A stretch of DNA of 26,447 nt from a virus: the IMG/VR virus record IMGVR_UViG_3300006853_000185, positions 1 through 26,447 of that record; one strand, given 5' to 3'. This document shows, one piece after another, positions 1 through 26,447 of this stretch; positions within the stretch are counted from its first letter, which is position 1; each line of letters starts with the position of its first letter. The notes below the pieces were generated by a model, which saw only the letters and a list, made by a program, of their open reading frames with translations, did not search any database and was not told where the DNA came from. Both the position numbers and the translations under genes were made by a program.

Positions 1-25
1 ACTGGCGAAGGGCAAGAAGTTAACT

Positions 26-1120
26 ATGTTAATAATATTGGAAGGTCCTGATGGTTCTGGCAAGACGACGCTCGCGCAGGAGATCGCCGCTGAGCTGGGC
101 TGGACAACCAGTGACAAAATCGAGGTCTGGCACCGCGGCCGGCCGACCGGTCACCCACTGGATGAGTACCTGCGACCGCTGTACGGCTACCGACCCGGCA
201 CCGGTTACCACCTGATCCTGGACCGCTGGCACTGGGGCGAGGTCGTCTATCCGAAGATTCTCAACCGGCCGACGAGCCAGAACAGCGCTGTCTTCTGGGC
301 GATCGAGGCATATCTGCTGCGACTCGGTGCGTTGGTCATTAACTGTGACAATAACTTCACGTTCCAGTATCACAACATCTACCGTGAACGCGAGCTTGAC
401 GGTACTTCCGACGCCTGGCAGATCACTCACTTGAACCGGATTCGTGACGAGTTTTCTCGTATGATCTATCGCTCGGCGCTACCGTCGTTGACGTATTCCT
501 ACGGCCACGACCCCCAACCCAATATCATCGACTTAGCGCGCCGCTACGAGACTCAGGCACGTGAGCTCAACGACTTCGTGACGTACTCTGGTCCGGTCAA
601 ACCTCACATGCTGCTGCTCGGTGACGTTCGCAACCTGCAGCCGATCGATCCACTGAACTCACCGGCATTCGTTCCCACCAAGCAGTCGTCCGGTCACTTC
701 CTACTCAAGTCGTTGACGTCTCTAACGTCCCGCACATGGGTGCACGGCGTCGGACTGGCCAACGTCAACGACGTCGACAACGTGTATAAACTATGGCAGA
801 CTCTCGGGCAGCCGTCAGTCGTCGCGCTTGGTAGGAAAGCCCACGCCCGTACTCTCTACGTGCTAAACCAGGAATATGGTGTCGTTCCCCATCCCCAGTA
901 CGTCCGTCGGTTTCACCACGGTAAAAGTGAGCAGTACGGCTGGCTCATCTGTCAGGCCAGCCAGACGAGAGAGGACTACAGCAAGTGGCCACAGTCATCC
1001 ACGCCCGTGACGGGCGAACCGCCTACGTCGATGTCATCACCAAGCTCCGGCTCTTTGGCGTCAGCCGACCCAGTCGTAACGGCCCGACCCGTGACCTCGG
1101 ACACACCACTATCATCCTAG
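26..1120 (+). CDS. dNMP kinase-like P-loop protein fused to a uracil-DNA-glycosylase-fold domain
   Basis: Two domains are visible in 364 residues. Residues 1-190 form a P-loop kinase of the thymidylate kinase type, with Walker A GPDGSGKTT at 7-15 and a DRW..GE.VY stretch near 66-75 resembling the DR(F/W) motif of dTMP kinases. Residues 191-312 resemble the uracil-DNA glycosylase superfamily: an opening LLLGD strand (196-200), SSGHFLLKSL (221-230), ANVND (245-249), PSVVALGRKAH (263-273) and a VPHPQ motif (287-291) where family 4/5 enzymes have the catalytic-loop HP. The last ~45 residues are Ser/Pro-rich and overlap the next gene, so they may be out-of-frame filler. The kinase could supply dTMP or modified dNMP phosphorylation, or act on hydroxymethylated DNA bases. 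The kinase call is firm; substrate and glycosylase activity are inferred. The ATG at 26 places the P-loop at the usual N-terminal position. Confidence 0.8.
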   Translation: MLIILEGPDGSGKTTLAQEIAAELGWTTSDKIEVWHRGRPTGHPLDEYLRPLYGYRPGTGYHLILDRWHWGEVVYPKILNRPTSQNSAVFWAIEAYLLRLGALVINCDNNFTFQYHNIYRERELDGTSDAWQITHLNRIRDEFSRMIYRSALPSLTYSYGHDPQPNIIDLARRYETQARELNDFVTYSGPVKPHMLLLGDVRNLQPIDPLNSPAFVPTKQSSGHFLLKSLTSLTSRTWVHGVGLANVNDVDNVYKLWQTLGQPSVVALGRKAHARTLYVLNQEYGVVPHPQYVRRFHHGKSEQYGWLICQASQTREDYSKWPQSSTPVTGEPPTSMSSPSSGSLASADPVVTARPVTSDTPLSS

Positions 1121-1845
1121 ACGAGCCGTGCGACGCGCTACCTATCGACGTCGGTCGCGGACTCAGCGAGCGGATCGCCGCGCTAGAGGCGATCCAGCTA
1201 GTTGGCGCCTTCTCTGACCCCGACTGGCTCGTCGAGAGGGCTCCCCAGCTGTCTCCCTACAGGGAGCCGTCCGGTGCGTTCTGGGGCGCGTACGGACGCC
1301 GGATCGGCTGGCAGATCCGCGACGCCGTCGCCAAGCTGCGTGCCGACCCGTGGACGCGCCAGGCCGTCGCCACTCTCTGGGATCCCATGTACGACAACTA
1401 CCCGGAGAAGCGTGACTATCCGTGCACCGTCGCGCTCGGCTTCACGCTGCAGCCGTCGTTCACCGATAGCCGGCTCAACATGCACGTCACGATGCGCTCA
1501 AACGACGCGTGGCTTGGACTACCGTATGACATGTTTCAGTTCACCCAGCTCTTCCAGACCGTCTGCCGCTGCCTGGACGTCCGACCCGGCACGTACACTC
1601 ACACCGCGTGGTCGCTGCACCTCTACGACCGAGACGTCGACCGCACGTACGACGTCGCGCTAGCCGGCGACACCGGCTACCGGTTTGACCCGACCGGTTT
1701 CGGTGAACCGAACATGTCGTTTACCGACGTCAGCCAGCGGGCGCACGTGATCGCGCTGACCCCGGACAAGATCGACTGGGAGCTGACGCCGAGCGAGAGG
1801 TGGTACCGTGACGCTATCCATGGTAATTCGACCCAGCTGGCATGA
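985..1845 (+). CDS. ThyA-superfamily enzyme, probable dCMP hydroxymethylase or thymidylate synthase
   Basis: The 286-residue protein follows the thymidylate synthase fold throughout: E68 (in LEAIQLVG), FWGAYGRR, DYPC with catalytic Cys147, RSND (171-174), LGLPYD (177-182) and HLY (212-214). Compared with E. coli ThyA the nucleophile, phosphate-binding Arg-Ser and His/Tyr pair are kept. The residue equivalent to Asn177 is Asp182. In this superfamily Asn selects dUMP, and Asp is typical of dCMP-using enzymes such as T4 gp42, so dCMP hydroxymethylase is the favoured reading. An ordinary ThyA making dTMP is the alternative. The GTG start at 985 has a GAGAGG ribosome site about 11 bases upstream. 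It overlaps the preceding kinase gene by 136 nt and the following dCMP deaminase by 38 nt. The family call is very secure; substrate specificity is inferred from one key residue. Confidence 0.88.
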   Translation: MATVIHARDGRTAYVDVITKLRLFGVSRPSRNGPTRDLGHTTIILDEPCDALPIDVGRGLSERIAALEAIQLVGAFSDPDWLVERAPQLSPYREPSGAFWGAYGRRIGWQIRDAVAKLRADPWTRQAVATLWDPMYDNYPEKRDYPCTVALGFTLQPSFTDSRLNMHVTMRSNDAWLGLPYDMFQFTQLFQTVCRCLDVRPGTYTHTAWSLHLYDRDVDRTYDVALAGDTGYRFDPTGFGEPNMSFTDVSQRAHVIALTPDKIDWELTPSERWYRDAIHGNSTQLA

Positions 1846-2305
1846 AGTGCGGCTGGCGATGGCCGCCGAGCTGGCCAAGCGCAGCCTATGCAGCCGTGAC
1901 CAGGTCGGCGCGGTGGTTGTCGACAAGTACAACAAGATCATCGGTGAGGGCTACAACGGCCCGCCGCGTGGCTTCTGGCACGGTGGAGAGCCGTGTAACA
2001 AGTGGTGCCAGCGTACGATGAACTTTAAGCTCGCGGGTGACGATGGACTTCATACAACGTATGATGACTGTCCGTCGCTGCACGCCGAGGCCAACGCCCT
2101 GTTGCAGGCCGACCGCTCACTATGCCTCGGTGGCACCATCTTCGTGACGAGCCACATCTGCATGGGCTGTGCTAAGCTCATCGCCAACTCCGGCCTGGGA
2201 CTGCTGGTCGTTCGGTCCGTTGTCAAGGATCACCGACGCTCGGAAGAGGTCTACAACTTCCTGCGCGACTGCAAGATCGAGCTGGGTATCTGGGAGGACA
2301 GGTGA
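1808..2305 (+). CDS. deoxycytidylate (dCMP) deaminase
   Basis: A 165-residue zinc-dependent cytidine/deoxycytidylate deaminase. The catalytic HAE is at 92-94 (SLHAEANAL), and the second zinc motif is CMGC (118-121). The usual Pro of PCxxC is Ile here (ICMGC). C63 and C67, in EPCNKWC, match the accessory structural zinc site of T4-like dCMP deaminases. It converts dCMP to dUMP, feeding thymidylate synthesis and lowering the dCMP/dCTP pool. The GTG start at 1808 lies inside the end of the ThyA-like gene, just behind a GAGAGG ribosome site. Its stop overlaps the polymerase start as GTGA, so the three genes are probably translationally coupled. Next to a ThyA-like enzyme with a dCMP-type active site, it would either compete for or balance the same substrate. 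Confidence 0.93.
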   Translation: MTLSMVIRPSWHEVRLAMAAELAKRSLCSRDQVGAVVVDKYNKIIGEGYNGPPRGFWHGGEPCNKWCQRTMNFKLAGDDGLHTTYDDCPSLHAEANALLQADRSLCLGGTIFVTSHICMGCAKLIANSGLGLLVVRSVVKDHRRSEEVYNFLRDCKIELGIWEDR

Positions 2306-4107
2306 CCGGTACCGGGGTACTTGACCGCGTCAAGCTTCACTACATCGAGTCGTTCGACGACGTCCAGGCGTACATCGACTGGTTCTCCAACAAGGTTTAT
2401 GATGACCCGATCGCCGTCGACACCGAGTCGACCGGCTTCTACTGGCACCGTGATGACTACGTCCGGATGGTCCAGGTCGGTGACGAAGTCGACGGCTGGG
2501 CAATGCGCTGGGACCGATTCTCGGGCCTGTTCGAGGCGACGATCGCCGCACACGAGGGTCCGATCGACCTGATGAACGCCAAGTTCGACTACGCGTTCCT
2601 GCGCAAGGCCGGCGTCAAGCTTAGGCAGCCGCTGATCCGCGACGTCGGTGTCATGTCGTACGTTCTCGAGCCGCACATGTCACGCGCGCTCAAGAACCAG
2701 GCCAAGCGGCACGTCGACCCGCGCGCCGGCGCGCTCCAGTGGCAGCTCGACGAGGCGATCGGTGGTCGCAGCGAGTGGACGTGGGCGACGATCCCGCACG
2801 ACTTTCCGCTGTACTGGCAGTACGCCGCGATGGACCCGGTGCTGACCGCTCTGATCCGTGAGCACCACTGGCCGCTCGTTCAGGAGCGCGCGCCGCGCGC
2901 CTATGAGATCGAGAACGAGTTCCAGTGGGTCGCGCTTAAGGCCGAGACGTACGGCGTCTGCATCGACGTCGACTACGCGGATCGGCACTACTCCAAGTTC
3001 ACCGCGTACTGCGAGGACGTCGAGCGATGGTGTGAGAGTGAGTACGGCGTCAAGCCGGGCAGCAACCAGGCCATCGTGCGCAAGCTGGTCGAGCTTGGTT
3101 TCAGTGAAGATCACTACTTCTCTAAGTCAACCGCCAAGGGCGCGGTCGCGCTCGACTCTAGCGTCCTAGAAGTCATCGATCACCCGCTCGCGCAGGCGGT
3201 TCTCCAGCGGCGGCAGCTGCAGAAGATCGCATCAACGTACCTGCGGTTCTACGTCGGTCACGTCGACTCGAACTCGCTGATTCACCCGTCGATCAACACC
3301 GTCGGCGCGCTGACCGGCCGGATGACCGTCTCGGAGCCCAACCTGCAGAACCTGCCGGTCCGCGGCACCAACCCAGCGCACAGGGTCGTCCGCAACTGCG
3401 TCGTCGCGCGGCCCGGTCACACGCTTATCATGGTCGACTTCGACCAGGTCGAGATGCGCGGACTGGCGATCGACTCCGGCGACGCCGGTTTGATCGCGGC
3501 GTTCCAGACCGACGAGGACTTCTTCGTCTCGATCGCGCGCCAGGTCTACGACGATCCGACGCTGGTCAAGGCGGACCCGCGCCGGCAGCCGGTTAAGAAC
3601 GGCATGTACGCCCGGATCTACGGCGCCGGGCTGGTCAAACAGGCCGCCACGGCCGGCGTGTCCGTCGAGCAGATGCGCTATGTCAACACGTCGCTGAACC
3701 TCAAGTTCCCGGGCATCGAGTCGTACGCGCGCGGCATCATCGACCAGGCGATCCGCGACGGTCGCAACGAGGGCGGACTGGCGTTCACGACCTGCTCGCT
3801 GACCGGCCAGCGTCACTACGCCGAGCGCGGCAAGGAGTACGCGCTGGTCAACTACAAGATCCAGGGGTGGGCCGCCAAGCTGTTGAAGCTCAAGGCGCTC
3901 GAGTTAGACGCGGCCGGTCTCGGTGACTACATCATCGCGTTCATCCATGACGAAATCATCTTTGACATGCCGAATGACCTGGTCCGTGACGCGGTGCACA
4001 CCATTCAAAAGATCATGAACGACACGACGATGTTCCCCGTCGCGATCACGGCCAGCGTCTCGACGGGGCAGCGGTGGGGAGAGAAGAAAGAGTGGAGTGA
4101 AGATTAA
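2302..4107 (+). CDS. DNA polymerase I (family A) with 3'-5' exonuclease domain
   Basis: A 601-residue replicative-type family A polymerase lacking the 5' nuclease domain. The DEDDy proofreading exonuclease is intact: D40/E42 (VDTES), N92-D96 (NAKFD) and Y174..D178 (YAAMD). The polymerase core has motif A at 379-386 (DFDQVEMR), motif B with K432, Y436 and Y440-G441 (KNGMYARIYG), and motif C HDE at 549-551. Tyr436 occupies the position of Phe762 of E. coli Pol I, as in T7 polymerase, so discrimination against dideoxynucleotides should be weak. The GTG start overlaps the dCMP deaminase stop by 4 nt, and the stop overlaps the next ATG (TAATG). It is the presumed main replication polymerase, acting with the helicase, SSB-like and nuclease genes downstream. 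Confidence 0.96.
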   Translation: MTGTGVLDRVKLHYIESFDDVQAYIDWFSNKVYDDPIAVDTESTGFYWHRDDYVRMVQVGDEVDGWAMRWDRFSGLFEATIAAHEGPIDLMNAKFDYAFLRKAGVKLRQPLIRDVGVMSYVLEPHMSRALKNQAKRHVDPRAGALQWQLDEAIGGRSEWTWATIPHDFPLYWQYAAMDPVLTALIREHHWPLVQERAPRAYEIENEFQWVALKAETYGVCIDVDYADRHYSKFTAYCEDVERWCESEYGVKPGSNQAIVRKLVELGFSEDHYFSKSTAKGAVALDSSVLEVIDHPLAQAVLQRRQLQKIASTYLRFYVGHVDSNSLIHPSINTVGALTGRMTVSEPNLQNLPVRGTNPAHRVVRNCVVARPGHTLIMVDFDQVEMRGLAIDSGDAGLIAAFQTDEDFFVSIARQVYDDPTLVKADPRRQPVKNGMYARIYGAGLVKQAATAGVSVEQMRYVNTSLNLKFPGIESYARGIIDQAIRDGRNEGGLAFTTCSLTGQRHYAERGKEYALVNYKIQGWAAKLLKLKALELDAAGLGDYIIAFIHDEIIFDMPNDLVRDAVHTIQKIMNDTTMFPVAITASVSTGQRWGEKKEWSED

Positions 4108-4367
4108 TGCAGTACTGGTCTTGGATTCTAGCCACGATCGGAATCACCGCAATGTGGCTTGCCGGTCGACATAACAAGCTCGGTTGGCTGATCGGTGTCG
4201 CTGCACAGATCATTTGGTTTGTTTACGCGATCGTCACTCGACAGTGGGGTTTCATCGCCACAGCGATCGCTTACAGCTTCGTCTACGCCCGTAACTGGTA
4301 CCGCTGGCGTCAGCTTGAACATGCTGTAACCAGTCCGGTAAGAGAGTCAGAGAGTGTGAGTATATGA
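4107..4367 (+). CDS. Small membrane protein, PnuC-like
   Basis: An 86-residue protein with roughly three hydrophobic segments (about 4-20, 25-43 and 48-63), separated by short charged or Trp-rich turns such as LAGRHNK and TRQWGF, and a polar tail. The repeated GW, IW and WYRW pattern, and especially the NWYRWRQ end, resembles half of a PnuC-type nicotinamide riboside/mononucleotide transporter. It is far shorter than a full transporter, so a different membrane role is possible. The ATG overlaps the polymerase stop by one base, and its own stop overlaps the RuvC-like gene by 4 nt. This shows co-translation within the replication operon. Function cannot be assigned from sequence alone. Confidence 0.75.
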   Translation: MQYWSWILATIGITAMWLAGRHNKLGWLIGVAAQIIWFVYAIVTRQWGFIATAIAYSFVYARNWYRWRQLEHAVTSPVRESESVSI

Positions 4368-4816
4368 TACTCGTCGGTGTGGACCCTGGCAACGTGACCG
4401 GCGTTGCAGTCTGGTGGGACCCGGACTTCTACGACTCGTCCAAGCGCGGACGTGACGTCGACGTCGCTGAGGTTGAAGATTCAACGAAGGTTTCAGCGGT
4501 GATCCGCCGGATGCTCAACGGTCACCGGCCGCACCTCATCCTCGTCGAGCGGTTTACGCAGAACGCGCGCAAGACGCACCAGCCGACCGCCGGCGAGGTC
4601 ACCGGTGCCGTGAGATCGCTCGCGGAGGAGCTTCACTGTCGCTGCGTCTACCAGGCACCGTCGCCGGCCAAGAAGATCGGCACCACCGAGCTGCTCAAGC
4701 AGCTTGACTGGTGGACGCCGTCACGCGACGACCACGGCAACTCGGCCTGTCGGCACATCCTGCTCGGCATGGCGACGTTCCAACCCGTAAGGTTTGCGCG
4801 GCTGACCGGTATATAA
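4364..4816 (+). CDS. RuvC-like Holliday junction resolvase
   Basis: A 150-residue RNase H-fold nuclease. The first strand carries the catalytic Asp in GVDPGNVTG (D7), the second acidic residue is Glu62 in ILVERF, and the C-terminal acidic pair is in RDDHGNSACRH (D122/D123). These match the D-E-(H/D)-D pattern of RuvC and phage RuvC-like resolvases. It would cut branched recombination or replication intermediates before packaging, consistent with the surrounding polymerase, helicase and recombination genes. The ATG start overlaps the upstream membrane gene. The TAA stop lies inside a TATAAT-like hexamer. Confidence 0.85.
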   Translation: MILVGVDPGNVTGVAVWWDPDFYDSSKRGRDVDVAEVEDSTKVSAVIRRMLNGHRPHLILVERFTQNARKTHQPTAGEVTGAVRSLAEELHCRCVYQAPSPAKKIGTTELLKQLDWWTPSRDDHGNSACRHILLGMATFQPVRFARLTGI

Positions 4817-4817
4817 T
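4812..4817 (+). promoter_or_regulatory. Candidate -10 element (TATAAT)
   Basis: A perfect TATAAT hexamer stands in GC-rich surroundings, just before a 36-nt gap and the GAGAGGAG ribosome site of the next small gene. No convincing -35 hexamer lies 16-18 bases upstream. The nearest TTGCGC, at 4794, is only 12 bases away. It may be a weak or activator-dependent promoter for 4853 onward, or chance within the end of the RuvC-like gene. Confidence 0.3.
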
Positions 4818-4852
4818 AAGAACCATAGAAAAACGACGAGAGAGGAGCGACG

Positions 4853-5026
4853 TTGACGACACCGATAGGTGAAGAGCCGGAGATCGACGCGCACCAGTTC
4901 TGCAGCGTCGACTGCCCGTGCGGTCACTGGAGCGAGTACCGCCGCCGGGCGACGACCCGCGCGGACGGCCGACGCGGCAAGCCGAACCTCGACGTCATCG
5001 AGGAGAACCGCGATGCCGCACGCTGA
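4853..5026 (+). CDS. Small Cys-rich protein, 57 aa
   Basis: A TTG-started reading frame of 57 residues behind a strong AGAGGAG ribosome site (about 4840-4846). Near the middle it has a compact putative metal knuckle, C17-x3-C21-x-C23-x-H25, followed by an Arg-rich stretch and an acidic end. The start of the helicase gene overlaps its last 14 nt, which suggests translational coupling. In the other frame this region gives only a Ser/Arg/Thr-rich peptide, which supports this frame as the coding one. No family was recognised. A DNA- or protein-binding accessory to the helicase is only a guess. Confidence 0.65.
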   Translation: MTTPIGEEPEIDAHQFCSVDCPCGHWSEYRRRATTRADGRRGKPNLDVIEENRDAAR

Positions 5027-6884
5027 CGTCATCGAAGACCGGATCTTCGTCCAGACCGAGTGGAACGAGCGTGACCTAGTCAAGCTCATTCCCGGCGCAC
5101 GATGGCACACCGAGCGCAAGCTGTGGCACGTTCCGCTGACATGGGTCGCGTGCCTGCAGCTGCGCGGCGTCTTCAGGGAGCGGCTGACCGTCGGCAGCGC
5201 GCTCATCGAGTGGTCTACCGGTGTCTTTCTCGACCGGATAGAACCGGCGCAAATGCTGCGCAGTCTCAGTAAACCACACTCTTATGACGAGCGTGACCTG
5301 TTGCGCGCGTTCCAGCGCGCCGGCGTGGACTTTATGTCCGTTGCCGGTTCGTGCCTACTCGGTGACGATACGGGGCTCGGTAAGACGGTCCAGACGCTGG
5401 AGCTGTTCTCAGTCCTGCGCGTGACGGGAAACGGTCTACCGGCGCTTATCATCTGTCCAAAGTCCCTGAAGGTCAACTGGGCACGCGAGGCCGAGACGTG
5501 GCTTCCGCTAGCCAACACGTACGTGATTAGCGGCGGAGCCGTCCAGCGGCACAGGCAGCTGGTCGCGGCGTCGAAGGACCGCAACGCGCTTGTGATGGTT
5601 TCGTACGACACGCTACGCAGCCACTCGCGCCTAGCGCCGTACGGCTCGATCCGCCTGCGCCGGTGCCGTGAGTGTGGCGGCGTCGGTGAGCACGAGGTAC
5701 CGGCGTCACGCTGTGAGGTCCACCTCGGTGAGCTCAACTGGATCAAGTTCAAGACCGTCGTCCTTGACGAGGCGCACCGGATCAAGGATCCCGCGTCGAA
5801 GCAGACGCGCGCCGCCTGGGCCGTCGGTCACATGCCGCACGTTGAGCGCCGGTTCGCGCTGACCGGCACACCGATTGGTGACGCGGTTGACGACCTGTGG
5901 TCAATCATGCACTTCCTGGCACCGGACGAGCATCCCGTCCGCTCAACGTTCGTCGACCGCTACGCGCTGACGTCGTGGGGAACCTACGGCGGCATCGAGA
6001 TCTCGGGGCTCAATCCTGACACTCGGCGGGAGTTCTACGACGTCATCGAGCCGCGATTTCGTCGGATGCCCAAGGCGCTAGTCCTCGACCAGCTGCCGCC
6101 GGTCGTCCGCAGCCGGCGATACGTCGAGCTGTCTCCCAAGCAGCGCAGGGCGTACAGCGACATCGCCTACGGCAAGGAGAACGGCTACGCGCTGGTCACT
6201 AAGCTGCCCGACGGCAACATCCTCGTGGCACCAAGCGACCTGGAGACGCAGCTGCGCCTGATGCAGTTCTCCAGCGCCACGATGAAGCAAATTGGGATCG
6301 ACGAGAAGACCGGCAAGCCGAAGTTCGAGATGTGTGAACCGTCCTCCAAGATCGACGCGCTGGAGGAGTTCATCGGCGAATACGGCAACCGCCAGCTCGC
6401 GGTCTGCGCCGAGCACCGCCAGCTGATCAATTTAGCGGCGCACCGGCTCGACAAGATCGGGATTAAGTACAGCCTGGTCGTTGGTGGGCAGCGGGACTTC
6501 GAGCGCGACTCGGCGCTGCGTCAGGCCGTCAAGGGCGACGTCCAGGTGCTGCTGTTCACAATTCGCGCCGGCGGCGAGGGTCTGACGATGACGTTTACCG
6601 ACACGCTCGCGTTTCTCCAGCGGTCATGGTCAATGCTAGCCAACCTGCAGACCGAGGGCCGGATCAACCGGATCGGCGCCGAGAAGCACGACTCGCTCAA
6701 CTACGTCGATTTCATCGCGGACACCGACGCCGAGCAGGTCCAGCTGACCCGGCTGTATCAGCGGCTCGAGCGGCTCGAAGAGATCACGCGTGACCGCGAG
6801 ACGCTGCGCGCCGCCGGCGTCGACGTCCGCGCGCTCGACGCCGAGGAGCAGCAGATCCTCGCCGGAAACCTGGGGGTGCTGTAG
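5013..6884 (+). CDS. SNF2-family DNA helicase/translocase
   Basis: A superfamily 2 SNF2-type ATPase of 623 residues. The N-terminal ~60 residues (GARWHTERKLWHVP) resemble the HARP-like region of SMARCAL1-type annealing helicases. Motif I is GDDTGLGKT (117-125), motif II DEAH (252-255), motif III LTGTP (283-287) and motif VI QTEGRINRIG (546-555). A likely zinc knuckle is inserted before DEAH (C218, C221, C234, H237). ATG 5013, behind GAGGAG, is chosen as start. Upstream in-frame codons from 4869 encode a low-complexity peptide in the wrong frame of the preceding small gene. Likely roles are fork remodelling or strand annealing during replication and recombination. Confidence 0.92.
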   Translation: MPHADVIEDRIFVQTEWNERDLVKLIPGARWHTERKLWHVPLTWVACLQLRGVFRERLTVGSALIEWSTGVFLDRIEPAQMLRSLSKPHSYDERDLLRAFQRAGVDFMSVAGSCLLGDDTGLGKTVQTLELFSVLRVTGNGLPALIICPKSLKVNWAREAETWLPLANTYVISGGAVQRHRQLVAASKDRNALVMVSYDTLRSHSRLAPYGSIRLRRCRECGGVGEHEVPASRCEVHLGELNWIKFKTVVLDEAHRIKDPASKQTRAAWAVGHMPHVERRFALTGTPIGDAVDDLWSIMHFLAPDEHPVRSTFVDRYALTSWGTYGGIEISGLNPDTRREFYDVIEPRFRRMPKALVLDQLPPVVRSRRYVELSPKQRRAYSDIAYGKENGYALVTKLPDGNILVAPSDLETQLRLMQFSSATMKQIGIDEKTGKPKFEMCEPSSKIDALEEFIGEYGNRQLAVCAEHRQLINLAAHRLDKIGIKYSLVVGGQRDFERDSALRQAVKGDVQVLLFTIRAGGEGLTMTFTDTLAFLQRSWSMLANLQTEGRINRIGAEKHDSLNYVDFIADTDAEQVQLTRLYQRLERLEEITRDRETLRAAGVDVRALDAEEQQILAGNLGVL

Positions 6885-6989
6885 GTGGAGGTCGTCAAGC
6901 TTGTCCTAAGCTGGCTCTGCGGCTGCGCGTGTGCCACCGTCGTGGCCGTCGGATTCATAGCCTGGTGGTTTAAGGATGTGTACAGGTGA
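6885..6989 (+). CDS. Single-pass membrane microprotein, 34 aa
   Basis: A GTG-started frame beginning right after the helicase stop, with a G-rich ribosome-site-like stretch about 10 bases upstream. The 34 residues hold one hydrophobic helix (about 4-28) containing three Cys, two of them in CGCAC, and end in the charged WWFKDVYR. The stop overlaps the next GTG as GTGA, as between other genes here. Function is unknown. A membrane-anchored effector or a minor accessory is possible. Confidence 0.55.
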   Translation: MEVVKLVLSWLCGCACATVVAVGFIAWWFKDVYR

Positions 6990-7144
6990 CCACTATTGAA
7001 GTTCTTCTTTGTCTTTGTGATAAGTTCACAAAGTGGTATGATAACGTTTGCCGATGTGGTCATCGTAACATTGAACACATCGATGAGACTGGTTCGTGTA
7101 CCGGTGAAAGCGTCTTAGAACGAGGTTTAAATGACCGTAGTTGA
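6986..7144 (+). CDS. Small putative zinc-binding protein, 52 aa, AT-rich gene
   Basis: A GTG-started 52-residue protein with Cys/His at C9, C11, C22, C24, H26, H31 and C38. The CRCGH...H......C arrangement is common among small phage proteins thought to bind zinc. The gene is noticeably more AT-rich than its neighbours and overlaps both flanking genes (4 nt upstream, 14 nt into the Cas4-like gene). A palindrome and promoter-like elements sit inside it at 7013-7042, so the stretch may serve both as coding sequence and as a control region. Coding status is therefore likely but not certain. Confidence 0.6.
   Translation: MTTIEVLLCLCDKFTKWYDNVCRCGHRNIEHIDETGSCTGESVLERGLNDRS
7013..7042 (+). promoter_or_regulatory. 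Promoter-like site with overlapping palindromic operator
   Basis: A perfect 8-bp inverted repeat, CTTTGTGA (7013-7020) and TCACAAAG (7026-7033) with a 5-nt spacer, overlaps a -35-like TTGTGA (7015-7020). It is followed, 16 bases on, by an extended -10, TGG-TATGAT (7034-7042). This fits a repressor- or activator-controlled promoter firing toward the Cas4-like nuclease at 7131, with a leader of about 80 nt. Its location inside a small reading frame is the main caution. Confidence 0.5.
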
Positions 7145-8159
7145 CGGCGTCCGTCTCGTGTCGAACTCTGAGGTCCAGACGTTCAAAGACTGCCCGCGCA
7201 AGTGGTGGCTGGCCTGGTACCGCGGCCTCAAATTGCGTAGGCGCGCGGTTACCAGTGCAGCCTCAACCGGCACACGAATCCACGTCGCTCTGGCGGCGTT
7301 GTACTCGCCGAACGGCGCGACAGCGGATGCCCTGCGGATGCTGGGATACGCGCAACGTGCCGACCAGCGTGAATTCGACACGCAGCTCTCGGCGGCACAG
7401 TTCTCCGAACACGGCGAGTCCGAGACGTCGCGACTTAACGAGGAGTACGACAAGCTACTCAAGGCGTTCGACCTGGAATACGCAATGATAGAGGGCTACG
7501 TTGAGTGGCTCGCGGAGACCGGCGCTGACCAGAACCTAGAGGTGATCTCGGTCGAGCAGCGGGTCGAGGCCGAGTTCTGCAACGAGGAGACCGCGTCCAA
7601 GAGGGAGTGGCCCAACCCGGTCAAGCTGATCGCCAAGCTCGACGCGCGCGTGCGCAACGCGCTGACCGGCGCGGTTAAGTTCATCGACCACAAGTCGGTC
7701 GGCTCGCTTCATGACCCGGTGCTTGGACTCAACCAGCAGATGCGTCACTATCACGTCATCGACGACCTGCTGACCGAGCCAGGACAGCCGCGCGCCGAGG
7801 GAGCGCTCTACAACATGCTGCGCAAGGTCAAGCGTACCCGCGCCTCAAAGCCGCCATACTACGCGCGGGTCCCGATTGACCACAACCGCTACGAGCTGAT
7901 CAATTACACAGCACAGCTGATTGGCATAATCGACCGGCTCAACGACGCGACGCAACTGATAAACGATAGGCCCGAGATGCATCAGGCGGTCGTACCGCCG
8001 CGGCCGTCGCGCGACTGCACCTGGAAGTGTGAATTCTTCAAGATCTGTCGGATGTTCGACGACGGCAGCCGCGTCGAGGCCGCGATAGAGGAGCACTACG
8101 TCGCCGGCGACCCGCTGGCGTACTACGACGACAAGGAGGAAAGTGGAGAGAGTAATTGA
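7131..8159 (+). CDS. Cas4/RecB-like PD-(D/E)XK nuclease with Fe-S cluster
   Basis: A 342-residue nuclease. Nuclease motifs are H51 (TRIHVAL), D171 (LIAKLDARV), D186-x-K188 (FIDHKS) and the QxxxY box Q203-Y207. Four Cys typical of Cas4/AddB iron-sulfur clusters are C21 (CPRKWW), C296, C300 and C306. In phages without CRISPR this family is a recombination or end-processing exonuclease, and no CRISPR array is present here. The ATG at 7131 lies behind GAACGAGG. The 3' end overlaps the Sak4-like ATPase by 17 nt, forming a nuclease, annealing/recombination ATPase and SSB module (7131-9484). The family call is strong; exact polarity and substrate are inferred. Confidence 0.9.
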   Translation: MTVVDGVRLVSNSEVQTFKDCPRKWWLAWYRGLKLRRRAVTSAASTGTRIHVALAALYSPNGATADALRMLGYAQRADQREFDTQLSAAQFSEHGESETSRLNEEYDKLLKAFDLEYAMIEGYVEWLAETGADQNLEVISVEQRVEAEFCNEETASKREWPNPVKLIAKLDARVRNALTGAVKFIDHKSVGSLHDPVLGLNQQMRHYHVIDDLLTEPGQPRAEGALYNMLRKVKRTRASKPPYYARVPIDHNRYELINYTAQLIGIIDRLNDATQLINDRPEMHQAVVPPRPSRDCTWKCEFFKICRMFDDGSRVEAAIEEHYVAGDPLAYYDDKEESGESN

Positions 8160-8919
8160 GCGGCAACGTGTCCTGTCTCAACTGTTTCACTCAGCATCTA
8201 AGGCGGGAAAGTCGACGCTGTCCAGTACCGCGCCAACGCCCCATCTCGTGTTAGATGCGGAGGGCAGCTGGAGCTTCATTGAAGAGATGGGTTACAAGTC
8301 GGGGATACCGCTGCGCAAGAAGCTGTGGGATCCGCTGAAGGACGTCGTCCCGCGGTGGGACGATACGTGGGACGTGATTCGCGTTCACGTTGACTCGTGG
8401 CAGGTACTCAGCCAGACGTACATGCACCTGACGCAGTCTAAGTGGGACTTCGTCTCTCTAACCGTCGACTCGGTGACGGAGTCTCAGCGGCGCTGCAAAG
8501 CCAACATCAAGGGAACCGGACCGATGCAGATCCAACAGTGGGGCATGCTGCTCGACAGCATGGACGCGCTAATCCGCGGCTTTCGTGACCTGCTGTTCCA
8601 GGCCAACCCACTGCGCGTCGTGACGTTCAACGCTGAGACAGCGATGAAAGACGGCAAGTGGCGTCCGTTCATGCAGGGCCAGATCCGTGACACAATGCCA
8701 TATTGGGTCGACATCTGCGGCTACCTGTTCACCGAGATGCGTCCCGACGGTGACCAGCAAGTCAAGTTCAAACGCATGCTGGTTGGTGAGGGTATCAACG
8801 ACGCCTACGTCACCGGCGAGCGCGTCCAGGGACGCCTACCCGATATCATCGATAACCCCAACATCTCGGCTATGCTGGCCGCGGTGTACCCGACAAGTCA
8901 GGAGCTAGCACGTGGCTGA
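8143..8919 (+). CDS. Sak4-like RecA-fold ATPase (putative recombinase)
   Basis: A 258-residue RecA-like NTPase. The P-loop region is SASKAGKS (17-24), followed by the LVLDAEGS strand characteristic of phage Sak4-type ATPases. The Walker B-like strand is SLTVDSVTE (about 105-113). The first Gly of the GxxxxGKS loop is Ser17, an unusual change. Sak4 proteins promote single-strand annealing together with a cognate SSB, and an SSB-like gene follows directly. The GTG at 8143 is very close (3 nt) to a strong AAGGAGG, so a slightly different start is possible, but no better in-frame start is seen. Confidence 0.8.
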   Translation: MERVIERQRVLSQLFHSASKAGKSTLSSTAPTPHLVLDAEGSWSFIEEMGYKSGIPLRKKLWDPLKDVVPRWDDTWDVIRVHVDSWQVLSQTYMHLTQSKWDFVSLTVDSVTESQRRCKANIKGTGPMQIQQWGMLLDSMDALIRGFRDLLFQANPLRVVTFNAETAMKDGKWRPFMQGQIRDTMPYWVDICGYLFTEMRPDGDQQVKFKRMLVGEGINDAYVTGERVQGRLPDIIDNPNISAMLAAVYPTSQELARG

Positions 8920-9484
8920 CACCAACTGGGCCGATCTTCACAAGCACGCGACGACGTCGCTCGAGGGTGAGTTTCCCCTCATGATCGTCGAGGCGACGGC
9001 GACCAAGACGAACGACCAGACGAAAGATATGATCAAGTGGAAGGCGAAGATCGAGTCGGGTCCGTTCGTGGACCGACCGATCAGCGGCAACTTCACAATC
9101 TCACCAGATTCACCCATCGCGCTACGGATCTTCTTCTCGCAGATGTCCGTCCTCGGCTTGGACGGCGTATTTTTTCAGGCCAACCCGAACGCGCCCGTCG
9201 AGCTGATCGCGCAAGCGCTCGTCGGACGGCGCGCGATCGGTGTTCTCGGTACCCGCCAGTGGCAGGGCCGCGACTTTGATGAGGTCAAGGAGTGGAAGCC
9301 GGCGCTCGGTGGTCCAGGTGGCTCTGCCCTCTCTGCGGGCCCGCTCGGCGGACACGTTGCGACGCCCGCAACGGCGCTCGCCGGTGGCTCTCCGGTCACC
9401 TCGCCGGCCTCTCCGGCGGCTGCTCCGTCGTCCCCGGTTGCCGTCGCGCAGCCGCAGACCGCGCCGCCAGTAATCAACTTCTAG
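8912..9484 (+). CDS. Single-stranded DNA-binding-like protein
   Basis: 190 residues, with an OB-fold-like first part (about 1-130: repeated beta segments such as FPLMIVEATAT, MIKWKAKIES and RPISGNFTIS, with basic and aromatic residues). A long Pro/Ala/Ser/Gly-rich disordered tail follows and ends in PPVINF. Real SSB tails usually end in acidic residues before the terminal Phe. Here the tip keeps Phe but lacks the acidic patch. Position just after the Sak4-like ATPase (8-nt overlap) supports a ssDNA-binding partner role. GTG start. The SSB call rests on architecture and context more than on a signature motif. Confidence 0.65.
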   Translation: MADTNWADLHKHATTSLEGEFPLMIVEATATKTNDQTKDMIKWKAKIESGPFVDRPISGNFTISPDSPIALRIFFSQMSVLGLDGVFFQANPNAPVELIAQALVGRRAIGVLGTRQWQGRDFDEVKEWKPALGGPGGSALSAGPLGGHVATPATALAGGSPVTSPASPAAAPSSPVAVAQPQTAPPVINF

Positions 9485-9498
9485 ATATATGATCATAT

Positions 9499-9533
9499 GG
9501 TAGAGTGGTGGATGTTAGATCCGCCGCTCTACC
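9499..9533. terminator. Strong hairpin before the glycosyltransferase gene (terminator or leader element)
   Basis: A 15-bp stem (9499-9513 with 9519-9533, GTTAG loop, two G-T wobble pairs) lies in the 70-nt gap between the SSB-like and glycosyltransferase genes. It is not followed by a T-run, so it would be an imperfect intrinsic terminator, or an RNA-stability or attenuation element. Immediately upstream is a 12-bp palindrome ATATGATCATAT (9487-9498). The GAGAGGAG ribosome site of the next gene follows from about 9539. Confidence 0.55.
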
Positions 9534-9554
9534 GTCTTAGAGAGGAGAGAGAAG

Positions 9555-10820
9555 GTGAAGAGACGAATCGGCTACGCCAAGCTCGGCCGCTCGATGCCGC
9601 TGCAGCTCGGTGACTGTGGCTCTAACGGCGGTGACGTTGAGATGATTCCGACGCTCCAGCTGCTCGCCGAGCGTCACCCAGACGTCGAGTTCGTTATCAT
9701 CGGTCGCAACTCCGGTGAGGAGCCGGCGCGCGTCGGCCTACCTGCCAACATCACCAATCCGTGGACCGGTTGGTGGCCCAAGATCCGCGCTGAGATGAAC
9801 GCAGCGAAGCTGAATCATCCGGCTCTAAGCGTCGACGAGCACCTACGACTTGCCGAGATCTTTGACCGGTACACACGCGACGCCTTTGTGCTGCTTGACG
9901 GCGTTGTTATGTGGCTTGGCCAGCACGGCACAACACACACTCCGCTGCCGTCAATTAAAGATCGCAGCGTCTTGACCAAACCATATGACTCATTGTCACT
10001 CTACGGCGGCTACCTGCTGCGCGGGATCAACGCGTGGCGCGACGTCGATCCGCATAATCGTGAGGAGGTGCTGCTCAACCCAGACCCGCGCAACGTGCCA
10101 AAGTACCGGGACGGCCGGTATCCGTGGCGGCACGCCGTCTTGAGCCAGCACGACCAGGTAAACGCGATTAAGCACGAGGAGGGTGACCGGGTCGTTTCGT
10201 CGACGGTTCTCAGCGTCTACTCGCGCCTGGAGATCTCGGGTCTGCTCCCTAGTACGCCGTTCACCAACCTCATTAAGTTCAATGACGACCACAACCGACC
10301 GCACGACTTCGGCATCGTGTTCAATGAGACACGGCGTGACGTCGCGCTCGAGAAGTCACGACGTTACATCCTAGAGAAGTGGGTGTTCCCGCTGTCTCCC
10401 GGCTTTATCTACGGACAATGGAGCGACGCAACTCGGCGGCAGCTCGGCATCCGGATTGAACCGATCGACGTGCTGAACTACTTCAGTACGATCCAGACCA
10501 CGCGCTGCACGTTGACGACCCCGTCATCTGGCTCCGGCTGGGCGACTGCCAAACCGTGGGAGTGCTTCGCCGCCGGCGTGGTCTGCTTCTTTCACCCAGC
10601 GTACGACGACCAGAACCACATACTCAACGACGCACCCTACGCGCTTGCGTCGTGGCTGCGCGTCCGTCACCCGATTGACCTACGTGACCGGATCCGCTAC
10701 ATGCGAGACAACCCAGAGTATTGGCAGGAAATCGTTCGGCTTCAACGCAATCACTACCTAAAAGCTATCGACGAGCTCAGCTACCTAACAAAGATCGAAC
10801 AGAGACTGGGACTGGACTAA
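9555..10820 (+). CDS. GT-B-like glycosyltransferase (possible DNA-base glycosyltransferase)
   Basis: 421 residues. The N-terminal half has a Rossmann-like layout (VEFVIIGRNSGEE near 48-60). The C-terminal half contains GSGWATAKPWECFAAG (326-341), which resembles the donor-binding 'K..E..A.G' segment of GT-B glycosyltransferases. The closing helices (RDRIRYMRDNPEYW) are also typical of that fold. A GTG start follows GAGAGGAGAGAGAAG. Its stop overlaps the ATG of a sugar nucleotidyltransferase (TAATG), so the sugar donor and transfer enzymes are probably co-expressed. Together with a dCMP-type ThyA homolog in the same early direction, glycosylation of modified DNA bases is a reasonable hypothesis. 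Another acceptor cannot be excluded. Confidence 0.68.
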   Translation: MKRRIGYAKLGRSMPLQLGDCGSNGGDVEMIPTLQLLAERHPDVEFVIIGRNSGEEPARVGLPANITNPWTGWWPKIRAEMNAAKLNHPALSVDEHLRLAEIFDRYTRDAFVLLDGVVMWLGQHGTTHTPLPSIKDRSVLTKPYDSLSLYGGYLLRGINAWRDVDPHNREEVLLNPDPRNVPKYRDGRYPWRHAVLSQHDQVNAIKHEEGDRVVSSTVLSVYSRLEISGLLPSTPFTNLIKFNDDHNRPHDFGIVFNETRRDVALEKSRRYILEKWVFPLSPGFIYGQWSDATRRQLGIRIEPIDVLNYFSTIQTTRCTLTTPSSGSGWATAKPWECFAAGVVCFFHPAYDDQNHILNDAPYALASWLRVRHPIDLRDRIRYMRDNPEYWQEIVRLQRNHYLKAIDELSYLTKIEQRLGLD

Positions 10821-11506
10821 TGGACGCGATAATCCTCGCCGGCGGGCGCGGCACCCGCGTCATGGAGCTGGCTCCCGAGTTCCACAAGCCGCTGCTGCCA
10901 GTCAACGGCGTCCCGATGGTGACGCTGGCCGTCGACCTGGCGCTGCGCGCCGGCGTCACGTGTCCCGTCGTCGTGGCCGCGCCCGCCAACACCGAGGCGA
11001 TCTGCGGCGCACTGGACGGCCGACCCGCGTTCGTCGTCATCCAGCGCCAGCCGCTCGGCGCCGGCCACGCGCTGCTGCTCGGGCTGCAGGCCAGTCCGCG
11101 CCCGCTCGTCGACTGCGATCGGGTGCTCGTGCTACTCAGTGACAACGTCTCGACGGACACCGACGTCACCGCGGTGATGCAACACCCAACCGCGATCGGG
11201 ATCCAGTACATCGAGCGGGTCAACGCGTTTCGCTTCGCGCGGCTGAACGACGACGGCCGCTGGTGCGAAAAGGAACGCCTCAAGCTTGACGGTCCGCCCG
11301 TAGCGTGTTGGGTTGGACCGTTCATCGGCTGGCGCAACCGAATGGTGCGGGTGCTTGCCGAGGCGGTCGCCGCGCGCAAGCCGAATGAAGAGGTCTACGT
11401 CGGACCCCACCTCGGTAACTTCATGTACAGCGAGACGAAGTGTCCCCTCGTGCCGGTCGACTCGCTCGACCTGGGCGTGACGGACGAGTACCGGAGGTTA
11501 ACATGA
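10820..11506 (+). CDS. Sugar-1-phosphate nucleotidyltransferase
   Basis: A 228-residue NTP-transferase of the RmlA/GlmU N-domain type. The signature LAGGRGTR is at 6-13, KPLLPV at 23-28, a metal-binding Asp in LLSDN near 108-112, and an LGAGHAL nucleotide-loop segment near 78-84. It would form an NDP-sugar from NTP and a sugar-1-phosphate. ATG 10820 is chosen because it begins MDAIILAGG, exactly where this family starts, and overlaps the glycosyltransferase stop by one base. An upstream in-frame start at 10721 would add residues out of phase with the preceding gene. It is the likely source of the activated sugar used by the adjacent glycosyltransferase and perhaps by the later glycan cassette. 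Confidence 0.9.
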   Translation: MDAIILAGGRGTRVMELAPEFHKPLLPVNGVPMVTLAVDLALRAGVTCPVVVAAPANTEAICGALDGRPAFVVIQRQPLGAGHALLLGLQASPRPLVDCDRVLVLLSDNVSTDTDVTAVMQHPTAIGIQYIERVNAFRFARLNDDGRWCEKERLKLDGPPVACWVGPFIGWRNRMVRVLAEAVAARKPNEEVYVGPHLGNFMYSETKCPLVPVDSLDLGVTDEYRRLT

Positions 11507-11646
11507 ATGAAAACGAGACTGAAGAGATGAACGACGGTAAAATGAACTGGCCGGCCGCGGTCGTCAACGTCGTACTTATCCTGGCCGTCGTCGCGATCGT
11601 ATTCATTATCTGCGGCAACGACATCTTGAAGGGCTGGCTGACGTGA
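11503..11646 (+). CDS. Single-pass membrane microprotein, 47 aa
   Basis: An ATG start overlapping the nucleotidyltransferase stop (ATGA), with a clear GGAGG ribosome site at 11493-11497. The first 15 residues are acidic (MNENETEEMNDGK), followed by one hydrophobic helix (about 17-38) and a short tail. A topology with the acidic N-terminus on one side of the membrane is expected. The stop overlaps the next gene by 4 nt. No family was recognised; it may be an accessory membrane protein of the operon. Confidence 0.65.
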   Translation: MNENETEEMNDGKMNWPAAVVNVVLILAVVAIVFIICGNDILKGWLT

Positions 11647-12317
11647 CAACTGACAAACTGGAGCACCTGATCCGCATGCAGCTCAACCTGCAACGTGAAT
11701 TTGGCTTCAACTTCGACACGATGCCACACGATGAGCAAATCGCGTACATCCGCGACCACCACCAGGCTGTTATCATGGAAATGTCTGAGGTGCTCAATGA
11801 AGTTGACTGGAAACCCTGGACGGTCAACCCCCAGCGGATCATTCACCGCGATGAGTACGTCGCCGAGCTCGTTGACGTCCTCCACTTTTGGATCAACATG
11901 ATTCTGGTAGTCAGCGGCAAGATGACGACCACCGAAATCGCGGACGAGATCTTCACCCGCTACGCGCTGAAGAACCGCGTCAATACCCACCGGCAGCTCG
12001 ACGGCTACGACGGCCGCTCAACCAAGTGCGCCGGCTGCGGTCGCGCGCTGGACGACGTCGCCGTCCGGTGCTGGCGACGCGGCGACCAAGGACGCTGCGA
12101 ACGCGACAACGTCGACATCAACTACGTCATAAGCGAGGGTCGCGACGTCGCCGCCATGCTTGAGATGTCACACGATGTCAACACCATCGATCCGGTCTGT
12201 TCTCACTGCAACCAAGAACTCAACAAACACGGCTGCGTCCCGGCGACGTCCGAGCGGTGGGGACACTGTGGCGCCGGTCAGCGGAACCTGCCGCCGATCA
12301 AGCTGCCGGTTACGTGA
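11643..12317 (+). CDS. All-alpha NTP pyrophosphatase (dimeric dUTPase/dCTPase type) with zinc-ribbon extension
   Basis: 224 residues. The N-terminal ~120 carry the metal-binding helices of dUTPase_2/MazG-like enzymes: E46..E49 (EMSEV), WKPW, E75..D78 (ELVDVLHF), then YALKNRVNTHRQ and GY. T4 dCTPase gp56 belongs to the same superfamily, so dUTP and/or dCTP hydrolysis to the monophosphate is predicted. The C-terminal part has two Cys clusters (C129, C132, C143, C152 and C186, C189, C198) that look like zinc ribbons. Such an extension is unusual for the family. The GTG start overlaps the previous stop. Its TGA is in the same frame as the following methyltransferase, five codons before that gene's GTG. 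Confidence 0.85.
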   Translation: MTTDKLEHLIRMQLNLQREFGFNFDTMPHDEQIAYIRDHHQAVIMEMSEVLNEVDWKPWTVNPQRIIHRDEYVAELVDVLHFWINMILVVSGKMTTTEIADEIFTRYALKNRVNTHRQLDGYDGRSTKCAGCGRALDDVAVRCWRRGDQGRCERDNVDINYVISEGRDVAAMLEMSHDVNTIDPVCSHCNQELNKHGCVPATSERWGHCGAGQRNLPPIKLPVT

Positions 12318-12329
12318 TACGGTTCCTCC

Positions 12330-13844
12330 GTGACGTATACGGCGATCGACTGCATGGGATTCGCCGGTGGCTTTACGCTCGGCGTCGTCCAAGCTGGCTT
12401 TAAGCTGATCGGCAAGCGCGAGAAGAAGGGCGGCTTCGGCGCCAAGAACTGCGAGGTCAATCGACACCTACTCGGTGACGGCTGGCAGACCGAGGCGTGT
12501 GATCCCAGCGAGTGGAGCGTCCCAGACGGGGGCGCTTCACTCGTCTTTGGTAACCCACCGTGTTCCGGCTTCTCGGTCCTAACGGATGAACGGTTCCGCG
12601 GCGCCGACTCGGCGATCAACCAGTGTATGTGGGACTTCGTCGAGTACGCCGGCCGCGTTAAGCCAGACATCGCGATCTTCGAGTCCGTCCAGCAGGCGTA
12701 TGGCCAGGGACGCGGCCTGATGCGCGCCTTACGCATTCGTCTAGACGGTCTTACCGGTGAACGCTACACGCTCTACCACGTGCTGCACAACGCGCTGTCC
12801 GTCGGCGGACCAGCGATGCGCAAGCGCTACTTCTGGGTCGCATCGCGGGTGCCATTCGGCGTCGACTGGCCCGAGATCAGTCGTACTCCCGTCCTAGAAG
12901 ACGTCATCGGTGACCTGCAGACTCTCGACCAGCGGTGGGACTCCCAGCGGTACTGGCTCGATCCGACGTGGTACTCACACCGGTTTCGTGACCGCTACGC
13001 CGACGGCTCATACTGGGTTGACGGCCACGTCTCGCTAGACGTCCCGTCGGTCCGCCGGACGCTCGACCTGCGAGACGGCGTCGAGTGGAATCCCGGCGAG
13101 TATATTCACACCGTTATGCGCCGGTACTTTGACACCCACGCTGACCTACCGCAGAGCTGGCACCACAAGCTAGATCAGCTCAAAAACCGCGACTTCCAGA
13201 TCGGTTTCACCGTTCCGATGATGTGGCGACCCGACCGACACGCACGTGTCGTCACCGGTGGGACTATGCTGCTCGGCGTCCACTGGGCCGAGCGCCGGAC
13301 GTTCACGCACCGTGAAGTTGCACGGATCATCGGTTTTCCAGACTCGTGGTTGATCGAACCGCTGCGAGGCACATCCGGATTGTTTATGACGTGGGGCAAG
13401 GGCATCACCGTCGACTGCGGTCGGTGGATCGCCAGCTGGGCGCGCCGGACGCTGGACGGTCAACCGGGCGCGCTGACCGGTGAGGAGATTGGCGCTGACG
13501 AGCGGCTAATTGACGTGACAAACGCCTGGAAGATGGCTTGTGGTACAGTCAAACTTGAACTTAACGCTAGGTGGAGGGAAGATATAGTGACTGAGACGGT
13601 TGAATCGCCGGTCGACGAGACGGCCAAGGGACGGCCACGCTCGGCCGAGACGGTCGAACGTGACCAGCGGGTCTTCGACACGCTGGCATCCGCCGGCATG
13701 ACTCGCACGGAACTGGCGGTGCAGCTGGACGTTCCGCCGAACCTGGTTTACCTAAGCCTGTGGCGCCTCAAGCGTGACTCGCGCGTCGAGCGCGTTCGGC
13801 ACGAGGGTAACTGGGTCTGGCAGCGCGTCGCCGGCGCGGTCTAG
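12330..13844 (+). CDS. Cytosine-C5 DNA methyltransferase with C-terminal winged-helix domain
   Basis: 504 residues. C5-MTase motifs occur in order: motif I CMGFAGGF (8-15), motif IV GNPPCSG with nucleophile C78, a motif VI variant FESV (117-120, normally ENV), motif VIII MRKRYFW (163-169), and late motifs HREVARIIGFPDSW and GKGITVDCGRW. Residues from about 440 (RTELAVQLDVPPN...SLWRLKRD) form a helix-turn-helix/winged-helix module not usual in this family. It probably protects phage DNA from host restriction. GTG 12330 is the only start that keeps motif I; it lacks a clear ribosome site, suggesting translation coupled to the upstream gene. A second start (13587) within it may give a separate protein. 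Confidence 0.9.
   Translation: MTYTAIDCMGFAGGFTLGVVQAGFKLIGKREKKGGFGAKNCEVNRHLLGDGWQTEACDPSEWSVPDGGASLVFGNPPCSGFSVLTDERFRGADSAINQCMWDFVEYAGRVKPDIAIFESVQQAYGQGRGLMRALRIRLDGLTGERYTLYHVLHNALSVGGPAMRKRYFWVASRVPFGVDWPEISRTPVLEDVIGDLQTLDQRWDSQRYWLDPTWYSHRFRDRYADGSYWVDGHVSLDVPSVRRTLDLRDGVEWNPGEYIHTVMRRYFDTHADLPQSWHHKLDQLKNRDFQIGFTVPMMWRPDRHARVVTGGTMLLGVHWAERRTFTHREVARIIGFPDSWLIEPLRGTSGLFMTWGKGITVDCGRWIASWARRTLDGQPGALTGEEIGADERLIDVTNAWKMACGTVKLELNARWREDIVTETVESPVDETAKGRPRSAETVERDQRVFDTLASAGMTRTELAVQLDVPPNLVYLSLWRLKRDSRVERVRHEGNWVWQRVAGAV
13587..13844 (+). CDS. Nested in-frame winged-helix protein, 85 aa (internal start in the methyltransferase gene)
   Basis: Inside the methyltransferase reading frame, a GTG at 13587 (codon 420) is preceded by GGAGGG at 13573-13578, eight bases away. 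This is a better ribosome site than the methyltransferase itself has. Upstream lies a possible extended -10, TGG-TACAGT (13541-13549). The product would be a free 85-residue protein: an acidic/basic linker, then a helix-turn-helix (MTRTELAVQLDVPPN), a second helix and a wing ending near WVWQRV. It could regulate the operon. The full-length fusion remains equally possible, since no stop separates the two. Confidence 0.5.
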   Translation: MTETVESPVDETAKGRPRSAETVERDQRVFDTLASAGMTRTELAVQLDVPPNLVYLSLWRLKRDSRVERVRHEGNWVWQRVAGAV

Positions 13845-13856
13845 AGACGAGCTCCG

Positions 13857-14177
13857 GTGTCCGTCGACGTCGGAGGATATGATTCGGACGACGGCCGGTC
13901 CTACCAGACCGGCCACGTCAGTCTCGCGAGCGTCCAGCTGATGCTGGTGCGCATGGAGTCAAAGTTCGACCAGCTGAGCCGGGACGTTCACTACATGCGT
14001 GAAGCCCAGCTGACCCGCGCGACAGAGGCTGAGCGCCGGTTCAACGACCAGGAGACGCGGCTGCGTGCCATCGAGAGCAAGCGATACATCGAGCCGAAGT
14101 CAGTTACCACGGTCTTCGCGGTAGTTCTTCCGGTCTGCGCAGTCATCGTTTCTATCATCGCTATCATCGTAAAGTGA
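13857..14177 (+). CDS. Coiled-coil protein with C-terminal membrane anchor (holin-like)
   Basis: 106 residues: a polar start, a heptad-like helical region from about 25 to 78 (LMLVRMESKFDQLSRDV... EAERRFNDQETRLRAIESK), then one hydrophobic helix at the C-terminus (about 85-105, VFAVVLPVCAVIVSIIAIIV). This tail-anchored coiled-coil layout is common among phage lysis-cassette proteins next to endolysins. It could be a holin, antiholin or spanin-like factor. GTG start. It is the first gene of a lysis group that includes the amidase at 14313 and a two-helix membrane protein at 15074. Confidence 0.7.
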   Translation: MSVDVGGYDSDDGRSYQTGHVSLASVQLMLVRMESKFDQLSRDVHYMREAQLTRATEAERRFNDQETRLRAIESKRYIEPKSVTTVFAVVLPVCAVIVSIIAIIVK

Positions 14178-14187
14178 GGTGACTTAC

Positions 14188-14310
14188 GTGACACTCAGTG
14201 ACCAGAATGAGCCGCAGTTCGAGCTCGTCGATGAATCCGAGCCCGCGCCCCGCGCGCCTGAAGACGACGAGGACGAGAACGATGACACTGGCAGCATCGA
14301 GGGAGAGTAG
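14188..14310 (+). CDS. Highly acidic 40-aa protein
   Basis: A GTG-started frame behind a GTGAGGTG ribosome-site-like stretch, ending two bases before the amidase start. 16 of 40 residues are Asp or Glu and only one is Arg. The middle is an uninterrupted acidic block (about 25-33). No fold or family was recognised; it is probably disordered. It sits between a membrane protein and the endolysin and is tightly spaced in the same operon, which supports expression. Possible roles are charge mimicry or modulation of lysis, both speculative. Confidence 0.6.
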   Translation: MTLSDQNEPQFELVDESEPAPRAPEDDEDENDDTGSIEGE

Positions 14311-14312
14311 CC

Positions 14313-15077
14313 GTGACAAATCACATCTCTCGCGCCGGCTGGAACGCGCGACCACCTGACTCGACGACGCCGCTCGACCGCAGCCGGATCCAGTACTTCA
14401 TCGTTCACTACTCGGGAGAAATCCGGTCACAGTCGGTCCGTTCGATCCAGGACTACTGCATGGACGTCAAGGGTCACGTCGATATCGACTACAACCGGAT
14501 CGTCCGCGACGACAACGACTACATGGGACGCGGCTGGAACGTCGGCGGTCACACCAAAGATATGAACTCGGTCAGCTACGGTGTCTGCGTCATCGGACTG
14601 GACGGCGACGCGACCGACGCCGACATGCGGACGGTCCGCGAGATCTATGACGAGATCTGCGCGAGCCTCGGCCGGCCACTCATCATGACCGATCATCAGA
14701 CGCTGCTCGGCGCAAGCTACACCGACTGTCCCGGCAGCGAGCTGCACAACTGGGTCGCTACCGGCATGCCCTACCCGGAGGAAGATATGACACCTGAGCA
14801 GTCAGAGGCGTTCAACGACCTCATCTGGCGCGTAGACGCGCTGTTCGCCAACACCGATCTGCGCGGCGGTCGCTATGAAAGTGACCCGACGTTAAACCAA
14901 AACATGGCAAAAGCGGCGCTTGACGCCGTAGCAGCCGACGTTGATGAGCTGCAGGCGCGTCCACCGGCTCCGCCGGCCGAGGTCGATGTCCCGGCGCTCG
15001 TCGCGGCGTTGACACCAGCGATTCGCCAGATCGTCCGTGAGGAGATCGACGACACCAAGCTGGGTCAGATGCCGTGA
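14313..15077 (+). CDS. Endolysin, N-acetylmuramoyl-L-alanine amidase (Amidase_2/PGRP type)
   Basis: 254 residues. The N-terminal ~150 form a T7-lysozyme-like amidase: zinc ligands His32 (IVHYSG), His128 (TDHQT) and Cys139 (TDCPGS), with HVDIDYNR and SYGVCVIG strands between them. It would cleave the amide bond between MurNAc and L-Ala in peptidoglycan. Residues 155-254 carry no recognised wall-binding repeat. They show helical and Pro/Ala-rich linker character (ARPPAPPAEVDVPALV) and an acidic helix at the end. GTG start with GAGGGAGAG upstream; its stop overlaps the next membrane gene as GTGA. No signal peptide is seen, so export should need a holin. Confidence 0.92.
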   Translation: MTNHISRAGWNARPPDSTTPLDRSRIQYFIVHYSGEIRSQSVRSIQDYCMDVKGHVDIDYNRIVRDDNDYMGRGWNVGGHTKDMNSVSYGVCVIGLDGDATDADMRTVREIYDEICASLGRPLIMTDHQTLLGASYTDCPGSELHNWVATGMPYPEEDMTPEQSEAFNDLIWRVDALFANTDLRGGRYESDPTLNQNMAKAALDAVAADVDELQARPPAPPAEVDVPALVAALTPAIRQIVREEIDDTKLGQMP

Positions 15078-15337
15078 GCGGTATCCACCGGCTCGCTGAC
15101 CCGGACGCCGAGTACTCCGCGTGGGCGGCGCGGGTACACGGCGTTCGCGGCTTCCTGATCGGCCTGGCGCTTGACGTCTCGGCGGCCGGCGTCGCCTTCC
15201 TGGTGACGGTCATCGGTGACCTCGAGTGGACGTCAACCTACTGGAAGATCCTCGGATTGGGTCTCTGTAAATCCGTCATCCAGGGCCTGGTCGCGTACCT
15301 GGTCCGCCGGCTCATCCCGCCTCAGGTACCGCGCTAG
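15074..15337 (+). CDS. Two-helix membrane protein, probable holin
   Basis: 87 residues with two predicted transmembrane helices (about 27-47, FLIGLALDVSAAGVAFLVTVI, and about 58-77). The N-terminus is charged and the tail (VRRLIPPQVPR) is short and basic. This is a typical small holin layout, and it directly follows and overlaps the endolysin stop by 4 nt. GTG start. It is the last gene before a strong terminator. Holin identity is inferred from topology and position, since holins share little sequence. The protein at 13857 is the other candidate. Confidence 0.72.
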   Translation: MSGIHRLADPDAEYSAWAARVHGVRGFLIGLALDVSAAGVAFLVTVIGDLEWTSTYWKILGLGLCKSVIQGLVAYLVRRLIPPQVPR

Positions 15338-15352
15338 TTCCGCTAAAAAATC

Positions 15353-15386
15353 ACGGTCCGCGTCGAGACTTTCTCACGCGGACCGT
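15353..15386 (+). terminator. Intrinsic-type terminator after the lysis cassette
   Basis: A perfect 11-bp GC-rich stem, ACGGTCCGCGT (15353-15363) with its complement at 15376-15386, a 12-nt loop, and a short TTT directly after. A run of six A on the 5' side would also make it work in the opposite direction. It closes the long plus-strand transcript behind the holin-like gene. Confidence 0.75.
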
Positions 15387-15415
15387 TTGCATTGTGACGA
15401 TGAGTGTTGTAGGAT
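15387..15415 (+). promoter_or_regulatory. Sigma70-type promoter for the small-protein/WhiB unit
   Basis: A -35-like TTGCAT (15387-15392) and a -10-like TAGGAT (15410-15415) have an ideal 17-bp spacer. The -35 begins on the base right after the terminator stem, so one transcript ends where the next begins. Transcription would start near 15422, about 30 nt before the ATG at 15454. Confidence 0.6.
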
Positions 15416-15453
15416 TATGTCGTAGAGTTCAAGCGAGTAGAGAAGAGAGAATC

Positions 15454-15855
15454 ATGATCTGCGGACACTGCAAGGATCGAAACGCCACCGTCGATCACGT
15501 GCGTTCCTGCGCACAGCCGAAGTCAACCGTCGCCGTTCTCGAGCGTACGCCCGTCACTGAACCCGGTATGTACCAACGCGGTGACGATGTCTTCCAGGTC
15601 GTCTGGAACCAGATGCAGACTCACCTGTACGCCAAGCTGTACGTCCCAACCTACGTCGCGGGCAAGCTGCACAAGTTTGAGTTTACCTATGAGAAGGGCT
15701 CGATCTTCACGCTCGACGCCGCCGACCGGATGACCGTCGAGCAGGTCGCGCAGCTCGGCAGGCAGACGGGATTCTGCTGGGTCTGCCACCGCAAGCTGAC
15801 CGTCCAAAAGTCGATCGTCGCGGGCATCGGCCCCGTCTGCGCGAAGAAGGTGTAG
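15454..15855 (+). CDS. Zinc-binding protein with DUF6011-like C-terminus
   Basis: 133 residues with Cys clusters at both ends. The N-terminus has C3-x2-C6 with H15/C19. The C-terminus has CWVC (108-111) followed by the GIGPVC (124-129) ending, which resembles small actinobacterial/phage DUF6011-type domains. The middle (about 40-95) is a mixed alpha/beta region without a recognised motif. ATG 15454, with AGAAGAGAGAATC just upstream, is chosen over the earlier in-frame ATG at 15394, which would lie within the promoter. It is the first gene of the unit behind the promoter at 15387-15415. Confidence 0.75.
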   Translation: MICGHCKDRNATVDHVRSCAQPKSTVAVLERTPVTEPGMYQRGDDVFQVVWNQMQTHLYAKLYVPTYVAGKLHKFEFTYEKGSIFTLDAADRMTVEQVAQLGRQTGFCWVCHRKLTVQKSIVAGIGPVCAKKV

Positions 15856-15856
15856 C

Positions 15857-16048
15857 ATGATCGAGTACGCGCTTCTGATGTCCGACGGCTCAATGCAGGT
15901 GCGACCCACCGATCCCGAGATCGACGAGATCTATCCGCTCGACAAGTGGATCAAGAACCAGCGGCGCTTCACGCGCAAGGTGTACCAGCGCGAGATCGAG
16001 GTCATCGCAGATTGGACGGAGGTTCCCCATGGCGATCAAGAAAGTTAA
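15857..16048 (+). CDS. Small hypothetical protein, 63 aa
   Basis: An ATG start one base after the previous stop, with GAAGAAGG about 8 bases upstream. The 63-residue protein has an acidic first half and a basic middle (KNQRRFTRKVYQRE), and no Cys. It overlaps the next gene by 20 nt. No family was recognised. Operon position and tight spacing are the main evidence that it is expressed. Confidence 0.65.
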   Translation: MIEYALLMSDGSMQVRPTDPEIDEIYPLDKWIKNQRRFTRKVYQREIEVIADWTEVPHGDQES

Positions 16049-16259
16049 AGCCACCCAGGTCATCTGCGACGCGTGCGGCGCGATCCAGGTCGTCACCGAT
16101 CACATCGATATCGTTGGCTTCAGCGGCGTCGTCTCCGAGCAGGGAACGTGGGGAGGCACCGGGTCTGTCAAGTGGTTCGCCTGCAGCGCGACCTGCGTCA
16201 GCGCCGCGGTCGTCAACGCGATCAAGGAGTCGTACGGAAATGACGAAGATCCGAGGTAA
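16029..16259 (+). CDS. Small putative zinc-finger protein, 76 aa
   Basis: An ATG-started protein with two Cys pairs, C13-x2-C16 (CDAC) and C52-x3-C56 (CSATC), separated by a Gly- and Val-rich beta-like stretch (FSGVVSEQGTWGGTG). The pattern suggests one zinc-ribbon-like fold. A GGAGGTT ribosome site overlaps the end of the preceding gene. It overlaps the next gene by 20 nt, the same overlap as on its other side. No function could be assigned beyond probable metal binding. Confidence 0.7.
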   Translation: MAIKKVKATQVICDACGAIQVVTDHIDIVGFSGVVSEQGTWGGTGSVKWFACSATCVSAAVVNAIKESYGNDEDPR

Positions 16260-16467
16260 GGGCACGTTCCGTGCGCAGCACGCCCAGAAGTCCGGGCGTG
16301 CTGCGCAGCGGACCCCGCTGCCGCCGCGCTGCACCGAGTGCCGGATGCCCGGCACCTACATGATCAACGGACAACCACGGTGTGACGAACACCGTAAGCT
16401 CTGTACGTGTCCACATGGTGACGACTCTCCCGCAAAGAATCACTGGTTCGAGTGTCCGAAGGAGTGA
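16240..16467 (+). CDS. Small Cys-rich protein, 75 aa
   Basis: An ATG-started protein with a basic N-terminus (about 1-30, rich in Lys, Arg and Gln) and a Cys/His-rich C-terminal half (C31, C34, C48, H51, C55, C57, C72), compatible with one or two zinc sites. The basic arm plus metal-binding core would suit nucleic-acid binding, but this is a guess. Codons 12-23 form a perfect 13-bp inverted repeat (16273-16306). The longer in-frame start upstream (15946) is rejected because it runs through two other genes. Confidence 0.7.
   Translation: MTKIRGKGTFRAQHAQKSGRAAQRTPLPPRCTECRMPGTYMINGQPRCDEHRKLCTCPHGDDSPAKNHWFECPKE
16273..16306. repeat. Perfect 13-bp inverted repeat within a coding region
   Basis: Arms GCGCAGCACGCCC (16273-16285) and its exact complement (16294-16306) are separated by 8 nt. 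The repeat lies in codons 12-23 of the Cys-rich gene at 16240, about 30 nt after its ATG. It would fold into a very stable RNA hairpin. No T-run follows, so simple termination is unlikely. Attenuation of translation or a protein-binding site are options. Confidence 0.75.
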
Positions 16468-16472
16468 TAAAG

Positions 16473-16655
16473 ATGACAACGTGGTGGGATGACGTCGAGT
16501 ACCTCGCCGCGCAGTCCCAGCGGATCGAAGACATGGACGGCGACAACGAAGAGTGGGAGTGCGGCGTCAGTGAAGATCACGACTGGAAGCCTGGTGACCT
16601 TGAGTGTCGACGCTGTCACGCTGACCTCAGTGAGTGGAATGAGGAGAAAGAATAG
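16473..16655 (+). CDS. Small acidic zinc-ribbon-like protein, 60 aa
   Basis: ATG 16473 with AAGGAG at 16459-16464 (8-nt spacing) is preferred over the upstream GTG at 16452. The protein is acidic and Trp-rich, with C30, H36, C45 and C48 (the last two as CRRC) forming a likely metal site. The ECGVSEDHDWKPG...ECRRCHADL pattern resembles small phage 'HDW...CxxC' proteins. Its stop overlaps the next GTG by one base. Function unknown. Confidence 0.7.
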   Translation: MTTWWDDVEYLAAQSQRIEDMDGDNEEWECGVSEDHDWKPGDLECRRCHADLSEWNEEKE

Positions 16656-16831
16656 TGATGCAGATTCGATTTGACCTCGTCAAGACGGCGTACGCGCTGA
16701 TTTGGACCGAGGGCGGCCGCGGCCCGTTCGCGGTGATGAGTAAGATAGAGTTCAGCAGGTTTCTCGAGACCTACGACGCGCGCAACATCAAGACCTACGT
16801 GTTCATCAGTATGAAGGGAGAAGAGCGATGA
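16655..16831 (+). CDS. Small hypothetical protein, 58 aa
   Basis: A GTG (16655) or ATG (16658) start behind GAGGAG at 16641-16646; both are in frame and differ by one residue. The 58-residue protein is a compact alpha/beta-like sequence (MQIRFDLVKTAYALIW... FSRFLETYD... KTYVFISMK) without Cys. Its stop overlaps the following DUF932 gene by 4 nt. No family was recognised. Confidence 0.65.
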   Translation: MMQIRFDLVKTAYALIWTEGGRGPFAVMSKIEFSRFLETYDARNIKTYVFISMKGEER

Positions 16832-17793
16832 GTGAAGAGCAGAGCACCCAGTTCAGCGTCCGTGAGGCGCCGTGGTTCAAACTCGGCAAGCTGGTCGACG
16901 AGCCGGTAACGGCCAAGGAGGCCGCAGAGCTTGGCGGACTCAACTTTGACGTTGAACTGCAAGAGGTCGGCACGTTCAAACGCGACGACAGCGGAAACAT
17001 CTATCATACAAGTGTCGCACCGATCGACAAGCGCCGTGCCGTCGTTGCCGTAGACAACGGCCAATTCATGGGATTCGTCTCGGCCAAAAAGTACACATCC
17101 CTCCAGTACGCGGACGCGTTCAACTTCATGGACACGATCAACCCGCGCTACGTCGCCGCGGGCACGCTACGTGACCGCCGGCAGGGCTTTATGGTCGTCA
17201 AGCCGGAGATCCAGCTTAACGTCCTGGACGGTGAGGATCCGCACGAGCTGTTCGCCGTGCTGCGGACGAGCCACGACTGCACCCGCGCCGTCGAGGTATC
17301 GGTGATGCCGCTGCGCGGACGCTGTATGAACCAGTTGACGCTCCGCAGCTTCGCCAAGGGTGTGCCACACCGCTGGTCGATCAAGCACACGACGACGCTG
17401 AACGCCAAGCTCGCGGAGGCAAAGAGCTCGCTGCAGCGTATCGGTATCTACGTCAAGCGCTACGAGCAGCTCGCACAACGTGTGGCGGATATAAACATCA
17501 GTGAGATGCAGGCGCGCGAGCTGCTGCAGATCTCGATCCCGCGACCGGCTAAGAGGACTGAGCGCATCGACCAGCAGTACCAGGACCGCATCAACGCCAT
17601 GATAGATCTGTGGCAGACATCGCCAACGGTGGCCTACGCGGGTACCGGTTGGGGCCTGGTCAACGCCGTCTCCGAGTACTACGACTGGTACCGGTCGGGC
17701 GGAACTCCCGAGTCCCGCTTCCTCAACGCGCTGGAGGGACAGACCCACAAGATCGTTAACAAGGTGGCGGGTCTCGTTCTGTCCGCCGCGTAG
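16828..17793 (+). CDS. DUF932 / phage-plasmid-like protein (TIGR03299 type)
   Basis: A 321-residue protein with the layout of the DUF932 family: PWFKLGKLV near 15-23 (usually PWHGLG), an EAAELGGLNFDVE segment, an RAVVAVDNGQFMGFVSAKKYTSLQ stretch in the position of the 'LG.V..Y...QN' motif, and a conserved DAFNFMD. DUF932 proteins are common in actinophages and plasmids and have no settled function. A role linked to DNA metabolism or takeover of host functions is often assumed. ATG start behind GAAGGGAGAAG. It is followed 10 nt later by the WhiB gene on the same transcript. Confidence 0.85.
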   Translation: MSEEQSTQFSVREAPWFKLGKLVDEPVTAKEAAELGGLNFDVELQEVGTFKRDDSGNIYHTSVAPIDKRRAVVAVDNGQFMGFVSAKKYTSLQYADAFNFMDTINPRYVAAGTLRDRRQGFMVVKPEIQLNVLDGEDPHELFAVLRTSHDCTRAVEVSVMPLRGRCMNQLTLRSFAKGVPHRWSIKHTTTLNAKLAEAKSSLQRIGIYVKRYEQLAQRVADINISEMQARELLQISIPRPAKRTERIDQQYQDRINAMIDLWQTSPTVAYAGTGWGLVNAVSEYYDWYRSGGTPESRFLNALEGQTHKIVNKVAGLVLSAA

Positions 17794-17803
17794 GGGAGGT
17801 CAG

Positions 17804-18127
17804 GTGTGGATCCTAGACGTGCCCCACTGGATGCTACGGGGTCGCTGCCGCGGAGCCAACCCAGAGATCTTTGACGGTGATCCGCTCTATGAGGAGACCG
17901 CCAAGGGCTTCTGCGCCCGGTGCGTCGTACGTACCGAGTGTCTGAACTACGCCCTCGAACACGGCAGCGCCGTCATCGGAGTCTGGGGCGGACTTAGTGA
18001 AGATGAACGCAACGCCCACCGGCGTGGCGGTCCGCGTCTCTCGTGTCCCGGTTGCCGCACGACGTTACACTTCAGCGACGGCCGAACCGAGATCTGTCTC
18101 AGCTGCGGACTGACGTGGAAGTCTTAA
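17804..18127 (+). CDS. WhiB-family Fe-S transcription regulator with extra zinc ribbon
   Basis: 107 residues. The four WhiB cluster Cys are C15, C37, C40 and C46, followed by the GVWGG turn (59-63) and a basic segment (HRRGGPR). WhiB-like proteins carry a 4Fe-4S cluster and act with the host main sigma factor, and phage versions can redirect host transcription. After the WhiB core there is a second four-Cys ribbon, C81, C84, C98 and C101 (CPGC...CLSC), not part of the standard fold. GTG start behind GGGGAGG. Its presence strongly supports an actinobacterial host. It is the last plus-strand gene before the convergent terminator. Confidence 0.93.
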   Translation: MWILDVPHWMLRGRCRGANPEIFDGDPLYEETAKGFCARCVVRTECLNYALEHGSAVIGVWGGLSEDERNAHRRGGPRLSCPGCRTTLHFSDGRTEICLSCGLTWKS

Positions 18128-18147
18128 AGACGATGCTCTAAGACGCC

Positions 18148-18186
18148 ACTGGCCGTCTCTCGTACGAAACAACGGAGACGGCCAGT
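18148..18186. terminator. Bidirectional terminator between convergent operons
   Basis: A perfect 12-bp stem (ACTGGCCGTCTC 18148-18159 with 18175-18186) and a 15-nt loop fill the 76-nt gap between the WhiB gene (plus strand) and the glycosyltransferase gene (minus strand). The flanks are only mildly T-rich, so it is a stem-type actinobacterial terminator rather than a classic U-tract one. Confidence 0.7.
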
Positions 18187-18203
18187 TCTATGTCCAGCGC
18201 ACG

Positions 18204-19277
18204 CTACGTGCCGCTTGTTTCGCGTTCTAGCGTAACCGCGCGCGTCCACGCGTCCAGCCAGCGCCACGCGTTGCGCTCGATGGTCAGCTTGGCGGCGGCG
18301 TCTCGGCCGGCTAGCGCGCTCTCGGTGCGGCGGTCCGCGCTCTTAACCAAGCTATGAACGTACTTTCGCCACTCATGTGAATTTTTTGCGAGCAGACCGA
18401 CGCCAAGACGCGCCAAGCGAGAGTACTCAGCGCGCGGTGACATGACGCACGGAACGCCGACCGCCGCGTACTCCAGCGGCTTAAGCCATGACTTAGCGGC
18501 GTTAAACTTAGAGTCCGCCAGCGGCGCGACCCCGATACCGATCGTGTTAACCGCCAGGGGCCACGCGTTGATGTCCCTTATGACGTCCGTCGTGTCGATC
18601 GTGTAGCGCGTCGAGACGCCCAGCGCGGTATGAACGCCCGCCAGCGGGCCGGCGACACGGAACTGGCAGCCAAGCTGCAGCAGCTGCGCCATAGAGGGTC
18701 CCATAACCTGCAGGTCGGTCGGGTGTGAGTGCACCGAGCCAGCCCAACCGATGACGTTAGAGTCGGTATGTTCGATCTTCAGGTAGCGCTCGGGAACGCA
18801 GTTGCGCAGAATGTGTACCGGGGTCTTGGCGCCGTAGCGCGTCGCTAGCGCGTCGGTCGAGACCGTCACCAGTGACGCCGCGTCGCAGGCGAGCAGCGTG
18901 TTTTGCCACGAGTGTACCGCGTTGGGCCCGCTGGGATGCAGCGCGTGGAACGCTGGATTGGCCGGGTGGATGCACGTTAAGTCATCATCCATGTCGACGA
19001 CGACGGCGGTACCCGCGTTGCGGATGATCGGTATCGCCTGCACCAGGTACCGGTGCGTGACGCGTTGGAACACGATGACGTCCGCGTCCTGCGGAATCCG
19101 GACCTGGACAACGTGATCACCGTCGAGCTTGGCCTGCAGCATCTGGTCACGTTCCTGTGACGTGACGATCACGACGTCATGTCCCTGGCGCTGCAGCTCA
19201 CGCGCTGGCCAGATCAGCCGGTAGTAGCCGCAGCCGGTGGTGTCGGCCGGAAAGATGTAGATCTTCACCGGATCCAC
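18204..19277 (-). CDS. GT-B (GT4-type) glycosyltransferase
   Basis: 357 residues with a two-Rossmann layout: an N-terminal TTGCGYYRLIWPARELQRQGH acceptor-side motif, IGWAGS (176-181) opening the second domain, and the donor-binding stretch from GIGVAPLADSKFN (247-259) to LKPLEYAAVGVP (265-276), typical of group 1/GT4 enzymes with its conserved Glu. GTG start at 19277, overlapping a 33-aa membrane frame by 13 nt. It is the last gene of the minus-strand cassette behind the tail genes. It may act on a glycan attached to virion proteins, or less likely on DNA or host surface material. Confidence 0.85.
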   Translation of the reverse strand: MDPVKIYIFPADTTGCGYYRLIWPARELQRQGHDVVIVTSQERDQMLQAKLDGDHVVQVRIPQDADVIVFQRVTHRYLVQAIPIIRNAGTAVVVDMDDDLTCIHPANPAFHALHPSGPNAVHSWQNTLLACDAASLVTVSTDALATRYGAKTPVHILRNCVPERYLKIEHTDSNVIGWAGSVHSHPTDLQVMGPSMAQLLQLGCQFRVAGPLAGVHTALGVSTRYTIDTTDVIRDINAWPLAVNTIGIGVAPLADSKFNAAKSWLKPLEYAAVGVPCVMSPRAEYSRLARLGVGLLAKNSHEWRKYVHSLVKSADRRTESALAGRDAAAKLTIERNAWRWLDAWTRAVTLERETSGT

Positions 19278-19366
19278 CGGACCTCATCATAGTCGACGTA
19301 CCACATGCAGTAGCTGAGATAGAAGATCCATAAGCCAAGCAAGGCATCATACAGCAGTCTTACCAC
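19265..19366 (-). CDS. Membrane microprotein, 33 aa
   Basis: Between two glycosyltransferase genes, a GTG frame begins inside the stop region of the upstream gene (7-nt overlap), with GGAAGG 8 bases before it, and overlaps the next gene by 13 nt. The 33 residues contain one aromatic-rich hydrophobic helix (LLYDALLGLWIFYLSYCMWY) and a charged end. Its fit into an otherwise empty 82-nt gap supports it. Function unknown; it could anchor the glycosylation enzymes. Confidence 0.5.
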   Translation of the reverse strand: MVRLLYDALLGLWIFYLSYCMWYVDYDEVRWIR

Positions 19367-19962
19367 CGGTCCGGCCTTCCGCTCGTGTTGTTACCATGGT
19401 GGTGCCAGACCCAGGTCACCTCAGGAACGTGCAGAAACGCCGCGCCAACCCCCAGCAGCCGCAGATAGAAGCCCCAGTCGTCATAGTCGCTGTCCGGTGA
19501 CGTGGCCGGCGGACCGAACAGCGCCTGCTTGGCCAGGTTGGCGTGCACGAGAGACGTCACCGGTATGTATGACTTCTGACGCAGCAGGTCAGCGTCGAAC
19601 GGCTGACCGAAGCGTCCCCACTCCTCGCGCTGCGGAAGTATCTCGCCCCGCGCGTCGACCACGCGGCAGCCGGAATAGACCACAGTGGCACCGGACCGCA
19701 GCGCGTGATGCAGCAGGATCGTAAGGTGATCCGGTAGAAGCTCATCATCGTCGTCGAGAAACGCGACCCACGTCGTTGATATGTGATACAGCGCCCGGTT
19801 GCGCGTCAGCGCCGAGCCGTCGTGTCGCTTGTCGAACGAGATGACGACGTTCTCCGGCTGGTGAGTCTGCGCCGCGACGCTCGTGACCGCGCGCGTCAGC
19901 TCGAACCGACGCGTCGGGATATGCGGTATGATGACGGTTACCCTGTCCACAGCTGTCCCCAT
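19360..19962 (-). CDS. GT-A glycosyltransferase, family 2 type
   Basis: 200 residues. A VTVIIPHIPTRR start, an ALTRNRAL segment and the metal/nucleotide-binding acidic cluster FLDDDDE (70-73) define a GT2-type enzyme. DYDDWGFYLRLL provides the later acidic motif. The ending HHHGNNTSGRPDRW closely resembles the ending of the next gene upstream (20000 region), marking the two as paralogs. The ATG at 19962 has only a weak ribosome site. GTG 19950, with GGGGACA before it, is an alternative that removes four residues. Confidence 0.82.
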   Translation of the reverse strand: MGTAVDRVTVIIPHIPTRRFELTRAVTSVAAQTHQPENVVISFDKRHDGSALTRNRALYHISTTWVAFLDDDDELLPDHLTILLHHALRSGATVVYSGCRVVDARGEILPQREEWGRFGQPFDADLLRQKSYIPVTSLVHANLAKQALFGPPATSPDSDYDDWGFYLRLLGVGAAFLHVPEVTWVWHHHGNNTSGRPDRW

Positions 19963-19973
19963 TCAGTAACCCG

Positions 19974-20552
19974 TCACTGCCACCTGGTTGGCAGTCCGCT
20001 GGTGTGATGTCCGTGCAGCCGGTAGTGCCAGGTAATCTCACCGGTGCCGGCAAACTTCGCGCTGATGTTCATACACCGCAGGATGAACATCCAGTCCTCT
20101 CCCATCCAGTCTTGGTGAAGCGGACCATCCGGCATGAGAAAACCGGCCTCCTTGGCGATTCGCGTTCGTACCATGACATTCATCGTCGTGTGATGTGGCT
20201 CAGTGGGATTGAACTGCCGGCCGCGATGCATCGGAAACGGGTTGTTGCCGTCGAACCACGAGTACAGGAAGTCGGCACCGGTATCATGTTGAAGGTTCAA
20301 CAGCGTCTCAACGTGGTGCGGATACCAGAGGTCGTCGTCATCGAGAAAGGCAACCCACTCGGTCTGTACGGCGTCCAACGCCCGCTGACGGGTCCGCGCC
20401 GCACCCTCGTGATTACAGTCCAGCGCGACGGAGATGCCACCGTGCAGCGTCACCGTCTGCGCCTGCACCGAGCTGACGGCCTCTGACAGGAGGTTGCCGA
20501 CGCGCGGCGGAATGGCCGCGATCGCTGCCGTGACGTCTACCGTCTTCTTCAC
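19974..20552 (-). CDS. GT-A glycosyltransferase, family 2 type (paralog of neighbour)
   Basis: 192 residues with the same plan as the gene that follows it: an N-terminal strand, ARTRQRALDAVQTEWVAFLDDDD (acidic cluster 71-74), a GEDWMFILRC motif and a closing HGHHTSGLPTRWQ. The GTG start overlaps the stop of the upstream methyltransferase gene as GTGA. The pair probably arose by tandem duplication and may add successive sugars. Acceptor and donor are unknown. Location behind tail genes suggests a late, virion-related substrate. Confidence 0.82.
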   Translation of the reverse strand: MKKTVDVTAAIAAIPPRVGNLLSEAVSSVQAQTVTLHGGISVALDCNHEGAARTRQRALDAVQTEWVAFLDDDDLWYPHHVETLLNLQHDTGADFLYSWFDGNNPFPMHRGRQFNPTEPHHTTMNVMVRTRIAKEAGFLMPDGPLHQDWMGEDWMFILRCMNISAKFAGTGEITWHYRLHGHHTSGLPTRWQ

Positions 20553-21067
20553 TTAGCCAGAGCTCCCACGGCACACTGCCACTTGGGGCGCGCGTCAGCG
20601 ACCGGCCAAAGCAGCTTGACTTCATCCATATTCATCGGCACGACGCTCGACCAGCCCGCGTCTTCCAGCAGCTCAACGAGTCGCGTCTCGGTACACTCCC
20701 ACAGGTGAACGTCGCCAGCCCACCGGCCAGCGCCGAAGCGCAGCGAATCTAGCGTCGCGCCGTACTCGTCCGACCCGGTCTCACCGAGCAGCTCGCGGCC
20801 GCGGTCGACGTCCGGTCCAACGATCATGATCGCGCCGTTAATGACCATACAGTCGCGCAGCCGTGACAGCAGCGTCCACGCGTCTGCACGCGTCAGGTGC
20901 TCTAGGACGTGTCCCGCGTAGACGCACTCGACGCTACCCGTCGGCCACGGCAGCTCACCGGTCAGGTCGACACGCTGGTCAGCGCGGTGCGGCATTTCAG
21001 GTAGGTCGACGTTGAGCCAGCCGTTTGCGTAGCGGTCGCCGCAGCCTAGGTTAAGTTGCACGCTCAT
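20549..21067 (-). CDS. SAM-dependent methyltransferase
   Basis: A 172-residue class I methyltransferase with motif I LNLGCGDR (5-12), NVDLPEM as the acidic strand-2 end, VYAGHVLEHL as the post-motif helix (typical of Methyltransf_11/8-like small-molecule and sugar O-methyltransferases), and a C-terminal CTETRLVELLEDAGW segment. ATG with a perfect AGGAGG ribosome site. It lies between a sugar C-methyltransferase-type gene and two glycosyltransferases, so methylation of a sugar or glycan-linked group is the likely role. Confidence 0.82.
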   Translation of the reverse strand: MSVQLNLGCGDRYANGWLNVDLPEMPHRADQRVDLTGELPWPTGSVECVYAGHVLEHLTRADAWTLLSRLRDCMVINGAIMIVGPDVDRGRELLGETGSDEYGATLDSLRFGAGRWAGDVHLWECTETRLVELLEDAGWSSVVPMNMDEVKLLWPVADARPKWQCAVGALAK

Positions 21068-21072
21068 ACCTC

Positions 21073-22290
21073 CTACAGCAGGGTCGGCGCGGGAATCGGT
21101 AGGATCCAGTGGCCGCCGTCGATCGTGAACTGCTGCTCATTACGCATGATTGAACCGGCGTAGTTCCACGCGAGTAGCAGGTAGGTGTCAGTAATCTCAT
21201 GATCGACGACGGTCTGGTTGTAGATCTTTATTCCCGTTCCCGGAATGTAGCGCTCCTGCTTCGCTTCAGTCGTATCGGTGACGTAGCGTAGCAGCTCACC
21301 GTCGATGCCACAGAAGTTAAGCAGCGTCGTCGCCTTGGCCGGCGCGCCGTATCCAACAACTGCGTGACCGGCGTCACGTTCGTCAAGCAGCAGCTGCAGA
21401 AGCCGTTGTTTGAGCCGCTCAGCACGCCCCTGGAGCCCGAGGTAGACGTTCGTGTCCGTTAACCAGGCTTCAGAGCTGACGACGCTGGAGACTCGTCTAG
21501 AGACCTGACTCTGCCGGCGCAGCTTGACACGCAACGAGCCACCCTGTCGGTCAGTAAGCTGCGCGTCAACGACGTACAAGCCGTGGTTACGCGCCGCAGA
21601 GCGCAGACTGGTCAGCGAGAAGAAGTTGCGATGCTCGTGGTAGACCAGGTCGAACGCGTTATTGAGGATCAAGTCAGGTAGGTACTGCACCTCGACATAC
21701 ACGGTACCCTTGAACGCCAGCAACTCATCGATACCGGCGAAGACGTCAGAGACGCTCTCGACGTGCGCCAAGACATGGTTCGCGATGATGACGTCTGCGG
21801 GCCCGTGCTGCGCGTGAATCTCGTGTGCCAGGTTGCGGCCGAATGGCTTGACGACCGTCTCGACGCCGCGCTGCGCGGCGACCTCAGCCGGTCCGTCAGC
21901 TGGATCAACTCCAATGACACGCCAGCCCGCGCGCAAGAGCAAGTGTGAGAAATCACCGTCGTTTGACCCGATCTCAACTACGAGCGGCTTGCGTGCCAGT
22001 CCGCTGTCGCTTAGATTCCACTCGTTAAGAACGTCGCTGGCGTAGCGCGCATGATAGAGCGACAGCGGCTTGGATGCACTTGAGTAGAACGAGTAGCCCG
22101 AGCCGAATAGGTCCGGCACCACCTCGAGCAGCTGAACCAGGTGGCAGCCGGCGCAGACCGCCAGCTGCAGCGGGTAGTGCGTCACCGTCTCGTTGTCCTT
22201 GGTGTAGTTGTCCGCGATCGGCGACAGTCCCAAGTCAAGAACCAGGCGCAAGTCGTCGTAGTTGCACGCGCTGCAGCGCGTTCTCTTCAT
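21073..22290 (-). CDS. Sugar C-methyltransferase-type protein (zinc-binding, SAM-dependent)
   Basis: A 405-residue three-part protein: an N-terminal zinc module with CSAC (6-9) and a second CAGC pair in LGLSPIADNYT context, a central SAM domain with VVEIGSNDGDFS, and a C-terminal domain with GYGAPAKATTLLNFCGI. This order (Methyltransf_13 / SAM / Methyltransf_14) is that of NDP-sugar C-methyltransferases of antibiotic deoxysugar pathways and related modification clusters. The ATG at 22290 overlaps the upstream stop (ATGA) and is preferred to GTG 22302. It suggests the phage glycan carries a branched or methylated sugar. Confidence 0.87.
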   Translation of the reverse strand: MKRTRCSACNYDDLRLVLDLGLSPIADNYTKDNETVTHYPLQLAVCAGCHLVQLLEVVPDLFGSGYSFYSSASKPLSLYHARYASDVLNEWNLSDSGLARKPLVVEIGSNDGDFSHLLLRAGWRVIGVDPADGPAEVAAQRGVETVVKPFGRNLAHEIHAQHGPADVIIANHVLAHVESVSDVFAGIDELLAFKGTVYVEVQYLPDLILNNAFDLVYHEHRNFFSLTSLRSAARNHGLYVVDAQLTDRQGGSLRVKLRRQSQVSRRVSSVVSSEAWLTDTNVYLGLQGRAERLKQRLLQLLLDERDAGHAVVGYGAPAKATTLLNFCGIDGELLRYVTDTTEAKQERYIPGTGIKIYNQTVVDHEITDTYLLLAWNYAGSIMRNEQQFTIDGGHWILPIPAPTLL

Positions 22291-22910
22291 CGTTGTCCCC
22301 ACTTCGAGTTGAAGATCTCCTCGGCACGCAGCCGCATCTCGTGAGATTTCTCGGTCTTATAGCCGAAGGTCGTATGATGATAAGTGTCGATGTCAGCGAC
22401 GTAGACCCGCTTGCCGGCGTGCCTTGCCTCGAGACAGACGTCATCGTAGCCGTGAAATTCATAGCGTTCATCGAAGCGCAGCTCCTGAATCGCCCACGGC
22501 GAGAACACCATAAATGATCCCTCAACGATGTCGACGTCTCCCGCAGACCGGTCACCAAAGTGAAGAAGTGCGCTGTCGGTCGACTGGTGACCGATCGGGT
22601 CGACGTCCCACCAGTTAAGTGACGGTCCGCCCCCGGCGACACCGATGATTGCGATTTGCGGATCTGCCGCAAAGACGGAGATAATCATCGGTTCTGTCAA
22701 CGGATCAGTCATCTCGAGGTCATCGTGAAGTAGAACGACGGCATCCAAGTCATAGACTCGAAAGCCGTCTAGAATCGCGTTATACGCCACCGAGATCGAA
22801 ATCTGGTTAAACGCCGTTAGGACCGGTTGATTCTTTGGGATCCGCGGCTCGACGTACCGGTGAAACTTGTCCCACGTGCCGACGCAGCAGCCGTAGCCGA
22901 TCTTCACCAT
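22287..22910 (-). CDS. Glycosyltransferase, StrF-like/GT2 superfamily
   Basis: 207 residues from ATG 22910. The acidic motif VLLHDDLEM, AGGG and a WDVDPIGHQ segment, then FDERYEFHGYDDVCLEARHAG, follow the streptomycin-biosynthesis StrF-like glycosyltransferase layout, where an early HxD-type motif binds the donor. It ends with FNSKWGQR, like the next gene upstream (FALKWGRR). It overlaps the C-methyltransferase gene by 4 nt. The GTG at 22925 is a possible earlier start. Substrates are unknown. Confidence 0.75.
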   Translation of the reverse strand: MVKIGYGCCVGTWDKFHRYVEPRIPKNQPVLTAFNQISISVAYNAILDGFRVYDLDAVVLLHDDLEMTDPLTEPMIISVFAADPQIAIIGVAGGGPSLNWWDVDPIGHQSTDSALLHFGDRSAGDVDIVEGSFMVFSPWAIQELRFDERYEFHGYDDVCLEARHAGKRVYVADIDTYHHTTFGYKTEKSHEMRLRAEEIFNSKWGQR

Positions 22911-23611
22911 GGCCGCCGTCCCCACTTAAGCGCGAACGTCTCACCGTCGCGGCCGGCCTGCTCAGCGAGTGCGCCGCACGTCGTCGAGTTGGCTAGCGTG
23001 TTGAGCGGCGCCTCGCCCGGTAGCATCAGAACGCCGCCGGCTTGGATCGCTTGCCACTCAAAGTCAGTGTCGCCCCACCACCAGTGCATCTTCTCGTCGG
23101 CGCGCAGACCAAGCTCGCCGCGAACAACGAACGCCCACGGACACATACGAGTCATGATGTTGCCGTCGATCTGCGTCTTTAGGTGTGACATGCCGGCAGT
23201 CGTTTGTGTGTACGTGCACGCGATCGCGGGAACGTTCAGATGCTTTAGCGACTCCGTCGTCCGAAACAGCGCTCCAGCAACGTTGTCATACCAATTGGCG
23301 GGCAGTGATGTGTCGTCATTGAGGACCGCGACATCCCACAGCTTTTCACCAAACGCCTTGACGGTCATCTCGATGACGTTAAACGCCGTGTTCCACATCT
23401 TATAGAGGTGAGGCGGCTGCTCGTCATCACGGTGAACGATCGTCTTGACGTCCGGAACCTGCATACGCAGCCACAGCGAAGACAGAGGTAGGTCACTGGC
23501 ATTGTCGATAACGTAGACGAAGTCGACCTGGCCGGCTAGCTGGCGCAGCAGCGAGATCAGCTGTTCGTGACGGTTACGTGTTGGGATAATCGCGTATCGG
23601 GGGACTCTCAC
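22904..23611 (-). CDS. GT-A glycosyltransferase, family 2 type
   Basis: 235 residues. AIIPTRNRHEQL begins the nucleotide-binding fold, YVIDNASD is the usual second strand, VLNDDTSLP the metal-binding acidic motif, and MHWWWGDTDFEWQAIQAGG the later catalytic Asp region, all typical of GT2-like enzymes. GTG start. It is the first gene of the glycan cassette, 28 nt behind the tail gene at 23640, so it probably shares the late tail transcript. It overlaps the next glycosyltransferase by 7 nt. Confidence 0.82.
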   Translation of the reverse strand: MRVPRYAIIPTRNRHEQLISLLRQLAGQVDFVYVIDNASDLPLSSLWLRMQVPDVKTIVHRDDEQPPHLYKMWNTAFNVIEMTVKAFGEKLWDVAVLNDDTSLPANWYDNVAGALFRTTESLKHLNVPAIACTYTQTTAGMSHLKTQIDGNIMTRMCPWAFVVRGELGLRADEKMHWWWGDTDFEWQAIQAGGVLMLPGEAPLNTLANSTTCGALAEQAGRDGETFALKWGRRPW

Positions 23612-23639
23612 CGGCCTACCGTATCACGCGAAGGGGTCG

Positions 23640-24320
23640 CTACGGCGTCTCGGTGATCGTGCACGTGATGACGTCGAAGGTGTCGATGTTAACGTTACCG
23701 GCACCGAGAAACTTACGAAAGCGCAACGTGCACTCGTAGACGCCGGCCGCGAAGTCCGCTGGCAGGTGAAACGCGGCCCCGACGTTCAGATGCTGCAGCG
23801 CGGTGTTATATATCATGTGTGTCGTCGTGTAGTCGGTACCGTCGATCTGGATCGCGCCCTCGACGCCGATGCCGTTAGCGCTAACGTACGCTGCCATGTT
23901 GTGATTGACGTGGATCCGACTTGACGTGTAGTACTTGACGAACCGGATCGTGGCCGGCGCGGCGCTGACCAGGACATCGTGAAACGCCGTGTCACCAAAA
24001 GCCTGCGCATCAGGAGCGATGTATGTCGACTCCTGCGACGGACCGGGTCCGCGGCTGAGGTTGTTGACGACGTAGTTTAGGTTTGGTGGCACCGACTGCA
24101 CCATTACCCGGTCGCCCGAAGCCGCCGTACCGGTGAGCAGCGTCGCCGGAACGATGACAACTGAGCTTCCCTCAAAGCCCTCACCGTCAAACTGGATCAT
24201 AAGTGACGTGCTTTCACCGGTGACTACCGTCGCCGGCCGAAGCTGCCACATCTCACCGCGATAGGACGGTGTCGTCTGCAGCGCGGCTACGCTCTCGGCG
24301 AGAACCAGGGGTGTCGTCAC
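23640..24320 (-). CDS. Putative virion/minor tail protein
   Basis: 226 residues from GTG 24320, which overlaps the upstream stop (4 nt) and has GGAGGG about 8 bases before it. A longer frame to 24410 would read through the end of the previous gene out of phase. The sequence is beta-rich, with frequent Thr/Val/Asn and few charged helices. No signature domain was found. Its position directly after the tail hub-like gene and in the late direction suggests a minor tail or receptor-binding-associated protein; this is inference. Confidence 0.65.
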   Translation of the reverse strand: MTTPLVLAESVAALQTTPSYRGEMWQLRPATVVTGESTSLMIQFDGEGFEGSSVVIVPATLLTGTAASGDRVMVQSVPPNLNYVVNNLSRGPGPSQESTYIAPDAQAFGDTAFHDVLVSAAPATIRFVKYYTSSRIHVNHNMAAYVSANGIGVEGAIQIDGTDYTTTHMIYNTALQHLNVGAAFHLPADFAAGVYECTLRFRKFLGAGNVNIDTFDVITCTITETP

Positions 24321-25393
24321 AAGAACGCCCTCCGTAGGGTATGACGCATCGGTTGAGTGACGTCGAGCGGCAACGTCCAGGCGATCTCCTGCCAGAGGGC
24401 GCTCTGCCACCGGATGACGTCGTACGAGTCATGACGTGGATCCGGCAGCGTCTCCAGCTCAACCTGCTGAAAGAGCGTCTGCGTCTGTACGAGTTGCTGC
24501 GCGATCGCCGCGGCCTGACTACGTGTGGTAACCTGGCGTGTCGTCACCTCAGATACGATAAAACCGCGGTTAGCGATCGAGTGCGGCGCCGAGCTGGGAA
24601 CGTCAGCCGACGCGATGACGGCTTCATCAAACACAGCGGCGCCGTTTCCGATAACGACGAACCGGTTAGGCGCGTTGATTAAGTTGTCGCTCTCGATGAT
24701 CTGGTCACGTATCACGTAGCCACCGGCATCGAAGTCAAAGTTCGGAATCTCGTGCGCGGGATCGAATGTGCGTCGCAGTTGAAGCACCGAGCTGTTATCG
24801 AACCACGGTGATAGGTAGTCTCCGTCGACGGCAAGCTGGTCAAGTACCTGTCCGCCGCGTGTGCCGGCAGCCCATGATCCCAGTGTCGTAAACTCTGACG
24901 GACCGGCGATGTAGAAGGCGATGGGATACTGTAACAAAAAGCGCGTCAGTGCGGCCGACGCAACCTCACCGGTAAGCGAGTTGGCGCCGAACGCGTTCGG
25001 AATCTGCTGGTCAATGATGAATCCCTCGTCGTAGAACGAGGCGACCGACTGGTTGCCGCCGCTCAGCCGAAACCGCGCCCAGTCGGACGGGACGTACCGT
25101 CCGAGCGGAAACTCCTCCCCCTTGATGACCATAAAAAGCTGCAGACGTGACGAGATGCTGTTGAACGCGGCCGTGTCAGCGGCGTCAAGGGTAACGCCGC
25201 TGAGGGTACGCTTGATCGTTGTCAGCGTGTTGTGCTGCAGAGACGCCCCCTGGTTGATGACCGGATGTATCTCACGCGTGTAACCGGTCACCGCGTCTAC
25301 GAGCTCATAGCGTAGCGTCGCTGACCGCTGGCCAACGTACGTCGCGCCGTCAAGGTGAGCGTTAGCTCTCGTTCGTGGGAATCTGCTCAACAT
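24317..25393 (-). CDS. Minor tail protein, baseplate/tail-hub-like
   Basis: 358 residues. The first ~110 show a beta-rich layer (ATLRYELVDAVTGYTREIHPVI, GVTLDAADTAAFN), followed by a hub-like middle (DGDYLSPWFDN, YVIRDQIIESDNLINAPNRFVVIGN). A closing VELETLPDPRHDSYDVI segment is characteristic of siphovirus tail hub proteins (XkdQ/gp27-like domains). It overlaps the membrane protein gene upstream by 32 nt and the next gene by 4 nt. ATG start with GCGGGTGA before it. Structural role is likely; exact position in the tip is not certain. Confidence 0.72.
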   Translation of the reverse strand: MLSRFPRTRANAHLDGATYVGQRSATLRYELVDAVTGYTREIHPVINQGASLQHNTLTTIKRTLSGVTLDAADTAAFNSISSRLQLFMVIKGEEFPLGRYVPSDWARFRLSGGNQSVASFYDEGFIIDQQIPNAFGANSLTGEVASAALTRFLLQYPIAFYIAGPSEFTTLGSWAAGTRGGQVLDQLAVDGDYLSPWFDNSSVLQLRRTFDPAHEIPNFDFDAGGYVIRDQIIESDNLINAPNRFVVIGNGAAVFDEAVIASADVPSSAPHSIANRGFIVSEVTTRQVTTRSQAAAIAQQLVQTQTLFQQVELETLPDPRHDSYDVIRWQSALWQEIAWTLPLDVTQPMRHTLRRAFL

Positions 25394-25613
25394 TCACCCG
25401 CTTCGTGCGATGCAGCTCGGTCAGCAGCAAACTCTGTGTCAGGTACAAACACAGCAGTGACCATACACAGATAAACGAGATCAACGGATCTGTGAACCGC
25501 TTGTCGAATACCGCGGCGCTCCAGACCGTAGCCGTCACAACTAGGACGACGAGCGCCGTCGGCGCCAAGATCATCAATACGTTAGCCAGTCCGTCACGTA
25601 CTCTCAGTTTCAC
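25362..25613 (-). CDS. Two-helix membrane protein between tail genes
   Basis: 83 residues with two hydrophobic helices (about 11-35, VLMILAPTALVVLVVTATVW, and about 44-66, ISFICVWSLLCLYLTQSLLL) and polar ends. The GTG start has a strong GGGGAGG 8 bases upstream. Its last 32 nt overlap the ATG of the tail hub-like gene. A membrane protein in the middle of tail genes is uncommon. It could be a second holin-like protein, a membrane-acting entry factor or superinfection-exclusion protein. No family was recognised. Confidence 0.72.
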   Translation of the reverse strand: MKLRVRDGLANVLMILAPTALVVLVVTATVWSAAVFDKRFTDPLISFICVWSLLCLYLTQSLLLTELHRTKRVNVEQIPTNES

Positions 25614-25649
25614 CTCACTTACCTCCCCTTAGCGTGATTTGTCATAGTA

Positions 25650-26447
25650 TCACGCCGGATCAAACGGACTGGCTGTGTCCGTCGTCTGTATGACCTCGAT
25701 CTCCGCGAGGTAGATCGTCCGGTCACCCTGAACGACGCCGTCCGGTACGATGACCGTTGCGAACCAGCGGTTGCCCAGTTCGTCGCGGACGCAGACGTAG
25801 TCCAAGTCGGCCCACGCCAAGTCACGCAGCTGACGGAAGTTCGCTAGACTCGGCAGCGCGATCGCCGCGTTGTTGACCAGTATCGTGCGCTTGAAACGCT
25901 CACCGCCGCGTTCAAGCGGTCGCACCGCCATGAAGAAGTCTCGGCCGAACAGCCGTTGCAGCGAGACGGTGTCAGCCTCGGGGAAGCTGAACAGCTCGGC
26001 CGGCCGGTTCTCCCACTGCATAACATATGCCAGGCTGGCGGCCACGCTCGCGTTGCTGGTGAAGATAAGTACCGAGTTACCCGCTCCGGGCGCGTTGAGC
26101 GTGACACCCGGTGCCGGGATCGTTCCCGAGCCAGTTACCCAGGGTCCCGCAAAGTCCAGGACGTTCAGCGTCCGGATCCGGTACAGGCTGAGTACACCGA
26201 CGCGCGCCTCAAAGTCGCTGAAAGCCGTGACTAGCGGATCTGTAGACAGCATGACCGTCTGCCAATCGGTGAGAGCGTCGGACCGCTGGATCTCCAGCGC
26301 CGTAACCGACGTATTCACAGGAGTAGCGATGATCTCAGCTTCACCATGCAGAGTCCACACCCGGCCGGCGGCGTCAGTGAAGGTCGTTGTACCGGCAGCC
26401 TGCAGCCTGAAGTCCGGGTTAGCCACCGCTGAGCCGGCGATGCCGTT
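25650..26447 (-). CDS. Minor tail protein, 5' end cut by window edge
   Basis: The frame stays open to the right edge of the window. A GTG at 26426 could start it (MANPDFRL), but seven in-frame codons before it are also open, so the real N-terminus is probably outside. The visible 265 codons are beta-rich with repeated Ig/FnIII-like strand patterns (TWSLxxG, VLSLYRIRTLNV) and end in FDPA. Direction and neighbours place it in the tail module. Function beyond a structural tail protein is not supported. Confidence 0.7.
   Translation of the reverse strand, partial: NGIAGSAVANPDFRLQAAGTTTFTDAAGRVWTLHGEAEIIATPVNTSVTALEIQRSDALTDWQTVMLSTDPLVTAFSDFEARVGVLSLYRIRTLNVLDFAGPWVTGSGTIPAPGVTLNAPGAGNSVLIFTSNASVAASLAYVMQWENRPAELFSFPEADTVSLQRLFGRDFFMAVRPLERGGERFKRTILVNNAAIALPSLANFRQLRDLAWADLDYVCVRDELGNRWFATVIVPDGVVQGDRTIYLAEIEVIQTTDTASPFDPA

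Follow-up and report, generated by a model that had tools for sequence, protein, structure and literature searches.

A likely T4-type pathway for cytosine hydroxymethylation and glycosylation in the early region of a probable actinophage

Introduction

Can a probable actinophage build sugar-bearing cytosine by the route that T4 uses? Among phages of Gram-negative hosts, T4, RB69 and Thanatos are established cases of glycosylated cytosine. The question is raised by IMG/VR virus record IMGVR_UViG_3300006853_000185, of which positions 1 to 26,447 (26,447 nucleotides; hereafter, the window) were analysed. The original prediction placed a possible complete pathway between positions 985 and 12317, comprising a ThyA homolog, a dCMP deaminase, a dUTPase/dCTPase-type hydrolase, a glycosyltransferase and a sugar nucleotidyltransferase. 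We consider it likely that the early region encodes a T4-type pathway for cytosine hydroxymethylation and glycosylation. The basis of this reading is the gene set and its order, the active-site Cys and Asp of the ThyA homolog, homology to T4 gp56, a fold like that of T4 beta-glucosyltransferase (BGT) and the coupling of these genes across phage lineages.

Results

All five genes lie on the plus strand, within or at the limits first proposed. Those limits hold for the named genes and are too narrow for the cassette, leaving out two constant members: a deoxynucleoside-monophosphate (dNMP) kinase directly upstream and a C5-cytosine DNA methyltransferase directly downstream. The pathway genes are interspersed with replication and recombination genes and do not form a bare five-gene operon. 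Relatives were collected by protein searches, since a Megablast search with this region matched none of the annotated phages. Gene order is conserved in about 40 relatives, which excludes chance association. Outside the pathway, the window encodes a WhiB-family regulator (17804..18127, +; PF02467, 6.9e-20 at 17828-18013), and WhiB genes are present in 16 of 19 other relatives' records, in support of the earlier actinophage label; among control genomes (n=14), WhiB occurred in Corynebacterium only. This gene would mark an actinobacterial host, and the window is a probable actinophage.

The ThyA-family gene (985..1845, +; PF00303, 4.6e-17; phrog_5131, 9e-34) encodes a predicted dCMP hydroxymethylase. 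Its description as Asp-type is confirmed by alignment: Cys147 and Asp182 occupy the positions of T4 gp42 Cys148 and Asp179 and are invariant in 28 of 28 relatives, with Asp where thymidylate synthase has Asn. Asp at this position distinguishes enzymes that use dCMP and is characteristic of modified-cytosine contigs (PMC8670742), and the best PDB sequence matches are to the CMP 5-hydroxymethylase MilA. By its Cys and Asp, the homolog appears to be a dCMP hydroxymethylase of the T4 gp42 type. Loss of the thymidylate synthase Trp segment was dropped as a further mark of hydroxymethylases; T4 gp42 appears to retain that Trp.

We give next to no credence to the possibility that this is an ordinary thymidylate synthase in a general nucleotide-supply set. 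The relatives' gene is annotated as thymidylate synthase, and a dCMP deaminase and a dUTPase would suit dTMP supply, but Asn is replaced by Asp in every member. Moreover, a separate ThyX is present in 6 of 21 relatives, so ThyA is not needed for dTMP in those phages.

The same ThyA fold can yield 5-hydroxy-dCMP in Mosigvirus (PMC13390438), and 5-methyl-dCMP too. Were the homolog a 5-hydroxy-dCMP synthase as in RB69/Mosigvirus, the sugar would be attached directly at C5 via 5-hydroxycytosine. RB69 makes its 5-hodCMP with a ThyA homolog that has identical Cys and Asp, and an RB69-type arabinose module is present in relatives of the window. At the level of motifs, however, the window family (MRSNDxWxG) resembles T4 gp42 (MRSNDVVFG), whereas in the RB69 enzyme (MRSQNCAVV) the Asp usually found after the conserved Arg-Ser is absent. 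That Asp is kept even in relatives with the RB69-type sugar module (L032, MRSQD), and the nearest PDB relatives of the window's enzyme are CMP hydroxymethylases. A 5-hydroxy-dCMP synthase is thus unlikely, and we proceed with a gp42-type hydroxymethylase.

Other nucleotide-metabolism genes fit this assignment. The dCMP deaminase (1808..2305, +) matches PF00383 (1.9e-14) and phrog_174 (1e-35). The hydrolase (11643..12317, +; PF08761, 3.9e-12) is of the all-alpha dUTPase_2/dCTP pyrophosphatase type, T4 gp56-like, with a C-terminal Cys-rich domain; T4 gp56 matched the hydrolase family HMM at 9e-15 and 38 bits in a 2-sequence database. By this match the hydrolase is homologous to the T4 dCTPase gp56, with dCTPase or dUTPase activity as a prediction. 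The P-loop dNMP kinase (26..1120, +; phrog_761 thymidylate kinase, 3e-14) adjoins thyA in relatives whose contigs extend that far, and its AF2 model (pLDDT 82) has YorR and thymidylate kinases as top Foldseek matches. By fold and PHROG family it could fill the role of T4 gp1, with modified dCMP as its predicted substrate. It also carries a conserved C-terminal domain; motif hints suggested a UDG, a reading that we rejected after negative profile and Pfam UDG searches.

The glycosyltransferase (GT; 9555..10820, +) has PF13524 (4e-4) as its sole Pfam match, and its placement as a predicted DNA-base glycosyltransferase of the T4 BGT superfamily comes from its GT-B fold. In a Foldseek search of the PDB with an AF2 model (pLDDT 88, pTM 0.87), ranks 1-6 were all T4 BGT (1.8e-8 to 2.6e-7) and the next GT-B family was weaker; TM-scores to BGT of about 0.5-0.6 indicate a remote relationship. 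The second-best match of the model in a viral library is named DNA beta-glucosyltransferase. A profile of the family had T4 BGT as its sole match among PDB sequences at a non-significant E of 0.55 (TAKPWE over TLRVWE), and in a 41-sequence set the family matched T4 BGT at 1.3e-4. E272 of T4 BGT is conserved as E336, and R269 corresponds to K333. No relatives of the GT were found in bacterial genomes. By fold, the enzyme appears to belong to the T4 BGT superfamily, with BGT as its nearest structure, and DNA would be the acceptor. With it, the T4 functional set of the original prediction has gene-by-gene counterparts (gp42, gp56, beta-glucosyltransferase and dCMP deaminase), to which the dNMP-kinase fold is added. 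A second glycosyltransferase cluster lies elsewhere in the window, near a tail gene.

The original prediction also held that relatives should not carry the GT without an Asp-type ThyA homolog, and none of this kind was found: 26 of 29 GT carriers have ThyA, and the contigs of the other three end before that gene. In the cultured Gordonia phages GMA2 and Mareelih, too, this core is present and its ThyA is of the Asp type. Enterococcus phage 9183 carries, contiguously, a kinase, an Asp-type ThyA, a dUTPase, a SIS protein, a nucleotidyltransferase/kinase and a GT of the same family. Pseudoalteromonas phage XG4 carries a T4-like hydroxymethylase with Asp, a HAD protein, a nucleotidyltransferase/kinase and a GT, and, farther along, an ORF with a gp56-like N-terminus. 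XG4 had been a candidate for a GT carrier lacking ThyA, until a family-level search revealed the T4-like Asp hydroxymethylase just upstream. Together with the window's lineage, these two unrelated cultured phages bring to three the lineages in which the GT lies beside a dCMP-hydroxymethylase-type gene. A survey of literature on DNA furanosylation and Gordonia-phage hydroxymethylcytosine, which did not extend to the key 2025-2026 hydroxycytosine/arabinofuranose papers, contained no report of the family.

This coupling bears on another reading, in which the ThyA homolog would methylate dCMP while the GT and nucleotidyltransferase would decorate a virion or host-surface glycan and not cytosine. 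An Asn-to-Asp change alone suffices to turn thymidylate synthase into a dCMP methylase (cited in PMC8670742), and the second glycosyltransferase cluster near the tail gene would be compatible with a surface role. However, the nearest fold to the GT is that of a DNA glycosyltransferase, the gene lies in the early region, and its pairing with a hydroxymethylase-type gene recurs in all three lineages. We consider surface decoration very improbable and favor cytosine in DNA as the acceptor.

The sugar-1-phosphate nucleotidyltransferase (10820..11506, +; PF12804, 7.6e-12; PF00483, 3.2e-10) is predicted to activate the donor. Its true start is the ATG at 10820, which overlaps the GT stop by one base, and it is probably translationally coupled to the GT; its nearest solved relatives are RmlA and GlmU. 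The proposal that the phage has its own sugar-donor supply stands for this one enzyme: the window encodes nothing more, and the fuller donor modules are those of relatives. Searches of the window, of relative L001 and of the L029 record (98.9 kb) gave no match to a sugar kinase, and the window has no sugar isomerase. The donor therefore depends on host sugar-1-phosphate or on genes beyond the fragment.

Among relatives, the slot adjoining the GT holds one of four modules: a nucleotidyltransferase alone (as in the window), a kinase plus nucleotidyltransferase, an RB69-type isomerase plus kinase/nucleotidyltransferase, or a GT75 furanose mutase plus epimerase (module D). A fifth, with an FAD UDP-galactopyranose mutase, is found in DSL-LC01, and trees require at least five module changes. 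The module D mutases keep the autoglycosylated Arg, the GDPD Asp, FNSQ and RYDD, and 15 of 16 keep the DDD motif. We dropped UDP-arabinose as the only product of module D; its SDR is nearest to GDP-L-fucose synthase and its mutase to MtdL-type GT75 entries. Several of the relatives' modules point to unusual, often furanose sugars of arabinose or galactose type. Because relatives swap their sugar-making genes while the rest is constant, related phages probably carry different DNA sugars.

The C5-methyltransferase (12330..13844, +; PF00145, 5.4e-19) is a constant partner of the cassette, found in 18 of 18 relatives' records. Its catalytic motifs are intact, and the PPC Cys and motif-VI Glu are invariant across 23 aligned homologs. 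This constancy is what a different route would expect, in which the enzyme methylates DNA cytosine and a TET-like dioxygenase supplies 5hmC to the GT. Against it, a search without a positive control found Tet_JBP matches in none of 21 relatives' records, and the Asp-type ThyA, the dCTPase-like hydrolase and the kinase would be superfluous; we give the TET route hardly any weight. For the preferred hydroxymethylase route, C5 adducts on all cytosines would leave the methyltransferase without a substrate. Since it is always present, perhaps only some cytosines are replaced, or the enzyme may have its targets elsewhere.

Discussion

From these genes we infer the C5 chemistry, the acceptor role of DNA, the way in which each flux runs and the sugar itself. 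The hydrolase would clear dCTP (and dUTP) to dCMP, which the Asp-type ThyA homolog would convert to 5-hydroxymethyl-dCMP with methylenetetrahydrofolate. The dNMP kinase would take this product toward the triphosphate for incorporation by the phage PolA, and the dCMP deaminase would feed surplus dCMP, as dUMP, into thymidylate supply. Once the DNA is made, the BGT-like GT would transfer a sugar onto the 5-hydroxymethyl group from a nucleotide-sugar whose last activation step falls to the coupled nucleotidyltransferase. Some or all cytosines in the DNA are very probably replaced by a sugar-bearing form.

These data place a full T4-like set in a probably actinobacterial soil phage family and show a single exchangeable position for sugar-making genes. 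Such a slot suggests that phages switch DNA sugars when pressed by base-excision defences and by type IV restriction directed at particular sugars. More tentatively, we propose that this large family of soil actinophages couples a constant cytosine-hydroxymethylating core and one DNA-GT family to an exchangeable donor module, yielding chemically different cytosine sugars. Some of these would be furanoses, produced by mutases of two unrelated kinds (GT75 and FAD UDP-galactopyranose mutase), and the C5-methyltransferase would belong to the pathway too, acting, for instance, on cytosines that are left over or already hydroxymethylated. The cultured Gordonia phages and Enterococcus phage 9183 make the predicted cytosine modification checkable.

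Parts of the pathway have known counterparts. Like the GT75 NDP-pyranose mutases MtdL and plant RGP/UAM (PMC9937993), the module D mutases keep the GT75 catalytic residues; unlike them, they are phage-encoded and lie beside a DNA-glycosyltransferase-like gene, in relatives and not in the window. The pentose-cytosine system of Shewanella phage Thanatos shares a dCTPase, a dCMP deaminase, a hydroxymethylase-type ThyA and a sugar nucleotidyltransferase, the last shown to be a UDP-xylose pyrophosphorylase (PMC12838424). Thanatos differs in being T4-like, with a gammaproteobacterial host and a nucleotidyltransferase/phosphotransferase fusion, and the portion of that report consulted does not mention a C5-methyltransferase.

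The arabinosyl-hydroxycytosine system of RB69/Mosigvirus (PMC6024577, PMC13390438) has a parallel in relatives L030-L035, which have a homologous NTP-transferase-kinase fusion and an arabinose-5-phosphate-isomerase-like SIS protein. The full isomerase, kinase and NTP-transferase set is present in those relatives, whereas the donor module of the window is a nucleotidyltransferase only; its ThyA motif is also T4-like (MRSND, not MRSQN, at motif level). The RB69 ORFs compared with the GT family, 045-048, 050-053 and 055, had no match to it; the proposed RB69 arabinosyltransferase is ORF003c.

The glucosyl-hydroxymethylcytosine system of T4 (gp42, gp56, gp1, cd and beta-gt) has the same functional gene content: an Asp-type hydroxymethylase, a hydrolase of the dCTPase family, a dNMP kinase, a dCMP deaminase and a BGT-fold GT. 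In contrast to T4, the window belongs to a probable actinophage with PolA-type replication, and its cassette includes a constant C5-methyltransferase. T4 draws on host UDP-glucose, whereas the window encodes its own sugar nucleotidyltransferase, in a donor slot that varies among relatives.

Results

The window, a 26,447-base IMG/VR virus fragment, has its left half filled by a single early block on the + strand. The block encodes, in order, a dNMP kinase, a ThyA homolog (985-1845), a dCMP deaminase, PolA, a short NMN-transporter-like ORF, a RuvC-like resolvase, a helicase, an exonuclease, a Sak4-like annealing protein, an unknown ORF, a glycosyltransferase (GT, 9555-10820), a sugar nucleotidyltransferase (NT, 10820-11506), a dUTPase_2-type hydrolase (11643-12317) and a C5-cytosine methyltransferase (12330-13844). 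It contains all five genes that the original prediction assembled into a cytosine-modification and glycosylation pathway. The NT ATG at 10820 overlaps the GT stop by one base, which makes joint translation of the two genes probable. The NMN-transporter-like ORF (86 aa, 4107-4367) matches PF04973 partially (1.2e-6) and falls in phrog_2421, of unknown function.

Pfam gives only a weak GT-B match for GT. For a structural model built from 33 homologs (pLDDT 88, pTM 0.87), the top six PDB matches are all T4 DNA beta-glucosyltransferase (1.8e-8 to 2.6e-7), ahead of the next family at 8.9e-6, and in the viral structural-library set the second-ranked match is named DNA beta-glucosyltransferase. Independently, the T4 enzyme is the sole PDB sequence found by the GT profile, at a non-significant E of 0.55, through TAKPWE aligned over TLRVWE. 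Window K333 and E336, the counterparts of T4 R269 and E272, are invariant across the family. TM-scores of about 0.5-0.6 indicate that the kinship, as modeled, is remote.

The ThyA homolog has MilA CMP 5-hydroxymethylase as its top PDB sequence matches. Its Cys147 and Asp182 align with Cys148 and Asp179 of T4 gp42, residues studied by mutagenesis according to the account of Graves 1992 in PMC8670742, and both are kept in all 28 relatives compared, among them Enterococcus phage 9183, phage DSL-LC01 and three Gordonia phages. The RB69 homolog is described as a 5-hydroxy-dCMP synthase (PMC13390438). After the conserved Arg-Ser, RB69 reads MRSQNC whereas T4 and the window read MRSNDx, a difference that would favour hydroxymethylation by the window protein. 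Six of 21 relatives encode a separate ThyX, making the ThyA homolog dispensable for dTMP in those six. The HMM of the hydrolase family picks up T4 dCTPase gp56 at 9e-15 (38 bits) in a two-sequence database, and the modeled kinase resembles YorR and thymidylate kinases. The kinase C-terminal domain (580-990, residues about 185-320) is conserved (PAFxPxxTSG...VVALGRxA...VPHPQYxRRFHH); its motif resembles UDG, but profile and Pfam tests of that identity were negative.

GT is carried by 40 IMG/VR loci. Its predicted association with the ThyA homolog held: both occur in 26 of 29 records searched, and the other three start downstream of the ThyA position. Two unrelated cultured phages independently support this pairing at the sequence level. 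Enterococcus phage 9183 (5908-10860) has contiguous kinase, ThyA(Asp), dUTPase, SIS protein, NT/kinase and GT genes, the last in the window GT family (1.9e-20). Pseudoalteromonas phage XG4 (82-4261) has a T4-like dCMP hydroxymethylase with the Asp, a HAD-like ORF, an NT/kinase fusion and GT, also contiguous. Phage 9183 is a cultured Gram-positive phage with a complete cassette; its Asp-type ThyA is annotated as thymidylate synthase, its SIS protein as phosphoheptose isomerase, and its GT is unannotated. The XG4 record carries no annotation, and its GT belongs to the window family. The kinase-ThyA(Asp)-deaminase-PolA core is also found, paired with a different GT, in the cultured Gordonia phages Mareelih, GMA2 and GodonK and in DSL-LC01.

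Beside GT, each locus has one of four sugar-supply modules, excepting four whose contigs stop within or just past GT (one, L002, still shows the NT start). Module A consists of a lone NT, in the window, L001 and L029; the 98.9-kb L029 record shows no kinase. Module B is an APH-like kinase with NT (L003-L008, L015, L037, L038, L040). Module C is an NT-kinase fusion with a SIS isomerase closest to phosphosugar and arabinose-5-phosphate isomerases (L030-L035, where the contig reaches far enough). Module D, at 19 loci, is a GT75 mutase with an SDR epimerase, the latter cut off in a few. Module D mutases are closest to solved GT75 entries (1e-29) and retain the residues on which conversion of NDP-pyranose to NDP-furanose depends (PMC9937993). 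In DSL-LC01, an FAD UDP-galactopyranose mutase adjoins that phage's own GT. Together with an unknown 329-aa protein it lies between GT and MazG-type genes (27924-31069), a position matching that of the sugar slot.

Four module states require a minimum of three changes. Module labels change at least five times on each of four trees (GT, Sak4, helicase, methyltransferase) and at least eight on the PolA tree; L015 (module B), for example, groups inside module D phages. On these five trees, donor genes were exchanged while the core stayed constant.

Discussion

The donor slot is occupied by furanose mutases of two unrelated kinds, as well as by an isomerase whose product allows only furanose ring closure, which suggests furanosyl cytosine as a possible product. 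The window fragment is incomplete, and additional donor genes may sit beyond it.

The methyltransferase, with intact catalytic motifs, is present in 18/18 records and has homologs in Gordonia phages (Mareelih and GMA2) and DSL-LC01. Such constancy does not fit complete cytosine replacement, which would leave no free C5. Replacement may be partial, methylation may come early, before the modified pool accumulates, or the enzyme may act on hydroxymethylcytosine.

A WhiB-family regulator (17804-18127), common to most relatives (16 of 19 other records) and found in Corynebacterium alone among 14 control genomes, supports an actinobacterial host. On the - strand, a second glyco-cluster (18204-22925) adjoins a tail gene. 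It encodes four glycosyltransferases (one GT-B, three GT2-type), a small methyltransferase and an NDP-sugar-type C-methyltransferase with three domains (PF08421/PF13489/PF08484), and may decorate the virion.

What seems new is the phage family, probably one of actinophages, together with its exchangeable donor slot and the mutase versions of that slot, with possible overlap from 2025-2026 work on glycosylated 5-hydroxycytosine in diverse viruses and on arabinofuranosylation. The biochemical plan is already known from T4, RB69 and Thanatos, and the RB69 arabinose genes ORF053, 052 and 055 are homologous to module C of the relatives.

Follow-up and report, generated by a model that had tools for sequence, protein, structure and literature searches.

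The window, the whole stretch of 26,447 bases analysed here, comes from an IMG/VR virus record. It carries a ThyA-superfamily gene (985-1845, +) with a GTG start, encoding a candidate dCMP 5-hydroxymethylase of 286 aa (Pfam PF00303, Thymidylat_synt, E 4.6e-17). The protein misses the NCBIfam ThyA cut-off by a wide margin (best 60.8 bits, 174.6 required). Asp182, within the motif MRSNDAWLGLPYD, has the codon GAC (1528-1530, +) and corresponds to ThyA Asn177 and T4 gp42 Asp179 in a MAFFT alignment, and to MilA Asp186 with HMMER. The same Asp is present in two independent metagenome contigs, whose proteins are 97% and 84% identical to that of the window, and thus is not a sequencing oddity.

The first-pass annotation had described all other catalytic residues as intact. 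This is true of the core residues (Cys147, Glu68, Arg31, Arg125, Arg171, Ser172, Asp174, and His212 and Tyr214, which match ThyA His207 and Tyr209), but not beyond them: ThyA His147 is Thr148, Gln165 is Met170, Arg127 is Gln126, and Trp80 and the closing C-terminal tail are missing. The nucleophile Cys147 (ThyA Cys146) and Thr148 are encoded at 1423-1428 (+), and Met170, Arg171 and Ser172 at 1492-1500 (+), the last two being the phosphate-binding Arg166 and the deoxyribose-binding Ser167 of ThyA. Glu68 (1186-1188, +), Asp174 and Gly178 are the equivalents of ThyA Glu58, which activates folate, Asp169 and Gly173, all kept. The departures from ThyA are common to the clade of the window, and as sequence characters they support a cytosine-using enzyme.

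Directly upstream is a P-loop nucleotide (thymidylate/dNMP) kinase-like frame (26-1120, +; phrog_761, E 3e-14), whose last 136 or so bases also form the start of the ThyA-like gene. Its long C-terminal region is conserved in most relatives, and a sequence search of the PDB with this part gave no match. Downstream are a dCMP deaminase (1808-2305, +; PF00383, E 1.9e-14; phrog_174, E 1e-35) and a family A DNA polymerase (2302-4107, +; PF00476, E 5.5e-58), followed by a RuvC-like gene, named from its homologue in phage DSL-LC01, an SNF2-like helicase, a PD-(D/E)XK nuclease and an AAA_24/RecA-like gene. Gene order was compared in those contigs, from the 53 non-redundant relatives described below, that are long enough to tell: the kinase is upstream in 48/48, the deaminase downstream in 49/49 and the polymerase in place in 48/48. 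Further along are a dUTPase_2/MazG-type pyrophosphohydrolase (11643-12317, +; PF08761, E 3.9e-12) and a DNA cytosine-5 methyltransferase with recognisable catalytic motifs (12330-13844, +; PF00145, E 5.4e-19); a methyltransferase of this kind is also found in DSL-LC01 (28014-29258). The pyrophosphohydrolase is a homologue of the T4 gp56 dCTPase-dUTPase, with which it shares phrog_173, phrog_18650 and phrog_12184 (BLASTP 44% over 48 aa, E 2e-8). A DUF932 protein (16828-17793) is also encoded, and a WhiB regulator (17804-18127) points to an actinobacterial host.

Two genes between the replication genes and the pyrophosphohydrolase are candidates for sugar transfer and donor synthesis. The first (9555-10820, +) encodes a glycosyltransferase of GT-B fold that is uncharacterised by sequence: it is recognised by neither PHROGs nor NCBIfam, Pfam gives one sub-threshold match only, and a PDB sequence search with its profile gave no match. 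Its AlphaFold model (pLDDT 83, with low confidence in loops around 125-149) is nearest in fold to T4 DNA beta-glucosyltransferase (BGT), which accounts for all six best PDB matches in Foldseek (best E 1.5e-8, TM about 0.5-0.6; next fold 5e-6). "DNA beta-glucosyltransferase" is also the name of the BFVD match at rank 2 (E 1.8e-18), and HHalign (Prob 75%, P 2.4e-5) aligns the C-terminal 76 columns with BGT, a WE motif being common to both. The second gene (10817-11506, +) is sugar-1-phosphate nucleotidyltransferase-like and may encode the enzyme for an NDP-sugar donor (PF12804, E 6.7e-12; PF00483, E 2.3e-10); the NTP-transferase and sugar genes of RB69 were compared and are not close to those of the window. 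The glycosyltransferase family of the window is found in 18 of 34 eligible relatives and that of DSL-LC01 in 12 others (30/34 with either). This variation among relatives counts against the pathway proposed below, as does the possibility that several other glycosyltransferases of the window act on virion or surface glycans. On the minus strand, 18204-23611 holds several glycosyltransferases and two methyltransferases, one of them a C-methyltransferase with PF08484, PF13489 and PF08421, beside probable structural genes; the targets of this cluster may be glycans of the virion or host, and not DNA.

To follow the Asp182 column across relatives, viral sequences were retrieved by peptide patterns in which column 177 is absent (MRS[NS]D.W. 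and D[YV]PCT...). All 53 relatives (90% non-redundant) carry Asp at this column and thus, as they were found without using it, the residue is not a chance substitution. Glu58 and Asp169 are likewise retained in the window and in all 53. The replacement of ThyA Asn177 by Asp182, as first annotated, is therefore borne out by the codon, by both alignments and by the relatives. In a larger set of 298 aligned sequences from several seeds, ThyA columns 147, 165 and 177 move together: 204 sequences have Thr/Met/Asp, 82 His/Gln/Asn and 10 Asn/Asn/Asn, with two exceptions (82, 43 and 6, respectively, at 75% identity). As the patterns of one seed held columns 147 and 165, and one T4-seed pattern held column 177, the 53/53 count is the cleanest single result on column 177.

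Thr/Met/Asp is the triplet of the T4 dCMP hydroxymethylase gp42, and is that of the window (Thr148/Met170/Asp182). The window fits neither the ThyA triplet, His/Gln/Asn, nor Asn/Asn/Asn, which is found in dUMP hydroxymethylases (SPO1 and PaMx11 type); this last group rests on few sequences, since a query of SPO1 type found no relatives among viral contigs. A C-terminal tail ending in V or I is present in 82/82 ThyA-type sequences (a strict motif matches 68, and the others were assigned from their listed endings) and in 0/204 of Asp type. Trp80 is also present in all 82 ThyA-type sequences. An independent, published association study put positions 177 and 147 above all others in their linkage with modified phage DNA. 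Asp177 marks modified contigs there, and in MetaGPA the Asp177 contigs showed enrichment for modified cytosine (PMC8670742).

A phylogeny with ThyA and the dUMP and dCMP hydroxymethylases, which had been proposed as a check on the assignment, was carried out by maximum likelihood on 58 rows with columns 147, 165 and 177 masked. In this tree, the window falls within a clade of 26 rows that all carry Asp (support 100/99) and that includes Actinomycetia phage DSL-LC01 and the Gordonia phages Forza, Sixama, GMA2 and Phendrix. A second Asp-type clade holds Stenotrophomonas phage AXL3 and a third holds T4 gp42, which neighbours ThyA, with long branches; the dUMP hydroxymethylases fall into a single Asn/Asn/Asn clade. 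The starred branches imply that the Asp state changed at least twice, and a single shared origin of this state is therefore not established. What places the window with the T4 gp42 type is thus its residues and fold; the two are in separate clades, a point against the assignment. With the whole window as query, megablast against phages gave no match.

From its sequence characters, we consider it likely that 985-1845 encodes a folate-dependent dCMP 5-hydroxymethylase of an actinobacteriophage, feeding glycosylated 5-hydroxymethylcytosine DNA. Cytosine is indicated as the substrate because Asp177 occurs together with Thr147 and Met165, and this part of the original proposal is strengthened by the masked-column phylogeny, by published residue work and by gene context. 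The 5-substituted dCMP first suggested as the product is also supported, and can be narrowed by prediction to 5-hydroxymethyl-dCMP, the most likely product judging from the residues retained and lost.

An enzyme with Asp at this column could instead methylate dCMP at C5, an activity reported for phage Xp12. Such a dCMP 5-methylase would complete the reaction by hydride transfer to give 5-methyl-dCMP and, in turn, 5-methylcytosine DNA. The Xp12 enzyme is listed among TS-family enzymes (PMC5175136), and according to the part of PMC8670742 that cites Liu and Santi (1992), an Asn to Asp switch in ThyA mutants leads to 5-methyl-dCMP. The window, however, lacks both Trp80 and the C-terminal tail, and a BGT-fold glycosyltransferase, which would require a hydroxyl, is found in the same operon-like run; hydroxymethylation is therefore favoured over methylation, which appears unlikely here. 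Loss of Trp80 impairs hydride transfer, although T4 gp42 still has Trp at the position, which weakens this part of the argument. Cofactor binding in TS depends on the C-terminal tail, which the T4 dCMP hydroxymethylase is without (PMC6400193).

A dCMP 5-hydroxylase would yield 5-hydroxycytosine, then glycosylated through the C5 oxygen, as with the 5-hodCMP synthase of RB69 and other Mosigvirus phages. A recently reported branch of the family, found in RB69-like phages, makes 5-hydroxy-dCMP (PMC13390438), and claims of glycosylated 5-hydroxycytosine are cited within that paper. RB69 p048 is inferred to be the enzyme meant there, from its position and annotation. Two PDB entries represent this activity by their titles: 9iqc, a riboflavin-dependent monooxygenase with dCMP and FAD, and 9iqu, the dCMP hydroxylase AfhB of phage HY126. 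These enzymes belong to the same superfamily, share the TS fold and have Asp177, Thr147 and Met165 like the window, and 9iqu is its next best profile match after MilA, but MilA scores much higher (122 vs 91 bits). Moreover, RB69 p048 and Agrobacterium phage OLIVR5 have Phe/Asn/Val at Glu58/Asp169/Gly173, and AfhB aligns in the same register (HMMER), whereas the window has Glu68, Asp174 and Gly178. As these three residues are retained, hydroxymethylation is favoured over hydroxylation, and a hydroxylase, which makes 5-hydroxy-dCMP and is flavin-dependent by PDB title, was rejected as quite improbable. The OLIVR5 gene (4971-5735) is annotated as a deoxycytidylate 5-hydroxymethyltransferase, yet has Phe/Asn/Val like RB69 p048, and by these residues is probably a dCMP hydroxylase instead.

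Thymidylate synthase is the name given to the homologues in the closest annotated phages, and the neighbouring dCMP deaminase could feed dUMP to an ordinary ThyA with a neutral substitution or to a dUMP hydroxymethylase. Both were rejected, and have very little probability, as the window has Asp/Thr/Met and neither His/Gln/Asn nor Asn/Asn/Asn; the C-terminal tail and the NCBIfam scores do not match either. The residue is decisive in T4 gp42, in which D179N lowers kcat up to about 3600-fold (PMC6400193). AXL3 gp28 is of the same enzyme type as the window in its triplet and folate residues, and has kinase, NTP-PPase and dCMP deaminase neighbours, although it lies in a different clade and is annotated as a thymidylate synthase. 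Its authors assumed that gp28 makes dTMP, but AXL3 also encodes ThyX, and AXL3 DNA resisted 35 of 37 restriction enzymes, being cut only by TasI and Tru1I, which have A/T-only sites (PMC7504290). Their reading of gp28 is not followed here. The restriction pattern fits modified cytosine, without identifying the base itself.

The nearest solved structure to the window is MilA, the CMP 5-hydroxymethylase of Streptomyces rimofaciens, both by profile (E 1.9e-34; best other 9.2e-25) and by fold, MilA accounting for the seven best PDB matches of the AlphaFold model (pLDDT 92) in Foldseek. It resembles the window in having Asp186, Thr and Met and in lacking Trp80. A MilA/BcmA-like cytidylate (CMP) hydroxymethylase with a ribonucleotide substrate was nonetheless rejected as highly unlikely, since MilA owes its CMP preference to Ala176 and Lys133 (PMC5175136), which in the window are Ser172 and Arg125 (Ser167 and Arg126 in ThyA numbering), the deoxyribose-preferring pair, and since MilA serves antibiotic synthesis whereas the context here is phage DNA metabolism.

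A dCMP 5-hydroxymethylase at 985-1845 would act as follows. Cys147 would attack C6 of dCMP, Asp182 would bind the cytosine ring at N3 and protonate it there, Glu68 would activate methylene-tetrahydrofolate, and the C5-methylene intermediate would be quenched by water, not reduced, to give 5-hydroxymethyl-dCMP. The gp56-like dCTPase/dUTPase would supply dCMP and remove dCTP, the adjoining kinase would phosphorylate 5-hydroxymethyl-dCMP, and the polymerase would put 5-hydroxymethyl-dC into phage DNA. A sugar could then be added by the BGT-fold glycosyltransferase, its donor possibly made by the adjacent nucleotidyltransferase. The kinase-like protein, deaminase, gp56-like protein, nucleotidyltransferase and BGT-fold glycosyltransferase of the window thereby appear, by homology and predicted fold, to complete a T4-like pathway. 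While residues, homologies, synteny and predicted folds are read from the sequence, the substrate, product and order of steps are proposed from them. Further observations count against the scheme. One is the DNA C5-methyltransferase in the same window, which would be of no use if all cytosine were substituted at C5; perhaps only part of the cytosine is substituted, or the methyltransferase acts elsewhere. Another is the Gln at the ThyA Arg127 position, which is shared by most of the clade. The BGT match, too, is that of a predicted model, with the TM values and low-confidence loops given above.

T4 is among the closest known systems. T4 gp42 has the nucleophilic Cys, Glu58, Asp169, Ser167 and Thr147/Met165/Asp177, and no ThyA C-terminal tail, and the T4 genome also encodes a kinase, a dCMP deaminase, the gp56 dCTPase/dUTPase and the BGT glucosyltransferase. 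However, gp42 is in a separate clade with about 26% identity to the window over 113 aa, and the family A polymerase and the adjacent kinase-TS-deaminase order of the window are unlike T4. The "thymidylate synthases" of DSL-LC01 and the Gordonia phages share the triplet of the window and the upstream kinase, at about 30-37% identity. DSL-LC01 is syntenic with the window through kinase, TS, deaminase, PolA, RuvC, helicase, nuclease, RecA, glycosyltransferase, MazG, C5-methyltransferase and WhiB, but its glycosyltransferase is of a different family and a UDP-galactopyranose mutase replaces the nucleotidyltransferase. This mutase (23963-25060) directly follows the glycosyltransferase syntenic with that of the window, and the DNA sugar of DSL-LC01 might therefore be galactofuranose. 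A similar gene logic is seen in Shewanella phage Thanatos, with a dCTP pyrophosphatase, a dCMP deaminase, a hydroxymethylase homologue, a glycosyltransferase candidate and a sugar pyrophosphorylase; LC-MS found sugar-modified cytosine in this phage, the sugar reportedly being attached without a hydroxymethyl group (PMC12838424).

A dCMP hydroxymethylase with downstream glycosylation is already known, and the window is a further member, in an actinophage lineage whose genes of this type are annotated as thymidylate synthase and, going by the literature searched, are uncharacterised. There is about an even chance that a large and widely sampled group of actinobacteriophage-like viruses, including cultured Gordonia phages, carries a complete, divergent pathway for 5-hydroxymethylcytosine glycosylation, in which the sugar would differ by lineage: a BGT-fold transferase with a nucleotidyltransferase in the window, another transferase family with UDP-galactopyranose mutase, possibly for galactofuranose, in the DSL-LC01 group. 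Glu58, Asp169 and Gly173 together with Asp177 are suggested as a simple rule to separate folate-type dCMP hydroxymethylases from dCMP hydroxylases. The assignment predicts that many actinobacteriophage "thymidylate synthase" genes make modified cytosine instead, and the cultured Gordonia phages allow a direct test. If true, it would provide a new family of candidate DNA glycosyltransferases, would help to explain restriction resistance, and would matter for any handling of these phages that relies on CRISPR or restriction.

Follow-up and report, generated by a model that had tools for sequence, protein, structure and literature searches.

We describe a cassette of seven minus-strand sugar enzymes in the linear viral contig IMGVR_UViG_3300006853_000185 (26,447 bases, analysed at its full length and hereafter called the window), which probably serves an actinobacteriophage as an island for virion glycosylation and is transcribed as the last part of its late (head and tail) operon. 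The observed basis of this assignment consists of enzyme families, motif conservation, synteny and the absence of membrane helices. Dozens of uncultivated actinophages have the cassette as well, and the chances are about even that a large group of these phages decorates its particles with an oligosaccharide holding a 3-C-methyl-branched deoxysugar, of a type known from antibiotics and some bacterial surfaces, the island being exchanged and placed at varying points among the head and tail genes. If true, virion glycosylation would no longer be confined to a few cultured mycobacteriophages but would take in a broad set of soil actinophages, whose chemistry is richer and methyl-branched; this would also bear on how soil phages protect or tune their particles. 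This enzyme set has no report from named isolated phages of the actinobacterial host group, although systems of this kind are already known, and it offers concrete enzymes for testing in cultured relatives, namely Zuko, KimJongPhill and a Micromonospora strain.

The plus strand of the window carries replication genes, an endolysin and a WhiB-type regulator, while the minus strand, read the opposite way, carries tail genes followed by the cassette in the order GT1, GT2, CMT3, MT4, GT5, GT6, GT7 (Table 1), that is five glycosyltransferases, a sugar 3-C-methyltransferase of the TylC3/TcaB9 type and a second methyltransferase. An earlier note on this DNA had described seven sugar-enzyme genes lying behind tail genes on the same strand with overlaps, and all of this was found at 18204-23611. 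GT1 and GT2 overlap by 22 bp, GT2 and CMT3 by 16 bp, and MT4 and GT5 by 4 bp; the remaining gaps measure 5, 11 and 82 bp, the largest lying between GT6 and GT7, and 28 bp separate the last tail gene from GT1. Promoter and terminator predictions in the cassette region were in no excess over shuffled sequence. Further upstream, the product truncated by the record end matches a 1042-aa protein of a related locus (L045), encoded there after the tape measure gene. The last tail protein, as judged from its sequence, is probably a tail-tip or receptor-binding protein; its AlphaFold model was too poor for use (pLDDT 57.6).

Table 1. Minus-strand genes of the late region of the window
Feature	Position	Strand	Description
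GT1	22904..23611	-	GT-A-fold glycosyltransferase, first cassette gene
GT2	22287..22925	-	Glycosyltransferase, Glyco_tranf_2_5
CMT3	21073..22302	-	Sugar 3-C-methyltransferase, TylC3/TcaB9 type
MT4	20549..21067	-	Small class I SAM methyltransferase, presumed O-methyltransferase
GT5	19974..20552	-	Family 2 glycosyltransferase, GT6 paralogue
GT6	19360..19962	-	Family 2 glycosyltransferase
33-aa hydrophobic ORF	19265..19366	-	Fills GT6-GT7 gap; putative, not conserved
GT7	18204..19277	-	GT-B-type glycosyltransferase, final gene of late operon
Last tail gene	23640..24410	-	N-terminal part conserved, C-terminal part variable (alignment of relatives)
Tail protein	24317..25393	-	phrog_1887 tail protein, E 2.8e-9
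C-terminal part of large (about 1050 aa) protein	25650..26447	-	Cut by record end

Four of the glycosyltransferases were assigned by profile matches. GT2 exceeds the curated Pfam cut-off for Glyco_tranf_2_5 (E 9.5e-8) and its HDDLE motif is conserved in 37 sequences. GT5 and GT6 match both Glycos_transf_2 in Pfam (E 2.8e-10 and 8.4e-11, respectively) and phrog_14775 in PHROG (E 3.6e-34 and 1.6e-36), while GT7 matches phrog_7162 (E 4e-41) and is 37% identical to gp165 of Arthrobacter phage Atuin. GT1 has no Pfam or PHROG match; its AlphaFold model (pLDDT 93.8) adopts a GT-A fold for which Foldseek retrieved GlcAT, RmlT and others at probability 1.0, with a TMq of up to 0.68 (RmlT). A DD pair is invariant among 28 GT1 homologues, which also share a WW..D motif, and GT1 is 36% identical to the gp108 glycosyltransferase of Streptomyces phage Zuko.

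CMT3 harbors, in this order, the zinc-binding, SAM and C-terminal domains of its class (Methyltransf_13, Methyltransf_23 and Methyltransf_14; best E 2.9e-42), and matches over its full length the D-mycarose 3-C-methyltransferase (4rv9, E 9e-67) and TcaB9 (3ndi, E 4e-66). The zinc cysteines and a YHEH motif are conserved in 47 sequences, the latter aligning with YDEH of TcaB9; we take these Tyr-x-Glu-His residues to be the catalytic, active-site motif. This homology to sugar 3-C-methyltransferases backs the methylated-sugar step that had been proposed from the sequence. TylC3 and TcaB9 serve antibiotic sugar pathways, whereas the CMT3 gene sits in a phage late operon. MT4 matches the methyltransferase family phrog_6636 (E 1.1e-8) and retains an NLGCG motif conserved in 17 sequences, with no sequence relative in the PDB. 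The conserved enzyme motifs are intact in every copy in the window.

A search with CMT3 retrieved 53 viral loci, of which about 13 have a tail context, and the closest of these keep the order tail - GT1 - GT2 - CMT3 - MT4 - GT5 - GT6 - GT7. To avoid selecting relatives on CMT3, GT1 was then used as the sole query, yielding 80 viral contigs. Head or tail genes lie upstream of the cassette in 53 of them, with a major capsid gene 1.3-3.2 kb upstream in 27 and tail genes upstream in 26; in another 15 a portal gene is found about 2-6 kb downstream, four contigs end too early and eight have no assigned setting. The arrangement is beyond chance because gene order and catalytic motifs are kept in distant relatives. 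In G003, a relative of 98.9 kb, a single strand carries portal - capsid - major tail - adaptor - tape measure - tail - cassette. GT1 relatives are also present in genomes of Micromonospora, Streptomyces and Lentzea, and a locus of Micromonospora sp. CPCC 205371 (L164) reads tape measure - tail - GT1 - methyltransferase - epimerase - GT - GT5 - GT7 - WhiB. A nucleotide search against named phages gave no match, and a scan with the tail protein upstream of the last tail gene confirmed no locus.

In the capsid-type loci, the sugar-enzyme set is flanked by the major capsid gene on one side and head-tail adaptor genes on the other. A gene of the GDP-mannose-4,6-dehydratase type accompanies it in 13/27 of these loci, and one locus (L021) additionally has a dTDP-4-dehydrorhamnose 3,5-epimerase. 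An NDP-sugar 4,6-dehydratase would yield a 4-keto-6-deoxysugar, the substrate type expected for TylC3/TcaB9 enzymes; a dehydratase partner for CMT3 is seen in relatives only, many of which bring their own. Two variations in gene content were also observed. In some capsid-type loci (e.g. L101, L106, L117 and L124), GT1 apparently corresponds to the C-terminal region of a larger protein, which has another glycosyltransferase-like domain, with a DTD motif, in its N-terminal region. In L045, a gene for a HIT-domain protein (12326-12706) separates GT5 from GT6.

None of the seven enzymes has a predicted membrane helix (the top 19-residue hydropathy is 1.72) and a flippase is absent from the cassette, which makes cytoplasmic transfer likely. 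From these features we infer the acceptor protein, the transfer order, the sugar and the benefit as follows. One glycosyltransferase, acting in the cytoplasm, would attach the first sugar to a freshly synthesised head or tail protein, and the others would extend the glycan. CMT3 would make a branched 3-C-methyl deoxysugar from an NDP-4-keto-6-deoxysugar before transfer, and MT4 would cap a hydroxyl. The keto-sugar could come from the host (e.g. dTDP-4-keto-6-deoxyglucose from RmlB) or from genes beyond this fragment.

Virion proteins best fit as acceptors, as indicated by the cassette's place as the last part of the late operon and by the recurrent head and tail neighbours in relatives. The earlier note had suggested tail or capsid proteins: virion proteins are indeed the best-supported targets, given these neighbours, the lack of membrane helices and the Corndog precedent described below, but the evidence does not choose between tail and capsid. 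No acceptor stood out by the Ser/Thr content at the C-termini of head and tail proteins, and no glycosylation site was identified. A place next to virion genes also means late expression, and other late roles would be served by that as well.

There is precedent for such modification. According to later papers citing Freeman et al. 2023 (PMC11652166, PMC12619734, PMC12363180, PMC11600133), virion glycosylation was shown for the mycobacteriophages Che8, Corndog and Myrna. Cluster O phages have an O-methyltransferase and, in tandem, three glycosyltransferases, which modify the capsid and the tail tube (PMC11600133), and virions of the Corndog group are reported to be glycosylated on both (PMC11600133, PMC12363180). 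Dylan (Corndogvirus), whose genome we compared as a stand-in for Corndog, has the order portal - O-methyltransferase - three glycosyltransferases - protease - capsid. Che8 gp108 resembles a glycosyltransferase joined to a methyltransferase, and the profiles of GT5 and GT6 match its first part, the glycosyltransferase domain (GT6: probability 95%, E 2e-8), while profile comparison detected no relation of GT1, GT2 or GT7 to Che8 gp108-110. The Che8 glycosyltransferases, whose action on the virion was shown by others, sit far from the structural genes of that phage, so a position beside structural genes is no requirement for virion glycosylation. The cassette resembles the systems of Che8, Corndog and Myrna in combining several phage glycosyltransferases with a methyltransferase, but differs in comprising seven enzymes, including a sugar 3-C-methyltransferase, placed after tail genes. 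The Streptomyces phages Zuko and KimJongPhill share homologues of GT1, GT6 and GT7 and a methyltransferase between two glycosyltransferases; however, no relative of the C-methyltransferase was found there, and their glycan genes are split over the two genome ends, one set adjoining the terminase.

Concerning the benefit, glycosylation is reported to shield mycobacteriophages from antibodies (PMC11652166), and the earlier note had invoked hiding from antibodies here. This is an unlikely selective reason in soil phages: since they rarely meet antibodies, adsorption, stability or protection from bacterial defences would be likelier, and for the particle the most likely benefit of the glycan would lie in adsorption, stability or shielding, not in evading antibodies.

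The strongest competitor to virion proteins as acceptors is the phage DNA, in which phage-made 5-hydroxymethylcytosine would receive a methylated oligosaccharide that blocks restriction enzymes; we consider this unlikely. As in the cassette, phage DNA glycosylation pathways employ several cytoplasmic glycosyltransferases, and multi-sugar DNA modification by phage enzymes has been reported (Pyle 2024, as cited in PMC12619734). The phage that carries the cassette also has a separate plus-strand set of genes that may modify DNA and that the earlier note had missed. The thymidylate-synthase-like protein encoded at 985-1845 (+), with LGLPYD and RSND residue patterns and the CMP hydroxymethylase MilA as its best PDB match, is probably a dCMP hydroxymethylase, because it has the cytosine-marking Asp of MilA and T4 dCMP hydroxymethylase and the deoxy-marking Ser of deoxy-substrate enzymes (PMC5175136). 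A glycosyltransferase-like gene at 9555-10820 (+), with a weak Glyco_trans_1_2 match and only one distant relative in a named phage, adjoins a nucleotidyltransferase-like gene (10721-11506), and a C5-cytosine methylase (12330-13844) is not far; together they may form a module for DNA glycosylation. This glycosyltransferase-like gene co-occurs exactly with the hydroxymethylase-like gene: both are present in 5/25 cassette-bearing records and neither in the other 20, several of which measure 59-158 kb, bearing in mind that the five are close relatives and that all records may be fragments, in which absence is no proof. The cassette therefore differs from DNA glycosylation pathways in having no hydroxymethylase linkage in 20/25 records, and TET family matches were found in 0/20 records. 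What it accompanies is head and tail genes, not these two plus-strand genes, which are better candidates for DNA modification than the cassette, weakening the case for DNA as its acceptor. Elsewhere on the plus strand, a small membrane protein (4107-4367) gave a weak NMN-transporter match.

It is slightly less probable still that the cassette alters the host envelope (a wall polymer or glycolipid) so as to exclude other phages or release progeny. Some phages are known to alter the surface sugars of their host with glycosyltransferases, bacterial surface glycans can contain C-methyl sugars, and one relative lies within a Micromonospora genome assembly, so some of these phages may be temperate. 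However, unlike serotype conversion of the gtr type, the cassette has no membrane helix, no flippase and no membrane or lipid-linked glycosyltransferase, and its late position and the association with capsid genes in relatives also argue against an envelope role. Very improbable is a diffusible or intracellular glycoside instead of a macromolecule conjugate, as the closest solved relatives of CMT3 might suggest through their antibiotic sugar pathways, given that nearby aglycone genes are absent and linkage to virion genes is frequent in relatives.

The microprotein that the earlier note had placed in the cassette is likely the 33-aa ORF of the GT6-GT7 gap, which is its best candidate and looks codable: it runs from a GTG at 19366 to a stop at 19265, beginning in the GT6 stop and ending inside the GT7 start. 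It fits the gap but stays putative and is not conserved, relatives having at this junction another small ORF or no gap at all. A 50-aa ORF at 19350-19198 was also considered and rejected; its GC3 of 0.47, versus 0.69-0.80 for genes, marks it as probably non-coding, and its database matches in L042/L094 overlie the GT7 start there.

Against one relative, G001, identity is 62-84% for the cassette proteins, whereas 21 other proteins of the window have a median of 53%, the neighbouring tail protein has 43% and the last tail protein 30% (one-sided Mann-Whitney p 0.0002 for cassette versus other proteins, only a guide as neighbouring genes are non-independent). Identity to G003 varies within the cassette, reaching 85% for MT4 and 79% for GT6 and only 50-57% for GT1, GT2 and CMT3. 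On the simplest reading of these identities, both the island and single genes would have been exchanged between phages.
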